A stretch of 57,038 bases of DNA from Lachnospiraceae bacterium (lineage in GTDB: Bacteria; Bacillota; Clostridia; Lachnospirales; Lachnospiraceae), in the NCBI GenBank assembly GCA_014803415.1, contig JAAVBZ010000027.1, positions 16,910-73,947 of the forward strand. The letters are read 5' to 3'. The number at the start of each line of letters is the position of its first letter. The first letter of the stretch is position 1. The notes beneath the pieces are model-generated. The model was not told where the DNA came from. It saw nothing but the letters and a program-made list of their open reading frames with translations, and ran no database searches. The translations under genes were made by a program, and so were the position numbers. Below, one piece after another: positions 1 to 57,038 of the stretch.

Positions 1-547
1 CCGCAATATCTACACTGGCCTGAATTTCTTTAAGCTGGTTTTGTATCTCTTCCCGGAACTTTTCAAAATCCTCAATTAGCGCCACGGCACCTTTTCCCGC
101 ATATAGCGATACCTCCGCGGCATCAGAAACAGTCAGGTAATATTCTTCCAGGATCTCCACTGCAGCGATACCGTTATAACATGGAAAATAATCAGGCTCC
201 TTTGCCACGGAAAGCGAATACAGAATCTCATTCTCATCATCTTCCGATTTTTTAGCATAGACGCCTATTTCTGTCATTCGATAGCCTTCTGTTAATCCGA
301 CATTGGAAAATAATGCCTTCAACAAAATACACGAATCTGTTTCTCTTGCAACGCTGCTAAGTTCAAATTCCTGTTTAGGCTCACGCAATCCATCGGCTTT
401 TTGCAGATTTGTCCTTTCCAGATCATCTTCTGTATAAGTACCGCACCCTGTGACCATTCTTGTAAATATTATCTGTTCACCTACAAGCAGATCTGTCACA
501 AGATTTATTCCTGCATTTGTTGTTACAGCTGAGTAAAATTCAGCCAT
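1..547 (-). CDS. Tail-fibre / tail-collar protein, N-terminal part (partial)
   Basis: Only the first 182 codons are present; the gene runs off the left edge. The start at 547 lies 3 bases after the gpI stop. The product begins MAEFYSAVTTNAGINL and contains a TEIGVYA motif near residue 95, typical of the N-terminal domain of P2 gpH-like fibres (DUF3751 family), which joins the fibre to the baseplate. Residues from about 155 onward look like a coiled coil. Receptor-binding regions of such proteins are C-terminal and therefore not visible. Family assignment is from recognition; its position after gpI supports it. Confidence 0.8.
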   Translation of the reverse strand, partial: MAEFYSAVTTNAGINLVTDLLVGEQIIFTRMVTGCGTYTEDDLERTNLQKADGLREPKQEFELSSVARETDSCILLKALFSNVGLTEGYRMTEIGVYAKKSEDDENEILYSLSVAKEPDYFPCYNGIAAVEILEEYYLTVSDAAEVSLYAGKGAVALIEDFEKFREEIQNQLKEIQASVDIA

Positions 548-550
548 TCT

Positions 551-1204
551 CTATCCCTCCCTTATCTGTATTTTCTGTACTCTGGTCCCTGCGGCTCCAT
601 GATATATATTGCTGTGCATATCGTATTCGCCTTTCCATACATCTGTTATTACAATATGTCCAACATTTTTTGAGGCCGCACCCACATACAGTGTGTTATC
701 TATACGACGTATGAAAGTGATTGATTCCAGATGTGATCTTGTATTTTTTACTTTCCATATGGCATCAATAAAGGCATTGATAAGCTCTTCTTCGATGCTC
801 ATATCTGTGCCAAGCAGTATGCGAAACAGATAAGGATCTGAAGCATATTCAAACCACTCCTGCACTTGTGCTGAGCTGCTCCTCCATACCAATTCTGTCA
901 ATTCTTTCACCGCAGATACCGTTCCGGCTCTGTAAAACCATGGCATCGCTTTTTTTATTGCCTTTCTTTTATCTTCAACTGGCAGTGAAGTATCGTAGTA
1001 CTGCGCGCGGAATTCTTCTGCCAACAGATCAAGGATTTCCTCCGGTAAAATATCAATTCCTGCATATACATTAGACCGGTCAACTTTTTCAAACAGCATC
1101 TGAGCTGTTTTCTGCAGTGCATAGCTTGCAGCTTGTATTTTTTTATCTTTTCGTAATACCTCCGGCATGACCTGCAATGTGGTGCATTCTCTCAGATTAA
1201 TCAT
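551..1204 (-). CDS. Baseplate wedge protein, P2 gpI-like
   Basis: This 217-aa protein matches the tail protein I family. The N-terminal half carries the pattern in which an LPEEILDLLAEEFR helix is followed by WFYRAGT and a helix ending ELVW. In P2 this protein forms the baseplate wedge with gpJ and gpW. It overlaps the end of gpJ by 8 bases and precedes the fibre gene, the canonical W-J-I-H order. The C-terminal 60 residues are beta-rich and less conserved. It is expected in the virion baseplate. Confidence 0.85.
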   Translation of the reverse strand: MINLRECTTLQVMPEVLRKDKKIQAASYALQKTAQMLFEKVDRSNVYAGIDILPEEILDLLAEEFRAQYYDTSLPVEDKRKAIKKAMPWFYRAGTVSAVKELTELVWRSSSAQVQEWFEYASDPYLFRILLGTDMSIEEELINAFIDAIWKVKNTRSHLESITFIRRIDNTLYVGAASKNVGHIVITDVWKGEYDMHSNIYHGAAGTRVQKIQIREG

Positions 1205-2351
1205 CTTCTATCCCTCCATACAGCACAGATGCCTCTCCTGACAGAATCGCTATGCCATTATAGGGAATCTTGGTAAAATCCGGGCTTCTGACCATTACTC
1301 TTTTTGCGCCGGCAGAAAGAACAAGTTTTCTTAACTGATCAGGATTGATATCTCTCCCTATCCTCCCTTTTTGCCATAAGATATATTTGTCTATTGCTTC
1401 CTGTACTTGTTCCTGGATAGCAACAGCTTTGAAACGGTCACTCTTATTTATGTAATAGGTCATATCTATCTCATATTCATGTATAGACGGCGCCCCTACT
1501 ATTACTTTATCTGTCAGTGGCCTTATATCTTCATTCTGCAGAAATTTTTCCAACTCTTCTATCATTGCCTCATCTGGTAACTGTCCGTCCTGCAAAACAA
1601 AATAAATATCTACAATTCCGGGTATCTTTGAATCCACACATACATCAGTAATGGCCGGATCAAACGTCATAACCCAGTATTTATATGCATCATCAGGGCC
1701 GGCAGTAGACCATGAGGAAGGAGCAAGATATACACGCTCTGCAAGATTTTCATCAGTTTCAATATCTGATCCGCCTTCTGTTATAGTCACATTCTCAACT
1801 TTGTCTACATATGAAATAGGATCAACGATAACATTCAGTTCCCCTGGCTTGTATCCATTCCCTTTTATACCAATATACTTACATTCTGCGTTTACTTCTC
1901 CGGACAACGTTCCAGACATTATCTCCAGTGTTTCTAATGTATGAAAATATATTCCATCTGAAGCAGTTACCCTTGTTCCTTCCGGAATAACTATTACATT
2001 GTTTCTTTCTGTTGCAAGGGTAAACTTAAGTCTCGTCTTTGCCGCCGCACCTTCCAACCTGTGAATTCCTTTCAGAGCACCGATGTTTTCCAGATAATCG
2101 CCATAACTGTATTTTAATAATGACATTTTTCCTGCTCGGTCCGCATATTGGGCAATCTGATACAACAACAGGCAATCAGAATATGCTATCAAGCGTATCG
2201 GATCTGCTTCTGCTAATGTCAGCTTTTTCCCTGTTATTTCTTCGTATTTCCGGTTCATGCAGTCTATATAGTATGCCTGAATATCTTCCACGGTCATGTT
2301 GTCTATAAAACTTATATCAGGATAGTCTTGTAGCGACTTTTTCACGCTCAT
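1197..2351 (-). CDS. Baseplate protein gpJ-like
   Basis: The 384-aa product belongs to the gpJ/Mu gp47 baseplate family. It has an N-terminal helical part, a central beta-rich domain around VIPEGTRVTASDGIYF (residues ~120-140), and a C-terminal wedge-like region. The start at 2351 is preferred because an AAAGGAG site lies upstream and its ATG overlaps the gp25 stop as ATGA; a start 7 codons earlier is also open. It should form the wedge core between gp25 and gpI. Confidence 0.88.
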   Translation of the reverse strand: MSVKKSLQDYPDISFIDNMTVEDIQAYYIDCMNRKYEEITGKKLTLAEADPIRLIAYSDCLLLYQIAQYADRAGKMSLLKYSYGDYLENIGALKGIHRLEGAAAKTRLKFTLATERNNVIVIPEGTRVTASDGIYFHTLETLEIMSGTLSGEVNAECKYIGIKGNGYKPGELNVIVDPISYVDKVENVTITEGGSDIETDENLAERVYLAPSSWSTAGPDDAYKYWVMTFDPAITDVCVDSKIPGIVDIYFVLQDGQLPDEAMIEELEKFLQNEDIRPLTDKVIVGAPSIHEYEIDMTYYINKSDRFKAVAIQEQVQEAIDKYILWQKGRIGRDINPDQLRKLVLSAGAKRVMVRSPDFTKIPYNGIAILSGEASVLYGGIEDD

Positions 2352-2659
2352 AGTACCCCACTCCTTTCGCAAGATATGATCGGAAACAGCTGGCCTTCAA
2401 CTCCGTGACCATATTCAACTTTTTCCACTGAAACCCGCTTTTCATACTTCTTCGTTTTTTCTATTATTTCAAGTGCAAGCACATTCTGGGCTATATGTAT
2501 CGGATGATCTAAAAAAGAATCATTAATTCCAAATTCTCTGTTAAAGGGCTGCTCTCCTTCGCGGACTGAATATAAGACCATAAGGCAATTTCTAATATCT
2601 TCTGCTTCCTCTGCAGAAAAACCATTTAAGTTTATAACAGCGCTTTTAATATCGATCAT
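2348..2659 (-). CDS. Baseplate wedge protein gp25/gpW-like
   Basis: This 103-aa protein resembles the T4 gp25/P2 gpW family, a lysozyme-like fold that nucleates the sheath at the baseplate. The NREFGIND stretch near residue 42 matches the family's region containing the conserved EPR-type motif, and the C-terminal half has the usual VSVEKVE strand. Start and stop overlap both neighbours (ATGA), indicating translational coupling. In contractile systems this protein hands over directly to the sheath. Confidence 0.85.
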   Translation of the reverse strand: MIDIKSAVINLNGFSAEEAEDIRNCLMVLYSVREGEQPFNREFGINDSFLDHPIHIAQNVLALEIIEKTKKYEKRVSVEKVEYGHGVEGQLFPIISCERSGVL

Positions 2660-3054
2660 TCATATTCCTCCATGCTGATGTTCAATGTAGCTCTGGCTAT
2701 CTCTCCACCGCTCATAACTACGTCCATAGCCTCTGAAACCGAAGATATGTAAAACTTATTTTTTCCAATCAATCGGCCTCCTATGACCAAATATTCTATT
2801 TCTCCATTCTCAACAGCATTTTCGATATTGCTCATGACATCGCTTGGCCGGACACCTAAAGAAACATCAAGCAAAATTTTAAAGGAAATATTTCTGTTTC
2901 CTGGTCCAGTAAATTCTGGTCTGTCCTTCTTCCCTATAACACTATGTTTGGAATATTTCCCTGATATCTTCTGTGTCATGCCTGAAAATGCCAGGATACG
3001 GCGGTCTGATGTTTCAAACACAATCCTGCTTCCAAAATTACCTACCATTCCCAC
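2656..3054 (-). CDS. Tail completion protein gpU-like
   Basis: This 132-aa protein resembles the P2 gpU family. Its N-terminal part (VGNFGSRIVFETSDRRI) starts like other gpU proteins, and a glycine/aspartate-rich strand region lies near residues 90-115. The start is a GTG at 3054 placed 8 bases after GGAGG; an internal ATG two codons later is less well spaced. In P2 this protein functions in tail completion. It lies between the spike and gp25 in a tightly packed operon. Confidence 0.7.
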   Translation of the reverse strand: MGMVGNFGSRIVFETSDRRILAFSGMTQKISGKYSKHSVIGKKDRPEFTGPGNRNISFKILLDVSLGVRPSDVMSNIENAVENGEIEYLVIGGRLIGKNKFYISSVSEAMDVVMSGGEIARATLNISMEEYE

Positions 3055-3058
3055 GTTT

Positions 3059-3787
3059 CTATCCTCCCAATGCTTCCAGCCGTTCCATTATCTCTGTCAA
3101 TGTCACACTGTAGGTATCATCTGATAACGTCAGGCTTCCACCTGAAGATAATTCTACCTTTTCTCCCGCTTCAACTCTAATGTCGGTACCGGATTTTATT
3201 TCCAGATTTTCAACCAATTCTATAGCCGCTTTCATTATTATGGCTTTCAGGCTATTCTCAATCTGTGATACTTCAACATCTGCCTGTATCTGTGCATCTA
3301 TTGTATCTGTCTCATTTCCTGTAACCAGTAATTCTGATAGATCAACATGCAGCATATCTGACTGCAGCAGAACAGATATATTAGCACCAATTTCCAGCAT
3401 AGGACCATCTAATACTGTTTTATGGACTCCGTTTAAATGCAGATTAGCAACCTTTACCAGATACTCACCAGTTTCATCAGAATAACGAATGTATGCAGCA
3501 TCTTTTTCTCTTGACAGATCTTTTCTGTACAATTCAGCGCCAGTTTCATTCGGAGAATATTTTTTATTCCATAAGGTACCGATAATAGCGCCGCGGCTGC
3601 TTCCATTAGATAAATGTGCCACCAGAACATCTTGTCCGACTTTGGGCATCCGGTATTCATCATTGTTAGTTATAATAGGAAATTCATCTGTTACAGTATC
3701 GTCTTTATCTCGATATGTAACACGTGCCATTCCCGTTTCATAATTTACAGATGATATTCTCCCTGTACGAATCTCACTGTTCGCCAT
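3059..3787 (-). CDS. Baseplate spike protein gpV/gp45-like
   Basis: The 242-aa product has an N-terminal OB-fold region (residues ~1-95) of the type found in P2 gpV and Mu gp45 membrane-piercing spikes: RISSVNYETGMARVTY followed by PKVGQDVLVAHLSNGS. Residues 95-230 are short beta repeats suited to a trimeric helix. It overlaps the hub gene by 14 bases. The expected location is the tip of the tail tube below the gpD hub. No lysozyme domain is visible. Confidence 0.85.
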   Translation of the reverse strand: MANSEIRTGRISSVNYETGMARVTYRDKDDTVTDEFPIITNNDEYRMPKVGQDVLVAHLSNGSSRGAIIGTLWNKKYSPNETGAELYRKDLSREKDAAYIRYSDETGEYLVKVANLHLNGVHKTVLDGPMLEIGANISVLLQSDMLHVDLSELLVTGNETDTIDAQIQADVEVSQIENSLKAIIMKAAIELVENLEIKSGTDIRVEAGEKVELSSGGSLTLSDDTYSVTLTEIMERLEALGG

Positions 3788-5054
3788 TTTTACTATCTCC
3801 TTCTACTGCCGGAATGTAAAGCACCGTCCCCGGAAATATCCAATGCCCATTACTGGAATCTTTCTTACCTCTTTCCTGGGCCTGCTGTTCGATTATATCT
3901 TTATTAACATCATAGATTTCCGCGTAACGAAGTGGGGATCCTAAAAGCTGCTTTGCAATACTCCAAAGTGTATCACCTTTTACAACTGTATAATCCATTC
4001 CAGTTCCAACCTGTCCGCTATCCGGACATTCATCAATAAGTACTGTCGCATTATCCATTCGATAACCAACACGGTGCATAGTAAGTTCCTGCCTGGATGC
4101 TCCGCTTCCTCCTATTTTGGTCACAGCCTTATCAATGTAATATATACCGTCCGGTTTTCCGAAACCGGCTACACTCACACATCTGCTTGCTATTATCTCT
4201 TTCCTAGCCATGATCGTGCCTGTAAGTGTAGTGGCATTCTTGTTAGCATTATTTAATGCTGCTATCGCTTTTCTTTGTGCATCTGCAGCGTTATCCGCTT
4301 CTTCATTGATCTCTTTGATCCTGTTACCGCCGCCTACAACCACAATATGATCTTCCCCTGTTCCCGGATCCGAATAAGCTATTTTTGCGCCGGTATAGGT
4401 ACCTTCCAGCGTAGAATTGTATCTATATGGGTTAAAATCTTCATAACGCAATGTTGTTACCGGAGCAGTTGACTCATATACTGCCTCATCAAATATGATG
4501 ATCTTTTCTGCAAATACTTTCATTGCCAGACCATATTTTTCGCAGACAGAATATAGAAACTTACAATCCGTCTGTTTATCCTGTTCCAGAGAATGAATCG
4601 CTATTTCATCTGCTTCATAATAAAGTTCGATACCGGCACGAGCTGCAATCTCTGATGCTACTTCTTGAACTGTGACTTCTTCCCAGTTCTTTGTGTGCTC
4701 TTCTTCATTGAATGCTTCTGATCTGGGAATGGATACTGCCTTGATGCTGCATTCTGCCGGCGGCCCTGACATGGATACATCATCTACTTCAAATTCACCA
4801 CAATAGATACTCCAGTTGTCCCCATCATTTTCCCATTCAAAGAATCTAGCATCAGCACTTATATGATCGCCTTTTTGCGGAGCCCAGCCTCCCATCCACT
4901 TTCTTTCTCTGTCCTGTATGGAAAGAGAAACAGAATCACTTTCTCCGGAAGCAACATCTGTATAAGAAAAGGATTTGATACTATCTGCTATATCGTCTGT
5001 GATATTAATATGTTCATATGTAATATCTGGTGATGCCCTTCTTGCTCTGCTCAT
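3774..5054 (-). CDS. Tail hub protein gpD-like with C-terminal LysM
   Basis: The 426-aa product corresponds to the phage late control D / gp27-like hub family. The first ~340 residues hold the hub domains, with SVSLSIQDRERKW near residue 45 and AQRKAIAALN near 262. The last ~75 residues form a LysM-like domain that starts YTVVKGDTLWSIAKQLLG and ends FPGTVLYIPA. Hubs with terminal LysM are common in Firmicutes contractile phages; the LysM may contact peptidoglycan or help assembly. It overlaps gpX by 4 bases. Confidence 0.88.
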   Translation of the reverse strand: MSRARRASPDITYEHINITDDIADSIKSFSYTDVASGESDSVSLSIQDRERKWMGGWAPQKGDHISADARFFEWENDGDNWSIYCGEFEVDDVSMSGPPAECSIKAVSIPRSEAFNEEEHTKNWEEVTVQEVASEIAARAGIELYYEADEIAIHSLEQDKQTDCKFLYSVCEKYGLAMKVFAEKIIIFDEAVYESTAPVTTLRYEDFNPYRYNSTLEGTYTGAKIAYSDPGTGEDHIVVVGGGNRIKEINEEADNAADAQRKAIAALNNANKNATTLTGTIMARKEIIASRCVSVAGFGKPDGIYYIDKAVTKIGGSGASRQELTMHRVGYRMDNATVLIDECPDSGQVGTGMDYTVVKGDTLWSIAKQLLGSPLRYAEIYDVNKDIIEQQAQERGKKDSSNGHWIFPGTVLYIPAVEGDSKNGEQ

Positions 5055-5248
5055 TTACGCTTCCTCCATGGCGGGGTATCTTCCTCATCTTTTGGAAGAT
5101 CCGGGGTGTTAAGAATGGTTCCTGCGGAAAATACTGCTATATCCAATAGGGGAAAATTATTCTGCATCAGATACCCTGTATGCTTCTCACTTCCATATAT
5201 AGCTTTTGCTGCTTTATCCCAGCACTCTCCCTGTTTTGTTTTATACAA
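5051..5248 (-). CDS. Tail protein X (LysM-like)
   Basis: A 65-aa protein of the P2 gpX type. It has a degenerate LysM fold, with WDKAAKAIYGSE in the first half and FSAGTILNTPDLP in the second. It starts at a TTG 8 bases after GGAGG and ends inside the hub start codon. P2 gpX is needed for tail assembly, and the gpX-gpD order is conserved in this phage group. The basic end RKRK may be structural. Confidence 0.8.
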   Translation of the reverse strand: MYKTKQGECWDKAAKAIYGSEKHTGYLMQNNFPLLDIAVFSAGTILNTPDLPKDEEDTPPWRKRK

Positions 5249-5260
5249 TATGACTGCCTC

Positions 5261-8200
5261 CTATGCGAATTTGGTACGTCTGTTATCCTTTAAATACTCT
5301 TCCATCATTCGGGCAAACTTTTCCTGTTCTGTCTCCATTACTTCTTCAAGATCCTGCTTAGAAGGTGCTGAACCATAAAACTGAAATGTCGGATTGTAAA
5401 TAATAGGAGTATTCTGGCTGGAATTATCATAGTTAGTATTACTCTCTACAATGGAATCCAAAGAAGAAGATTTTTCTTCTAATCCCTCCATTCCCAGAAG
5501 TTCTCCTGTCTTCTCCCACAGATCAATAGCATTCCTGGAATTGTTTATAGGAATGACTGCTTCAGGCCCGTCTTCCGCAAACCATGCTATATGTGGAGTA
5601 TCAAATATACCGCCGTCTGCATGTCCGGCCTTTACACTTGCTTCGATGCCTTTCTGAGCATTTTGTATTGCAGTTCCTGCAAAATTAATAGGAATGGTAA
5701 CATCTATACCTTTGCCAAATGTCTTATTGTATTCTTCCTGTGTATCCAAATAAGACTGATACACCGCATTGTTGATATCCTCCTGCCCATCTGTAACGGC
5801 TCTTGCTATCTGCTCCGGTATATATCCACCTGCTTCCCAGATTGTTGCAATGGCTTCATGATATTCTTCTGATTCTGCTGCCTGACCAATGACTTCCCAT
5901 ATGGCATCTGTATCACCTGCTAAAGCGCCTATTGCTCCCATATCGGAAATACCTTTTCTTAATTCTTCAGGAATATCCATTCCTGCTTCCCGATATTGCT
6001 GCGCAAGTCCTTCCATCTGCTCCATGGAAGGCTGCATCTGCTCAAATAAATCCGCAAGTGCATCTTTTGTTGACTTATCAATATCGATAGAATCGAGAAT
6101 ATCTTCTCCTAACAAGTCTAAATGTATGCCCAATGCTCCATGATATGCGACTGAATTCAGCATTTCCCCCAATTGCATATTCGTTTCACTTTGCAGCTGT
6201 TCGATCAATGCTGACATTTCATCTCCGTAAGCCTGCTGAATCGTGTTTAATTGAAATTCAGCTGCTCTTGCCTGTATATCCATTTGCTGCTGCATATAAC
6301 CGACATTAAGGATTTCTAATTCACTGTCAAAATCTTCCTGACTTATTTTTCCTTCTGACAGTAAGGTTCTGTATTCAGATACAGAGGTCCTATAGGCTTC
6401 ATCATAAGCCACCATTGCTTCGCTTACCTGGCCCTGAATTTCTGACTGCAGATTTTGAAATGAATCTGCATCTAATGGCTGCCCACTATACTTTACTCCA
6501 ATCAGATCCAACCCTGCTTCAAAATCACTTCCAGCAAGTACTGACTTGATATGTGCCATCTGGGCCTGTAAATTTGCTATGATCTCTGCTTCTTCAGGTT
6601 CCAGGAGTCCATCATTAAAAGCGTCAGTAATCGCGTCATTCAGCTGTGTTCCAAGATCGGCCAGTTCCTGCTGTTTATCCGCATAAAATGCATTCAGCTG
6701 CGTAACTACATTACTATTTTCCATATCATCACCAAGCAAGGTAGTGACGGAAAGATTTACAGCATACTGGCGCTGTGTTATATAGTCCTGAGTAGACTGC
6801 ATGTAAGTTTCCAATTGGTTCTGATAATTCTCTTTTTCTTGATCTGTCAGTTCCATTCCCATGGATACTTTCCAGTTCATCTTGTTCAGGTCTTCTGCCG
6901 CGCTGTTAATAGCATCAGAAATTCCATCCAACTCACCCATAGCTGATATGGATTCCTGTATCTGCTCCAGGCATTTATTTTTTACAATAAAAGAAGCAGT
7001 TTGCTGTAATTCTTTCATGGAAAGTGTTATATTTCCAAAATGCTTATCAAGATTTGCTTTCTTGGCCTCAGCCGCGCTCTTTTTTACAGCTGTACCAATT
7101 CCGGTAATGACTGCTGCTGCACCGCCTATTCCCATTATCGTCCAGCCTACAGGGCCCAGCGCTCCAAGAGAAGTGACCAATGACATAACACCGGAAGCCA
7201 CCTTATAAGTTGCCAGTGACGTTCCGATTCCCGCAATTGTCCCTGTGATCAGTCCCGGATTCTCCACCAGCCAGCCGCCTACTGCCAAAAATGGCTGTGC
7301 AAATTCTCCAACGGCTTCTCCTGCCTCTTTTACATGTCTGACCATAGTAGGCATAGATTTCACAGCAGAGTTTATTACATTTCCCAGCACATCTTCCTGT
7401 CCGGCCAGGCTGTCAACAAATTCATTGGCCAGTCCTATGCCTTCTGTAAGTCCTGGTCTTAGATCATCATAAATACTGATCCCGATATCTGTAACTTTAT
7501 TCTTTAAGATGTCGCACTGGCTTTCAAACGTAATATATCTTTGAGCTGCCTCGTTGGCCAACGCTGTATTTTCTTCCCATGCATCATTGGATATTTTCAG
7601 CGCATCATCGAAAAGATCGCTGGCATTGGCAGCACGCAGCAGTGTATCACGCAGCCGTACTTCTGTAAGACCCATATCGGTCAGTACAGCAATGGCACTT
7701 TTCCCATTTCGTTCTGTATCATTGAGTCCTGCTAAAAATGCATTGATTGCTCCGCTTGCGTCTTCTCCAAAAGCTTTTTTAAATTCATTTCCTGTCATGC
7801 CTGCAACTTTGGCATATTTAGAAAGATTTTTCCCTGTTTCCGCAGCCATCTGCATATTTACAAGCAATTTCGAAAAAGCGCTTCCGCCGGCTTCTGCTTC
7901 AATTCCTACTGATGAAAGCGCTGCTGAATAGCCCATGATTTCGTTCTGGGAAAGGTGAACCTGATTTCCTGCTCCTGCAATCCGCATTCCCATACTGACG
8001 ATATCTGCTTCTGTAGTTGCCATATTGTTTCCAAGAGCAACTACACTGCTTCCCAGACGGTCAAAATTCTCCTGGGACATTCCTGTGATATTTGCAAATT
8101 TAGCAAAATCAGAAGCAGCTTCATCACGGGTAAGATTTGTAGCAACTTCCATGTTCGCCATGGTTTTAGTGAATCCTATGATATTTTCATTTGCAATTCC

Positions 8201-8668
8201 TAACTGTCCGGCTGATTCCGCAATTTCTGACAGTTCTGCTGCCGTAGACGGCATTTCCTTTGCCATCTGCCGTATGTCGTCTCTCATCTGGTTTAATTCT
8301 GCATCTGATGCGGTCACTGTCTTCTTGACACCGGCAAAAGCTGACTCAAATTCTGATCCGGCATTTACGGACATAACAAGACCGGCACTTATCGCCGCGC
8401 TGGCCGTTGCTGCAGCTGCCGCCATAGCCTTAAAGGTTGTTTCCGCTACATTTTCTAGTCCTTTAAACGCCGGTTCTGCATCTTTCAAACCTTTCTGAAA
8501 ACGCTGTCCAAGGGAAACAGAGGTGTCAGACGCCGCTGTTGCAGTTAATGCTGCTTGCTTAGCTATGTTGCTAAGTTCTTTTTTTGTAAGTTTGGTGCTG
8601 TCATAAAAAGATTTTTCAACCTCGCCTGCTATTTTTATGGCCAGTTCGTACTCTTTGCTTTTCGACAA
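5261..8668 (-). CDS. Tail tape measure protein
   Basis: The longest gene, 1135 aa, lies in the expected place between the tail chaperones and the distal tail genes. Residues ~125-310 match the conserved tape-measure core (MPSTAAELSEIAESAGQLG and later EAGGSAFSKLL). A hydrophobic glycine-rich stretch at ~470-535 is the usual membrane-active segment, and long helical regions follow to ~1000. The start is a TTG after GAGGTGA. At the usual ~0.15 nm per residue it implies a tail of roughly 170 nm. No peptidoglycan hydrolase domain is visible. Confidence 0.92.
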   Translation of the reverse strand: MSKSKEYELAIKIAGEVEKSFYDSTKLTKKELSNIAKQAALTATAASDTSVSLGQRFQKGLKDAEPAFKGLENVAETTFKAMAAAAATASAAISAGLVMSVNAGSEFESAFAGVKKTVTASDAELNQMRDDIRQMAKEMPSTAAELSEIAESAGQLGIANENIIGFTKTMANMEVATNLTRDEAASDFAKFANITGMSQENFDRLGSSVVALGNNMATTEADIVSMGMRIAGAGNQVHLSQNEIMGYSAALSSVGIEAEAGGSAFSKLLVNMQMAAETGKNLSKYAKVAGMTGNEFKKAFGEDASGAINAFLAGLNDTERNGKSAIAVLTDMGLTEVRLRDTLLRAANASDLFDDALKISNDAWEENTALANEAAQRYITFESQCDILKNKVTDIGISIYDDLRPGLTEGIGLANEFVDSLAGQEDVLGNVINSAVKSMPTMVRHVKEAGEAVGEFAQPFLAVGGWLVENPGLITGTIAGIGTSLATYKVASGVMSLVTSLGALGPVGWTIMGIGGAAAVITGIGTAVKKSAAEAKKANLDKHFGNITLSMKELQQTASFIVKNKCLEQIQESISAMGELDGISDAINSAAEDLNKMNWKVSMGMELTDQEKENYQNQLETYMQSTQDYITQRQYAVNLSVTTLLGDDMENSNVVTQLNAFYADKQQELADLGTQLNDAITDAFNDGLLEPEEAEIIANLQAQMAHIKSVLAGSDFEAGLDLIGVKYSGQPLDADSFQNLQSEIQGQVSEAMVAYDEAYRTSVSEYRTLLSEGKISQEDFDSELEILNVGYMQQQMDIQARAAEFQLNTIQQAYGDEMSALIEQLQSETNMQLGEMLNSVAYHGALGIHLDLLGEDILDSIDIDKSTKDALADLFEQMQPSMEQMEGLAQQYREAGMDIPEELRKGISDMGAIGALAGDTDAIWEVIGQAAESEEYHEAIATIWEAGGYIPEQIARAVTDGQEDINNAVYQSYLDTQEEYNKTFGKGIDVTIPINFAGTAIQNAQKGIEASVKAGHADGGIFDTPHIAWFAEDGPEAVIPINNSRNAIDLWEKTGELLGMEGLEEKSSSLDSIVESNTNYDNSSQNTPIIYNPTFQFYGSAPSKQDLEEVMETEQEKFARMMEEYLKDNRRTKFA

Positions 8669-8816
8669 TCCGATTCACCTCTTTCACTGTTTCCTGAAGC
8701 TCCATCACAGACATGCTCATGAAATATTCCAAGTGTCCGTACCCTGCCATAGACAACTTTATACAGATCCTGCGCAGGGCAGGCACATCAGAAGGTTTTA
8801 TTCCCACCCATACAAA
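8616..8816 (-). CDS. Frameshift extension of the tail assembly chaperone (gpGT / E' type)
   Basis: This reading frame is -1 relative to the upstream chaperone gene and stays open from the slippery site at 8816-8822 to a stop inside the tape-measure start region. It encodes ~66 residues (FVWVGIKPSDV to GHKNSRRG) rich in helix. It has no convincing ribosome binding site of its own; its only independent start would be a GTG at 8807. In tailed phages this position is occupied by the second half of a frameshifted chaperone, giving here a fusion of about 177 aa. Confidence 0.75.
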   Translation of the reverse strand, partial: FVWVGIKPSDVPALRRICIKLSMAGYGHLEYFMSMSVMELQETVKEVNRIVEKQRVRTGHKNSRRG

Positions 8817-9148
8817 AAATTTGTTACACGGCTTTTTACTGCCAATGCAGCATAAGGCGGAAGCTGATCAAAAAATTCAACAGGAAGATTTGATGCATAG
8901 CTTGCCATATGTAAGGCATACTCCAATGTTAATTCCTGGTTTACATTTACATTCCCGTTCCGTGAAAGACGTCTGTTAATCGCCACCATATCGGAAGCTT
9001 TAACATTTTCCAGGCCGCTCAGATCAATCTTCTCATGCTTCTCTCCTTCAAAATCGATAGGGGTTTTCAGCTTGATCACCAGATCATTTTCTTCTCCGCT
9101 GTCTGTTACTTCATTTGATACAATATCCTTGTTTTCTGTCTTGTCCAT
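8798..9148 (-). CDS. Tail assembly chaperone (gpG / gpE type)
   Basis: This 116-aa acidic protein lies between the tail tube and tape measure genes, the conserved slot for the chaperone that coats the tape measure during assembly. It contains KLKTPIDFEGEKHEKIDLSG, the pattern of the Mu gp41-like chaperone family. The start at 9148 follows AAGGAG by 6 bases; an in-frame ATG nine codons upstream has no such site. Its last codons contain an AAATTTT slippery heptamer, so it should be made alone and as a -1 fusion. Confidence 0.8.
   Translation of the reverse strand: MDKTENKDIVSNEVTDSGEENDLVIKLKTPIDFEGEKHEKIDLSGLENVKASDMVAINRRLSRNGNVNVNQELTLEYALHMASYASNLPVEFFDQLPPYAALAVKSRVTNFLYGWE
8816..8822 (-). 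other. Probable -1 ribosomal frameshift site (A AAT TTT)
   Basis: On the minus strand the heptamer AAATTTT lies in the zero-frame phase A AAT TTT, the canonical X XXY YYZ arrangement, seven codons before the stop of the chaperone gene. A slip of one base backward enters a frame open for 66 more codons. Conserved frameshifting in tail chaperone genes is established for dsDNA phages. Any stimulatory RNA structure downstream was not clearly seen. Confidence 0.72.
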
Positions 9149-9168
9149 AGTTTTCTCCTTCCATTCCA

Positions 9169-9711
9169 TTAACACTGTTTTCTGACTTCTGCCAGAAGAT
9201 CTTTACCATTTACTTTGTATACGCTGTTAAGCTTATCTAACTCGATCATGACCTGCCCGCCCATTTCAACAAGGATATATGTTACTTCCAGCGTGATGGA
9301 GGCATTCATCAGATCGCCCATTTTCACCGTACCAAGATTTGCCGCAGTCGGATGACCACGGAATACGATACGCATTGCCTGGGTACTGAGCGTTCCGCCA
9401 GTCTGACGATTCCGCTGCTGGACTGAAGAACGCAGTACCAGCTTTGACTGTTCTCCGGTATTGAGCATGCTGAAAAAATCCCTATCTATCATTCGGAAAG
9501 GAATGTCCTGTGACATGCTTTGGAACATACCAATTACTGCAGTATTATATTCGCCCAGGATCCCTGACCCTGAGACTGTCGCCGTCATTGCCTGCAATTG
9601 GGCAAGACTGAATTCTCCTGTGGTGCCTACAATCCTGTTGGCCTCATTGTACACGTTGAAATTATTCATCACTTCCGGAAATATAATTCCGCTGTTATTA
9701 GTTTCAATCAT
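9169..9711 (-). CDS. Major tail tube protein (P2 FII-like)
   Basis: This 180-aa protein is of the P2 FII tube family: an EVMNNFNVY opening, a mixed beta region, and the tail of FRGHPTAANLGTVKMG followed by a LEVTYI strand. Tube subunits stack as hexamers inside the sheath. The gene starts after AGGAGG and overlaps the last base of the sheath gene, the standard sheath-tube order. Confidence 0.9.
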   Translation of the reverse strand: MIETNNSGIIFPEVMNNFNVYNEANRIVGTTGEFSLAQLQAMTATVSGSGILGEYNTAVIGMFQSMSQDIPFRMIDRDFFSMLNTGEQSKLVLRSSVQQRNRQTGGTLSTQAMRIVFRGHPTAANLGTVKMGDLMNASITLEVTYILVEMGGQVMIELDKLNSVYKVNGKDLLAEVRKQC

Positions 9712-11177
9712 TACGATGCACCTCCTGTTCCTGATAAGCTGTCTGCCAGCAGTTCCGGATCAAATTTCAGTACAAATACAATATCCTCTGCCGGTGTAAA
9801 AGCTGCCATGTAAATATGGAAAATCACCTGCCCTGTAAGGACATTTTCCACACTGTTCTCATCTTCGTTGTATTCAATTCTTCCGCCTGCCAGTTTTCCA
9901 TCTGACACATAACTGTTCAACCTGATATTCTCAGAATCACAGATAGATTCTATCAATCTATAATTTGCAGGGCTGTCTACCCTGTCATGATAAATCGTGA
10001 TCAGGTTGTTAGACATCCAGGTGAACATTCTGCGGCATGCGATCCAGCGGTCTTTTACGTCCTTTACTTCCGGATAAACAGAAGTATTATTTCCCCAGGA
10101 ACGCCAGCTGCCTTCACTGATCAGTGTAATAATACCGGCTGCATTTAAGGTATTGGCCTGCTCTCTGTCCATAAAGACTTCCGTTCCGTCTGCCAGAACT
10201 GCTTTATCGATATTGATCACCTTATTTGAAAGGTACAGACTCGGCACATTATCATTAGATGCATCTGTATACTGTGCCATTGCTCCAAATAATGCAGAAT
10301 AATACAGCTTTGTATCCCCTATCTGAGTCATCGGCCACATCACCAAAGCGTGTTTGTCCTGATAACCGCTTTCTTCTTTGATTTTAGGGACATCGGTATA
10401 CAGCCGGGTTTTTGTTGTATCCAGATCCAGCAGACATTCTGCTGAGAATACGCCGTTGATATATTCGCACTTGGATATCATCACCGCGCCCACTTCCGGA
10501 TCATGACTCCACCCGGGTGCAAGCAAAAGTGCCGGCGCCATTCCTGTACGCGGATAGACCTGCCTAAGGACTTCGAATCCGCTTTCTTTTCCCGTCATCA
10601 CATCATAGCCGCCAATGATATCCTCAGCTGTTACCTGTGACGGGTCAATACTTGTTGATTCTACCATCAGACTTTTTGCTTCTGCTGCCTGATCCGATAT
10701 CAATGTAATGACCAGATGCCCGCTGCTGTCGAAAGAAAGCAAATAATCGGTATCTTCTTCCAATGCTGTTTCTCCCAGCTTCACTACAATGCTGCTTTTC
10801 AAGATGCCAAGCACATCATCAATCACTGCCTGTCCTTTTATGACACTGTATTCCTTCGCTTCATTTTCTTTTTTATGTACAGCAGGATCCAGAACATTGA
10901 TGAATACTACCGGTGCAACCCCATAGGCAATAAAATTAGCATACATGGACTGACACAGCGTATATGCTTCAAAATCAGTGCTGTATCCCAGTCTCTTCTT
11001 GGCATCCTGCATATTGCTGCAAAGTACTGGTACGTTGACCGATGCCTCCGGATCATCTGTCAGATTTACCGGGGCGGTTCCGACTATCACCTGAAGTCCT
11101 GACGTCCCGTTGACAGGTGAGGCAATGCCTGTGCCCTCTTCCACAACACGCACGCCATGATAATATTTCTCACTCAT
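9711..11177 (-). CDS. Contractile tail sheath protein
   Basis: The 488-aa product matches phage tail sheath proteins. It has an N-terminal handshake region (YYHGVRVVEEGTG), a variable insertion from ~110 to 190, a core with ALLLAPGWSHDPEV near residue 220, and a conserved C-terminal domain ending in FHIYMAAFTPAEDI. Its presence proves a contractile tail. It overlaps the 90-aa gene upstream by 4 bases and has an AAAGGAG site. Confidence 0.94.
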   Translation of the reverse strand: MSEKYYHGVRVVEEGTGIASPVNGTSGLQVIVGTAPVNLTDDPEASVNVPVLCSNMQDAKKRLGYSTDFEAYTLCQSMYANFIAYGVAPVVFINVLDPAVHKKENEAKEYSVIKGQAVIDDVLGILKSSIVVKLGETALEEDTDYLLSFDSSGHLVITLISDQAAEAKSLMVESTSIDPSQVTAEDIIGGYDVMTGKESGFEVLRQVYPRTGMAPALLLAPGWSHDPEVGAVMISKCEYINGVFSAECLLDLDTTKTRLYTDVPKIKEESGYQDKHALVMWPMTQIGDTKLYYSALFGAMAQYTDASNDNVPSLYLSNKVINIDKAVLADGTEVFMDREQANTLNAAGIITLISEGSWRSWGNNTSVYPEVKDVKDRWIACRRMFTWMSNNLITIYHDRVDSPANYRLIESICDSENIRLNSYVSDGKLAGGRIEYNEDENSVENVLTGQVIFHIYMAAFTPAEDIVFVLKFDPELLADSLSGTGGAS

Positions 11178-11446
11178 ACTTTTGCTCCTTTCTCTCTGGC
11201 ATATTCAGCTGCCTTCTGATAGCAGATACTGGCTGCTGATTGAGGATCCTTTAATTCTTTTCGCAACTGTGCCACGCTTCCTGTCTTCGCCAGGAGTCTT
11301 CCCAATGCAGGCAGCTCCTTAACGGCTGCTTCCAGCTGAGGCGTTAATCCATTCCGGTATACCGTTCCGGGCATAGCCACGCCTGTTATGACAGGGCCCA
11401 GATATACCACAGTTTTTCTTTTTTCATCGTTCTTTTTGTTAGGCAT
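11174..11446 (-). CDS. Small protein upstream of sheath, function unknown
   Basis: A 90-aa basic protein that I do not recognise. The first half is beta-like (VVYLGPVITGVAMPGTVYRNG) and the second half helical. The slot directly before the sheath holds a small DUF2635-like protein in Mu-type phages, and this may be an analogue, but sequence evidence for that is weak. It overlaps the neighbouring genes on both sides and has a GGGAGG site, so it is a real gene. Confidence 0.75.
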   Translation of the reverse strand: MPNKKNDEKRKTVVYLGPVITGVAMPGTVYRNGLTPQLEAAVKELPALGRLLAKTGSVAQLRKELKDPQSAASICYQKAAEYAREKGAKV

Positions 11447-11963
11447 ATTTGTCCTCCCTTCCTACAAAAAAGGTATCCCATGTCATTTCCATTGCACCGA
11501 AATAATAAGGATACCTGTCTTCCGGATCTAAAATCCAATTAATGTTTGTGTTGCAGTTCAACCGGTATCTGTCTTTTAATACCGGATCCATCGTAAAACG
11601 CTCTGCAATTTTATGGAGCATATTTAAAATCACCTGATGTCCCAGACAGTTAACGTCATCATCAAAGATTCCAATAACTGCAACTACATTTACTGCCTGA
11701 GCGCCTTGTGTTGTTGCAATATTTCCTGAATCTGCCCTGATAATGCAATAAGGATATGGATCTTCTTCTCCTTCTTCACCGCCCATTATGTCAACTTCTT
11801 CTGTTTCTTCTGTAAACTCCTGTATTTTTTGCAGACGCTTGGGAAGATTTTGCGGATATGATTTTACTTTTGCAGGATTCCCTTTCACATCTTTCAGGAT
11901 CATATCTTTCAGGATCTGTTCTATTTCTTCTCCTAAATCTTTCTGTAACTGATAAACTGTCAT
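11439..11963 (-). CDS. Probable tail terminator / neck protein
   Basis: This 174-aa acidic protein resembles Mu gp37/DUF1834-type tail completion proteins in size, place and layout: an N-terminal helix, a variable acidic loop (EEGEEDPYPY), and strands near VNVVAVIGIFDDD. These proteins cap the growing tube and sheath and form the joint to the head. It has a TAGGAG site and overlaps its downstream neighbour by 8 bases. The call rests mainly on synteny. Confidence 0.55.
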   Translation of the reverse strand: MTVYQLQKDLGEEIEQILKDMILKDVKGNPAKVKSYPQNLPKRLQKIQEFTEETEEVDIMGGEEGEEDPYPYCIIRADSGNIATTQGAQAVNVVAVIGIFDDDVNCLGHQVILNMLHKIAERFTMDPVLKDRYRLNCNTNINWILDPEDRYPYYFGAMEMTWDTFFVGREDKYA

Positions 11964-11964
11964 T

Positions 11965-12591
11965 TTATGCTCCTATCACTGCATTTATATGCTTCAGCAG
12001 ATTGTAATTCAGGTCATATTCCGTGTCTGTTGATATTTCCTGAGTATATGTTACACCGGCAGCATGGGCGGATGATAAAGTCATGATTTCCTTTATCTTT
12101 TCCTTTTGTGGATTATGTTTCATTCTCGCACCTGGAACGCGTTGAAAAATACCTTCATGCTCACTAATCTCCCCATCCTTTGACTCATTCTTCATAGTAG
12201 CCATAAAAGCTTTATATGATTTACCATTAGCTATAATCTCCAGTTCCTTCATCGCATTTGATTTCAGCACTTGTGATTTAGCTCCTTTTCTTTTGCCATT
12301 TTTCTGGGCTTTATATTTATCAACTCCTAAAGAAGGGCCTACCACTTTAAGTGTAGCTTCAAGATGATTTTTAGTTGCGCTTTTCTTCTTGATATCTGAT
12401 TTTTTGAAATTTGATGCTTTAATCGTGTACCTTGCTCTTGTTTCGCTATGCAAACGATTTTTAGTGTCATCTGCAACTTCATTGATTGCTTTTCTCATTG
12501 CATCTTTCATGAAATCGCCATTTCCAAAGTCGTCCAATCGCTTCTGTAATGCAAGAAATGTTGCCTGTGTAGGTGTAACTGTTATCCTCAT
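11965..12591 (-). CDS. Minor tail / neck protein, gpZ- or gp10-like
   Basis: A 208-aa basic protein with a long N-terminal helical part (KAINEVADDTKNRLH) followed by RYTIKASNFKKSDI. This is the pattern of prophage minor tail protein Z and the related HK97 gp10-like head-tail joining proteins. Its ATG overlaps the upstream stop. It probably helps join head to tail; the exact role is inferred from family and gene order. Confidence 0.65.
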   Translation of the reverse strand: MRITVTPTQATFLALQKRLDDFGNGDFMKDAMRKAINEVADDTKNRLHSETRARYTIKASNFKKSDIKKKSATKNHLEATLKVVGPSLGVDKYKAQKNGKRKGAKSQVLKSNAMKELEIIANGKSYKAFMATMKNESKDGEISEHEGIFQRVPGARMKHNPQKEKIKEIMTLSSAHAAGVTYTQEISTDTEYDLNYNLLKHINAVIGA

Positions 12592-12929
12592 GATCTTGTT
12601 GCCTCCAAGCTGATGGAATAAATACCATCTTCGTCCACTGCATCTGTGATCAGATATTCCTGTTTGTCAAAATGAAAGGTTCTTCCAGGTGATGGAAGCG
12701 GGCCGAAATCTTTAGCATGCACATAAAAGAGGAGCTGTTTTTTGAACAACCCCCCATTAAATCCATTTAGTGCACCAGCATTTTTAAATTTCTTTTCCCG
12801 TTCCGTCATCTCATTATCATCAACGATTACCAGCGTATCCCTTCCATTCAGCTTATGGATAGTCCCAAATTCATCAAAATTCAGGAATGTTCTCTTAATG
12901 TCCTGTGCTATCACATCTTTGAATGTCAT
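12588..12929 (-). CDS. Probable head-tail connector protein
   Basis: A 113-aa protein in the head-tail joining block. The sequence is beta-rich in its second half (LLFYVHAKDFGPLPSPGRTF then YLITDAVDEDGIYSISL), like lambda FII or Mu gp36-type stoppers and adaptors. Coding overlaps both neighbours by 4 bases. I cannot assign the precise family. Confidence 0.55.
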   Translation of the reverse strand: MTFKDVIAQDIKRTFLNFDEFGTIHKLNGRDTLVIVDDNEMTEREKKFKNAGALNGFNGGLFKKQLLFYVHAKDFGPLPSPGRTFHFDKQEYLITDAVDEDGIYSISLEATRS

Positions 12930-13264
12930 TTTTTCTTCTTTCCTTCTGCTACAGGGGCTTTGGCAGGTTCTTCCGTTGTTCCGTCTTCAGATGTCTTGGC
13001 AGGGTCTTCCGTTGTTCCGTCTTCAGATGTCTTGGCAGGATCTTCTGTTGTTCCGTCTCCAGATGCTTTGGCAGGATCTTCTGCTTTATCAGGAAGAATT
13101 TCCTTTTTATCCTTAGATAAATCCTCTTCTTTTTTCAAGACCTTAACGCTTTCGGCACGTTTCCATGCTTCTACCATTTCAGCATTATCTGCAGGAATCT
13201 CTTCCCCAGGAATATAACGCTTCCCCTTGTATTGAATACTGACTACCGCAATTAATTTTTCCAT
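12926..13264 (-). CDS. Head-associated protein with Pro/Thr/Glu tandem repeats
   Basis: The 112-aa product has a compact N-terminal region (VVSIQYKGKRYIPGEEIPAD, residues ~5-30) followed by a low-complexity tail with a 12-residue repeat built around TTEDPAKTSED, ending in KKKK. The start at 13264 is chosen for its GAGGTGG site; an ATG four codons earlier is possible. The repeat is encoded by near-identical 36-bp units, so its length can vary by slippage. The N-terminus resembles small capsid-accessory or DUF7210-like proteins, but function is not known. Confidence 0.65.
   Translation of the reverse strand: MEKLIAVVSIQYKGKRYIPGEEIPADNAEMVEAWKRAESVKVLKKEEDLSKDKKEILPDKAEDPAKASGDGTTEDPAKTSEDGTTEDPAKTSEDGTTEEPAKAPVAEGKKKK
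12960..13079. repeat. 36-bp tandem repeat, about 3.3 copies
   Basis: Units begin at 12960, 12996, 13032 and 13068 with TTGGCAGG. The first three are nearly identical, the fourth is partial. They encode the acidic Thr/Pro repeat of the overlying gene in frame, so copy number changes would add or remove 12 residues without a frameshift. Confidence 0.9.
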
Positions 13265-13272
13265 AGGCCACC

Positions 13273-13596
13273 TCACGCATTGATCTTTACATATACTTTG
13301 GTATCACTTTCTGAAGAATCAGCTGCTGCATATCCCGCTTTTGTGCTGCCTTCAGATGCCGTAATTCCTTCTTCTGTCAGATATACCTCTGTACCGATGG
13401 AAATCTCTGTAGTATCAGTCTTATCAAAACCGAATACGCCGGAAACATGTACTACCCCATTTTCACCAGGCAAGATATCATCTCCTGCTACACCTATCCG
13501 GTTCCCCAAAACCACTACTTCTCCATTTTCGATCTTCTTATCGGTATTGTTCCGATAATCAAGTGCTTCACCTTTCTGCCAATATGTTCCTTTCAT
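13273..13596 (-). CDS. Capsid-associated DUF2190-type protein
   Basis: A 107-aa beta-rich protein of the DUF2190 type: GEALDYRNNTDKKIENGEVV, then GENGVVHVSGVFGF and an STKAGYAA strand. Proteins of this family follow major capsid genes and are likely head decoration or accessory proteins. It lies 10 bases after the capsid gene in transcription order and has an AGGTAG-type site. Confidence 0.75.
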   Translation of the reverse strand: MKGTYWQKGEALDYRNNTDKKIENGEVVVLGNRIGVAGDDILPGENGVVHVSGVFGFDKTDTTEISIGTEVYLTEEGITASEGSTKAGYAAADSSESDTKVYVKINA

Positions 13597-13606
13597 AATC
13601 TACCTC

Positions 13607-15172
13607 CTATGCCAGTTCAATCGGATTTTCCACAACAATACCGGGATTTTTAATTGCACCTCTGTAGTCCATAACAGTGATATCCCAATCCAGATAAATA
13701 TCCCATACAAATCCCAATGTTCCGGGAATTTCAGACCGTCTGATATTAGGCACTTCCTGACCGTTAAGGTAATCAATTTCCATAAAATCAGTATCTTCCT
13801 TGTTGCCAAGCAGCCACCAAGGCATCTGGTTCCCATAACCTCCGCAAAGGGCATTGATCGTAGGATCTTCCACGATCTCAATAGACTCCCTGTATTTATA
13901 CAAAGGATTTACTGCCTGAGTATTTCCCTCGGTATTGATTGTCGCGCTGTTGAATAAGGTATAGATATCAAATGCATACCCGCTGGGAACGATCATTACC
14001 GCTGGGCGGATGATACATACTTCTCCAAATTCGTCTGTCTGATTTGAAAGAGCCATGATCATTCCCTGTGTAGCCTCTCTTGTGATTCCGGTTCCTTTTG
14101 CCAGCAGATTCTTATGTGCTTTATCAAACAGTTTCGCGCCATCATAAATGACAGGGTTCTTAATCAACTTACTATATGCCTGCTTGTTCTGTGTTTTTCT
14201 TGCAGATGCTGCATATCGTGAAGGCAGCTTCGTTATCAGATCAATGTCGTCATTGATGAATGCCTGCCGTGTCAGAGTGAACTGACGTCCATAGGTTTCC
14301 AGTTTTCTGGTAGGACGTTTGTCATCTTTCCATGTATCATGCTTAAGTTCTCCGCCTTCTTCAACTTTTAAGAACTCTCCAGCTGGACCTGCCAGATAAT
14401 AATTATCATGAATCTTGAAATCTTTTAAAGTGCCCTTCTTGACCCATTTATCAAATGTTACCGGTACAGTTTTGTGCCCTTCCATGTATGCTTTGTTGAT
14501 CGCATTATCCAGTATTGCGGGGAATGCTGCCGTAGGATTAAAGAACTGCCTCTGCACCATCATAAATATCTCATCAGCACTTTTACGATTCAGGCCTGTT
14601 TGCCCCTCAGCTGCTAATGATTCAATGGCCAGATCCCGCAGGGTCATTCCCATCATATCCCTGGCGCCCGCTGCCGGTCTTTCCACCTTTAACCCGCTGC
14701 GCAGTAACATGGCATCACTTGCCGCATTTCTGAATTTGTCCTGTTCATCTGTTTCCACACTTACACGGCTGTTAAGCGGTGCGCCATTCTGACGCATATG
14801 TTCGATTACCGCGCTTCTGACGCTTTCAACTGAATTTCCGCCACTGATAAACTTCTGAAGATCTTTCTCCATTCCAAACTCTCTGCAAAGTGCTGTAATC
14901 TCAGAGATTCTCGAACGCTCCTGCTGTATTATTTCTGCGGAACGTTCTTCCGTCTGTTGCGACGTCGCAACCGCCTGTTCACTGGTTACCTCCTGCTGCT
15001 CTGCCTGGCGTTCTTCCTCTTCAATCTCTGCCGCCAACTGTTCAATTTCCCTCTGAAGCGCATCAAATTCTGACTGCTCCTCAGCATTCAGGTCGCGGTG
15101 TGCAGTTTTAGCATTGTTTAAAATTGACTGCTGACGCGCGATCTTCTGCTGCATTAACTTTTTTCTGTTCAT
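13607..15172 (-). CDS. Major capsid protein, HK97 fold, with N-terminal scaffold domain
   Basis: The 521-aa product joins an N-terminal coiled coil (residues ~1-75, Glu/Gln-rich, delta-domain type) to an HK97-fold shell domain from ~160 to the end, including FDKWVKKGTLKDF and PVIYDGAKLFDKAH. The delta domain normally scaffolds procapsid assembly and is removed by the neighbouring protease. Between them, near residues 67-73, the linker AVATSQQ is encoded by a perfect 16-bp palindrome that recurs elsewhere in the prophage. The start follows GGAGGG. Confidence 0.9.
   Translation of the reverse strand: MNRKKLMQQKIARQQSILNNAKTAHRDLNAEEQSEFDALQREIEQLAAEIEEEERQAEQQEVTSEQAVATSQQTEERSAEIIQQERSRISEITALCREFGMEKDLQKFISGGNSVESVRSAVIEHMRQNGAPLNSRVSVETDEQDKFRNAASDAMLLRSGLKVERPAAGARDMMGMTLRDLAIESLAAEGQTGLNRKSADEIFMMVQRQFFNPTAAFPAILDNAINKAYMEGHKTVPVTFDKWVKKGTLKDFKIHDNYYLAGPAGEFLKVEEGGELKHDTWKDDKRPTRKLETYGRQFTLTRQAFINDDIDLITKLPSRYAASARKTQNKQAYSKLIKNPVIYDGAKLFDKAHKNLLAKGTGITREATQGMIMALSNQTDEFGEVCIIRPAVMIVPSGYAFDIYTLFNSATINTEGNTQAVNPLYKYRESIEIVEDPTINALCGGYGNQMPWWLLGNKEDTDFMEIDYLNGQEVPNIRRSEIPGTLGFVWDIYLDWDITVMDYRGAIKNPGIVVENPIELA
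14956..14971. repeat. 16-bp palindrome GTTGCGACGTCGCAAC, copy 1
   Basis: This is a perfect 16-bp palindrome inside the scaffold-to-shell linker of the capsid gene, read as VATSQ. Its central 14 bp recur at 23926-23939 and 32326-32339. Confidence 0.95.
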
Positions 15173-15185
15173 TCTACATTCCCTC

Positions 15186-15797
15186 CTAGAATAATATGTT
15201 TTTATTTACAATGAGCTGTCTTTCGCAATGTGCCAAAGTACGCCCAATACTTCCTGCTTCCTGCCTTCCTACACCCACTGTATGATCAGCAGGAATGCTG
15301 ACTATTGATATTTCAAATGCCGACCATTTCTTTGCAATTGAGGCAGGTCCTTTGAATCGCCCATCGGAAGATATTTTGTTTACTGCCACTTCTTCCCATA
15401 CATCTACTGCATATCCTACGGAAACGCCTTTTAATGTACCGCTTTTCACTTTCTGATAAATCTTTTCAGACTCTTCATCTTCATCAAATTCAATTTCAGC
15501 TTTGCCTCTGCCGTTTTCTACCCAGGCGCGGTTTATTTTACCCATTACCTTGTCCCGGTTATGGTTAAACAGTACACAGCCAATCTCGTTTAATCGTGTC
15601 AGATCTGCGCAGCCATCAGAATGATCAAGGATCTCAATACCAAACCATCTTTCATATGGCTGCTCGCTGGAAAATGAAAGGATAAACTTTCTTTCATTTC
15701 CTTCGCCTTCCATTCTACAGATTGCATTTACTGTCAGCTCCCTGAATCCTCTATTCTTTTCCTGTGAGATCTTTTCCCTTGTAATAATCGCTTCCAA
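15186..15797 (-). CDS. HK97-family prohead protease
   Basis: The protein (203 aa from a TTG at 15797, 8 bases after AGGAGG) matches prohead proteases. It has an LFNHNRDKVMGKI segment carrying the likely catalytic His near residue 80, a GVSVGY turn and an EISIVSIPAD segment with the catalytic Ser near residue 185. A GTG three codons upstream overlaps the ribosome site and is unlikely. It overlaps the portal gene by 47 bases. The role is maturation of the procapsid by cleaving the capsid delta domain and itself. Confidence 0.85.
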   Translation of the reverse strand: MEAIITREKISQEKNRGFRELTVNAICRMEGEGNERKFILSFSSEQPYERWFGIEILDHSDGCADLTRLNEIGCVLFNHNRDKVMGKINRAWVENGRGKAEIEFDEDEESEKIYQKVKSGTLKGVSVGYAVDVWEEVAVNKISSDGRFKGPASIAKKWSAFEISIVSIPADHTVGVGRQEAGSIGRTLAHCERQLIVNKNILF

Positions 15798-17226
15798 ATA
15801 ACACACCTCCTATATCAAATCCATTCTCTTCTGCATATTCTAATGCTTCCACCATTTCGTCTATTTGTTCCCGCCAGTCGCGTCCATTTTCAGCAGCGAT
15901 CTGCTGGAATGTTTTTTGTCCAGTACTGAGAGCTATCTTATTCGCATTAGCCTCTTTGGCCGGATCAATCCATTTCTTGGGCGCTGCTGTCCATGTATGA
16001 CTTAAATATTTTTCTTTGTTATTCCAGAAATCCGGCACTTGGATTATTCCGGCCAGAACGCACGAAATAACAAATGTCTCATATATTTCATCCATCACCT
16101 CAATAAGGAGCTCCCGTTCATCATCATAGGTCAGGTCATCTTCAATCATTCCCTGTCTTGCTGAAGAATAGGTTGTTTCTGCCATATCCCGGCTTGTTGC
16201 CTCATAGGAAAGTCCCTGTCCCGCCCCAATCATATGCTGCATTAATTTAATGTAAGTTGCGGCATCAGTGCTCTGTCCGTTCGGATTGACAACTTCTATT
16301 TTGTCTCCCGGATCCAGTTCCCGAATCATTCCAGGCGCAATCGTTTTCCCTTCATATCTCCCTTTACTGTTTCCTGAATCAAATCTTCCGGGGCCACTTG
16401 AGGGATTTGTTTTTGTGATAAATACAGATAAACATGCTGCAATTCTTTCTTTCACAGAAACTGCCGTCATAAATTCATTTGCATCGCGGATTCTTGTGAC
16501 TGTCGGACTCAAATCAGACATTTCCCGAATTTGGGAAGGCCTTCTTTTGGTAAAATAAAAGATCACATCTTTGGATTCTATATAAATAGATTCCATTGGA
16601 AGTGATCCATCAATATCATATTGGCGGAACCAATAGCCTTCAGGACGGTTCCATCTGTTGTATTCAATACCTCCAACTACCCTGTTTTCTTTGTGCTTTG
16701 GCATCATCTGCGTATTGTCCAGTTCGTCAACTTCCATCGTCTGTATCTGAAAAGGTATAAATCCCTGGCCCGTATAGCGTTTGACTATTAAGATACCCCC
16801 ATCTACCTTTTTACGCTGTACACACATGCGCATGATTTGATTAAAACTCTGTGTCCCTGTCACATCACAATTCTGTTTTTTACACCAGTGCTTCCATGCC
16901 TGCATTAATGCTTCATCTGTTTTTTTATCTCCAGTTTTGGCCCTTATGGAAAATCCTCTTCCAAACACATTTCTTTTATATGCACTCACTACCGAATTGA
17001 GCATATCGGAATTTCTTTCCAGATCCCGGGTGCGGGCACGTACAGTATCTCTGCTGTATCGGTCCGTCAATTCTGCCGCCTGATTTGCCACATGCCAGTT
17101 TGCGCTTCCATTTCCATACCCGGCAGCGTCATAATTTCTTATGTCTTCCTCATATTTCCTCCAGATCTGCCGCCTGGCGCCCCATTCCGGTGAAACGAAA
17201 GAAATCAAATTATCTATCCAATTCAT
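15751..17226 (-). CDS. Portal protein, lambda gpB-type
   Basis: The 491-aa product matches the lambda-type portal family (Phage_portal_2): MNWIDNLISFVSPEWGARRQ at the start, RARTRDLERNSDMLNSVVSA near residues 60-80, and ETTYSSARQGMIEDD in the C-terminal half. The dodecameric ring it forms is the DNA entry channel and terminase docking site. It starts after GGGAGG and is followed by the overlapping protease. Confidence 0.92.
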   Translation of the reverse strand: MNWIDNLISFVSPEWGARRQIWRKYEEDIRNYDAAGYGNGSANWHVANQAAELTDRYSRDTVRARTRDLERNSDMLNSVVSAYKRNVFGRGFSIRAKTGDKKTDEALMQAWKHWCKKQNCDVTGTQSFNQIMRMCVQRKKVDGGILIVKRYTGQGFIPFQIQTMEVDELDNTQMMPKHKENRVVGGIEYNRWNRPEGYWFRQYDIDGSLPMESIYIESKDVIFYFTKRRPSQIREMSDLSPTVTRIRDANEFMTAVSVKERIAACLSVFITKTNPSSGPGRFDSGNSKGRYEGKTIAPGMIRELDPGDKIEVVNPNGQSTDAATYIKLMQHMIGAGQGLSYEATSRDMAETTYSSARQGMIEDDLTYDDERELLIEVMDEIYETFVISCVLAGIIQVPDFWNNKEKYLSHTWTAAPKKWIDPAKEANANKIALSTGQKTFQQIAAENGRDWREQIDEMVEALEYAEENGFDIGGVLFGSDYYKGKDLTGKE

Positions 17227-17228
17227 AA

Positions 17229-17441
17229 TTACCTCCCGTCAAATATCGCCAGATAAGTATTATCCATCAAATTACTGTTCTGGTTCGCCAGCTGCGCCTG
17301 AAGATCCTTCTGCATGTCAAGCAGTGTGTTCAGATCTGCTCTTGTGAGGCTCCTTGAACCGATCTTGTAGCTCTGCCCTCCAATCAAAATTCTACTAATA
17401 GCATCATTAACATCAATTAATTTTTTTTCAATATTCTCCAT
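17229..17441 (-). CDS. Small gpW-like head-tail connector
   Basis: A 70-aa protein directly upstream of the portal gene, the slot of lambda gpW. It has two helices (residues ~3-20 and 32-52) with a short YKIGSRSLTRADL turn, as in gpW-like connectors. The start at 17441 has GGAG 7 bases upstream; the ATG four codons earlier lies inside that site. It is the first gene after the HNH island in the late operon. Confidence 0.7.
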   Translation of the reverse strand: MENIEKKLIDVNDAISRILIGGQSYKIGSRSLTRADLNTLLDMQKDLQAQLANQNSNLMDNTYLAIFDGR

Positions 17442-17458
17442 AATTTTCTCCATAAAGA

Positions 17459-17481
17459 AGGAGCCACCTGCGGTGACTCCT
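17459..17481 (-). terminator. Hairpin between HNH island and late genes, weak terminator
   Basis: A 10-bp stem with a 3-nt loop (AGGAGTCACC, GCA, GGTGGCTCCT on the minus strand, one G-T pair) precedes the gpW-like gene. Only a short TTCTTTAT tract follows, so it may be a leaky terminator, a processing site or an RNA stabiliser. Confidence 0.4.
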
Positions 17482-17515
17482 CTACCTCAAATTTTATCTT
17501 GGCTTACACTACTCC

Positions 17516-18160
17516 TTACTTTTTCATTTTACATGCTAAAATCTCCTCTGGTTTCATTCCTTGTTTGAATCTATAGACAATCGTTTGGTAATTAACTCCT
17601 GTAATTGTTGACCATTCTGCTGCTGTCTTTGATTCACCATTCAATGTAATTAGAATGTTGCACTCCTTATTATTGGATTGCTCCTTTTTTGTCGCCCATC
17701 TACAGTTTCCCGGAGAATAATTACCATTATTATTAATTCTGTCAATTGTTAAATCTTCCTCATAACCACTCTGTAATGCCCATTTTTCAAAGGCTGAATA
17801 ATCCTCCTTCCAATCATCACAAACAGTAATTCCTCTAGCACCATACCTGCAATAATTTGATGCCTTACGATTATAGCATCGCTTCTTCATACCTTTCCAT
17901 ATTCCATACAGACGTGTTCTGCTTTTCATATGAGTGCATTTTGTAATTTTTCTTGAATGTTTATATTCTTCACCCAAACACCCACAGCTTTTTATTTTCT
18001 TATTTACGAGATTGGTTGATGCAACAATATGATGTTTCCCACAATCACAAACGCACTCCCATGTGGCTGATCCATCTGATGAGGTTCCCACGCGTTCAAG
18101 AGCAATGAGCTTTCCAAACCTCATATTGGTTAAGTCTCTAGGTTTTCCTGCCATCTGCAT
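17516..18160 (-). CDS. HNH/AP2-type homing endonuclease-like protein
   Basis: The protein (214 aa from 18160) begins with a Cys-rich finger (WECVCDCGK and KSCGCLG, residues ~33-62) and continues with the YGARGITVCDDWK and LTIDRINNNGNYSPGNCRWA motifs seen in phage HNH/AP2-type nicking or homing nucleases. A C-terminal helix-turn-helix follows (TAAEWSTITGVNYQTI). The start at 18160 has AGAGG upstream; the open frame runs 34 codons further without a ribosome site. It is a free-standing gene between the terminase and the gpW-like gene, not spliced into either reading frame. Confidence 0.75.
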   Translation of the reverse strand: MQMAGKPRDLTNMRFGKLIALERVGTSSDGSATWECVCDCGKHHIVASTNLVNKKIKSCGCLGEEYKHSRKITKCTHMKSRTRLYGIWKGMKKRCYNRKASNYCRYGARGITVCDDWKEDYSAFEKWALQSGYEEDLTIDRINNNGNYSPGNCRWATKKEQSNNKECNILITLNGESKTAAEWSTITGVNYQTIVYRFKQGMKPEEILACKMKK

Positions 18161-18268
18161 ATATCCTCTTATTATAAAAATGATTTCCAGTGAAGCTGAT
18201 AATACCCACTGCGCAAATCTCCCCCAATTCAGGAGAATTAAAATCTGAATGTTATTCAACACCGTCTT

Positions 18269-18427
18269 TCATCCGCAAAATCCAACTAATAAATAATAGA
18301 TTTCTCTTGCCCTGTTTTTGTTTCTCAAAACAAGATCATATATCCATTCGACATATTTTTCATCTTCATTCGATAGTTGTGAAAAGTCTGGTGCATCATT
18401 AAATGGTATAACAATGGCTTCTCTCAT
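18269..18427 (-). CDS. 52-aa protein of unknown function
   Basis: This short gene starts with ATG 7 bases after AAAGGAG. The product begins MREAIVIPFNDAPDF and has a helical second half (EDEKYVEWIYDLVLRNKN). I do not recognise it. It lies between the RHH gene and the HNH gene, downstream of two hairpins, and seems to share the island promoter at 18759-18787. Confidence 0.65.
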   Translation of the reverse strand: MREAIVIPFNDAPDFSQLSNEDEKYVEWIYDLVLRNKNRAREIYYLLVGFCG

Positions 18428-18460
18428 AACTGAACTCCTTTCTAAATAAAATTATTACTT

Positions 18461-18550
18461 GAAAGAAGTTTCTCCCCATGGTAGAATATTTCACGGAGAG
18501 AAATCTTCTTTAAGGGCAATCGGTTTACTTGTTAGGTGGGCGATTGTCCT
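18461..18550 (-). other. Two consecutive hairpins in the island leader
   Basis: On the minus strand the end of the RHH gene folds into a 10-bp stem (AGGACAATCG with CGATTGCCCT, 18-nt loop, one G-T pair). A second imperfect stem of about 13 bp lies at 18461-18511, with a loop around the sequence ATTCTACCATGG. Both sit between the RHH gene and the 52-aa gene. No T-run follows, so these are not ordinary terminators; they could be a regulatory or mobile-element RNA. Confidence 0.5.
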
Positions 18551-18728
18551 ATTCTTTTTTGCTGATTTCTTCATCAATCTTTTCATTGAGCCATGTTGTT
18601 TTTGTCTTATCCTGCTCTTTTAGTTTTTTATCTAGTGCCTCTAACTTTTCTCTCGAAACAGAAACACTGAATTGCCCAATAGTCTTACGTCTTTCTTTGA
18701 AATAATCAGCCCTACTTTTATCAGGCAA
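18549..18728 (-). CDS. Small ribbon-helix-helix-type repressor
   Basis: This 59-aa gene starts at a TTG 6 bases after GAGGAGGTG. The product reads PDKSRADYFKERRKTIGQFS, then VSVSREKLEALDKKL and TTWLNEKIDEEI, the strand-helix-helix layout of Arc/CopG-type repressors; the QFSVSV strand would enter the DNA groove. A 12-bp inverted repeat overlapping a consensus promoter begins 20 bases upstream, so autorepression is likely. The gene is too short for many gene finders. Confidence 0.7.
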   Translation of the reverse strand: MPDKSRADYFKERRKTIGQFSVSVSREKLEALDKKLKEQDKTKTTWLNEKIDEEISKKE

Positions 18729-18747
18729 ATAAATTCACCTCCTCTAT

Positions 18748-18787
18748 TTGCTAGCTACAGCATAGCATGTTGCTAGCAATATGTCAA
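18748..18787 (-). promoter_or_regulatory. Consensus promoter overlapped by inverted-repeat operator
   Basis: On the minus strand TTGACA (18782-18787), a 17-bp spacer and TATGCT (18759-18764) form a near-perfect sigma-A promoter. An inverted repeat with 12-bp arms (18748-18759 and 18768-18779, 11 of 12 matched, 8-bp centre) covers the -10 element and most of the spacer. It drives the RHH gene and is the obvious target for its product. Confidence 0.8.
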
Positions 18788-18847
18788 GGGCGATTTTCAA
18801 AAATAAATGCTCATATAAAGCCTATTTCTGTACCGTCATATCCCTGC

Positions 18848-20683
18848 TCATATCCAATTTTCATTTGCTTTTATCCAGCTCTCTTCCGGTGCATACTGCT
18901 CTTTACTTTCCTTTATTGGAGGTTTCACATCTTCCAGTAAATGAAAAGTCCTCACACCCAATGTATCAGCTGCTGCCATGGCGTATACTTCCGCGTCCAG
19001 ATAATGATTATCTGCATGGCTTGTCTTTTTCTGCCATACCTGTTGAGTTTTCTTCCCATTTTTAACATTGACTTTATGCTCTGATGTTACCTGCTCCGCA
19101 TAATCCTCATCGCACCCCTGATATACCATCCATGATCCCTGGCCATTTTCCTTATGCATTCTGCCTGCGATCATATCTTTGTACTTTCCACCATCAACAA
19201 TAACTAACGTGATTCCATATCCTTTTGAACCTGTCTTATTTACTGTTGACATATTATAATGTGTCTGCATCGGTCTGCTGGAGCCTTTTGCCGGAAGTGC
19301 CCAGTCTGAATTATTTGCGCAAAAGTCATATACATTATCTGTATCAAAACCCGAATCAATAAGAGCCAGGTTGACTATCATTTTTTCTCCTGACTCTTTT
19401 TGATACTCCATATTCATGATCTGTTCTACTTCGTTTAAACTGAATGCCTGTCCATGGGCAATATTCTGGCTTGTGATCCAATTCCCCCAGGCGCGGATTG
19501 TCCAATATACATATCCCATCTGCACATCTACGCCGCCGGTAAGTATCTTTGCCCACGATGGAACCACAAATTGCGGAACATTCGTCTGTCTGTCCATGAC
19601 AAGATCTTTTGAAGTTTTTAACTTAGTATCTTCCCAGGTCTCTGCCAGCCATGAATTCACAAAATTCTGCAATTTTTCCGGATCATCTTTACTGTCAAGA
19701 AATTCCAGTACTATTTCTTCCCATGTAAGGAACCTGCTATAAAGTGCATTCAGCCAGAATGAAACTTTCCTGGCTTTCCCTACTCCTTTTTTCCTGACTG
19801 TACGCCATTCACCCTTTCGCAGCATTGAAATCTTATCTTTATTTGAAATCAGGCAGCCGCATTCCTGACACACATAAATTGCCTGGCTTGCTTTCTCACT
19901 ATTCTCCAGCTCTTTATTATCCGGGAACTTGATCTGCTTAAACCTCAAAATGATATATTCTCCGCAATGCGGGCATGGAACAAAATAATTTTTCTGTTCA
20001 TCTGCATTTTCATGGATCTGCCATACATAATTAGTTTTTATTGTCGGCGTTGAGCATGTATATATTTTTTTGCTGTATATATATGTCCTGGTTCTTTCTT
20101 TTGCCAGATTATAAGGAGATGCTTCTTTTTTGGAAGCTCCCTCCATCTTATCTATCTCATCAAAAAATAAATATTTAATTGAAAAAGATGCCAATTTTGA
20201 AGGTGAATTGGATCCCCTTAACAAAATTGACATTCCCTGATATTTCAATTGCAGATCTTTTGAAGTTTTATCAAAATATTTCTCTTTAATTTCCGGTGTA
20301 CGGCTCAGTGATGGCTGGATCCTTTCCGTCGATATTTCTTTTGCCAGTTCATCAGTAGGATACACGATCATTACTGGTGATGGGTCAGACATAATGATCC
20401 AGCCAAGCATATTTAACATGGCTTCGGTCCCGCCCACCTGTGTTGATTTACAAAAATTAATTTCCTGTATGTATGGATCGGTAAATGCGTCCATGATTCC
20501 TACCAGATAAGGTGTTATGTCATTTGACCATTTCCCTTTAAAATGACTGTTTTCCCCTAAAACTCTGTATTTTTCTGCCCATTCACTTACAGTCAGCTTT
20601 TCCGGTTTCTTAAGTGTTCTCTTAATGACCGTCCGGAAAAGATTTCTTGTACGGAGTCTTGATCTTTGACGTTCTGAAGACAA
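18848..20683 (-). CDS. Terminase large subunit, GpA family
   Basis: The 611-aa product matches lambda gpA-type terminases. The ATPase domain shows a Walker A-like KSTQVGGTE at 79-87 and Walker B YLFFDEID at 171-178. A zinc-binding pair (CPHCGEY and CQECGC) lies near 238-275, and the nuclease domain begins around GGVDVQMGY near 390. The start is a TTG after GGGGTGG. It packages DNA with the small subunit located upstream; the family usually cuts at cos sites. Confidence 0.93.
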   Translation of the reverse strand: MSSERQRSRLRTRNLFRTVIKRTLKKPEKLTVSEWAEKYRVLGENSHFKGKWSNDITPYLVGIMDAFTDPYIQEINFCKSTQVGGTEAMLNMLGWIIMSDPSPVMIVYPTDELAKEISTERIQPSLSRTPEIKEKYFDKTSKDLQLKYQGMSILLRGSNSPSKLASFSIKYLFFDEIDKMEGASKKEASPYNLAKERTRTYIYSKKIYTCSTPTIKTNYVWQIHENADEQKNYFVPCPHCGEYIILRFKQIKFPDNKELENSEKASQAIYVCQECGCLISNKDKISMLRKGEWRTVRKKGVGKARKVSFWLNALYSRFLTWEEIVLEFLDSKDDPEKLQNFVNSWLAETWEDTKLKTSKDLVMDRQTNVPQFVVPSWAKILTGGVDVQMGYVYWTIRAWGNWITSQNIAHGQAFSLNEVEQIMNMEYQKESGEKMIVNLALIDSGFDTDNVYDFCANNSDWALPAKGSSRPMQTHYNMSTVNKTGSKGYGITLVIVDGGKYKDMIAGRMHKENGQGSWMVYQGCDEDYAEQVTSEHKVNVKNGKKTQQVWQKKTSHADNHYLDAEVYAMAAADTLGVRTFHLLEDVKPPIKESKEQYAPEESWIKANENWI

Positions 20684-20695
20684 TTTCCCACCCCG

Positions 20696-21232
20696 CTATC
20701 CTTCCTCCTCTTCTTCATCTTCATCATCTTCTGAGAAAAAAGAGTTATTCTTTTTATCAATTTTCATTGGATCATATTCGGAAAGTTCATCAAGCGCACC
20801 AAACAGCTCCTTTTCCAGGATATTGATAATAACGTTGACATCATCTTCTGAAATTACAAGCGGCGCTACTTTTTGCGGCACGGCTAAGATCCTATTTTTA
20901 AAATTCAAGAGCATATCTGTAAGAAACTCTTCAACATCATCAGCCTCATGCAGTTCTCCCCTAAGCATTCTGAGTTTTAAAACTGAGATTTTTTTCTTGA
21001 TCTGCTCATGCTCTGCCTGTTCCTTTTCTTTAATGATAGATGTACCCTGATTCACTTCCGCTTCCAACTTATAATTTATGTATTCCGGAACACACTTTTC
21101 CAGACAGTAGTTTTTCGTTTTTTTCCCTTCTGTCCGTCCCTTCTCAAAAAGGCCAAAAATGTCACGTAATTGGCGGATTCTTCTATCGGACACTCCTAAA
21201 ATGGCTGCCAGTTCTTTTTGATTCACGTCCAT
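20696..21232 (-). CDS. Terminase small subunit (Nu1-like)
   Basis: The protein (178 aa from 21232) starts with a helix-turn-helix, QKELAAILGVSDRRIRQL, as in Nu1-type small terminases. A long helical centre and a very acidic tail (DDEDEEEEEG) follow. The start at 21232 is preferred because GAGGTGA lies 8 bases upstream; the frame is open 24 codons earlier. It should recognise the packaging site, probably in the GC-rich DNA just upstream. Confidence 0.82.
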   Translation of the reverse strand: MDVNQKELAAILGVSDRRIRQLRDIFGLFEKGRTEGKKTKNYCLEKCVPEYINYKLEAEVNQGTSIIKEKEQAEHEQIKKKISVLKLRMLRGELHEADDVEEFLTDMLLNFKNRILAVPQKVAPLVISEDDVNVIINILEKELFGALDELSEYDPMKIDKKNNSFFSEDDEDEEEEEG

Positions 21233-21300
21233 TGTAAAATCACCTCTATTTTTACTCCGAAATCTATTAATAAAAGCGGAAGGAAGTACCAACTTTTTTT

Positions 21301-21390
21301 TCATTTTTCAGGGAAAAATCATGCACTTCGCCCGACCCGCATCCGGGGTAGGGGTCTGGAAGTACCTTAAACCTCTCTGATAACTGCATA
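21301..21390. other. Candidate cos/packaging region
   Basis: This non-coding DNA directly upstream of the small terminase has a sharply GC-rich core at 21328-21359 with GACCC and GGGTC arms, in otherwise AT-rich surroundings. GpA-type phages place cos beside the small terminase gene. No cohesive-end sequence can be confirmed from the sequence alone. Confidence 0.35.
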
Positions 21391-21427
21391 AATAAAAAGA
21401 TGCCTAAATATTATAGACACCTTTTTA
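21391..21427 (-). terminator. Rho-independent terminator between early and late operons
   Basis: On the minus strand an 11-bp stem (AAAGGTGTCTA with TAGGCATCTTT, two G-T pairs) is followed by TTATTT. The opposite strand also ends in a T-run, so it may work in both directions. It separates the activator gene from the terminase genes, implying that late transcription starts beyond it. Confidence 0.6.
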
Positions 21428-21511
21428 TCACAGGGGGCTTAAGTTTTATACTAACTTCAGTTTACATATTAACACATTAAAACCGGAAAAAGCGGAAAAA
21501 ACGGAAAAACT

Positions 21512-21931
21512 TTATTTTTCTTTCAAAAAGTTTTCAAATTGCTTTCGTACACTATCTGCAGTAGCTTTTCTTCCAAGCCGATTTGCAATATATTCCCATG
21601 AATTATTTTCAAAGAATTTCATCTGTATAATTCGTTGCATTCGCATAGGTATCGTATTCATATACTTTTCTACTTGAAGTTTAACTTTCTCTGCATTAGC
21701 TTTCCTCTCTTCCAAAATTTCTATTTCATCTTCAAGCTGTAAAACATCACCACTTGTAAATGAAATTCCCTCAATATGAAAATGCTTTTCTTCAAACGGA
21801 AATTCAGGATTGCTCCCCTTTACACTTGCCTGCACAATGGTTTTCTTTTTCTTTTCCAGATCCTTAATCATACTCTCAGTTTCTTTTATCAATCCGCAAG
21901 CATCGATATATTCTTCCAACAGTCTTTTCAA
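21512..21931 (-). CDS. Probable late-gene transcription activator, sigma-region-4-like
   Basis: The 139-aa product has a coiled-coil first half (residues ~10-85, KDLEKKKKT and EDEIEILEERKANAEK) and a C-terminal helix-turn-helix of sigma region 4 type (MKFFENNSWEYIANRLGR). This is the layout of DUF1492/ArpU/RinA-like phage late regulators. It starts at a TTG after GGGAGG. Its place as the last early gene before the terminases fits a role in switching on late transcription. Confidence 0.7.
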   Translation of the reverse strand: MKRLLEEYIDACGLIKETESMIKDLEKKKKTIVQASVKGSNPEFPFEEKHFHIEGISFTSGDVLQLEDEIEILEERKANAEKVKLQVEKYMNTIPMRMQRIIQMKFFENNSWEYIANRLGRKATADSVRKQFENFLKEK

Positions 21932-21987
21932 TTCATCGCCTCCCAGATTTTTTATATGTCTGCTGCCTCTTCCAAGTTTATAAACCG

Positions 21988-22209
21988 CTATTTCATTAAA
22001 TCCAGCTCTGCATCACAGTTAAATACTATTTCTATTGCCCAGCCTCTGATTGTCTCAAGAATGTTTCTGTCGCGCTCTTTGCTATTTCCCGGCATATGGT
22101 ACTTTTCAGCGTATTTACTGATTCCTACTGCTAATTCCATATTTCTTGATTTAATATAGTTCTGATGTTGTATTGATTTTGGTGACTGATTAGGCAAATT
22201 TTCTATCAT
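21988..22209 (-). CDS. Small phage protein, unknown
   Basis: A 73-aa protein with AAAGGAG upstream. It has a polar N-terminus (PNQSPKSIQHQNYIKSRN) and a helical remainder ending in IRGWAIEIVFNCDAELDL. I do not recognise it. It precedes the late activator in the early operon. Confidence 0.65.
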   Translation of the reverse strand: MIENLPNQSPKSIQHQNYIKSRNMELAVGISKYAEKYHMPGNSKERDRNILETIRGWAIEIVFNCDAELDLMK

Positions 22210-22253
22210 GAAAAATCTCCTTTCGATATTAAAGGCCTGCTGCCTCTTGGCTG

Positions 22254-22847
22254 TTATTCTGCTCCATTGCTGTCCTCCATTTCCTTACAAGGTTCCGGAA
22301 ACGGCTGCCATGCAATAACCTTAAATTTTATACCTATGCTTCCTTTATTCCATTTCCCATCAATGGTATGCAACGTTTTCACTGTCCTTTTCCCGTCCTC
22401 AAACTCTATAGTGGCATTCACATCATCAGAGGTCTTTTCAAACATTGAATTGTTCCATTTATCAGTTCCCTTCCATTTTGCAAATATGCTGTCGCGCTCT
22501 TCTGGCATTTTCTCACTGCATAAGATCCACTTATCCTTTTGTGTTTGACAGCCTTCTGCATTTTCTATTTCCTGGGCTTTGGTATATAGCCTTTCTGTCA
22601 GATCGGTATCCCTTCCGTACAGGTTCTGTATTTCCTCAGCTGCCTCCTCTAACAAATCTGTGATTTCTTTTTGATCAGCAATTTTGTCTTCATATTCATT
22701 CAGTATATGGTAGATGTGATCACCCAGAATGCAGGCATCGCAGATTTCTTCAAGCCCTTCTTCTGTGTGACCGCCTATGGTATGTCTGCAGATATTGTCA
22801 CAGATATATTCTGCCATTTTTGTAGTTATATCGTCCATTTTATTCAT
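22254..22847 (-). CDS. Early phage protein with C-terminal DUF551-like domain
   Basis: The protein (197 aa from 22847, which has CAGGAGG upstream; an in-frame ATG 8 codons earlier does not) has a Cys-rich N-terminal helical part (YICDNICRHTIGG, residues ~12-45) and a C-terminal DUF551-like domain. That domain starts KWILCSEKMPEERDS and ends IAWQPFPEP. DUF551 proteins are common in phage early operons with no known biochemical role. Confidence 0.7.
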   Translation of the reverse strand: MNKMDDITTKMAEYICDNICRHTIGGHTEEGLEEICDACILGDHIYHILNEYEDKIADQKEITDLLEEAAEEIQNLYGRDTDLTERLYTKAQEIENAEGCQTQKDKWILCSEKMPEERDSIFAKWKGTDKWNNSMFEKTSDDVNATIEFEDGKRTVKTLHTIDGKWNKGSIGIKFKVIAWQPFPEPCKEMEDSNGAE

Positions 22848-22848
22848 G

Positions 22849-23145
22849 TCAGTCCTCCTGTAGATTTTCATTAAACCATTTCAGTGCATTGTCATCTAAA
22901 TCATAGTTAATAATGGCTACTCGACGGCATAGTTTTTGTTGATGGGCCTGCCATAAGGTTATGCCGTGCTTTTCAGCATATTTGGTCAGGTACTTTTTAT
23001 AGCGTTCCATATTGTCTGTATATGTACACCTGCTGCCGGTCAACCTGTGATATTCTGCTACATCTTCCGGATCTATATCCAGCATATGGTCTATACCAAA
23101 CTCTACGGCATCTATTAATGCCTGCTGCCTCTCTGTGATATTCAT
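22849..23145 (-). CDS. Early phage protein, unknown
   Basis: A 98-aa protein that overlaps the upstream gene by 4 bases. It is mostly helical, with a DHMLDIDPEDVAEYHRLTG centre and the ending ALKWFNENLQED. I do not recognise a family. Coding is supported by the tight overlap and lack of an alternative frame. Confidence 0.65.
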   Translation of the reverse strand: MNITERQQALIDAVEFGIDHMLDIDPEDVAEYHRLTGSRCTYTDNMERYKKYLTKYAEKHGITLWQAHQQKLCRRVAIINYDLDDNALKWFNENLQED

Positions 23146-23900
23146 AGCTCATCACTTTCCGGATATATGCGCTCAAATTCTATTACCCATACCCAGGGAT
23201 TAGCTTTCCAGCTATACAGATTTATGTCTGATTTCTTAATGGTTGAATTCCAAATCACGGGAAACCAATCTAATGCCGCCGACATCTCTTTTCCAGTATT
23301 TGAATCATATTTAACCGCGCCTATGCCCTCTCTGATTGCCTGCTCCTCAGTGATATCCTGCAACCGCTCTACCCTCACATCTGTAACTTTAAGGAATATA
23401 CGGGCAGCTTCCTTAGACATGTGGATTGATGGGTGCCAGACACCTGCTGAAGGATACACATTATCTTCAAATGATGCTCTGTATACATAGCAGCCATATT
23501 CCCCTTTATCATGATTAAAAAACTTCTTTGCAGATTCATCACAGCAATTATGTTCTTCTGTATCCATTCCGCAATCCCAGCACGGTTCAAAACTCCATGT
23601 TTCCCGAACATACAAGATAGATCCTTTTTTGTATGGAGCATACTTATCTATGTAATGCTTTTTAGGCAGCCAGCAGCTTGAAACACTATAGTCTTTTATA
23701 TGACCGTTGGGTTCATCATTCTTGCTATATCCATCAATCCATAATCCGTTTCCCTGACGATATCCTTCTTTATTTCTGAATGGATTAGCTGGTTTTATCA
23801 CTCTTCTTGTGGCCGTTTTTCTTTCGTCCTGGGTTGCTCTGACCATATCCGTATTAAACAGAATAGGTTTTGCTATCTTTAACAGTTCTTCTCTGTTCAT
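23142..23900 (-). CDS. ASCH-domain phage protein ("morphogenetic"-type)
   Basis: The 252-aa product resembles phage ASCH-like proteins often called morphogenetic. It opens with PILFNTDMVRATQDERKTATRRV, has YVRETWSF in the middle and VLVTDVRVERLQDI-type strands (here LKVTDVRVERLQDITEE) in the second half. ASCH folds bind RNA or nucleotides, and the function in phage is not established. Several Cys near residue 105-120 (CWDCGMD, HNCCDE) may bind zinc. It starts after AAAGGAG. Confidence 0.7.
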   Translation of the reverse strand: MNREELLKIAKPILFNTDMVRATQDERKTATRRVIKPANPFRNKEGYRQGNGLWIDGYSKNDEPNGHIKDYSVSSCWLPKKHYIDKYAPYKKGSILYVRETWSFEPCWDCGMDTEEHNCCDESAKKFFNHDKGEYGCYVYRASFEDNVYPSAGVWHPSIHMSKEAARIFLKVTDVRVERLQDITEEQAIREGIGAVKYDSNTGKEMSAALDWFPVIWNSTIKKSDINLYSWKANPWVWVIEFERIYPESDEL

Positions 23901-23925
23901 CTAAATCTCATCTCCTTTAGGGTTT

Positions 23926-23939
23926 TTGCGACGTCGCAA
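23926..23939. repeat. Palindrome TTGCGACGTCGCAA, copy 2 (intergenic)
   Basis: A perfect 14-bp palindrome lies in the short gap between the DnaD-like gene and the ASCH gene, touching the stop codon of the former. It is identical to the core of copies 1 and 3. Confidence 0.95.
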
Positions 23940-24803
23940 CTAATTTGACAGTATTTCTTTCTCCAGCTGCTCGAAATCATAATCGTTCTGTGGAAACTGG
24001 TTAAATTGTGACGTGGCCTTTGGGGTTTTCGCCTTTTTCACCTTTTCCGGCGTATAATTTGCATCTAAATAGTCCACGTAACCGCTGTTGAAGAATGTAC
24101 TGCCATTCTGGTAATGCAGATAATCAATGCTGTCCACGTAGGCAATATATCTGTTTATAGCGCGTTCCATCTCATCATAGCCAATTTTTAAAAGGCGCAT
24201 CTTTGCAGCATCTGATACCTTCCCTTTTCCCTTCTTTACAGGATACAGTTTCCACAGTTCCTCAAACAGTGCAGAAGCGTCAGCTTTGCACATAGTATTT
24301 TTATTTCTTTTTTTACTCTTTTTTACTCTACTCTGCATATTTATGACGGAATCATTTGTATTTCTTCCGACATTAATTGAATTTACTGTCACATTTTCCG
24401 CTTTTTCGGGTATGGTAATTAAAAGGTACTCTTTTTTCAGTTCGACAACTTCACGCTTGGCTGTAGCTTTCAGGTATTGCTTCTGCACCCCGGAGGACGT
24501 AAGAATACCGTACTCTTTGTAAAGTTTATCTGAAAAAAGGTTCCTTCTGATGCATGCCGACACTATATCCCGTAGGAGTTGTAAGGAACCGCCATTCAAA
24601 CCATTCTCTGACGCAAATAGGAGTTCCTGATCTGGAGTCCATTCACAGTAATAACCACGCTCTCCATATATCTTCTGGAGGAGCTTGACGAATACCGCAA
24701 AGCCTTTCAGCCCATACTCGGCCTGCACCAATTTAACATTATCGTCCATGTGACAGTCCAACTCAAAGTAATCGAGATTTACTTTGTTTTGTCTGCCTGC
24801 CAT
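23940..24803 (-). CDS. Replication initiation protein, DUF4373/DnaD-like
   Basis: The 287-aa product has the Lin1244/Lin1753-type N-terminal winged-helix domain (VNLDYFELDCHMDDNVKLV, residues 8-26, then EYGLKGFAVFVKLLQKIYG) and a C-terminal DnaD/PF13730-like part near LWKLYPVKKGKGKVSD. Such proteins start phage replication and usually help load the helicase. No helicase loader gene was recognised next to it. It starts after TAGGAGG. Confidence 0.8.
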   Translation of the reverse strand: MAGRQNKVNLDYFELDCHMDDNVKLVQAEYGLKGFAVFVKLLQKIYGERGYYCEWTPDQELLFASENGLNGGSLQLLRDIVSACIRRNLFSDKLYKEYGILTSSGVQKQYLKATAKREVVELKKEYLLITIPEKAENVTVNSINVGRNTNDSVINMQSRVKKSKKRNKNTMCKADASALFEELWKLYPVKKGKGKVSDAAKMRLLKIGYDEMERAINRYIAYVDSIDYLHYQNGSTFFNSGYVDYLDANYTPEKVKKAKTPKATSQFNQFPQNDYDFEQLEKEILSN

Positions 24804-24812
24804 AATTGCCTC

Positions 24813-25247
24813 CTAACTGTTAATATAAAAATCTGTTATATCTATGTAAGATTTACCACTTATTACAGTCCTGAATGCTGTCCGTTTCTTCGGTTTTGCA
24901 TAATTGCGGATCTGAGGAGCAAACATATCACTTTCATTGTCTTCTGTTTCAGAGAACTTAATCCTCTTATCACGTATCAAGCCTGCAGCATTGATAACAT
25001 GATATATTGTGCTGTATGCAAAACCTGTAAGTTCTGCTATCCTGTCAGCGGAATAACCGTCCTGATACATCTCACAGAATTGTTTCTTATCCTGGTCCGT
25101 GACTACCTTTCGTTTAGACAGTCCGAATTTTCTCACATAATGTCCGACACCTTTAGGGCTTATGCCCATTATCTGTGCAATCTGATCATAACTGTATCCT
25201 TTTGATCGCCATTCTATCAGCTGTTCTTTTGTTACATTAGCCTTCAT
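24813..25247 (-). CDS. DNA-binding protein with two helix-turn-helix units
   Basis: The 144-aa product carries two resolvase-like helix-turn-helix motifs, SYDQIAQIMGISPKGVGHYV (residues 19-38) and SADRIAELTGFAYSTIYHVI (67-86), followed by a basic tail. It has no catalytic domain. It lies just upstream of the replication gene and could be a regulator or an origin-binding protein. Confidence 0.7.
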   Translation of the reverse strand: MKANVTKEQLIEWRSKGYSYDQIAQIMGISPKGVGHYVRKFGLSKRKVVTDQDKKQFCEMYQDGYSADRIAELTGFAYSTIYHVINAAGLIRDKRIKFSETEDNESDMFAPQIRNYAKPKKRTAFRTVISGKSYIDITDFYINS

Positions 25248-25300
25248 TATCTTCTCCTTTCCGGGAAGCCGGGGAGCTTCCCTGTATTTTATGTGATATG

Positions 25301-25666
25301 TTAAAACTCTCTTTTATGTATCAGATAGGCAAATTTGTTATAAACAAGTTTACTTTTATCCCAGTCTGGATAGCATCTCCTTAAATAGGATTCAAACCGC
25401 CTGAGCATATCCGGACGCAGGCCCTTATTACCATTGTCTAGCAGGTTATGATGATACCTGCAGCCTAAGGCGCCGTTTTGTTCTATTCCAAGTCCCAGGG
25501 AAGATCTGGGAACAAAGTGCATGATGTCACATGGGATAAGATCCATGCCGGTAGCTCCTTCTGTGGTATATCCCATTTCACAGAATATACAGGCTCCATG
25601 ATCCCTTTCTTTTATTCTTTTTCTGGTCTTTTCACTGAATTCAAGCTTTCGTGTGTACTTTGCCAT
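25301..25666 (-). CDS. HNH endonuclease-like protein
   Basis: A 121-aa protein with an HNH-like core: CIFCE at 27-31, DIMHFVPRS near 48-56, and GCRYHHNLLDNG near 69-80. This matches small phage HNH proteins that may nick DNA for packaging or mobility. Here it is in the early operon, not beside the terminase, so a packaging role is less likely. It has an AAGGAGG site. Confidence 0.7.
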   Translation of the reverse strand: MAKYTRKLEFSEKTRKRIKERDHGACIFCEMGYTTEGATGMDLIPCDIMHFVPRSSLGLGIEQNGALGCRYHHNLLDNGNKGLRPDMLRRFESYLRRCYPDWDKSKLVYNKFAYLIHKREF

Positions 25667-25693
25667 CTTTCGCCTCCTTATGCCTGCTGCCTC

Positions 25694-26038
25694 TTATTCT
25701 AATAAGAGTTCATAATATTCTTCCGTTGCTTCCAGTCTTTTCTGATAACAATCCAGATCATTTTCAAGGCATTTTACTATCTCATTTATTGCACTTGAGG
25801 TCTTATCCGATTCCATTATTTTTCTGTAATCTGATTCTTCTGTTCGATACCGGTATGCATATTTTAAAGGTCCCCGATTCTTTGCCTCATTCATATCCGG
25901 AATAAAAAACCTTCTTTTGACATCACCACTTACACAGTAGATGTGCGTTTTCCCTGTATTAATTATGCCGAACGTTTCTATCCGCGGCTTATTATCTGGA
26001 TTTGTTAAATCTATGGTTATTTCTACTACTTGACTCAT
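25694..26038 (-). CDS. Early phage protein, unknown
   Basis: A 114-aa acidic protein with a beta-rich N-terminus (VVEITIDLTNPDNKPRIETF, residues 4-23) and helical C-terminus (NDLDCYQKRLEATEEYYELL). It has AGGAGGAGATG upstream. No family recognised. Confidence 0.65.
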   Translation of the reverse strand: MSQVVEITIDLTNPDNKPRIETFGIINTGKTHIYCVSGDVKRRFFIPDMNEAKNRGPLKYAYRYRTEESDYRKIMESDKTSSAINEIVKCLENDLDCYQKRLEATEEYYELLLE

Positions 26039-26147
26039 TTCTACATCTCCTCCTGTTCTTTTCAGACCTGCTGCCAGATTGATTTATTTCTGGCCGATCT
26101 GATACGCTTTTGGCCTGTTTTGCTCCGCTAAATATCAGTTTAACTGA

Positions 26148-26573
26148 CTATTTTCTGACTTTATTTTTAAAATAAAGTCTTAAAATACCCAGATTTTCTG
26201 ATTCTGTAAAATCACATATTTCTCTAATTGTGCAATTACTACATCGTGTATGATCACAAAAATCTCCGACACATTTTTCTAAATATACTAGCCTCTCCAT
26301 GTCAACTTCACCGTTTTTCATCGTGCTTCTACGTCTCTCAATACATTCGATCATTGCCATACATGATGCCATTGTGTGAATCGCCTCAGTGTAAATTTGT
26401 TCTTCTGCTTCAGGTGTTGGATTAAAACCAAATTCATTTATTGCCTGACACATTTCTCCGTATTCTTCACCTATTATCATTCCCCAGACAGGTGCAGCAT
26501 GATTTTGCTCTCCCCATTTCGCATCTTGCCGTTCTCTTTCTTCCAAAACTTTTTCTATAATTTTTTCTTTCAT
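26148..26573 (-). CDS. MazG-like nucleotide pyrophosphohydrolase domain protein
   Basis: The 141-aa product has the helical pattern of phage MazG-like proteins: EERERQDAKWGEQNH near residue 11, EEYGEMCQAINE near 36 and EAIHTMASCMAMIE near 63, which together would hold the Mg-binding acidic residues. A Cys cluster near 110-122 (CDHTRCSNCTIREIC) is an unusual addition. Such enzymes hydrolyse (d)NTPs or (p)ppGpp in related phages; the substrate here is unknown. Confidence 0.65.
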   Translation of the reverse strand: MKEKIIEKVLEERERQDAKWGEQNHAAPVWGMIIGEEYGEMCQAINEFGFNPTPEAEEQIYTEAIHTMASCMAMIECIERRRSTMKNGEVDMERLVYLEKCVGDFCDHTRCSNCTIREICDFTESENLGILRLYFKNKVRK

Positions 26574-26585
26574 CTTTCACCTCCG

Positions 26586-26765
26586 CTAAAGTTTAATTTC
26601 TTCTACATACCCTTTTTCAAACCAAGATGCAGGAACAACCTGCTCATATCCTTTTAATGGATTACCAATCTTCCTTTCATGTTTTACACTATCAGGGGTC
26701 ATTTCATATCCCTTTTCAGTCAAAACAAATATATTTCCATCTTCAGCCATTTTGTTGTATGCCAT
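26586..26765 (-). CDS. Small early protein, unknown
   Basis: A 59-aa protein from an ATG at 26765 with AGGAGG 8 bases upstream; the frame extends 10 codons further without a site. The product starts MAYNKMAEDGNIFVLTEKGY and ends in VEEIKL. I do not recognise it. It directly follows the recombinase gene. Confidence 0.6.
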   Translation of the reverse strand: MAYNKMAEDGNIFVLTEKGYEMTPDSVKHERKIGNPLKGYEQVVPASWFEKGYVEEIKL

Positions 26766-26775
26766 GCTTATCCTC

Positions 26776-27588
26776 CTACCAGTTAGATGCCTCATTAAAC
26801 TGTCGCATCTGTTCTTCTTTGCTTAATTTTAAATATATTGATGTTGTATTGACGGAAGAGTGCCCCATCAGATCCGCCAACAATGCAATATTCGAATTGT
26901 GTTGTAAAAATTCAATGGCGTACAAATGCCGGAATGAATGTGGGTGTGCTACCTCTTCTCTTATTCCATACTTTTTTGCCCAATCTTTAATGCACTGCGC
27001 GACTCCTCGCGTTGACATTTGCTTTCCGTATCTATTTGGGAAAAGCCATTCTTCTTTTTGCTTCGAAAAATACTCTCTGCTCTCCTCTATTAACGCCTGG
27101 GGTATGTATATTCTCCGCATCTTTCCTTTTGTCCACATTTCTGCATATCCAATCGTAAGGGATTCTTTTGTCAATCTGATAAATTCCGAAACTCTCGCAC
27201 CTGTTTTGGCAAGATATTTAATCATGAAATATCCCTTTTCGTTTCCTTCTTTTTTCAGACTATCCAAAAGCAGATTGTATTCTTCCAATGTGATTACATT
27301 TTCAACAGATGCACTCCCATGGATTTTTATACCTTTTACGCAATATTCTGAATGCCCAATAAAATGGCAGTACTGATTCATTGCAACTATCCTGGCATGG
27401 GCTGTTTTGGGTGTCCACTTTTCAAGTTGCCATTTTTTGAAATCCAGCATATTTGCCTTATTTATTTCATTGTATCTTTCAAAGAATATGGATATAGAGC
27501 GTATGTAATTATCTATTGTGTTTTTGGAACGCTCCAAATCCATCAGATAAGCCCTAAACTCTTCCATTTTTCTTTTTTTAGTTTCCAT
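26776..27588 (-). CDS. Tyrosine recombinase (XerC-like), internal to the prophage
   Basis: The 270-aa product is a complete tyrosine recombinase. The SAM-like N-terminal domain spans ~1-85. The catalytic set is visible: R132 (TGARVSEF), K154 (WTKGK), H217-x-x-R220 (HSFRH), H243 (MGHSSV) and Y252 (SIYLKL). Its gene overlaps the zinc-finger gene upstream by 46 bases. It is 14 kb from the serine integrase and both attachment ends, so it is unlikely to be the prophage integrase. It may invert or resolve DNA, or resolve dimers. Confidence 0.88.
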   Translation of the reverse strand: METKKRKMEEFRAYLMDLERSKNTIDNYIRSISIFFERYNEINKANMLDFKKWQLEKWTPKTAHARIVAMNQYCHFIGHSEYCVKGIKIHGSASVENVITLEEYNLLLDSLKKEGNEKGYFMIKYLAKTGARVSEFIRLTKESLTIGYAEMWTKGKMRRIYIPQALIEESREYFSKQKEEWLFPNRYGKQMSTRGVAQCIKDWAKKYGIREEVAHPHSFRHLYAIEFLQHNSNIALLADLMGHSSVNTTSIYLKLSKEEQMRQFNEASNW

Positions 27589-28058
27589 AGTCCACTCACC
27601 GCCTCATCTTTTTCTGCTGCCTTGCGCCCTGCCTCAGTAAAAATCTCCCTGTGCCTTTCGCAGCAATTCATTCCAGTTACTGCATTTTCTCCACACCACA
27701 AACACAATCCATTTGCTTTCCTTTCATCTGGAATCAGTCCTCTTTCATGGCGTTCGTTCTTAGCTCTGGCCGTTCGTTCTTGGCGCCTTCTTCTTTGTTT
27801 TATATAACATTCATAGCAGTACATCCCATGCGTTGCAGGCTTTATACACCTAACACAGATCCCGTTTTCTTTCTTTTCATGATAGATTTCTCTGCGTCTT
27901 TTTTGATATTCCTTAGCATATTCTGCATTGTATCTTTTATCATTTTCTTCTCGAATTTTTTCGAGACAATCAAAGCAAAATTTTCTATTCGGTGCCGCCT
28001 TTTCTCGTCTACATTTATGGCATAATCCCATTTCTGTAAGCCATTCATAATCCGTCAT
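27543..28058 (-). CDS. Triple zinc-finger-like protein
   Basis: A 171-aa highly basic protein with three repeated Cys pairs: CHKC/CFDC near 13-34, CVRC/CYEC near 68-83, and CLWC/CCERH near 119-135. Each pair of pairs could bind one zinc. A lysine/arginine-rich helix separates fingers 1 and 2. Proteins like this occur in Firmicutes phage early genes and probably bind nucleic acid. It overlaps the recombinase start, implying coupled translation. Confidence 0.7.
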   Translation of the reverse strand: MTDYEWLTEMGLCHKCRREKAAPNRKFCFDCLEKIREENDKRYNAEYAKEYQKRRREIYHEKKENGICVRCIKPATHGMYCYECYIKQRRRRQERTARAKNERHERGLIPDERKANGLCLWCGENAVTGMNCCERHREIFTEAGRKAAEKDEAVSGLWKLKKEKWKSLGLI

Positions 28059-28069
28059 AGGTACCTCCG

Positions 28070-28429
28070 CTAAAATTTTATTTTATTTTGCTTCATAAAC
28101 CCAGACAACCATTCTGTAAAATAAATCTCTTTCGGTTCACTTGGATATGTATATTCTTTCCATGCAGAACGCTCATCTTCTACATGCTGACCCCAAGGTA
28201 AATATCTTGACATAAAAAAATGTATTCCTAATTCATCAACCTTTCCATAATACATCGTGTCATGCCTCTGCCCTACCAAATACAAATCTTCAGATTCACA
28301 ATAATAGAATTTAAGAATATCTTCTTCATTTACTCTTTTAGATAGTTCTTCGACAGTTCCTAATTTTCTATATGAATTCAATTCTTCGATATCTTTTAAC
28401 ATATCTTCAATTTCATGTTCGCCCTTCAC
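28070..28429 (-). CDS. Early phage protein, unknown
   Basis: A 119-aa acidic protein starting at a GTG after AGGAGGAG. It has an N-terminal helix (EDMLKDIEELNSY) and a mixed second half (EDLYLVGQRHDTMYYGK). It has no recognised family. Its end runs straight into a ribosome site inside a junction motif shared with neighbouring genes. Confidence 0.65.
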   Translation of the reverse strand: MKGEHEIEDMLKDIEELNSYRKLGTVEELSKRVNEEDILKFYYCESEDLYLVGQRHDTMYYGKVDELGIHFFMSRYLPWGQHVEDERSAWKEYTYPSEPKEIYFTEWLSGFMKQNKIKF

Positions 28430-28450
28430 TCGATCTCCTCCTTTAAAAGT

Positions 28451-28930
28451 TTAATTTATGATACTCAATGTCTTGTCAATATCCCATAAAATCTGATTTT
28501 CAGAAAAACTTATTACATCTATCAGCTGATCTCTGAAATTCTGAAACAATACTGATTTCAACTCTTTACCGCCTGTTGTATAAAACCAGATTTTTCCTTT
28601 TCCTTTATCTGGTTTGCTGTTGGCATACTTTACATTGATCCTTTCTTCAAAGGTATTTACTTCATCCAGATCAAAATCGCACATTATGAATACATTTTCT
28701 TTTTCATAGTACTGATTTAATTTTTCAGAAAAATCCATCACATTAATACTGTCTATCTGTACGTCCAATGTCTTTATAAGCAGTGTGTTCAACCTCTCAT
28801 ATTCTTTTGGAATAATTTCTTCATTGGAAAAGAAAAGAATTCTCTCAATTACAATCCCAGCTTCCTTTAACTTCTGCAAACTTTTCTCTACACGCCAAGG
28901 TGTATCATCGATCAATACTAATTTTTTCAT
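28451..28930 (-). CDS. Receiver-like (pseudo-response-regulator) phage protein
   Basis: The 159-aa product looks like a single receiver domain: KLVLIDDTPWRVEKSL at the start with a paired Asp, FIMCDFDLDE near residues 82-91 in the place of the phospho-acceptor Asp, and KIWFYTTGG near 113-121 in the place of the switch Thr. The conserved Lys after that position is not evident. There is no output domain. Fold assignment is from pattern only. Confidence 0.5.
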   Translation of the reverse strand: MKKLVLIDDTPWRVEKSLQKLKEAGIVIERILFFSNEEIIPKEYERLNTLLIKTLDVQIDSINVMDFSEKLNQYYEKENVFIMCDFDLDEVNTFEERINVKYANSKPDKGKGKIWFYTTGGKELKSVLFQNFRDQLIDVISFSENQILWDIDKTLSIIN

Positions 28931-28968
28931 TTCTAATCTCCAAAAAGTTTAATTTAATCAGCTAAAAC

Positions 28969-29700
28969 TTACACTGGCTCTTCTTCTGGGTGTATTTCAT
29001 CATAGTAGTTGTCCGTGTCAATAATTATTGTTGTGCTGTCCCTCTCCAGACGTAAAAGCAGTATTTGAAATTCATTCAGTCTACGCAATGATGAAATTCT
29101 CACATCATTTGAAATTGAAATCGTGTATGGTTCTTCTTTTCCACTATTCCAAATCCACTTAGAAATAGGAATTTCAATATTCAACGCTTCGTCATGCTCA
29201 TTCTCAAAAGTGATTACTGCTCTCTGCAAACTACTCCATGATGGCTTGTCTAATTCTTCAACACTCATTTCACATTCCACACTGCAATACGAAGCACCAT
29301 CGTCACAGTTGATTTCCAAATCATCAGTATTAATATCTTTATTGCACTGTTTTATCCATGCCTTAAATAGATCTGTAACTTTAATTTCCTTTTGCTCTGG
29401 CTCTGTCATCAAAGATTTAAAGTTTTCTAATATCTGTTTGTTCCCCATACAGGTATCAGAATTTACTAATTCAGTAAGTACTGCATCTAACTTCGGAAGA
29501 TATGCCGAAAAATCATTTTTTTCAATATACGGAACCATAACTTCTTTTACTTTATTTTCAATCGCATGTTTTATATCTCCCCAACGGAATGCATCTTCTA
29601 CTGCACTTCCCAATGCTTCCATAAATTTTTCCCTTACAATTTTTTTAACCTCATCATTTGACAGGCTTTCTTGAGCGATTTTTAATAATTCTTCTTTCAT
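28969..29700 (-). CDS. Early phage protein, unknown (243 aa)
   Basis: An acidic protein with a helical N-terminal half (residues 1-115) and a beta-rich second half with regularly spaced Asp/Glu (NCDDGASYCSVECEMSVEEL near 129-148). It has a TCGGAGG site. I do not recognise a family. It lies with other unknown early genes separated by a common AAATTAAACTTTT-type junction. Confidence 0.65.
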   Translation of the reverse strand: MKEELLKIAQESLSNDEVKKIVREKFMEALGSAVEDAFRWGDIKHAIENKVKEVMVPYIEKNDFSAYLPKLDAVLTELVNSDTCMGNKQILENFKSLMTEPEQKEIKVTDLFKAWIKQCNKDINTDDLEINCDDGASYCSVECEMSVEELDKPSWSSLQRAVITFENEHDEALNIEIPISKWIWNSGKEEPYTISISNDVRISSLRRLNEFQILLLRLERDSTTIIIDTDNYYDEIHPEEEPV

Positions 29701-29729
29701 TTCCTTCTACCTCCGATAAAAGCTTAAAT

Positions 29730-29900
29730 TTATCTGTTTAAAAACCATACGCATCGAACTTTATTACATGTCTCGCAATAGTATTCATGTACACTTAATG
29801 CAATTCGAAACCTTGTACCATGAAATAATACAAATCTTTCTACCATACAAATACCCTCGGGATAATGAATTTTTAAACATTTATTTTTTCTCATATTCAT
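29730..29900 (-). CDS. Small Cys-containing protein
   Basis: A 56-aa gene found by reading the gap. It begins at 29900 just after GAGGT and encodes MNMRKNKCLKIHYPEGIC, ending with YYCETCNKVRCVWF, where CETC and a further Cys may form a zinc knuckle. There is no database check. Its stop is followed directly by the next ribosome site motif. Confidence 0.55.
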   Translation of the reverse strand: MNMRKNKCLKIHYPEGICMVERFVLFHGTRFRIALSVHEYYCETCNKVRCVWFLNR

Positions 29901-29903
29901 ACC

Positions 29904-30122
29904 TCAAAATAAACTCATCTGACCATCGCACTGCTTTTTCTTGGGCTCCCTGGGCTTATATTCCTTCTCATTTTCCCCAAATGCATCTATAGGATTAAAT
30001 GCGAAATCATGGCAGCGGTTCGGTGACTTCGCTGTACCTTCTTTTATTTCCCTTCCCTGTTTATCGCACCATATTCCATTTCCAGTGCACAGGAAACAAC
30101 AATATCTGCAATACTGCTTCAT
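29904..30122 (-). CDS. Cys-rich early protein
   Basis: A 72-aa protein with seven cysteines. Four lie in the start MKQYCRYCCFLCTG, and the rest include WCDKQG and NRCHDF; this could bind zinc or an iron-sulfur cluster. It ends QMSLF, a beta-clamp-binding-like peptide (QxSLF), which would allow contact with host DnaN. It overlaps the next gene upstream by 4 bases. Confidence 0.6.
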   Translation of the reverse strand: MKQYCRYCCFLCTGNGIWCDKQGREIKEGTAKSPNRCHDFAFNPIDAFGENEKEYKPREPKKKQCDGQMSLF

Positions 30123-30304
30123 CTGACCACCCTCCCGATATATGCCATGTATCCGTCAGTGAATACCAGATAGTCATATTCATACATGCGCTTATGACCT
30201 GCTACTTCCCTGGGACCGTCTTCAGGGTAATCGCAATCAAGACGGACTTTAGTACCTATGGGATAATCTTTAATGTTTATCTGGTTTATAATCCTGTTCA
30301 TCAC
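30119..30304 (-). CDS. Small early protein, unknown
   Basis: A 61-aa basic protein with a beta-rich body (YPIGTKVRLDCDYPEDGPRE and YDYLVFTDGYMAYIGRVV). It starts at a GTG, with an ATG one codon later, after GGAG. It overlaps the methylase stop and the Cys-rich gene start, so it is coupled to both. No family recognised. Confidence 0.6.
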   Translation of the reverse strand: MMNRIINQINIKDYPIGTKVRLDCDYPEDGPREVAGHKRMYEYDYLVFTDGYMAYIGRVVR

Positions 30305-31134
30305 GCATTGACTCCTTCCAGATCATAAAGGGACATCTGGACATTCTCTTCATAATTAATCCATATGACTTCTGTTCTTGTCTTTCCGTGCGCATCACAG
30401 CTGTTCAGATAGAGTTTATTCCAGTCCTTAAGGTAATCGTTATAAATATCTGATTCATAGCCGGATATCATGATCTCAGCCTTGCTCTGCAGTATTTCTT
30501 TCAACAGTTCCTCATGATCTGAATCCGTCATTTCATGCAGATACTGCTTGCTCTTTCCTGATCTGGACTTTATTACATACGGGGGATCCAGATACATGAA
30601 TACATTTGGATAATTAAATCTTCTGATCACTTCCATAGCTGGCCGGTTTTCTATCTGAACCTTCCTCAACCGCTCTGTAATTTCAATAATCCATTCCGGC
30701 AGGCGGTACCAGTTCCATAGTGCATACGCTTTTTCACGTCCCTGTATATCGTTTTTCCACCCAACCTTGTAGCCGTTTGTCCTATATCCGTACCCCTGCC
30801 AGCACCTGATCAGGAATCCTGCTGCCCTTTGAAAAGAATCAATATTTACAGCTCCTTCCGTGATTTCAAATTGAAGATCATATTCTTCACGGCTGAATGG
30901 TGTTGTCATAACAATTCTGGCCAATCGTTCCGAATCTTCTTGAATGCACCGGAATAAATTTGTTACATCAGAATCCAGATCATTTATAGTCTCTATATCC
31001 GATACCGGTTTGCTAAATAGTACGGCACCACTGCCAAAGTAAGGTTCTAAGTAGCTGTGATGATCCGGAATCAGCTCCACAATCTTTGTGGCAACATTCC
31101 ACTTACTCCCGGGATACTTTAATACTGATCTCAT
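30301..31134 (-). CDS. DNA adenine methyltransferase, D12 class (Dam-like)
   Basis: The 277-aa product is an N6-adenine methyltransferase of the D12/Dam class. It has KYPGSKW at 6-12, the SAM-binding FGSGAV at 33-38, the NDLDSD motif at 51-56 and the catalytic DPPY at 183-186. Its C-terminus ends near QMSLYDL, another clamp-binding-like peptide. No restriction enzyme is adjacent, so it is probably an orphan methylase protecting phage DNA or controlling timing. The target may be GATC, but the sequence does not prove it. Confidence 0.9.
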   Translation of the reverse strand: MRSVLKYPGSKWNVATKIVELIPDHHSYLEPYFGSGAVLFSKPVSDIETINDLDSDVTNLFRCIQEDSERLARIVMTTPFSREEYDLQFEITEGAVNIDSFQRAAGFLIRCWQGYGYRTNGYKVGWKNDIQGREKAYALWNWYRLPEWIIEITERLRKVQIENRPAMEVIRRFNYPNVFMYLDPPYVIKSRSGKSKQYLHEMTDSDHEELLKEILQSKAEIMISGYESDIYNDYLKDWNKLYLNSCDAHGKTRTEVIWINYEENVQMSLYDLEGVNA

Positions 31135-33036
31135 TTATTTTCCTTTCTTCTGCAAGTCCTTCAGGAATTCCACCAAATAAGTCTTACTGTCCGTAGTATT
31201 CCGGAATTTCTCATTATAGGTAAACCTGTCTCCTTTTTTTCCTACCTGCAGTAAATGGTAATAATGTTCATCTTCTACCTTGTTTTTCTTCCACCAGTAC
31301 TGGCGCTGCGGGTATTCTGCAACTACAAGCCTGCTGCCGTCTTCAAAATCATATTTGTAGTAATTTACATCGATATGCTCATCATAGTACCAGAGACCCC
31401 ATGTTTTATAATTATTGAGCCATTCTTCACGTTGATCATTGTTCTTCAGTATGGGAAGATCTGGTTGTATGGGTTCTTCCTGATCAGATGTTTCCAGATC
31501 ACATACCCTGGCATCAAGTGCCGCCACGATAGTTTTCTGTCTCAACACTGTCATTTCCGGAAGACCTCCAACCTCTAAAAAATCATTCAGAGTCTTCTCC
31601 TCTCGCTTCAAAATAAATTTTGTTATCGAAAGGTCATCTGTTATTACTTCTTCATTTTCCTCTTCAGGATCCTCTTTGGAAATTGCAGACTGCTGGCTTC
31701 TTTGGCACCGATAACCACATGGTTCCTGACATTTTTTACAGCATGGCTGCGGCGCACCAGATCCGGCAGCCGAGTCCGCAAGATCGTGATTGGTAAACTG
31801 GCACTTGTTACCCATCTCCGTTTTAAGGTTTTCCAGCACTTTCATGGTAGTGCAACCAAATGGACTACCTAGCGGCGCCTCTACGCAATAATTGTCTTCC
31901 TGCCTGATCCGGCACTCCTGGGCACAGGAAAAACAACTGTACTTGTGGCCGCATCCTTTTGTAGTAATCAGGCTTCCTTCCGGATATTCCGTCTTGGGAA
32001 GTCCATAGGCTGAAAGCTCTTCATGAGGGCACTTCTCTGTATCAAATATTTTCATTAATTCCTTAACAAAGTGCCCGTATTTCAGACGTATTTCTTCCTG
32101 TCCGATCCTGAAACGTATGCCTCCGCCAAATCCATAAAAAGAGAACTCATACTCACTACAACTGCAGCTATGATGGCCATATGGTGCTATGTATTTCTGG
32201 ACTGCTTTAGCTCTGTCTGAATTATTGGCTTCCTTCAGACAGATTTCATACAGCTCTCGCACTTCGTCCGGGTACATGTTAATATACTGATTTACAAACC
32301 ATGCCTCATCATGTGCGCTTTCCGTTTGCGACGTCGCAACTTCTTCAGCCTCTTCAATCTCCCTGTATTCCCCGTCGATCACAGCATCAGCTTCGGGTAA
32401 TTCATCATGATCACCGTATATCTCTTCATACCAATTCCAATCCTGCATCTGTCCGCACTCGGGGCATCTTTCAGAGCGGCGGTCCTCATCCAGTGGCGTT
32501 CCACACTGGGCGCAGTAAGCATGATCTATAAGTCCGCGCACATCAGGCTTCATTTTTATATTTTTCTGCTCCTCCTGATCCGGCAATAATTCCTTAAAAT
32601 CTGTTTCGATGCTTGTCTGCCCGGGAATATCTTCATCTTCTTTTTCTGCTCTTGCCTGCCTTTTTATCTCCCTTGCCTGTTTGACTGTCATATCAGGCGT
32701 AACCTTCGCTTCCAGCTCCGGAGACATACTGAGCATTTCTATCAAAAGTCCTTCCGAATAATCTTTATATTCAGGGGAAATATTGAGGCCGTTTTCCGGA
32801 TCCGAATATTTTTTATTGATCTTTATAAATCTGCTTGCCCTGGAATATTCCATGTGCAGCTCTTCGTTAAGATATTCATCAAAAGAGCTATAGTAGACTG
32901 TCCACTTTTGCTGCTCCATCATCTGCCTTAACAGAAAACCCAGCTGTACCACATCATCTGCAGATCTACGCATGGCCAACTTGATCCGTTTGTTAAGGTC
33001 ATCATATTCTGTTAAAGCTATTGTTGCTCCGATCAT
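31135..33036 (-). CDS. Large multi-zinc-ribbon phage protein
   Basis: The protein (633 aa from 33036, where AAAGGAG precedes) joins several parts. Residues ~1-135 are helical and resemble DUF3102-type DNA-binding regions (YSRASRFIKINKKY). A rubredoxin-like zinc ribbon follows (CAQCG and CPECG near 175-200), then a linker containing VATSQ encoded by the recurrent palindrome. Next come Cys-rich stretches (CSCSEY, CGHKYSCFSCAQEC, CCKKCQEPCGYRC), and a C-terminal region with many aromatic residues. An upstream start at 33072 is open but lacks a site. Function unknown. Confidence 0.7.
   Translation of the reverse strand: MIGATIALTEYDDLNKRIKLAMRRSADDVVQLGFLLRQMMEQQKWTVYYSSFDEYLNEELHMEYSRASRFIKINKKYSDPENGLNISPEYKDYSEGLLIEMLSMSPELEAKVTPDMTVKQAREIKRQARAEKEDEDIPGQTSIETDFKELLPDQEEQKNIKMKPDVRGLIDHAYCAQCGTPLDEDRRSERCPECGQMQDWNWYEEIYGDHDELPEADAVIDGEYREIEEAEEVATSQTESAHDEAWFVNQYINMYPDEVRELYEICLKEANNSDRAKAVQKYIAPYGHHSCSCSEYEFSFYGFGGGIRFRIGQEEIRLKYGHFVKELMKIFDTEKCPHEELSAYGLPKTEYPEGSLITTKGCGHKYSCFSCAQECRIRQEDNYCVEAPLGSPFGCTTMKVLENLKTEMGNKCQFTNHDLADSAAGSGAPQPCCKKCQEPCGYRCQRSQQSAISKEDPEEENEEVITDDLSITKFILKREEKTLNDFLEVGGLPEMTVLRQKTIVAALDARVCDLETSDQEEPIQPDLPILKNNDQREEWLNNYKTWGLWYYDEHIDVNYYKYDFEDGSRLVVAEYPQRQYWWKKNKVEDEHYYHLLQVGKKGDRFTYNEKFRNTTDSKTYLVEFLKDLQKKGK
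32326..32339. repeat. Palindrome TTGCGACGTCGCAA, copy 3
   Basis: The same 14-bp palindrome as copies 1 and 2, here followed by C to give 15 matching bases. It lies in the linker of the 633-aa protein and is read in the same phase as in the capsid gene, giving VATSQ. Confidence 0.95.
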
Positions 33037-33050
33037 CTCATCAACTCCTT

Positions 33051-33572
33051 TCATCTCCATGTAATCCACCACCCTCCGCCCTCGACAGGCTCTTTCCGGT
33101 ATATTTCCATAGGACAGTACTCCTTGCCCTTCTTGTATACGTCCAGGGCTTTTCTAATATCTGACTGCATGATGTCTTGATATGGATTTTCACCAGAATC
33201 AAAAGAAACTGTATGGTTCTGCATCTCCTCGTACACCTGCTGCCACAGTTCCTTATTCTTTAATGGCCGTCCCTTAGATTTAACCCAGCCGGCCTTTTCC
33301 CACACCGGAAGCCAGTGGTTCTGCATCACATTCAAAACGTGCCGGCTTTGGGTAAACCCCGAAACTTCACAGGGTTTTACCAGTCTCTTGAATGCCCCTA
33401 AAATAATCTCGATGGCAAGGGCATCTCCTGTCACATTCTCCCTGATCAGAATGCCCTGGCAGGTCACAGCTGTATCATTCCTTAGGCATTCCACTGTATA
33501 CATGCCTGCTGCCAGTTTTATCTTTCCCTTTCCGCTGGTGGATGTTTCTGCGTAGATCTTCACTTTATCCAT
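33051..33572 (-). CDS. RNase H-like fold protein with altered active site
   Basis: The 173-aa product follows the RNase HI plan: KVKIYAETSTSGKGKIKLAA as the first strand pair, LAIEIILGAFKRL as the helix with Glu, SGFTQSRHVLNVM as the third element and GRPLKNKELWQQVYEEMQNH as the long helix typical of the family. The usual first and third Asp seem replaced (Glu in YAETS, Gln in TQSRHV), so activity is doubtful. The ATG at 33572 is preferred over a GTG three codons earlier. Confidence 0.65.
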   Translation of the reverse strand: MDKVKIYAETSTSGKGKIKLAAGMYTVECLRNDTAVTCQGILIRENVTGDALAIEIILGAFKRLVKPCEVSGFTQSRHVLNVMQNHWLPVWEKAGWVKSKGRPLKNKELWQQVYEEMQNHTVSFDSGENPYQDIMQSDIRKALDVYKKGKEYCPMEIYRKEPVEGGGWWITWR

Positions 33573-33711
33573 ACGGTTCACCGCCTTTTCTGACTTGACT
33601 TACTGAGATGTTCAGGTTAGAATATAGACAAGTTAATTTTATGTAATACTTTTCCGAAGCGGTGCGTGGGTTCCAGCCATGCGCCGTTTTACTTTTTATT
33701 CTGGACAACAT
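33565..33711 (-). CDS. 48-aa conserved-looking phage protein
   Basis: A short gene in the gap before the RNase H-like gene. It has AGGAGG 5 bases before its ATG and encodes MLSRIKSKTAHGWNPRTASE, then KYYIKLTCLYSNLNISVSQV, ending KGGEPYG. It overlaps the next gene's start by 8 bases, suggesting coupling. The DNA also forms a 10-bp hairpin (CGGTGCGTGG with CCATGCGCCG). Function unknown. Confidence 0.6.
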   Translation of the reverse strand: MLSRIKSKTAHGWNPRTASEKYYIKLTCLYSNLNISVSQVRKGGEPYG

Positions 33712-33721
33712 GTCCACCTCC

Positions 33722-33916
33722 TTAATAAAGCTTTATGTTGAGGGCTACACGGCCTCTATCGTTGAGTGATGGAGTAAAAAATACCGTGTATCCTCTGTCA
33801 AGGATCCCTGACGGTATGTCTACATTGGCGCTGGAAAAATAATATTCCATTCCGTCATCACCAGTAATAAAGCCATATCTCTTTTTATGATCAAAAAATT
33901 TAACCTGTCCTATCAC
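33722..33916 (-). CDS. Cold-shock-domain protein
   Basis: The 64-aa product is a single cold-shock domain: GQVKFFDHKKRYGFITGDDG holds the RNP1-like motif and EYYFSSANV the RNP2-like motif. It would bind single-stranded RNA or DNA. Its start is a GTG overlapping the stop of the 59-aa gene. Phage-borne versions are less common than host ones; it may be an RNA chaperone or antiterminator-like factor. Confidence 0.8.
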   Translation of the reverse strand: MIGQVKFFDHKKRYGFITGDDGMEYYFSSANVDIPSGILDRGYTVFFTPSLNDRGRVALNIKLY

Positions 33917-34092
33917 CTGTCTTTACCTTCCTTCTTTTCTAAATACAGTCTCGGATCCTGTACTGCAGAAAAAGCTTTGAAGATCATCTTGTCTTCTTCA
34001 GACCCTTCCGCGTCTTCATTCACATATGCCGGATCCATGGAATACAGAAGATCTGTTTCCATATCAAATGCTTCTTTAGCTGTTATTGCCAT
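33913..34092 (-). CDS. 59-aa acidic protein, unknown
   Basis: A short gene between the transglycosylase and cold-shock genes. It starts at 34092, overlaps the cold-shock start by 4 bases, and encodes MAITAKEAFDMETDLLYSMD followed by an acidic stretch (NEDAEGSEEDK) and KEGKDR. Its packed arrangement supports coding. No family recognised. Confidence 0.6.
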   Translation of the reverse strand: MAITAKEAFDMETDLLYSMDPAYVNEDAEGSEEDKMIFKAFSAVQDPRLYLEKKEGKDR

Positions 34093-34093
34093 C

Positions 34094-34588
34094 TCACTTA
34101 CCGTTCCTTTCTTCCAGCTCCGCCGATAGTGTCAATATGCTTTCCACGTAACTGGACATCTCACCGGCGTCAAGTTTTTCCTGTATCCTGGATTCTCCGT
34201 GATACCGCATCAGGGCCTCTTCCATGTCTTCTTCATCTCTCACCAGATCAGAAAGATAATCTACTGCTACAGTCATGTTCTGACGAATATCTTTTAGATC
34301 TGTGACTCCCAGCTTGTCCATACGATCCTGATGCCACTTAGGGGATACCTGCATGATCCCGATACAACCACCGCTTTCTGCATCTGCCTGGAATCTGCTT
34401 TCCCTCCAACAGATGGATTGAATCATTTCTGGACAGATGTTATACTGCTTCCCCAGCTCCTCCGAAATTGTCCTGACATCTTCAGGAACCTCAACCTTTT
34501 CCTCTGCATGTACTACTGCTGCCACAAGTGAACTGAATATCAATGTCAGAATGATGGAAACAATATAAATGCTTATTATTTTTTTCAT
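34094..34588 (-). CDS. Secreted lytic transglycosylase (SLT domain)
   Basis: The 164-aa product has a clear signal peptide or membrane anchor (residues ~1-28, cleavage near VHA-EEK) and an SLT domain with the catalytic Glu in CWRESRFQ near residue 62 and the GIMQVSPKWH motif near 77. Lytic transglycosylases cut the peptidoglycan glycan strand. Its place in the early operon, not with lysis or tail genes, is unusual. A wall-remodelling or superinfection-related role is possible. Confidence 0.82.
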   Translation of the reverse strand: MKKIISIYIVSIILTLIFSSLVAAVVHAEEKVEVPEDVRTISEELGKQYNICPEMIQSICWRESRFQADAESGGCIGIMQVSPKWHQDRMDKLGVTDLKDIRQNMTVAVDYLSDLVRDEEDMEEALMRYHGESRIQEKLDAGEMSSYVESILTLSAELEERNGK

Positions 34589-34639
34589 TCCTTTTCTCCT
34601 CTAATATTTTATTGCTTGTCCTATCTTGGAAGCTGTCCA

Positions 34640-34807
34640 TCAGCCTCCTTTATCTTCCTGTGCCTGCTGCCGCAAAAGTTCATTAACCATAATCCGTGAG
34701 ACATTATCAATGATCTGGTCAACTTCCTTTTGGGTCTTAACTATGCAATCATCATGCACTACAATATGGCACCCGCTGGAAGATATATAATCTTTTATGA
34801 TGGCCAT
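34640..34807 (-). CDS. 55-aa early protein, unknown
   Basis: A short gene with AGAGGTGATG upstream of its ATG at 34807. It encodes MAIIKDYISSSGCHIVVHDD, then a helix (KEVDQIIDNVSRIMVNELL) and a GG ending. I do not recognise it. It is the second gene of the leftward early operon. Confidence 0.6.
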   Translation of the reverse strand: MAIIKDYISSSGCHIVVHDDCIVKTQKEVDQIIDNVSRIMVNELLRQQAQEDKGG

Positions 34808-35024
34808 AGCATCACCTCTTTAAATCTTATGTATTACCGGTTGTACACCTTTCCGGTTCTAGCATTACTTGTAAATTATTTATTTTCTCCCTATAATCTA
34901 TGTACAAGCCCATTGCCAGCCGATAAGCAAAGGCAAGCTATAGAGTTTATACAAATGAATGCATGGGATCATGCCTACGTGCCCAATTCCAAAGGCTGTT
35001 TCGAATGCACATGGGAAGAAAACA

Positions 35025-35504
35025 TTAACCCTTCACATTTCCCATTACTCGCTCGCTGTGTCGTTGAAGAGCTTCCTTAGTTTCATAAAATCGAATTGCC
35101 GTTCGCAATCCTTCCGGGTCATAATCAACTATTGCCCGGAACGGTTGCGAAAAATCCATATAGTCTGTCATATTTCTAAATAGCTGAACCATTCTTGCGA
35201 AATCTTCCGGGAAACATGCGTATACTATCGGTTCTTCACACAATTCAACTTCATGCGTTTTATCCAGCACCCCATCTTGAAACATAAATTTTCTTGTATG
35301 CATGTTTTTAACTCCAGTTTCAAAACCTGCCGTTATACCCTCTCGGTTTTTTTGAAGATACTCATTCATAAATTTGTCAAACATGCGTTCATTGAAGATA
35401 TAATCGCTCTGTCCATTGGGAATATGCCCTAAAATCAAAGGTATAAAAGAAATTGACTGCTTTCTACTAGAAGCGGTCTTTTTCTTTTTATGTTTCTTAC
35501 TCAT
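35025..35504 (-). CDS. Early operon protein, unknown (159 aa)
   Basis: A 159-aa protein with a very basic start (MSKKHKKKKTASSRKQS) and GGGAGGTG upstream. The body has FNERMFDKFMNEYLQKN and YACFPEDFARMVQLFRNM helices and an AIVDYDPEGLRTAIRF end. No family recognised. A 217-base gap without a convincing gene separates it from the 55-aa gene; it contains a near-consensus minus-strand promoter-like TTGTAC element. Confidence 0.65.
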   Translation of the reverse strand: MSKKHKKKKTASSRKQSISFIPLILGHIPNGQSDYIFNERMFDKFMNEYLQKNREGITAGFETGVKNMHTRKFMFQDGVLDKTHEVELCEEPIVYACFPEDFARMVQLFRNMTDYMDFSQPFRAIVDYDPEGLRTAIRFYETKEALQRHSERVMGNVKG

Positions 35505-35517
35505 TTTTTCACCTCCC

Positions 35518-35584
35518 TCACACCACTTCTTTTTCTTTACTCAGCCGCTCACGCTCCATGATCTGGCCTGTTACTATACCGTCC
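35518..35584 (-). pseudogene. Remnant copy of the 74-aa early gene (36127-36351)
   Basis: The minus-strand frame here reads DGIVTGQIMERERLSKEKEVV and then stops, matching the last third of the 74-aa gene (DGITTGQIMERERLSKK). By eye about 39 of 46 bases agree, all differences being transitions. The upstream part is lost and interrupted by a stop, so this is a decayed duplicate or recombination scar. Confidence 0.6.
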
Positions 35585-35722
35585 TGAAAGCAATGCCGTT
35601 CACCCTTTTCCTGTTAAGTTAAGTCTCCACGCTCTTATCCTTGTTATAAGGTTATCTCTCCTTTATAATTAGACTACAGGCATCTGCCAATGCCGAGTAC
35701 GAAAGAAAGGAGAAATAAATTC

Positions 35723-35977
35723 TTGATTAGAGATGATGCTAAAAGAATAATCAAATACATGTTAGATCAATCCATATCCTTTGGCGGCCTAGATGAGAAT
35801 ATTTACATCCGGTATGATGATTTGGCCAAAGAACTTAATTTAAAAGACGAAAATTATTGTCGGGTCTGCTGCCAGTATTTAGATGAACTCCATTACATCA
35901 ACATTTTAGACAATGATAATGGCACCCGAATAGTACGTCTTAAAGCCCAAGGAATTGATTTTATGGAATCTACGTAA
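35723..35977 (+). CDS. Small winged-helix-like protein on the plus strand
   Basis: The protein (84 aa from a TTG at 35723, 10 bases after AGGAG) reads IRDDAKRIIKYMLDQSISFG, YIRYDDLAKELNL and GTRIVRLKAQGIDFMEST, which resembles a winged-helix domain. An ATG at 35690 gives 95 aa but lacks a ribosome site. It is one of the few plus-strand genes and points at the genetic switch, ending convergently over the next minus-strand gene by 8 bases. A regulatory role is possible. Confidence 0.65.
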   Translation: MIRDDAKRIIKYMLDQSISFGGLDENIYIRYDDLAKELNLKDENYCRVCCQYLDELHYINILDNDNGTRIVRLKAQGIDFMEST

Positions 35978-36122
35978 CCGCTGGATGAGTTACATCAAGC
36001 AATAACCGAGCTACCTCTGGAAGTGCCGCCAGTGCCTCCGGAGGTGGATTCTCACTTTTTGCTGTTCGCTCTACAAACTGTACAAGGCATTCTATAACTT
36101 TTTCTCTTTGTGTCTTTTCCAT
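35970..36122 (-). CDS. 50-aa early protein, unknown
   Basis: A short gene with GAAGGTGAAG upstream. It encodes MEKTQREKVIECLVQFVERT, then a proline-rich bend (ENPPPEALAALPE) and a hydrophobic end. It is the second gene from the leftward early promoter. Function unknown. Confidence 0.6.
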   Translation of the reverse strand: MEKTQREKVIECLVQFVERTAKSENPPPEALAALPEVARLLLDVTHPAVT

Positions 36123-36126
36123 ATCT

Positions 36127-36351
36127 TCACCTTCTTCCTACTTCTTTTTTACTCAACCGTTCACGTTCCATGATCTGACCTGTTGTTATGCCGTCTTTTG
36201 GTACATTATTGTCAGCCAACTGTGCACCAAGAAAGCAGCCATACATCATGTAAGACATTGCTTTTCTTGCTTCATCGTTAAGCATTGGAACCATAATATG
36301 AATATTGGTTAATGGATCATCTGTTAGTTGAATATTCTTTTTAAGTGCCAT
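36127..36351 (-). CDS. First gene of the leftward early operon, 74 aa
   Basis: The 74-aa product starts MALKKNIQLTDDPLTNIHI and has a hydrophobic centre (KAMSYMMYGCFLGAQLA) and basic end (ERERLSKKEVGRR). AAGGAGG precedes the start and a consensus leftward promoter lies about 35 bases upstream. Being first from this promoter it would be the earliest lytic gene, so a Cro-like or antirepressor function is possible, but no DNA-binding motif is evident. A decayed copy of its end lies at 35518-35584. Confidence 0.7.
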   Translation of the reverse strand: MALKKNIQLTDDPLTNIHIMVPMLNDEARKAMSYMMYGCFLGAQLADNNVPKDGITTGQIMERERLSKKEVGRR

Positions 36352-36368
36352 GTTTTTGACCTCCTTGT

Positions 36369-36453
36369 ATTGATTGAATGATTTTATTATATCATTTAAT
36401 CAATACTTGTCAACACTATTTTATTGACTGAATGATATTTTTGTGATATTGTT
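36369..36453. promoter_or_regulatory. Divergent genetic switch with three operator half-sites
   Basis: Leftward promoter: TTGACA (36408-36413) and TATAAT (36386-36391) on the minus strand, both consensus, 16-bp spacer. Rightward promoter for the repressor: TTGACT (36425-36430) and TATTGT (36447-36452), 16-bp spacer. The half-site ATTGATTGAATGAT occurs at 36369-36382, inverted at 36391-36404 (13 of 14) with 8 bp between, and again at 36423-36436 (13 of 14). The pair spans the leftward -10 and spacer; the third covers the rightward -35, fitting repression and autoregulation. Confidence 0.82.
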
Positions 36454-36478
36454 AAAGGCAAAAGGAGGATTTCTAATT

Positions 36479-36847
36479 TTGAAAGATAGAATAAAGCAAG
36501 TACGAAAAGATGCCGGATTAACACAAAAAGAATTTGCAGAAAGATTAGGTTTAAAGCAAAATACTATTGCTACATATGAAATGGGAAAAATTGGAGTGAG
36601 TGATACTGTTCTACTTTCTATATGCAGAGAATTCGATATTAACGAAGAGTGGCTCCGTACTGGTGAAGGAGAAATGCAGTCCCCTATTAGCCAAGATGAT
36701 CGATATGCTATTAATCTGGGAAAATTACAACGAACTGATGATGCAACAATTATTCGATGGGTGAATGCAATTGCAGAAACAAATCCTGAAGTTCTCAAGG
36801 ATATTGAAAACTTTATGAAAAAAATATTAGCTATTGAAAATGAATAA
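36479..36847 (+). CDS. XRE-family repressor without protease domain
   Basis: The protein (122 aa from a TTG at 36479, 10 bases after GGAGG) has an N-terminal XRE helix-turn-helix (residues ~3-55: TQKEFAERLGLKQNTIATYE) and a DINEEWLRTGEGEM linker, then a helical C-terminus. The S24 Ser/Lys self-cleavage domain of lambda-type repressors is absent. It is the probable lysogeny repressor acting on the operators just upstream. An upstream GTG at 36443 overlaps the promoter -10 and is rejected. Confidence 0.85.
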   Translation: MKDRIKQVRKDAGLTQKEFAERLGLKQNTIATYEMGKIGVSDTVLLSICREFDINEEWLRTGEGEMQSPISQDDRYAINLGKLQRTDDATIIRWVNAIAETNPEVLKDIENFMKKILAIENE

Positions 36848-36872
36848 GCCGGATCACCCCGGCTTTCTTCTT
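36846..36872 (+). terminator. Terminator after the repressor gene
   Basis: A 7-bp stem (AAGCCGG with CCGGCTT, 6-nt loop) begins at the repressor stop codon and is followed by TCTTCTTTCTCTT. It also contains the stop of the opposing 48-aa gene. Confidence 0.7.
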
Positions 36873-37000
36873 TCTCTTAAATATTCTCTTATGGATATGT
36901 ATATCCTTCTTTTGAAGTTATCGTCATTGATTTCTTTTATCATTTCAATTATAAGTTCATCATAATTAAAACAACTATGGTTTTCTCTTTCATTTTTCAT
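36854..37000 (-). CDS. 48-aa protein opposite the repressor, possibly SOS-controlled
   Basis: A short gene with AAGGGG upstream of its ATG at 37000. It encodes MKNERENHSCFNYDELIIEM, then KEINDDNFKRRIYISIREYL and a basic RERRKPG end. Two LexA-box-like sites and a minus-strand TATAAT lie 60-110 bases upstream. Transcription would continue antisense into the repressor gene. It may be an antirepressor or may act by antisense interference; neither can be proven by sequence. Confidence 0.6.
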   Translation of the reverse strand: MKNERENHSCFNYDELIIEMIKEINDDNFKRRIYISIREYLRERRKPG

Positions 37001-37062
37001 CTTCGTAATTCCCCTTTACTATCTTTTGCAATTTTCTACTTCAATTTAAGCTTTTAGAGTTA

Positions 37063-37107
37063 CGAACATTCGTTCTTTTATTATAATAGAACAAGTGTTT
37101 GTATAAT
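37063..37107. promoter_or_regulatory. Two SOS-box-like sites with overlapping promoter
   Basis: GAACATTCGTTC (37064-37075) fits the Firmicutes LexA consensus GAAC-N4-GTTC exactly, and GAACAAGTGTTT (37089-37100) misses one base. A minus-strand TATAAT (37080-37085) lies between them, and a plus-strand TATAAT (37102-37107) follows. The rest of the 351-base gap, 37108-37351, is very AT-rich and shows no gene. Confidence 0.7.
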
Positions 37108-37351
37108 GCAAGAATTTATTATAATAATACTTTCCATTACTTCAATATGGAAAAAGTCCAATCCTTACATTAAAGCTATAATTTAATTTTATTGGTATAT
37201 TCTAGAAAGTCTATTGGTAAATTTTGGTAATTTTATTTAATAGAATTTGTATTTTTAATCCCAGCATGATATATTTTTTGTATATAGTTTTTATATTATT
37301 GAATGATGAATTAAAACTCATAATTTTTTATTATCATTAAGGAGAATCGTG

Positions 37352-38278
37352 ATGTTCATTTTTGAGACTATAATATTTATGCTAAAAGTTTTAGTAATAG
37401 GTGTAATTATTGGTGTTCCATTAGTTTTCATCATTTCTTATGTTACAACTAAATCAAAAGTTTCAAACTCTTCCACTTCATATGATAATAGCAATATCGA
37501 CAACAATAATAATATTTTAAAAGCTGAGAGTGTTACATACGCTCCTTCACTTAAGATTTCATCTACTTTAGAGACTCCTATATCTTGTAACGAAGACCGA
37601 AAATGGGATGATATTACCCAATCTGAAATAGATTCAATCAAATGTTATGGAGATAATATGAGTATGCATGAATACGTAATCCATGCAAAATATATCCCTA
37701 CTAATCGGATTCGAACGGTCAAAGTCATTGCGATTGATGAGAATGATGCTCTTTCAAAATTAACTTCTGAGTATAATAAAGAATCTGCTACTGTTTCATT
37801 TTCAGAATATCCACCTCTAAGCGATCGTCAAAAACAGTATGCAATATACTTGGGTATACACGTTCCTGAAAAATGTTGTTCATATGACTTATCTGCTCTT
37901 ATAGATCAAGGCGGCTTATCACAGCCAGCACCTACGGTCTTGACAGAATTTGCAGTCGCACGTAATCTTTGTTTTTCATACTACCGAAACGAATCTTATT
38001 TAATTAGGCTTATTTTTTCTAGTTTAAACATACAAGAAAAAATAGCATTTTCACTTGTATATATGAATAAATACATTACACAAATTTGGGACTTTTCTAA
38101 CTGGAAGACATATATTGAATTTAGTACTGAGTGCATGAATAATAATTCTTTTATGAATTCATTTAAAAGAATTATTACCAATTTCGATATCGATAATACT
38201 ACGTGTTTTGATTATGACCACATATCTCACAATACAATATTTTACAAAACCTTAAAAAATTTTATATTAAATCAATAA
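37352..38278 (+). CDS. Membrane-anchored protein of the lysogeny module, unknown
   Basis: The protein (308 aa from the ATG at 37352 after GGAG) has one N-terminal membrane helix (residues ~8-32, FMLKVLVIGVIIGVPLVFII), a low-complexity Ser/Asn linker to ~60, then a soluble domain. YVIHAKYIPTNRIRTVKVIA is followed by PPLSDRQKQYAIYLGIHVP, a motif seen in diverse phage and exonuclease C-termini. The C-terminal 110 residues are helical. Its base composition is much richer in AT than the structural genes. As a lysogenic plus-strand gene it is a candidate for host alteration or superinfection exclusion. Confidence 0.75.
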   Translation: MFIFETIIFMLKVLVIGVIIGVPLVFIISYVTTKSKVSNSSTSYDNSNIDNNNNILKAESVTYAPSLKISSTLETPISCNEDRKWDDITQSEIDSIKCYGDNMSMHEYVIHAKYIPTNRIRTVKVIAIDENDALSKLTSEYNKESATVSFSEYPPLSDRQKQYAIYLGIHVPEKCCSYDLSALIDQGGLSQPAPTVLTEFAVARNLCFSYYRNESYLIRLIFSSLNIQEKIAFSLVYMNKYITQIWDFSNWKTYIEFSTECMNNNSFMNSFKRIITNFDIDNTTCFDYDHISHNTIFYKTLKNFILNQ

Positions 38279-38336
38279 TTCATAGTTGTTTACTATAATT
38301 TCTGGCAATTTTATTATGTTGATTGATATATATGAA

Positions 38337-38372
38337 TCTGACCATTTTGTTGAGGCCGACAAGATGGTCAGA
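38337..38372. other. Strong 14-bp hairpin in the intergenic region
   Basis: TCTGACCATTTTGT and ACAAGATGGTCAGA pair at 13 of 14 positions around TGAGGCCG. No T-run follows in either direction, so it is not a standard terminator; it may be a protein-binding site or an RNA element. The gap 38279-38733 shows no gene; this hairpin, a GGCTCC-AG-GGAGCC-type small stem near 38503 and the RNA described next are its visible content. Confidence 0.6.
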
Positions 38373-38573
38373 CTATTCCGCGGGCGTCATATAACTATAG
38401 GATGAATAAATCATCGTGGCAATATGAAAATGCCTTGTATTAGACACTTCTTTAAAATTTTTTGATTATCATGCATATTTTTCTATGCATAATGCATTTT
38501 ACGGCTCCAGGAGCCTGTTTTCCATGAGATCGCTGCGGTTATCTGATTGTCTTATCTCCTATATAATGTGATC

Positions 38574-38715
38574 ATTCATGATCCAGATTAAAAGAAAATA
38601 TAATAAATAGACATGTATTGAATGATTAGCAGGCAGCAACCAGTGCCGTTAGCCCCAACTATTAAAGAATATGTTATAGTTCAACTTAAAAACCCCGCTT
38701 TCGCGGGGTTTTGTA
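38574..38715 (+). ncRNA. Candidate small RNA ending in a strong terminator
   Basis: A TATAAT at 38562-38567 precedes about 120 bases without an open frame. An AACTAT/ATAGTT inverted repeat leads into the terminator at 38689-38712. The -35 is poor (TTATCT, 17-bp spacing). This is a tentative call on structure alone; the terminator may instead serve only the opposing gene. Confidence 0.3.
38689..38712. terminator. Bidirectional Rho-independent terminator
   Basis: A 10-bp perfect stem (AAAACCCCGC, loop TTTC, GCGGGGTTTT) with T-runs in both directions. On the minus strand it follows the stop of the MORN-like gene by about 20 bases. Confidence 0.92.
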
Positions 38716-38733
38716 ACTTTATATGGTATTTAT

Positions 38734-39870
38734 TTAGTTTTCTTTCCACTTTAATTCACACTCAAAATTATATTGTGAGACAATTTCATTGATTTCATCT
38801 ATACTAATAGCCTTATTCGACCTAGATTTAGCCTGCCCCTTTTCATATCGTCCAACATTACGCACATAATACAATCCTTCTTCTGAATAAGATATTCCCC
38901 ATACTTCTTCAGTGTTTCTTTTATCCTCTGGATATCCATCTTTAAACCTACCACGATAGAGCAGTCTGATTGTCCCATCCTCATAATATTTGGCCATGTA
39001 TGCATTACCAGTATCATCATTATAGAGGCCACTGGAGGTCTTTCCGCTATAATATCCTTCTAATGTCGAAACTTCTTTCATTATACCTTCAAATGTATCA
39101 ACCTTAATCATGTCTTCCTTGCTAACATTTTCAGATGACACCTCTTGATTATAAACAGTATATATATAATTTTTTGTTACGCCAATGTTATGTTTTTCCT
39201 TGTGCTCTTTATCAGAAATCCCCCAAACATCAATACCTTTCGATGTTTTTGTTTTAATAACCTGCTTGTAAGTTGTAAGTCTTCCATTATCATAATTTGC
39301 TTCCATAATAGACTTTAAAATATTATTTTCATAAACATTAATCAAACATTCACCATTCCAATTATTGTTTTCATTAAATTGCCCTAAAAAATAAATTTCT
39401 TCATTCCCATTTTTATATGTTAATAATATTTCTTGGTTAATTGCTTGTTCCACTGTATATGTGTTCCCACATTCTGTATCTATAAGAATACTACCGATCA
39501 GCTTCTGTGTCGGCTCACCTAATTTTACAGCAAGTTCTCCAGAACCTTGGGATATTTCCAATAATCCAACCGGGGGTTGTTTTAGCTTCCCCAAATTAAT
39601 AGTATTATTATCTCCTTCGATGGTAATATTATTATCTGAAGTCGACTCCTCTGGATTTTCTAACTTGTCCAAACGTTCTTCAATTTTATTTATAGATGCT
39701 TGTAAATCTTCTAAAGTTACTTCTGGGTCTTTAGACACTTTATCCTTAAACCAGTCATATGTCATATTTGCCACAAAAGATACTATAAGTGGGGCAATAA
39801 TTACTAATAGAATAGCACTTCCTTTTATCACTTTGTTTCCAATTTTGATAAAAAATTTTTCATTTGGCAT
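38734..39870 (-). CDS. Membrane-anchored protein with MORN-like repeats, unknown
   Basis: The protein (378 aa from the ATG at 39870 after AGGGGAG; the frame is open 15 codons further) has one membrane helix (residues ~15-38), a short coiled coil (EDLQASINKIEERLDKLE) and a DNNITIEGDNNTINLG strand. The remainder has repeated YxxG-type units like MORN repeats (YYEDGTIRLLYRGRFKDG, and YYSGKTSSGLYNDDTG). MORN-like repeats often sense or bind membranes. Its AT-rich composition and own terminator suggest an independent cargo gene. Confidence 0.72.
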   Translation of the reverse strand: MPNEKFFIKIGNKVIKGSAILLVIIAPLIVSFVANMTYDWFKDKVSKDPEVTLEDLQASINKIEERLDKLENPEESTSDNNITIEGDNNTINLGKLKQPPVGLLEISQGSGELAVKLGEPTQKLIGSILIDTECGNTYTVEQAINQEILLTYKNGNEEIYFLGQFNENNNWNGECLINVYENNILKSIMEANYDNGRLTTYKQVIKTKTSKGIDVWGISDKEHKEKHNIGVTKNYIYTVYNQEVSSENVSKEDMIKVDTFEGIMKEVSTLEGYYSGKTSSGLYNDDTGNAYMAKYYEDGTIRLLYRGRFKDGYPEDKRNTEEVWGISYSEEGLYYVRNVGRYEKGQAKSRSNKAISIDEINEIVSQYNFECELKWKEN

Positions 39871-40230
39871 TTCCCAAACTCCCCTCATTTGTAAAATATA
39901 TCCATAATTTGGCACTTTTCTTACCTCATTCTACTCTTTTTTTTAGGTTTGTCAATGGAATTATAGGTAATCTTACTATCACTTTGATGCAATTCAAATT
40001 ACTGTTTAAAAATAACATAATCATTATTGAGAGTCAATTAGTTGTTCATTGCATAAATATTATACTATTCAACACCTACTGCCAACTTTCTTACTTTTTA
40101 TTACAATTAAATAAAGTATCATATTGCATCTTTTAAAAGTCCGGAAGTTTTTCTATGTATTCCTGCGTCTGATAATTATAATTGTCCACTAATGTATTAA
40201 TGATTTCTACAGTTATTATACACGATAATA
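39871..40230. other. AT-rich gap without a convincing gene
   Basis: The 360 bases upstream of the MORN-like gene show only a 33-codon minus-strand frame (40143-40244, no ribosome site, ending YIEKLPDF) that may be the remnant end of a lost gene. The promoter for the MORN-like gene should lie in the first 80 bases. Confidence 0.5.
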
Positions 40231-40274
40231 GCATCATTTTTGCATCAGAATTGCATCATTTTTGCATCATTTTA
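40231..40274. repeat. Four tandem 11-bp repeats upstream of hicAB
   Basis: Units GCATCATTTTT, GCATCAGAATT, GCATCATTTTT and GCATCATTTTA follow each other without gaps. An 11-bp period sets each unit on nearly the same helix face, as in operators that bind a multimeric regulator. Confidence 0.92.
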
Positions 40275-40297
40275 TATATTTATTTGCAAATTTAATT

Positions 40298-40349
40298 AAT
40301 ACGTATTGACTCAACACGTATTATATGTTATTATAATATTGCAAGGAGG
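40298..40349 (+). promoter_or_regulatory. hicAB promoter with palindromic operator
   Basis: TTGACT (40306-40311), a 17-bp spacer and TATTAT (40329-40334) form the promoter; GGAGG precedes the ATG at 40359. The palindrome AATACGTATT (40298-40307) overlaps the -35, and its half ACGTATT recurs 15 bp later (40316-40322) inside the spacer. This suits binding by the HicB antitoxin. Confidence 0.75.
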
Positions 40350-40358
40350 AAATACACA

Positions 40359-40547
40359 ATGCCAATAACACCAAAAGAGATGGAAAAGACAATCCTTGCA
40401 GACGGATGGGTATTTAAAAGTCAAGTAGGTTCACATAAGCATTACATACATCCGACAAAGCCTGGGAAAGTTACAATACCTTTTCACAGTAAGGATCTTC
40501 CCAAAGGTACAGAAAATTCCATCAAAAAACAGGCGGGGCTTAAATAG
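40359..40547 (+). CDS. hicA: HicA-type mRNA interferase toxin
   Basis: The 62-aa product is a HicA toxin: double-stranded RNA-binding fold with the active His in QVGSHKHYIHP near residues 26-31, then KPGKVTIPFHSKDLPKGT. HicA cleaves mRNA and is neutralised by HicB, encoded 42 bases downstream. It starts after AAGGAGG. On a prophage it may stabilise the element or limit other phages. Confidence 0.92.
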   Translation: MPITPKEMEKTILADGWVFKSQVGSHKHYIHPTKPGKVTIPFHSKDLPKGTENSIKKQAGLK

Positions 40548-40589
40548 CCCCTCTGTCTGTATATTCATAAAATCAGGAGGTAAATTTAT

Positions 40590-41012
40590 ATGTTATCAAT
40601 GTATCCAGCTTGCTTTTTCAAAGAAGAAAATGGTTATTCAGTTATTTTTCCAGATCTAAACTGGCTTTCTACATGCGGTAATACTTTGGAAAAATCAATG
40701 GAAATGGCCATTGATTGTCTGGCCGGTTATCTCTACACCTGCCAGATGGACGGAGAGCCTGTTCCGGATCCTTCGCAGTTAAGTGATATAAATCCGGTGA
40801 GTATCGCAAAAGAACTAGATATTGAGTCAGGAGATTCTTTTGTTAATATGGTATCCGTAGATGTTGCATTATATGCCAAAGCACACTTTGAAAAGTCTGT
40901 TAAAAAAACACTTACTATTCCTGCGTGGCTTAATGCTGCTGCCCTTGAGCAGAATATTAATTTTTCCCAGGTATTACAGGACGCATTAAAAGCCAAGCTC
41001 CACATAGGATAA
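40590..41012 (+). CDS. hicB: HicB-type antitoxin
   Basis: The 140-aa product has the HicB RNase-H-like N-terminal domain (YPACFFKEENGYSVIFPDLN, then DCLAGYLYTCQMDGEPVP) and a C-terminal ribbon-helix-helix domain (TLTIPAWLNAAALEQNINFS and QVLQDALKAKL). It binds HicA and represses the operon, probably at the sites upstream. It follows hicA with an AGGAGG site. Confidence 0.92.
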   Translation: MLSMYPACFFKEENGYSVIFPDLNWLSTCGNTLEKSMEMAIDCLAGYLYTCQMDGEPVPDPSQLSDINPVSIAKELDIESGDSFVNMVSVDVALYAKAHFEKSVKKTLTIPAWLNAAALEQNINFSQVLQDALKAKLHIG

Positions 41013-41034
41013 ATATAATTCAAGGAGAATTATT

Positions 41035-42615
41035 ATGATGGAAAAATACTGTGCATATCTGCGTAAGAGCCGCACTGATCGAGATGCAGAGCTTCGGGGA
41101 GAAGAAGAAACACTTGCACGTCACAAACGTATCTTAATTGAACTATCTGAAAAACTTCAAAAGCCTATCACTAAATTCTATTCGGAAGTAGTATCTGGTG
41201 ATACAATTTCTGACCGTCCTGTTATGCAAAATCTTCTTGCTGATGTAGAAACCGGTATGTGGGACGGTGTATTTGTTATTGAAGTAGAAAGGCTTGCCCG
41301 CGGAAACACAAGGGATCAGGGACTGGTAGCCGACGCCTTTAAATACTCCGATACCGTTATTATCACGCCTACCAAGACTTATGATCCTAACAATGAATTT
41401 GACGAAGAATACTTTGAATTCGGCCTGTTTATGTCCAGGCGCGAATACAAGACCATAACCCGCCGTCTGCAGCGTGGACGTATTGCATCTGTCAAAGAAG
41501 GTAATTATGTTGGCGGAGCTGCTCCCTACGGATACAAAAGGGTACGCCTTACCAAAGGATATTCTCTTGAAATTGTTCCTGAGCAGGCGGAAGTAGTAAA
41601 GCAGATCTTTAACTGGTATTGTTATGGTTTTCAGCAGCCTGATGGATCCATGCAGCGTCTTGGTACTGACTCTATTGCTGTCAAGCTGGATTCTTTGGGC
41701 ATTAAGCCTACAGTCAATGAAAGATGGTCAAGAGCCACTATAGGAGATATGCTAAAGAATATTACTTATACCGGAAGAGTCTTTTTTGGGCAATACAAAG
41801 AGATCAAGACTTCTGAAAATGGCAGAATCGTTAAGAAAAGGGTATATGATCCCAACCACTTAGTTGCTCCTGGCAAGCATCAGGCAATTATTAGTGATGA
41901 ATTGTTTTCCCTGACTGCTCAAATACGTAAAGAACGAAGAAAGAAAACAGTCCCTTCAACTGCTATACTTCAAAACCCATTATCCGGTATTGTTTATTGT
42001 CAGAAATGCGGTGCACTTATGACTCGGCTTGCCCCAAATAACAGAAACAAATATTCTACGCTTAAATGTCCCAACCGATATTGTGACAATATATCTTCCC
42101 CTCTTTATCTCGTGGAAGAAGAGCTGCTTAAATTCCTTGATGCCTGGGTAAAGTCTTACGAATTTGATCTGCGGAGGCATCTTAAAGAAAGACCGGTTGA
42201 AAATGAGATCCGAAACCGCAGAGATCTTCTTGCCAAAGTTGAGAAAGATATTACTATCACTAATAATCAGCTCCAAAAAACTTATTCCTTATTGGAGCAG
42301 GAGATATATACTCTCGATGTTTTTAAGGAAAGGCAACAGACATTGAAAACCGAACTGTCTTCACTGAATGCCAGTCGTGATATGATTCTTAAAGAAATTA
42401 AGGATTTAGAAACAGCTGATGAAGCACGTTCTTCTTTTCTGCCTAAATTAAAAAATCTTTTAGATACTTACTACAGCAGTACAATTGAAGCACAAAATCA
42501 GATGTTAACAGAAGTGATAACCAAAGTTACCTATGAAAAAAATGAACGTAATAAAAAAGGACAACTGGATAACGCAAATTTTACTATCCATGTCTATCCT
42601 AAAGTGCCTGAATAA
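41035..42615 (+). CDS. int: Large serine recombinase, prophage integrase
   Basis: The 526-aa product is a large serine integrase. The N-terminal resolvase domain has the catalytic Ser in YLRKSRTD (residue ~12) and the ERLARGNTRDQG region near 85. A recombinase domain follows (GGAAPYGYKRVRL), then a zinc ribbon (YCQKCGALM and CPNRYCDN near 322-350) and a long coiled coil near 385-475. It ends about 30 bases from the host junction, as is typical. An accessory directionality factor was not identified. Confidence 0.95.
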   Translation: MMEKYCAYLRKSRTDRDAELRGEEETLARHKRILIELSEKLQKPITKFYSEVVSGDTISDRPVMQNLLADVETGMWDGVFVIEVERLARGNTRDQGLVADAFKYSDTVIITPTKTYDPNNEFDEEYFEFGLFMSRREYKTITRRLQRGRIASVKEGNYVGGAAPYGYKRVRLTKGYSLEIVPEQAEVVKQIFNWYCYGFQQPDGSMQRLGTDSIAVKLDSLGIKPTVNERWSRATIGDMLKNITYTGRVFFGQYKEIKTSENGRIVKKRVYDPNHLVAPGKHQAIISDELFSLTAQIRKERRKKTVPSTAILQNPLSGIVYCQKCGALMTRLAPNNRNKYSTLKCPNRYCDNISSPLYLVEEELLKFLDAWVKSYEFDLRRHLKERPVENEIRNRRDLLAKVEKDITITNNQLQKTYSLLEQEIYTLDVFKERQQTLKTELSSLNASRDMILKEIKDLETADEARSSFLPKLKNLLDTYYSSTIEAQNQMLTEVITKVTYEKNERNKKGQLDNANFTIHVYPKVPE

Positions 42616-42640
42616 TTTTATTTATTACTTATGACTTAAA

Positions 42641-42660
42641 TATCCATATACGTACGGCCC
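42641..42660. other. Right attachment junction (attR), approximate
   Basis: The host GH18 reading frame is recognisable from about 42,647 (YTYGPAMAVAP) and shows a stop at 42632-42634 and no match before it. The crossover must therefore lie near CATATACGTACGGCC. The exact core cannot be set without the left junction. Confidence 0.7.
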
Positions 42661-43072
42661 CGCAATGGCTGTCGCCCCCATTAATAAAGTACGTGAAGTA
42701 GTGGAATATGCAGTTACCAGAATTACGCCTTCAAAAATAAGCTTAGGAATACCGAACTACGGATATGATTTTACCCTTCCTTATGAAAGAGGCGTTTCCA
42801 AAGCCCGGACCATCAGTAATCTGGAAGCTGTCCAGATTGCCATAGCCCGGGATGCCGTTATTTCTTTTGATGAAGTTGCCATGTCTCCCTTTTTTAATTA
42901 TGAAGAAAACGGTATCCAGCATGAGGTCTGGTTTGAGGATGTCAGAAGCCTGCAGGAGAAATATTCTCTTCTGCCAGAATATGGCCTAAGGGGTATCGGC
43001 GTCTGGCAGATCATGAAGCTGTTTCGTGCCGGGTGGCTGCTTTTTGAAGACAGATTTAATATTCTAAAGTAA
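42653..43072 (+). pseudogene. 3' fragment of a GH18 spore-cortex hydrolase (YaaH/SleL-like), cut by the prophage
   Basis: The frame reads YGPAMAVAPINKVREVVEYA and goes on with KISLGIPNYGYDFTLPYE, FDEVAMSPFFNYEENG and a WLLFEDRFNILK end. This is the C-terminal third of the GH18 domain of YaaH/SleL-type spore hydrolases. The catalytic DxxDxE part and any LysM domains are missing and should lie beyond the prophage's left end. The frame has no stop within the fragment, so excision would restore the gene. No ribosome site precedes the internal ATG at 42665. Confidence 0.9.
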
Positions 43073-43112
43073 CAGGCTTCCGGTTTTAATCCCCTGATCG
43101 CATTGTCTGTAT

Positions 43113-44180
43113 CTAAGGAAGAACGCTGTTAAAAAACTGTAAAAAATTACCTCCCAGAATGCCTGCTGCTGTTTTCTCATCCATGCCTCTTTGTAAAAGA
43201 GCCGCCGTCAGGAGCGGAATCTGTCCATGGTTAAGAAAGCAGTCGCACAGTTCCGGTTCTTTGTCTGTTTCCTTGTTTTCAAGTGCCCTGTCGGCTTCAT
43301 CATAAGAATCGCACAGATCAAATCCAAAGCCCACATGCTCCCTTCCTGCCTTCTCGGCTTCATATTCTGCATGCCGGCAGAGCATTTCCAAATGGTTACC
43401 GCTAAGGGAACCGGCAATATACTTACAACCGTTAAGTCCCATAACGCCGCCCTGTGACGCCAGATATTCCATCTGTTCATCTGTCAGGTTCCGGTAATTA
43501 TCATAAACAGCTTTGGCACAGGAATGGGTAGCGCAGAAGGGCTTTCTCGCAACCGTTTTTACATCTTCAAATCCGTCATCATTCAGATGGCTGATATCAA
43601 GGAACATGGAAAGATTCTCAAGCTCCCTGACAGCCTCCTTGCCTTTCTGCGTCAGACCGCCTGTGATCTGAATCTTTTCTCCCGCTTTACAGCACCCACA
43701 GCCAAGTGCATTTTTCCTGCTCCATGTAAGAGAAGCCCCTCTTACTCCCATGCCGTATAGGGTTTCAAGCCGTCCTAAATCCTCACCGATACAGTCAAGT
43801 CCTTCCATATAAACAAGTATGCCGATTTTGTCCCCCTTTATCACCTTTTTCAGATCTTTTCTGCTTCTTACCATCATTACCTCTTCCATTCCTGTCATAT
43901 CCATAGTAAGAGCCTCTATCTGCCTCAAAGCATTCTTCCATGCAGCTTCACTGCCTCCCTGCCGGATCACTTTGGTCGGCACGTAAACAGAAGAGACTAT
44001 CAATTTGATACCTGCTATATTCCAGTTTTTCAGGTAACGTTTACGGATGACCTCTTTTTCCCCCAGCTGTCTGCGCAGAAGGATCTCTCCCGCCAGGTCA
44101 AGGTGGGCATCCACTACAGGGAATTTTTCATGAAGAGTTATTGCTTTTTTCAAAAATTCTTCTTTTACCATCAAATCCAT
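43113..44180 (-). CDS. Membrane dipeptidase-type metallopeptidase (M19)
   Basis: The 355-aa product is an M19 dipeptidase. Metal ligands are visible as VDAHLD near residue 22, the bridging Glu in YMEGLDC near 127, DISHLNDDG near 195 and THSCAKA near 220; a conserved GFGFDLCDSYD lies near 285. It hydrolyses dipeptides, probably in peptide recycling. It starts after AAGGAG and ends convergently with the GH18 fragment. It belongs to the host chromosome. Confidence 0.88.
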   Translation of the reverse strand: MDLMVKEEFLKKAITLHEKFPVVDAHLDLAGEILLRRQLGEKEVIRKRYLKNWNIAGIKLIVSSVYVPTKVIRQGGSEAAWKNALRQIEALTMDMTGMEEVMMVRSRKDLKKVIKGDKIGILVYMEGLDCIGEDLGRLETLYGMGVRGASLTWSRKNALGCGCCKAGEKIQITGGLTQKGKEAVRELENLSMFLDISHLNDDGFEDVKTVARKPFCATHSCAKAVYDNYRNLTDEQMEYLASQGGVMGLNGCKYIAGSLSGNHLEMLCRHAEYEAEKAGREHVGFGFDLCDSYDEADRALENKETDKEPELCDCFLNHGQIPLLTAALLQRGMDEKTAAGILGGNFLQFFNSVLP

Positions 44181-44231
44181 AAAAATATCTCCTTAATGAT
44201 CACGTATCTATCCTATCTTATTCCCTTCCTG

Positions 44232-44260
44232 CAAAAAGTGCGCCGGAATATCCGACGCAC
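44232..44260 (-). terminator. Terminator at the end of the glycan operon
   Basis: On the minus strand a 10-bp stem (GTGCGTCGGA, loop TAT, TCCGGCGCAC, one mismatch-like G-T pair) is followed by TTTTT. It lies 20 bases after the PseB-like stop codon. Confidence 0.85.
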
Positions 44261-44279
44261 GCAAATCTACAATATGCAA

Positions 44280-45278
44280 TTACTTTTCCAGTTCTACCGT
44301 CTTAAGAAGCTCCCTGATCTGCTCCACAGAAAGCCATTCTGTATTATTGCCCGAGCTATAGGAAAAGCCTTCTTCTACCTTTTTACCGCTTGTATTGATC
44401 TTCTGCTTATCATTCCATACTACCTGGGGATATACAATAAAATGCTTGTCATATTCATAAGTAGTTGCAGAATCCTCTACCGTCACCATGATCTCATGCA
44501 GCTTTTCTCCCGGACGGATACCGATCTGCGGCATCTTGCAGCCGGGCAGCATAGCTTCTGCCAGATCTGTGATCTTAAAAGAAGGAATCTTGCTGATAAA
44601 TGTTTCGCCGCCCGTAGCTTCTTCCAGGGCTTTGATCACAAGCTCTACTCCCTGTGTCAGGCTGATCCAGAAACGGGTCATGCGATAATCCGTAACGGGA
44701 AGCTCATTTCCGCCGTTTTTGATAATATTGTGGAATACAGGAATAATGGAGCCGCGGCTTCCTGCCACATTTCCGTAGCGGACAATGGAAAAATTAATAT
44801 CCTTAGTGCCCGCATAGGCATTTGCTGCAATAAACAACTTGTCCGATACCAGTTTGGTTCCGCCATACAGATTGACGGGATTGACTGCCTTATCCGTAGA
44901 AAGGGCAACTACTTTCTTTACCCCCGTATCAAGGGCTGCATCGATCACATTCTGGGCTCCATGAATATTGGTCTTGATGGCCTCGTTGGGATTGTATTCA
45001 CAGGCCGGAACCTGCTTAAGAGCTGCTGCATGAACAACATAGTCCACACCCTCAAAAGCTCTCGTAAGCCTTTCTTTATCCCTTACGTCTCCGATAAAGA
45101 AACGGATCTTATCCGCATATTCCCTGAATTCTCTTTCCATTACAAACTGCTTGAATTCATCACGGGAAAAAATAATGATCTTCTTGGGATGATAGTGAGC
45201 CAATACATATTTTGTAAAGCATTTACCAAAAGAACCCGTTCCTCCGGTAATAAGAATCGTTTTATTATCCAATAACAT
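44280..45278 (-). CDS. pseB: UDP-GlcNAc 4,6-dehydratase (inverting), PseB-like
   Basis: The 332-aa product is a short-chain dehydrogenase of the FlaA1/PseB/CapD group. It has the NAD(P) motif ITGGTGSFGK near residue 9, VHAAALKQVP near 86, the STDKAVNP segment near 128 and YGGTKLVSDK near 139, and the extended C-terminal RPGEKLHEIM region. The likely reaction converts UDP-GlcNAc to a UDP-4-keto-6-deoxy-AltNAc. It is the last gene of the operon and provides a modified amino sugar. Confidence 0.85.
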   Translation of the reverse strand: MLLDNKTILITGGTGSFGKCFTKYVLAHYHPKKIIIFSRDEFKQFVMEREFREYADKIRFFIGDVRDKERLTRAFEGVDYVVHAAALKQVPACEYNPNEAIKTNIHGAQNVIDAALDTGVKKVVALSTDKAVNPVNLYGGTKLVSDKLFIAANAYAGTKDINFSIVRYGNVAGSRGSIIPVFHNIIKNGGNELPVTDYRMTRFWISLTQGVELVIKALEEATGGETFISKIPSFKITDLAEAMLPGCKMPQIGIRPGEKLHEIMVTVEDSATTYEYDKHFIVYPQVVWNDKQKINTSGKKVEEGFSYSSGNNTEWLSVEQIRELLKTVELEK

Positions 45279-45352
45279 AATGTTCCTCCAATCGTATTAT
45301 CCTAACTATTCTACCATAAAATGTATCTGACATCAATTTTATTTCTCAGTGT

Positions 45353-47026
45353 TTAATGCAGTTCGTATAATGTCCATATGGGTTTTTGGGCAATCATCTG
45401 ATATTCCGACAGATTTTCATTACTTTTAAGCAACAGGTCCAGGCATGCTTCCCTGCTTTCATGATCGGCTGCATAAACAAGCAGTTTATCACTTCCTGTA
45501 ATCTTTTCATCCATAATACTTTCCATATTTCCCGCACAGGCAAGGTATATTTCAGAAAACACCATCAGTTCATCGGAAAGCCTCCACACATTATCGGGAG
45601 ATGCTTCATTATAAAATACCACAACGGCCGCATCTTCATTTGCTTTCACATATTCCATCACCGTTTTTTCTTCCTCATAAAGGAAAAAGACTCTGCCGTT
45701 CTTAAGAGCCGTACCATCGATCATTAGAATAACAGCCGAAAGGATCAGGGCTGCTGCCCTCTTTACTTTTTCTGTTTTCCGCTTTTCTTTTCCGTATCTG
45801 TTTATCAGCATTTCTACCGGCGTGACCAAAAAATACAACAGCAAAAAGAGAATTATCCCATAAACGGGTAGCTGATAGCGGTTAGATGTCTCTCCCAGTA
45901 AAAGCGCCGTTTTTGAAATGGTAAAAAAGTAACCCCCGCAGGCAAAAAGCAAAAGGCCCACCGCCTGTCTTGTCTTTTTCCTTTCCTCATCCAGTAAATT
46001 CCTTCCTGCAGTTCCCTTTCTTTTTTCCAAATAAGATACCGTGATCCACAAAAGACATATGATCAAAAGAAATCCGGCCAGATTCCCGTTTACCACATAT
46101 TGATCAAACAACTGTCCAAAAAAACGAAGCCTCTCTATGGTATTTCCTGCATTGCTGAACTCACTGACGGCTTCCGTTCCTCTGTATCCCCTGAAAATAT
46201 GAGACATACTGGAAGGGTAATAGCAAATGGCCAGTGCCAGTCCTATAGCGCAGGAAGCCGCATAGCCGATCAGATCCTTTATCCGCTTTTCCCTTAAAAG
46301 CATAAAGCAGAATGCTGCTCCTAAAAAGAAGTGGAAAATAATATAGTAATACTGTGTCATAAAGCCTAAAAATACGGTGATTGCAAGCGGGATCAGAAAG
46401 GAGGGCCCGAAATTCTGCTTTTTAACCGCCCTGATATGGAGGCAGGCACATAAAAGCACGAATAATGTGAGCCACTGATACATACGGATAAACATAACTC
46501 CCGAGATCACTGCTGCCGAAAATCCCCAGAACAGACATGTGGCAAAAGCAAGAAAACCAGCCTTTTTCCGGCTTTCTTCCTTTTCTTTTTCCGCTGCGCA
46601 GCTATACGCCAGATAAGCCAGCAGGAAAAAACAGGGAACAAAGGCGATCAGATTCACTCCGATCCCCAGCCACTTGCTGAAAATACCGGGAAACAGAGAG
46701 CAGGCCGTATGAAGAATATAATAATAAAGGGGCGGGTGCACATCCCAGGACTGCATCTGCTTTACGATACCATACCGGAACTGTTCTCCTTTCAGCACCA
46801 CAAAATCATTGCGGAATTCGTTCCTTTCCACCCACTGCCGGTCATTTACAAAAAGCCCTGCTGTTTTGTTGGTGGAGTAATAGGAATAAAATTCATCCTC
46901 ATGAAATCCTTCCTTATGTCCCCCAAAATAACACAAAAACGCAAGCTGAAGCAAAAGCAGAACCAGAAATACTGCCGCTGCCAGTATTTTTAAATTTTTT
47001 CCCTTTAATTTATCGGTCAAATCCAT
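45353..47026 (-). CDS. Membrane GT-C-type glycosyltransferase
   Basis: The protein (557 aa from 47026, which has GGAG upstream and lies 2 bases after the previous stop) has ~10 hydrophobic segments. A conserved acidic loop after the first helix (HEDEFYSYY near residue 45) and the WDVHPPLYYYILH signature near 91 mark a GT39/ArnT-like enzyme using a polyprenyl-linked sugar donor on the outer face. The frame open further upstream overlaps the previous gene and is not used. Confidence 0.75.
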   Translation of the reverse strand: MDLTDKLKGKNLKILAAAVFLVLLLLQLAFLCYFGGHKEGFHEDEFYSYYSTNKTAGLFVNDRQWVERNEFRNDFVVLKGEQFRYGIVKQMQSWDVHPPLYYYILHTACSLFPGIFSKWLGIGVNLIAFVPCFFLLAYLAYSCAAEKEKEESRKKAGFLAFATCLFWGFSAAVISGVMFIRMYQWLTLFVLLCACLHIRAVKKQNFGPSFLIPLAITVFLGFMTQYYYIIFHFFLGAAFCFMLLREKRIKDLIGYAASCAIGLALAICYYPSSMSHIFRGYRGTEAVSEFSNAGNTIERLRFFGQLFDQYVVNGNLAGFLLIICLLWITVSYLEKRKGTAGRNLLDEERKKTRQAVGLLLFACGGYFFTISKTALLLGETSNRYQLPVYGIILFLLLYFLVTPVEMLINRYGKEKRKTEKVKRAAALILSAVILMIDGTALKNGRVFFLYEEEKTVMEYVKANEDAAVVVFYNEASPDNVWRLSDELMVFSEIYLACAGNMESIMDEKITGSDKLLVYAADHESREACLDLLLKSNENLSEYQMIAQKPIWTLYELH

Positions 47027-47028
47027 GG

Positions 47029-48030
47029 TCACTCCAGTCTCTTTAATTTTGCATGCACCTTGCGCACCAGCACCGGCATGGCAGCAAACAGCATCAGATA
47101 CTGCCTGTTCTTTTTGGTCAGATAAGGATTCGTTCTGATCTCCTTTTTGTGATGTTTTAAATAGGTACATACCTGCACATAAAAAGTATTTTTCTTATTC
47201 ATCATGGATATGGGAATATGCAGCATATAATCCAGGCGCTGATATAAAGCAAACCGTTCGGCTTCCTTGAGCAGATTCGGATATTCCTTAGCCACCAGTT
47301 CCTGTGCTCTGTCCGCATTGTTTACTATATCCATAAAAACCCTTGGGAATTCATCTTTGTTCCGGGTTCTGGTATTACTTCCATAACGGTAAAACACATG
47401 ATAATCCTGCTGCGGCAGGATTGCCGTTAAGGGAATCTGCGGCAAAAGCTCTATAAGGAGCCTGAAATCCTCATTCAGTTCCCCCTCCGGGAAACGATGA
47501 CTTTTAAGCAGATCAGTCCGGATCAGTTTGGTGCAGAAAGAACAGTCCCCTCTGTGCATCAGAAGTTCTCGCATAAATTTCTCATCTTCCCACAGCTCTG
47601 GCTCTTCTGGCGGAATGCATACATTTTCCATAAGATTGCCCTGGTCGTCGATCTCGTCTCTTGAGCACTGCACCATGGGCAGATTTTCAGAAAGCGCTAC
47701 CGAAAGAAGTCTTTCATACATTTCCGGCTCGATATAGTCATCGCTGTCTACAAAGCCGATATAATCCCCTCTGGCTTTTTCTATTCCCAGATTTCTGGCA
47801 GAAGAAGAACCGCCGTTTTCTTTATGAAAAACCCTTACTCTTTTATCTTCCAGGGCAAATTTCTCCGCCATGGCTCCGCTGGTATCGGTGGAGCCGTCAT
47901 CCACCAGAATGATCTCCAGATTCCTGTAAGTCTGCCTGCGGATAGAATCTACACACCTTGGCAGATATTCCACCGTATTGTAAACCGGTACGATCACGCT
48001 GATAAATACCGGCCTGTTATTTCCTTCCAT
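47029..48030 (-). CDS. GT2 family glycosyltransferase
   Basis: The protein (333 aa from 48030, preceded by AAGGATAT) is a GT-A-fold GT2 enzyme: SVIVPVYNTVEYLPRCVDSI near residue 10, LVDDGSTD near 41, NGGSSSARN and the DxD-type FVDSDDYIEP near 93. The C-terminal half is characteristic of capsular glycosyltransferases with a basic end. It would add a sugar to the lipid-linked repeat unit. Confidence 0.85.
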   Translation of the reverse strand: MEGNNRPVFISVIVPVYNTVEYLPRCVDSIRRQTYRNLEIILVDDGSTDTSGAMAEKFALEDKRVRVFHKENGGSSSARNLGIEKARGDYIGFVDSDDYIEPEMYERLLSVALSENLPMVQCSRDEIDDQGNLMENVCIPPEEPELWEDEKFMRELLMHRGDCSFCTKLIRTDLLKSHRFPEGELNEDFRLLIELLPQIPLTAILPQQDYHVFYRYGSNTRTRNKDEFPRVFMDIVNNADRAQELVAKEYPNLLKEAERFALYQRLDYMLHIPISMMNKKNTFYVQVCTYLKHHKKEIRTNPYLTKKNRQYLMLFAAMPVLVRKVHAKLKRLE

Positions 48031-48053
48031 AAATATCCTTCCCTCAATTCTTT

Positions 48054-49280
48054 TTATTTCCAAAGCTTCCCCTGCAAAGCCGCCTGATACATCTTCCCCG
48101 GTGATATTACCGGCGCCGGACTTAATGGTCCCTTATCTGCAGCCGACGGCTCCCCTTCCCCTGTAAGGATCTCGCCTGCAAAGCGGATCATCTCATCTGC
48201 GGCATGCTCTGCATTCCAGAGCCGGGAAATGGTCTCGTAAGCCTTTCTTCCCATATCCTTTCTTTCCTCATCATGGGTCGCCAGATACACCACTTCTTCT
48301 TTCATTTTTTCGAAATTTCCATTCGGATAAATGAATCCGTTGTCCTTATGACGGATCAAATAGGGGATCGCTCCTGCCTGCGCATTGCCGACTACAACGC
48401 AGCCGCTGTTCATGGCTTCATTCACCACAGCTCCCCATCCTTCCAAATGATCGCTGGTAAAAATGTGGATGTGACAGCCTTCCATGATCTTACGTACCTC
48501 TTCCGGCGAAAGAAAACCGTGAAATCTCATGTACTCTGTTACTTGCTTTTCCTCTGCCAGCTTTTTTATCTCCTCTTCCATTTCTCCGCTGCCCGCCATA
48601 TGGATGCAGAAATTCCTGAAACTGCTCTTATCCCCTGACCACAGATCCTTTCTTTTCTTCAGTTCTTCTGCCAGCCTTACCATAAACTCCGGATGCTTCA
48701 GCGGAATAAACCTTGCTGCCCAGACAATATGAAGAGTATCTCCCTCCGGTTTTAGTCCTTTCCATTGTTCCTCCGAATAATGAACGGTCTCCGGAAAGTA
48801 TCCCCACTTGTACATTTTTCCCGGATAGGCTCTGATAATATGGAAATCGGAAGGCACATAAGCACCGGCGCAGAGCAGATATACTTTCTGCCTTCTGTAT
48901 CTGGTATGATCCTTGTATTTGCGGATCAGCCCTCTTGGAGAAACAGCTTTCCACTGACCTTCCCGGTAGAGGCGTTCACTGACACGGATCACAGGCTTTC
49001 CCGCCTTAAGCCGTTCTCCGATCAGGTCTTCACGGCCGGTCCATCCCGCGATCAGAATATCACTTTCCATGATCAGGGCACGTCCCCTATCTTCTTCCTC
49101 ATACAGGCATACCACATAGGGAAGCTTAACGCCGTCTGTATGCCAGCCCATATCAATTCTCTCCTGCTCCATAGGCTGGGTCTGTATAAAGTGAAATCCT
49201 TCCTTCAGCTTCTCATAACAGGCATTTGAAAAGGGAATCTGATGGTGGTTGATATAATTGGATATAAAGGTGATCGTCAT
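48054..49280 (-). CDS. GT4 family glycosyltransferase
   Basis: The 408-aa product has the C-terminal GT-B domain of GT4 enzymes: IVWAARFIPLKHPE near residue 186, GSGEMEEEIKKLA, MRFHGFLSPEEV and the donor-binding EGWGAVVNEAMNSGCVVVGN near 290. The N-terminal acceptor domain starts ITFISNYINHHQIPFSNA. It starts after GGAGAG, 3 bases from the previous gene's end. Confidence 0.85.
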   Translation of the reverse strand: MTITFISNYINHHQIPFSNACYEKLKEGFHFIQTQPMEQERIDMGWHTDGVKLPYVVCLYEEEDRGRALIMESDILIAGWTGREDLIGERLKAGKPVIRVSERLYREGQWKAVSPRGLIRKYKDHTRYRRQKVYLLCAGAYVPSDFHIIRAYPGKMYKWGYFPETVHYSEEQWKGLKPEGDTLHIVWAARFIPLKHPEFMVRLAEELKKRKDLWSGDKSSFRNFCIHMAGSGEMEEEIKKLAEEKQVTEYMRFHGFLSPEEVRKIMEGCHIHIFTSDHLEGWGAVVNEAMNSGCVVVGNAQAGAIPYLIRHKDNGFIYPNGNFEKMKEEVVYLATHDEERKDMGRKAYETISRLWNAEHAADEMIRFAGEILTGEGEPSAADKGPLSPAPVISPGKMYQAALQGKLWK

Positions 49281-49283
49281 AGT

Positions 49284-50603
49284 CTACTCTCCTAAAATAC
49301 TGCCGTAAATTTCAAGGAGCCGCCTGTAATTCGTCTCTCCGGCATGCACTCTCCCGGCTCTTTTTGCTGCATTTTCCGATAATCTCTCCGAAAGAGTTTT
49401 CCCATCTTCCCACGCCCTCTCATCAAATATCCTGCAGACAGCCTTTGCAATTGCCTTAGAATCTCCTGCCTCAAACAAAATTCCGTCTTCTCCGTCCGTG
49501 ATCATATCAGGAATTCCTCCCGTCCTTGACGCCGCTGTGGGCACTCCAAGCAGCATGGCTTCTCCTACAGTGTTGGGAGAATTTTCCAGTACGGAAGCAC
49601 AGACAAATACATGAGATCTCAAAAATCTCTCCTTCATTTCTTCTTCTGTAAGCTTTCCTGTCATGATCACCTTATCCTCAAGTCCGTACCTGCTGATCAG
49701 TTTCAGCAGATATTTTCCATAAGCCGGAAGTTTCAATTTTTCTTTTAATGTTCTGTGGGAGATCACGCTGTTTCCCGATACATATAAAACCGCATCCGGA
49801 TATTTCTCTATAATCTCAGGCATGGCCTGCAATAAAAAGTGGAACCCCTTTAGGGGATAGTCTCCCTGCCCTAAGAAAATACTGTGTTTCTCACACCCGT
49901 CAAGGCTCCATCTTCCTTCATAAAAGCTGCTCCGCATGGTCTCGTTCATACTGTGATATACAGCCTCTTTATTGATCCTCGCCGAGCCCGTCCTGTCAAA
50001 CTTAGTTCTTCCTGTTATATGGCCCGAAAGGCTTATGGCTTCGATCTCATTTTTACCTCTCAGATAGAATTTTTCCTGCTGCTGCTTTAAAGAATCTTTC
50101 CTTAACAAATCCCTGAAAGTAACTTTCTTTTGCTCTTTATCGGGAAGTCCCGCCATATATACTTTGGCGATCTCATAGCAAAGTCCCTGGATGCCGATCA
50201 GTGTCCTTTCCGGTCTGCCGAATGCTCTTGCCGCTGCCAAAGCATGGGGAAACTCCGTTCCGAAAATATGGATCATGTCAGGCTTCGCATGTGCAAAAAT
50301 TGCATCAAACTGCTTCTCCAGGTCTTTATCATAAATTTCCGGGGTATTCAAATCCTCATAAAATCCATAGCATGTGGTACGGCCCACCGTAAAAATCTGC
50401 AAAAGCGCCCTGTCATTTACCGGAAAGCATACAGAAAGCTCCAATTCTTCCCGTGGAATGCCTATGGCATTCCACGTGGTATCACCTGTGGTCATCTGAT
50501 CAAAGATACCGGAAAGCCACCCTTCCCTGTTGCTGTAAGGAAGATGAAGCTCCCTGGCAATCACCGGCAGCATAATATTGCAGACCCATAAAACCTTTTT
50601 CAT
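49284..50603 (-). CDS. GT4 family glycosyltransferase
   Basis: The 439-aa product is a GT-B-fold enzyme. The N-terminal domain has DMIHIFGTEFPHALAAA near residue 110. The C-terminal domain has FLGQGDYPLKGFHFLLQAMP, DKVIMTGKLTEEEM and the SPNTVGEAMLLGVPTAAS donor-binding segment near 345-360. It overlaps neither neighbour and belongs to the same operon. Confidence 0.85.
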   Translation of the reverse strand: MKKVLWVCNIMLPVIARELHLPYSNREGWLSGIFDQMTTGDTTWNAIGIPREELELSVCFPVNDRALLQIFTVGRTTCYGFYEDLNTPEIYDKDLEKQFDAIFAHAKPDMIHIFGTEFPHALAAARAFGRPERTLIGIQGLCYEIAKVYMAGLPDKEQKKVTFRDLLRKDSLKQQQEKFYLRGKNEIEAISLSGHITGRTKFDRTGSARINKEAVYHSMNETMRSSFYEGRWSLDGCEKHSIFLGQGDYPLKGFHFLLQAMPEIIEKYPDAVLYVSGNSVISHRTLKEKLKLPAYGKYLLKLISRYGLEDKVIMTGKLTEEEMKERFLRSHVFVCASVLENSPNTVGEAMLLGVPTAASRTGGIPDMITDGEDGILFEAGDSKAIAKAVCRIFDERAWEDGKTLSERLSENAAKRAGRVHAGETNYRRLLEIYGSILGE

Positions 50604-50612
50604 ATTCTTTCA

Positions 50613-51467
50613 TCACTTTCTGCTATACAGCATTTTCTTCAGTCTGTTGTAGATCCCTGCTGTCTTTTCATTCCGGGCTATTTTCGTCCGAAGAGGCGCC
50701 AAAGTCATCCACATGATCAGCTTATATTTCATCACCTGAGCGCGGGACATATACTTATGCACAATCTCTTCGTGTTCTTTTTCGGAAAGCTTTCTGTTTT
50801 CCCTGCTTTCGGAAAATCCGCCGCCTTCATAATCAGCGATCAGCATATTCCTGTAAGAAAAGGATACGCCTTCCTTGAAATGATCCTGAAAAAAACACCA
50901 CAAGAACTGTTCATAGTCTGCTCTTACCTGATACCTTGTATCAAAGGGATGAGCTGCCAGCAGTTTCCTGTCATAAAAGCAGGCCTGATGACAGGGCACA
51001 TTCCGGTAGCAGGCAAAAGCATCTATTCGAGGATTAGATGTCACCACCTGAGATGTCACCCTTTCATAAATATTTCCATAATAAATTCCCTGAGCCGCCG
51101 GATTTTCTTCTATCAATTCCGCCATCTGAGAAAGCACATTCTCATCATAAAAAGTATCTCCGCAATTCAGGAAATAAAGATATCTGCCTTTGGAAAGGGC
51201 GGCAGCCTGATTCATGGCGTCGTAAATTCCCGTATCTTTCTGCTCTGAAAGGGTTAAAACCGGCAGTTCTTTTCCGTTTTCCAGCGCACGCTGCTTAAAC
51301 TTTTCCTGCAGCTTCCTTGCAAAAGCGATCGATCCATCCTTTGAAAGTCCGTCCTTTACCACGATCTCATAGTCCGTAAAAGTCTGCCTTTCAATGCTCT
51401 CAAGCGTATTCTTTAATTTATCACCCGGGTTTAAACAAACCACTACAACAGAAAATTTCGGTTCCAT
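50613..51467 (-). CDS. GT2 family glycosyltransferase
   Basis: The protein (284 aa from 51467, with GGAGA 9 bases upstream; a GTG two codons earlier is too close) is a GT2 enzyme of the WcaA/capsular type: FSVVVVCLNPGDKLKNTLES, EIVVKDGLSKDGS and GIYDAMNQAAALSKGRYLYF, with NCGDTFYDEN as the metal site. The C-terminal part is helical and basic. Confidence 0.85.
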   Translation of the reverse strand: MEPKFSVVVVCLNPGDKLKNTLESIERQTFTDYEIVVKDGLSKDGSIAFARKLQEKFKQRALENGKELPVLTLSEQKDTGIYDAMNQAAALSKGRYLYFLNCGDTFYDENVLSQMAELIEENPAAQGIYYGNIYERVTSQVVTSNPRIDAFACYRNVPCHQACFYDRKLLAAHPFDTRYQVRADYEQFLWCFFQDHFKEGVSFSYRNMLIADYEGGGFSESRENRKLSEKEHEEIVHKYMSRAQVMKYKLIMWMTLAPLRTKIARNEKTAGIYNRLKKMLYSRK

Positions 51468-51479
51468 TTCCACTCTCTC

Positions 51480-52586
51480 CTAATTCACATCTGACAGGAT
51501 GGGCACCATATCATGAAACATAAAGGTCTCATAAGGCAGTATCCGAAATCCCGGATCATAGGCTCTTCGCATCAGCAGGGCAAAGTACAGAATACCCGCT
51601 GCCACCGTACCTATGGTAAGCAGTTTCTTAAGCTTTTTATTCTCCACGCTGTTTACGAGCGCCGGAATAAAAAAGATATGGGTAATGGTCAGATAATACC
51701 CGATCCTCGAAATGATCGGAAGAAAAGAACAGCACACATACATGACCAGGGCTCCCAGATTACAGTAAAAATAAAACTGATTACGTCTGTTATTCTTTAC
51801 CGTTTTTTGGTACAAAAGGAGGGCAAGCACAAACACGGCAAAGCATCTTGCAATATTCACATAACTGGTACCGCCTTCCAGGTATTCCGTCTCCTCATAA
51901 GTAGGATACAGAAAAACTACCGCCCTGAGATAAAAGTCCTGCAGGAAAAAGAAGGTGCTGCAAAATACTGCCATCAGGGCAAGCTGCCACTTTTTCCATG
52001 TAATCGATGCCAAAAAGTAAAGCGGGATCACTACCAGAAGGGATTTGTGCAGCGTTGCGCCAAGAATTATCAGAAAAATAAATTTAAACCACTCTTTGCG
52101 GAGAACATAAGGAATGGCGCATACCCCAATAGCAAGAGCCAGATAATACCGCACTGTACTGAAAGACTGAAAATAATAGCCCAGCGTCATAAACAAGAAA
52201 AAGCTGAATCCAAAAGAATCAGCCTGTCTGTAAATCGCCGTCAGAAACAAAAGCACCGTAAAAAAAGCAAAAAAAGCAAATACCAGCAGATAATTTTCAA
52301 ATCCGCTGATCTGATAAAGCAGTTTTACAATAGAATTAAATCCAAATTCCGTAGGTACATAAGCATCACAGTTAATAAGATGCATGAACTCCACATATTT
52401 GGCATAATCATTACCTACATTCAGCCTGCATGCCGAAATAGCAAACAAGGTCAGGAAGATCGACAAAAGCCCCAGCGTATTCAGCATCTGCTGCCTGGTG
52501 ATCACACCTTCCGCCTTTTCCACGCGGCTGTTTACCATAAGTCCCAAAAGGACAGTGACAAGGGCCGCTCCAACATATAAAACCAT
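51480..52586 (-). CDS. epsG: EpsG-family polysaccharide polymerase
   Basis: The 368-aa product is an integral membrane protein with about ten hydrophobic segments. RLNVGNDYAKYVEFMH near residue 55 is the EpsG-family signature (the G-x-DY motif), and a conserved SFSTVRYYLALAI helix follows near 140. EpsG proteins polymerise Wzx/Wzy-type repeat units. It starts after AGAGGTG, between two GT2 genes. Confidence 0.82.
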   Translation of the reverse strand: MVLYVGAALVTVLLGLMVNSRVEKAEGVITRQQMLNTLGLLSIFLTLFAISACRLNVGNDYAKYVEFMHLINCDAYVPTEFGFNSIVKLLYQISGFENYLLVFAFFAFFTVLLFLTAIYRQADSFGFSFFLFMTLGYYFQSFSTVRYYLALAIGVCAIPYVLRKEWFKFIFLIILGATLHKSLLVVIPLYFLASITWKKWQLALMAVFCSTFFFLQDFYLRAVVFLYPTYEETEYLEGGTSYVNIARCFAVFVLALLLYQKTVKNNRRNQFYFYCNLGALVMYVCCSFLPIISRIGYYLTITHIFFIPALVNSVENKKLKKLLTIGTVAAGILYFALLMRRAYDPGFRILPYETFMFHDMVPILSDVN

Positions 52587-52608
52587 AAGTCACCTCTATC
52601 AATATCTG

Positions 52609-53391
52609 TTATCTTCCTCTTCCCTCTGCAATCCCCCGGCTCATCATTCTGTATGCCTCTCCCAGCGGGATCTCACAGCACATTTCATCTCTATGGGCAT
52701 ACAGGAAACGCAGCGCAAAAATTTTTGCCGCTTTGCCGTAAAGGTGATGATACAATACTCCTCTGTCCACAAAAAATTTTTCATTATATCCCTTAAACCA
52801 GGTAGATTCCCGATAGATCTCTTCCCCGATCTCCTCGGTGGAAGTATACAGATGCATACCCTTTTTCAGGCAGTCGTGCAGAAACAAACTGTCCTCTCCG
52901 TTGCTGTACTTTGCTCCTCCCCCAAACAGAAGAGAAAAGCTGACATTGCATCTGTGAAGGGTTTCCAGCCTTGCCGCTACGCTGTAAGTAGGGTATCTGC
53001 CGTAATTATACCAGCGTACAGGCCTCTCCTTCCCGTTCCGATAAGTAGCTCTCCTTTCATCCACCTTAAAATTGAAAGTGATCAGATCCGCATCAGGGTT
53101 TTTCGCAAAGGCCGCAAGCACCTGCTTCTCATACCCCGCATGAAAGCGGATATCTTCATCAGAAAACAGGACAATATCACCGCTTGCATGGAGCAAAGCC
53201 GTATTTCTGCTTCGTCCCACTCCTCTTTCCTTCATGGAAAAACAGCGGATCTCTTTATTTCTGTATTCAAATTCTTCATAAGAATAGCGGTCACACTGAT
53301 TGACAATAATAGCATCTGTAGCAAGATTCATACTTTCTGCAAGCTTTTTTGCATCTTTGTCAACTGCTGCCGCCAGTACCTGCAGTTTCAT
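52609..53391 (-). CDS. GT2-like glycosyltransferase
   Basis: The 260-aa product has a GT-A-like fold with a shortened N-terminus. AIIVNQCDRYSYEEF is followed by RGVGRSRNTALLHASGDIVL and FSDEDIRFHAGYEK, which supplies the DxD-like metal site. GEDSLFLHDCLKKGMHLY near residue 165 is the catalytic-base region. It starts after GGGAGC. Confidence 0.78.
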   Translation of the reverse strand: MKLQVLAAAVDKDAKKLAESMNLATDAIIVNQCDRYSYEEFEYRNKEIRCFSMKERGVGRSRNTALLHASGDIVLFSDEDIRFHAGYEKQVLAAFAKNPDADLITFNFKVDERRATYRNGKERPVRWYNYGRYPTYSVAARLETLHRCNVSFSLLFGGGAKYSNGEDSLFLHDCLKKGMHLYTSTEEIGEEIYRESTWFKGYNEKFFVDRGVLYHHLYGKAAKIFALRFLYAHRDEMCCEIPLGEAYRMMSRGIAEGRGR

Positions 53392-53403
53392 GGCAAAGCT
53401 CCC

Positions 53404-54525
53404 TTAACTGTAATATCTGTTCAGAAAATCTTCATCCGCCTGGGAAATTACCATGCCCAGCACCGGACATTCCTGATTTTTAAGAAGACTTATCACACGT
53501 GATGTCTTACGGCTTAGATCCTCTCCAAAAGGCAGAAGCAATACCGCGCCTCCAAGTTCTCTTATTACAGCTAATTCTTTCTCGGACAGTACACTCTGGT
53601 TAAAAGGAACAGCTTCCCATTCTTCTCCGGTCTTATCCTCGTCGGGATCCTTGGGAAGCGTCCATGTAAGACCTCCCGCTTCACCGTCTCCGCCTACGAA
53701 TTCCTTTTCTCCTGCATTTAACACCAGTTCCAGATCTATTCTTTTTATGTCACTGTGATCTCCCATATCGATCATGGCAAATTTCTTTTTGTCCCCGAGA
53801 ATATAGGAAAAATTAGCCTGCAGTTCTCTGGCATAGGGCTGCAGCCCTTTTTGTTTCGCTGTCATGATCCCCAGCACCTTATAAGGGTATTTTTTCTCCA
53901 CGTCACTTTGTACATAAACAGATTCGTCCAGAATATAAACAAACGCCATAGCAAGACAGGCGATCACTGCAAAGATCACTCCTCCCGTGACACAGGCTGT
54001 AAACGTCCTGTCATCCCAATAAACGCGGACAGGTTCAACCGTCTTTATTACCTCGATCCTTTTTAGTTCATCACTGTCACTGGCATATTCCTCCAGCCCG
54101 TCTTCCACGGCTCTCTGGATCTCCCTTACAAATTTCTCCGTACCGCCGTTTACCGTAATGGTAAGCAGCCTGATATCCGATAAGATCTCCGCCGTAGTTG
54201 CTTCTCGTACATCTTCTTCGCTGTAGCTGTCGGGCACATATTCCATAATTCTGTTTAAAATAGGATCCGTATCCAGAAGATCATTCCATGTATAACCGTT
54301 GTAATACTGATAAACTTCTCCGCTGTCGTCCAGTCCGAAGCTGATATAGAGCTTGGACTTTCCTTCATAAGTAATGGGCATGCGCATGGCTCTCGCCACC
54401 TGATAGATAACGCCCCCAAATACTGCTCCCGTGACTATCAGCATCAGAACCAGCCATATTTTGCCCTGAATGCACAGATAGAGGCGTTTTAAGTCCATTC
54501 CTCTTTTTCTATACTCTTCATTCAT
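53404..54525 (-). CDS. Wzz-like chain-length protein fused to degenerate CpsD-like domain
   Basis: The protein (373 aa from 54525, after GAGGGAAG; a GTG six codons earlier is possible) has two membrane helices (~25-45 and ~180-205) around a periplasmic-type Wzz domain. Residues ~225-373 resemble a BY-kinase/CpsD domain: ARELQANFSYILGDKKK and a SLLKNQECPVLGMVISQAD end. The Walker A GxGKS/T motif and the usual Tyr cluster are absent; only RYYS ends the chain. It probably regulates polymer length without kinase activity. Confidence 0.7.
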   Translation of the reverse strand: MNEEYRKRGMDLKRLYLCIQGKIWLVLMLIVTGAVFGGVIYQVARAMRMPITYEGKSKLYISFGLDDSGEVYQYYNGYTWNDLLDTDPILNRIMEYVPDSYSEEDVREATTAEILSDIRLLTITVNGGTEKFVREIQRAVEDGLEEYASDSDELKRIEVIKTVEPVRVYWDDRTFTACVTGGVIFAVIACLAMAFVYILDESVYVQSDVEKKYPYKVLGIMTAKQKGLQPYARELQANFSYILGDKKKFAMIDMGDHSDIKRIDLELVLNAGEKEFVGGDGEAGGLTWTLPKDPDEDKTGEEWEAVPFNQSVLSEKELAVIRELGGAVLLLPFGEDLSRKTSRVISLLKNQECPVLGMVISQADEDFLNRYYS

Positions 54526-55927
54526 CTTTGCTTCCCTCTTCACTCTTTCCCTCAGACTTCATAGCAGTTGTCTGGGAACTGTCCACGCCCTCCGTACTCT
54601 CCGGCTTTATCAGGATCTTTAAAGTCAGAAGCATTAGTCTTAAATCCATTCGGACAGAATAATTCTCAATATAAGACAGATCCAGTTTCAGCTTGTCATA
54701 GGGCGTTGTATTATACTTGCCATAGACCTGTGCATAACCTGCAAGACCCGCTTTTACCTTCATACGGAATACGAATTCCGGCATTTCCTCTACATACTGC
54801 TTAATAATTTCAGGTCTTTCCGGCCTGGGTCCGATAAAGGACATATCCCCGGCCAGTATATTGAAAAGCTGCGGCAGCTCATCGATCCTGACTGTCCGGA
54901 TAAACCTGCCTATGGGTGTGATCCTGCTGTCATTTCTTGCCGCCAGCCTTGCAACTCCGTCCTTTTCCGCATCTACGCGCATACTCCGAAACTTCATGAT
55001 CTTAAATTCCCTGCCGCCCATGGTACAACGCACCTGCTTGTAAAGTATAGGCCCTCCGTCATAACACTTAATACAAATGGCTGTGATCAGCATAATGGGA
55101 GAAGTCACTATAGTAAGGATCAATGCACATATAATATCGATCAGCCTTTTGGTAATTCTCTGCTCTACCGTCAGCGCATATTCCCTGGTAAGCAGGATGG
55201 GCGTATCAAAAAGGTGCAGCTGATCGGATCCCTTGATCAGTACATCCGGTATCTTGGGCATCATATAGACCCTGACCGATCTGCTGTAGCAGAACTTCAG
55301 GAGTTTATTTCTCTCTTCTGTAGGAATATCCCATAAGATCACAGCGCTGTACGCTTTTTCGATCTCCTCTTCTATGGCTTTTATGCCTTCTTTTATATTA
55401 ACGCATTCTGCAATATTGTACTTATCCTTTCGGGAAGCAAATTTCTGCATAATATCTTCTATAGGACGCTCTCCATAAACAAGCAGCAGATCTCTGGGCG
55501 GGAATGCTTTTTTATAACAAAAGTTCCAGAGAATGCTCCAAATCCCTGAAAACAACATCTGAACTACAGTTGCTACCAGAAAATAATCGGGCTTCAGCCA
55601 CCAGTTATTCATCAGAGACAACTGCAGATAAGTAAATACATTTACAAAAATAAGCGCAAAAGCCTGCGACAGAAACAGATCAAGCGACTTCAGATAGCCG
55701 ATCTTTAACCCGCCGTAGGTATGAGAAAAAAAGAACAGTAATACCAGATAAATAAAAACGATACCGATATGTCCATTTTTGGTATATTTCAAACGGGCTG
55801 TAAACCTGCTGATAATGGGGTAATAATATTCCAGCCAAATATATGCATAAACAGCCGTTTGAAACAGAAGTCCCACATATCCCATCCAAAGCACTATGAT
55901 TTTTTTTAAGGATTTCAAATATTCCAC
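54518..55927 (-). CDS. Initiating polyprenyl-phosphate sugar-1-phosphate transferase
   Basis: The 469-aa product has four N-terminal membrane helices, a CoA-binding-like central domain (DLLLVYGERPIEDI near residue 150) and the C-terminal bacterial sugar transferase domain. That domain starts KRLIDIICALILTIVTSPIM, has the KFRSMRVDAEKDG motif, DELPQLFNILAGDMSFIGPRP and a C-terminal LSYIENYS. It transfers a sugar-phosphate to undecaprenyl phosphate and so starts the repeat unit. It overlaps the Wzz-like gene. Confidence 0.88.
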   Translation of the reverse strand: MEYLKSLKKIIVLWMGYVGLLFQTAVYAYIWLEYYYPIISRFTARLKYTKNGHIGIVFIYLVLLFFFSHTYGGLKIGYLKSLDLFLSQAFALIFVNVFTYLQLSLMNNWWLKPDYFLVATVVQMLFSGIWSILWNFCYKKAFPPRDLLLVYGERPIEDIMQKFASRKDKYNIAECVNIKEGIKAIEEEIEKAYSAVILWDIPTEERNKLLKFCYSRSVRVYMMPKIPDVLIKGSDQLHLFDTPILLTREYALTVEQRITKRLIDIICALILTIVTSPIMLITAICIKCYDGGPILYKQVRCTMGGREFKIMKFRSMRVDAEKDGVARLAARNDSRITPIGRFIRTVRIDELPQLFNILAGDMSFIGPRPERPEIIKQYVEEMPEFVFRMKVKAGLAGYAQVYGKYNTTPYDKLKLDLSYIENYSVRMDLRLMLLTLKILIKPESTEGVDSSQTTAMKSEGKSEEGSKDE

Positions 55928-55945
55928 TTGTATACCTCTAATATT

Positions 55946-56713
55946 CTATATTCTTCTTATGGCAGCCCGAAAAGCCCAAAAAATAAAATACCTGATACTT
56001 TGAAGCACGGAAAGCCCCTCCTGTTTCCGATACAGATACCAGATTCTTCTGATCGCTTCCAGTTTATTAGAGGACAGGGATTTCGCCGGTCTTCTGTAAA
56101 TAGCAAGCACTTCATCAAGACCGTAGGCCGTAAAACCGCTGCGCAAAAGCTTCCACCAGAGGGCTGTATCTTCACTTTTGACCTGGGGCATATGGATCAG
56201 CTCCCTGCCCGTCTTTGACGTATCAAGAAGTACCGTGGTAGTAAAAATAACGGTTCTTGAAAGTGCCTTTTTATAGGTAAGGGTTTCCGGAACATGCACT
56301 ATTTTTCCTGTTCCCCTTGCCTTTTCATCTCCGAATTCATAAGCCGTACAGACAAAAGCAGCCTGCTTTTCTTCCATAAATGCAAGTTCTTTCTGGAGCT
56401 TGTCCGCCATCCAGACGTCATCGGCATCAAGAAATGCAATGTATCTGCCCCTGGCCGCATCCATGCCGGTATTTCTTGCCATGGCAGCGCCTTCATTTGT
56501 CTCTTTTTCGATCAGTCTGATCTTTCCATCTTTTCTGGCAGCTATGCGATCCTTTATAAGCTTCCTGCTGTTATCTGCGGAACAGTCATCAACGAGGATC
56601 AGTTCCCACTCTTTATAGGTCTGCTTTTCCACCATATGAATGGTTTCTTCTATATATTTACCGGCATTGTAAACCGGTACGATAACACTGATAAGTCTGT
56701 CTCCGGTTTCCAT
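55946..56713 (-). CDS. GT2 family glycosyltransferase
   Basis: The 255-aa product is a GT2 enzyme: LISVIVPVYNAGKYIEETIH, ELILVDDCSADNS, EGAAMARNTGMDAARG and the metal-binding AFLDADDVWMADKLQ. The second half (SEDTALWWKLLRSGF) holds the catalytic-base region. Its start is joined to the stop of the next upstream gene. Confidence 0.86.
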   Translation of the reverse strand: METGDRLISVIVPVYNAGKYIEETIHMVEKQTYKEWELILVDDCSADNSRKLIKDRIAARKDGKIRLIEKETNEGAAMARNTGMDAARGRYIAFLDADDVWMADKLQKELAFMEEKQAAFVCTAYEFGDEKARGTGKIVHVPETLTYKKALSRTVIFTTTVLLDTSKTGRELIHMPQVKSEDTALWWKLLRSGFTAYGLDEVLAIYRRPAKSLSSNKLEAIRRIWYLYRKQEGLSVLQSIRYFIFWAFRAAIRRI

Positions 56714-57038
56714 CTATATTTCCTCTTTTACCAGATAGATTGGACGATTTTTTACTTCCATATACGTTTTGGCCAGATATTCTCCCACGATCCCCAGACA
56801 AAAAAGCTGTACGCCGCTGATCATGGAGATGATGCACACAAGGGAGGGCCATCCCGATGTGGGATCGCCGAAAAGTGCCTTCCTGACAATTGTGAATATG
56901 ATCAGCGCAAAGGAGGCCAGACAAAACAGCACGCCCATAAACGCCGCAAAAGCAAGCGGCGCCGTAGAAAAAGAAGTGATCCCCTCAATGGAATAAATGA
57001 ACAGCCTCCAAAAAGACCACTTGGTCTCTCCCTTTTTT
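56714..57038 (-). CDS. GtrB/DPM1-like GT2 transferase, C-terminal part (partial)
   Basis: Only the last 107 codons are in view; the gene enters from the right edge. KWSFWRLFIYSIEGITSFST followed by two membrane helices and an IVGEYLAKTYMEVKNRPIYL end is the classic C-terminus of GtrB/ArnC/DPM1-like enzymes, which load a sugar onto undecaprenyl phosphate. It would supply the donor for the GT-C enzyme in the same operon. Confidence 0.85.
   Translation of the reverse strand, partial: KKGETKWSFWRLFIYSIEGITSFSTAPLAFAAFMGVLFCLASFALIIFTIVRKALFGDPTSGWPSLVCIISMISGVQLFCLGIVGEYLAKTYMEVKNRPIYLVKEEI

Follow-up and report, generated by a model that had tools for sequence, protein, structure and literature searches.

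A prophage of 47.4 kb in a Lachnospiraceae bacterium interrupts a LysM-GH18 gene at the codons of its conserved WGYTYGPP motif, leaving two halves that flank the insert on one strand of one contig and rejoin in frame. The same split was found at 23 distinct loci (22 besides this one), distinct loci being defined by integrase identity under 95%. Our best reading is that the integrase belongs to a lineage centred on mother-cell genes, and that the element is a recurrent sporulation-gene intervening element of the skin/SPbeta kind.

The interrupted gene and its attachment sites

The window, by which we mean the whole stretch of 57,038 bp that was analysed, spans positions 16910-73947 of contig JAAVBZ010000027.1 (C27) in genome G000, an assembly of 48 contigs listed as 97.4% complete with 9% contamination. 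The original prediction was that a prophage splits a GH18 gene here and that the host frame resumes at about 42,647 and runs intact to its stop. This is borne out, the frame reopening in the attR core and staying open to 43072. A PF00704 search of G000 returned two gene halves on C27 and one distant paralogue on C17, and the 5' part, which was expected to the left in the same orientation, is present there. Comparison of the att cores shows the identical 10-bp TATACGTACG in both halves (C27:12112 and C27:59556), occurring once in each stretch searched (19.0 and 18.0 kb); the insert measures 47,444 bp. Joined at the core, the halves form a single open frame of 382 aa reading across ...MTYEWGYTYGPAMAVAPIN..., with no frameshift at the reconstructed attB; the element is bounded by att sites and interrupts a gene that is open on rejoining, as an intervening element does. 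The deduced attP is a dyad (19/25) centred on the AC of the core, and we propose this AC, at 42650-42651, as the crossover dinucleotide, a choice supported by G003, in which AC is shared by both ends of an element whose flanks differ.

Features of the split locus (positions in the window unless prefixed C27)
Feature	Position	Strand	Basis or remark
Phage structural and packaging genes	1200..20683	-	PHROG scan
Phage replication initiator	23943..24803	-	PHROG scan
Candidate recombination directionality factor (RDF), 55 aa, divergent from integrase, predicted beta-beta-alpha	34640..34807	-	iterative family search
Promoter-like box TACA-N10-CATAAGAT	34824..34845	-	upstream of candidate RDF; pattern chosen after looking
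HicA/HicB-like toxin-antitoxin pair	40359..41012	+	domain search; directly upstream of integrase
Large serine integrase, 526 aa, SprA(YokA)-like	41035..42615	+	Resolvase, Recombinase and Zn-ribbon domains; phrog_95
attR phage-side arm = attP dyad left arm	42628..42643	+	matching arm in attL, left of window
attR core TATACGTACG	42647..42656	+	common to attL (C27:12112, left of window)
3' part of host LysM-GH18 (YaaH/SleL-like) gene	42652..43072	+	profile search, junction joining, PDB comparison
5' part of host LysM-GH18 gene	C27:11389-12116 (4.8 kb left of window)	same contig, +	PF00704 search

The joined product carries LysM and GH18 domains and keeps the catalytic DxDxE motif. Its best PDB matches are YaaH (4s3k, E 2.8e-76) and a cortical-lytic enzyme (4s3j, E 4.3e-76); one LysM was detected in it, and both of these relatives align to two LysM stretches. 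Its likeness to YaaH/SleL, together with an upstream CATANNNTA, suggests that the split gene is a spore gene. No second intact copy, which would have counted against the original prediction, was found by the PF00704 search in the 48 contigs of G000; the C17 protein is only 23% identical and of a kind that occurs in most genomes of the genus.

On its three domains, and with SPbeta YokA (SprA; 9dxh, E 2.7e-43) as its nearest PDB relative, the integrase belongs with the SprA family. Its 3' end sits 31 bp before the attR core, and a short tandem repeat of 11/22 bp lies at window 40227-40273, before hicA. A PHROG scan covered 20 ORFs and the integrase, out of 71 ORFs listed for the insert, and its matches include endolysin, holin, baseplate wedge, tail protein, DNA methyltransferase and a transglycosylase-like protein, the remaining scanned ORFs having no PHROG match or matching families of unknown function. 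The structural and packaging block encodes baseplate, tail, tape measure, sheath, head protease, portal, HNH endonuclease and large terminase, and the lysis genes lie left of the window (locus L004). With packaging, head, tail, lysis, replication and integration all represented among its genes, the insert has the appearance of a complete temperate myophage. A match to phrog_1 marks another integrase-family ORF within the prophage, at window 26779-27588.

Recurrence of the split and integrity of the halves

Among 37 genomes of the genus, the GH18 gene is intact in 24 and split at the window codon in four (G000, G003, G005 and G032); it is broken elsewhere by contig ends in one (G021), seven have only weaker GH18 matches and one has none. 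The integrase (E <= 1e-60) was found in 4 of the 37, exactly the split genomes. Within the flank examined, at least one neighbour is the same at 20 of the 24 intact loci and both are the same at seven. In a wider family sample, 130 of 397 genomes match the GH18 gene at E <= 1e-25, and 11 of these have the gene broken at the window site; for G087, one of the 11, the break is seen only as a contig end, and no integrase was found. At all split loci but L075, G286 and G169, 26-107 bp separate the gene from the 3' end of the integrase, and two orientations occur. The gene is likewise split in G434, whose integrase is 47% identical to that of G306. Two contigs with split loci are binned as Gastranaerophilales and Alistipes, which we take for misbinning.

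Small elements in G306 (~12.8 kb), G090 (~10.7 kb) and L075 (~4.9 kb) interrupt the same gene, and each has a full-length integrase and a divergent ORF of 53-63 aa that belongs to the candidate RDF family. The cargo of G306 (L187:5402-15990) comprises two response regulators, two histidine kinases, two ABC ATPases and two ABC-2 permeases, that of G090 a radical-SAM protein and a Cas6-like protein (L188:11946-12842), and that of L075 two ORFs with no Pfam match. No structural, packaging or lysis PHROG matches were found in this cargo (11 ORFs in G306, 8 in G090, 2 in L075), the matches being to ABC transporters, regulators, a DNA methyltransferase, radical-SAM proteins, a kinase and unknown families. 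No insertion shared by relatives within the genus was found for G306 (6 genomes) or G090 (1 genome). The two-component systems and ABC transporters of G306 adjoin its integrase.

Wherever both halves are present they join in frame at the AC of a Thr codon, and all keep DxDxE (14 of 14); 12 of these read YTY at the junction, and G090 and G193 read YTF. Another 12 rows hold the 5' half alone (two being duplicates of other cases), and nine of them are open to the junction motif. In L070 and two G176 rows the 5' half is open and the junction reads WGYKY, so that the crossover differs there. With pS in the 5' part at about 0.7, and so saturated, protein divergence ratios were used in place of codon statistics. 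The 3'/5' ratio is 0.72-0.86 in 12 split genes versus 0.65-0.92 in 52 intact ones, and by this comparison the promoter-less 3' half looks free of decay. We treat this as supportive only. The integrase frame is full length at 22 of the 23 split loci and truncated in G286, where the halves are open despite the truncation; open halves alone are therefore no proof of restoration.

The integrase lineage, a candidate directionality factor and promoter boxes

Related integrases were collected in 113 rows, some of them duplicates. CotJC-like genes broken near residues 55-69 adjoin 55 of these, 22 stand beside a GH18 gene, 6 lie in asparagine synthetase and 30 are beside none of the three, a class that some rows owe to missing flank. 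In one of the 22 GH18-adjacent rows (L054) the GH18 gene is an intact neighbour, and L075 was classed with the 30 owing to the 2.7 kb between its integrase and the gene. Counted as distinct integrases (identity under 95%), the targets are CotJC-like in 49, GH18 in 22 (leaving out L054 and including L075 and G169) and asparagine synthetase in 6. The 67 IMG/VR loci divide into 14 with CotJC, one with GH18, one with asparagine synthetase, 19 with too little flank and 32 with none. In a quick tree, one branch of 26 rows (SH-aLRT 99) holds 21 of the 22 GH18-labelled rows, and the label requires five changes, as few as which were reached in none of 500 shuffles. The other five rows of the branch are G215 (two copies), G169 (two copies) and L069; in G215 the integrase stands beside another gene and the GH18 gene is intact, and the G169 rows are at a contig end, with the GH18 gene split. 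Both cotJC and yaaH are listed as spore coat genes (PMC3533761), and asnO is under SigE, SigK and SpoIIID (PMC517825); the asparagine synthetase target is probably of the AsnO kind. Each of the three genes targeted by the wider family would be either a mother-cell gene in B. subtilis or a gene of the spore coat.

We propose that the 55-aa protein encoded divergently from the integrase is its RDF, a function that we infer. The family was assembled by iterated search, which places the window member at 34643-34807 (-), and is present in 43 of the 67 IMG/VR integrase loci (some of them near-copies). Every hit has the opposite strand to the integrase. None of 54 intact-gene control loci has a member; these controls comprise less sequence in total (220 kb versus 528 kb). 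Dorea phage DO134P1 carries a member (E 1.7e-11). Of four members scanned, none matched a PHROG or passed the Pfam cut-off. The 31 PDB sequence matches of the candidate taken up to E 10 include no YokA-YotN chain, and a search of the SPbeta-like phage Goe12 gave nothing convincing (best E 1). The AlphaFold2 model is beta-beta-alpha (mean pLDDT 88.7, pTM 0.48), and Foldseek against the PDB returned 25 matches up to E 10, of which none reached E 0.001; these sequence and fold searches matched the candidate to no known RDF.

Upstream of 37 of 52 intact genes (shuffles mean 2.55, max 11) stands CATANNNTA, which corresponds to the SigK -10 consensus and is similar to the SigE one. It was also found upstream of 9 of 20 split genes, the window gene included (shuffles mean 0.82, max 3); the other 11 lack it in the tested stretch, which in several fell inside the coding region. 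The split gene of the window is accordingly predicted to carry a mother-cell-type -10 box. For the candidate RDF, the pattern [GT]ACA-N8..14-CATAnnn[TA] was picked on a first set of elements and then tried on the IMG/VR loci. Elements of the GH18 clade have it ahead of the candidate RDF in 8 of 13 cases (shuffles 0.24, max 2), other elements in 14 of 51 (1.18, max 5) and IMG/VR loci in 8 of 37 (0.83, max 4), and it is missing from 5, 37 and 29 cases respectively. An earlier spacing pattern was found in 6 of 50, against a mean of 0.45 and a maximum of 4 in shuffles, and a SigE-type promoter score did no better on real sequence than on shuffles. The host genome encodes SpoIIID and two SigK- or SigE-like sigma factors, both under the curated SigK cut-off.

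Proposed excision, rival readings and known systems

We consider it probable that a myophage resides here in a mother-cell spore gene, and that its integrase, together with a small RDF, reverses the insertion in the terminal mother cell and so mends the gene. The temperate phage would integrate through its SprA-like serine integrase into the WGYTYGPP codons of the LysM-GH18 gene, and integrase and RDF together would reverse this precisely. Excision would take place in the terminal mother cell, with the spore retaining the prophage, and phage induction would also excise it. The target genes and promoter boxes suggest the tie to sporulation, as does published work on SPbeta and skin. Points against this reading are the G215 integrase beside another gene, the open halves of G286 with its truncated integrase, the split genes and elements that lack the boxes, and the failure of the searches to match the candidate to a known RDF. 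Possible footprints of excision are found in G169 (L193, L194 and L280), where contigs C9 and C32 (the 5' half) both stop at the crossover dinucleotide, whereas C74 has the end of the integrase again and continues into the GH18 3' half. These contigs would fit the coexistence of integrated and excised forms, or may instead reflect a second copy. In L069, whose integrase is 56-57% identical, the order is integrase, attP-like dyad (16/25), endolysin, an arrangement that appears to be that of a free phage.

Ordinary lysogeny, in which a conserved, vegetatively silent gene serves as attB, excision comes with phage induction alone and the host tolerates the broken spore gene or has a backup for it, strikes us as a possible but rather unlikely account. 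Small elements lacking recognised phage structural genes keep the integrase, the candidate RDF and open halves, and the family targets are all of the mother-cell or spore-coat kind, even though the insert resembles a complete phage, the free-phage-like L069 is related to it and serine integrases, according to one account, usually target conserved protein-coding codons (PMC10083194). Permanent loss of the gene was judged unlikely, and we give very little credence to a dead gene whose halves are remnants of a recent one-way insertion: the truncated integrase of G286 and the lack of any shared insertion found within the genus for G306 or G090 would suit it, but the joined frames are open in all 14 cases, all integrases except that one are full length, and the G169 contigs read as if two forms coexist.

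Beyond the window, we lean towards the view that a SprA-like integrase lineage with its own RDF family is specialised on mother-cell genes (sleL-like, cotJC-like and asparagine synthetase) across Clostridia, its phages and the related cargo-bearing non-phage elements alike acting as routine developmental switches. Switches of this sort have so far been described in few sporulation genes. In our data a single integrase lineage, in most cases accompanied by one kind of small protein, cuts spore genes at the same codons across dozens of lineages, and the phenomenon may therefore be common in gut Clostridia, which spores carry between hosts; if so, developmental switches would be routine in gut spore formers and not isolated curiosities. 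The comparative set bears on what makes mother-cell genes safe for attachment, on how the same sites came to be used by phages and non-phage elements, and on whether the host acquires control of spore wall hydrolysis or coat make-up.

The original prediction also likened the locus to the interrupted sigK and spsM genes, and the analogy holds, the same split recurring at the 23 distinct loci, some of them occupied by small non-phage-like elements. SPbeta excision, as described, needs a small RDF expressed in the mother cell and restores spsM (PMC4191935). In Bacillus subtilis SPbeta/spsM (SprA/SprB), as in the window, an active-type prophage with a SprA-like serine integrase is involved and precise excision rejoins, or in the window would rejoin, a spore gene, but phage type and target gene differ, and no relation between the candidate RDF and SprB is detectable by profile. 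The C. difficile skin element in sigK is described with integrase CD1231 and a 72-aa RDF, CD1234, under SigE and SpoIIID (PMC5025042); by description it resembles the window in having a serine integrase within a mother-cell gene, its target being a late sigma factor whereas ours is a wall hydrolase. Mother-cell sporulation genes are also hit by gin in gerE (Bacillus cereus), vfbin in spoVFB, vrin in spoVR and yin in yabG (PMC5595907, PMC4191935, PMC10747680), gin being non-phage like the small elements here. As reported in the text available, those elements occupy other genes in single or few strains, in contrast to one integrase lineage at the same codon in many lineages.

One review, in the part available, already states that almost all such elements lie in mother-cell genes, with small ones kept for gene reconstitution (PMC6957869), and the novelty of that idea is therefore limited. 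The accounts consulted, in their available portions, place elements in sigK, spsM, spoVFB, spoVR, gerE and yabG and beside a CotJC homologue at phi027, with none found in a yaaH/sleL-like gene; the original account of vfbin and vrin (Abe et al. 2013) was outside this scope. In C. difficile R20291 the gene deleted beside prophage phi027 is a CotJC homologue, as in the cotJC group here, and the available part of that report describes no developmental switch (PMC11222575). Within the cotJC group, the breaks in the CotJC-like gene in L047-L143 and other integrase loci fall at about one codon.
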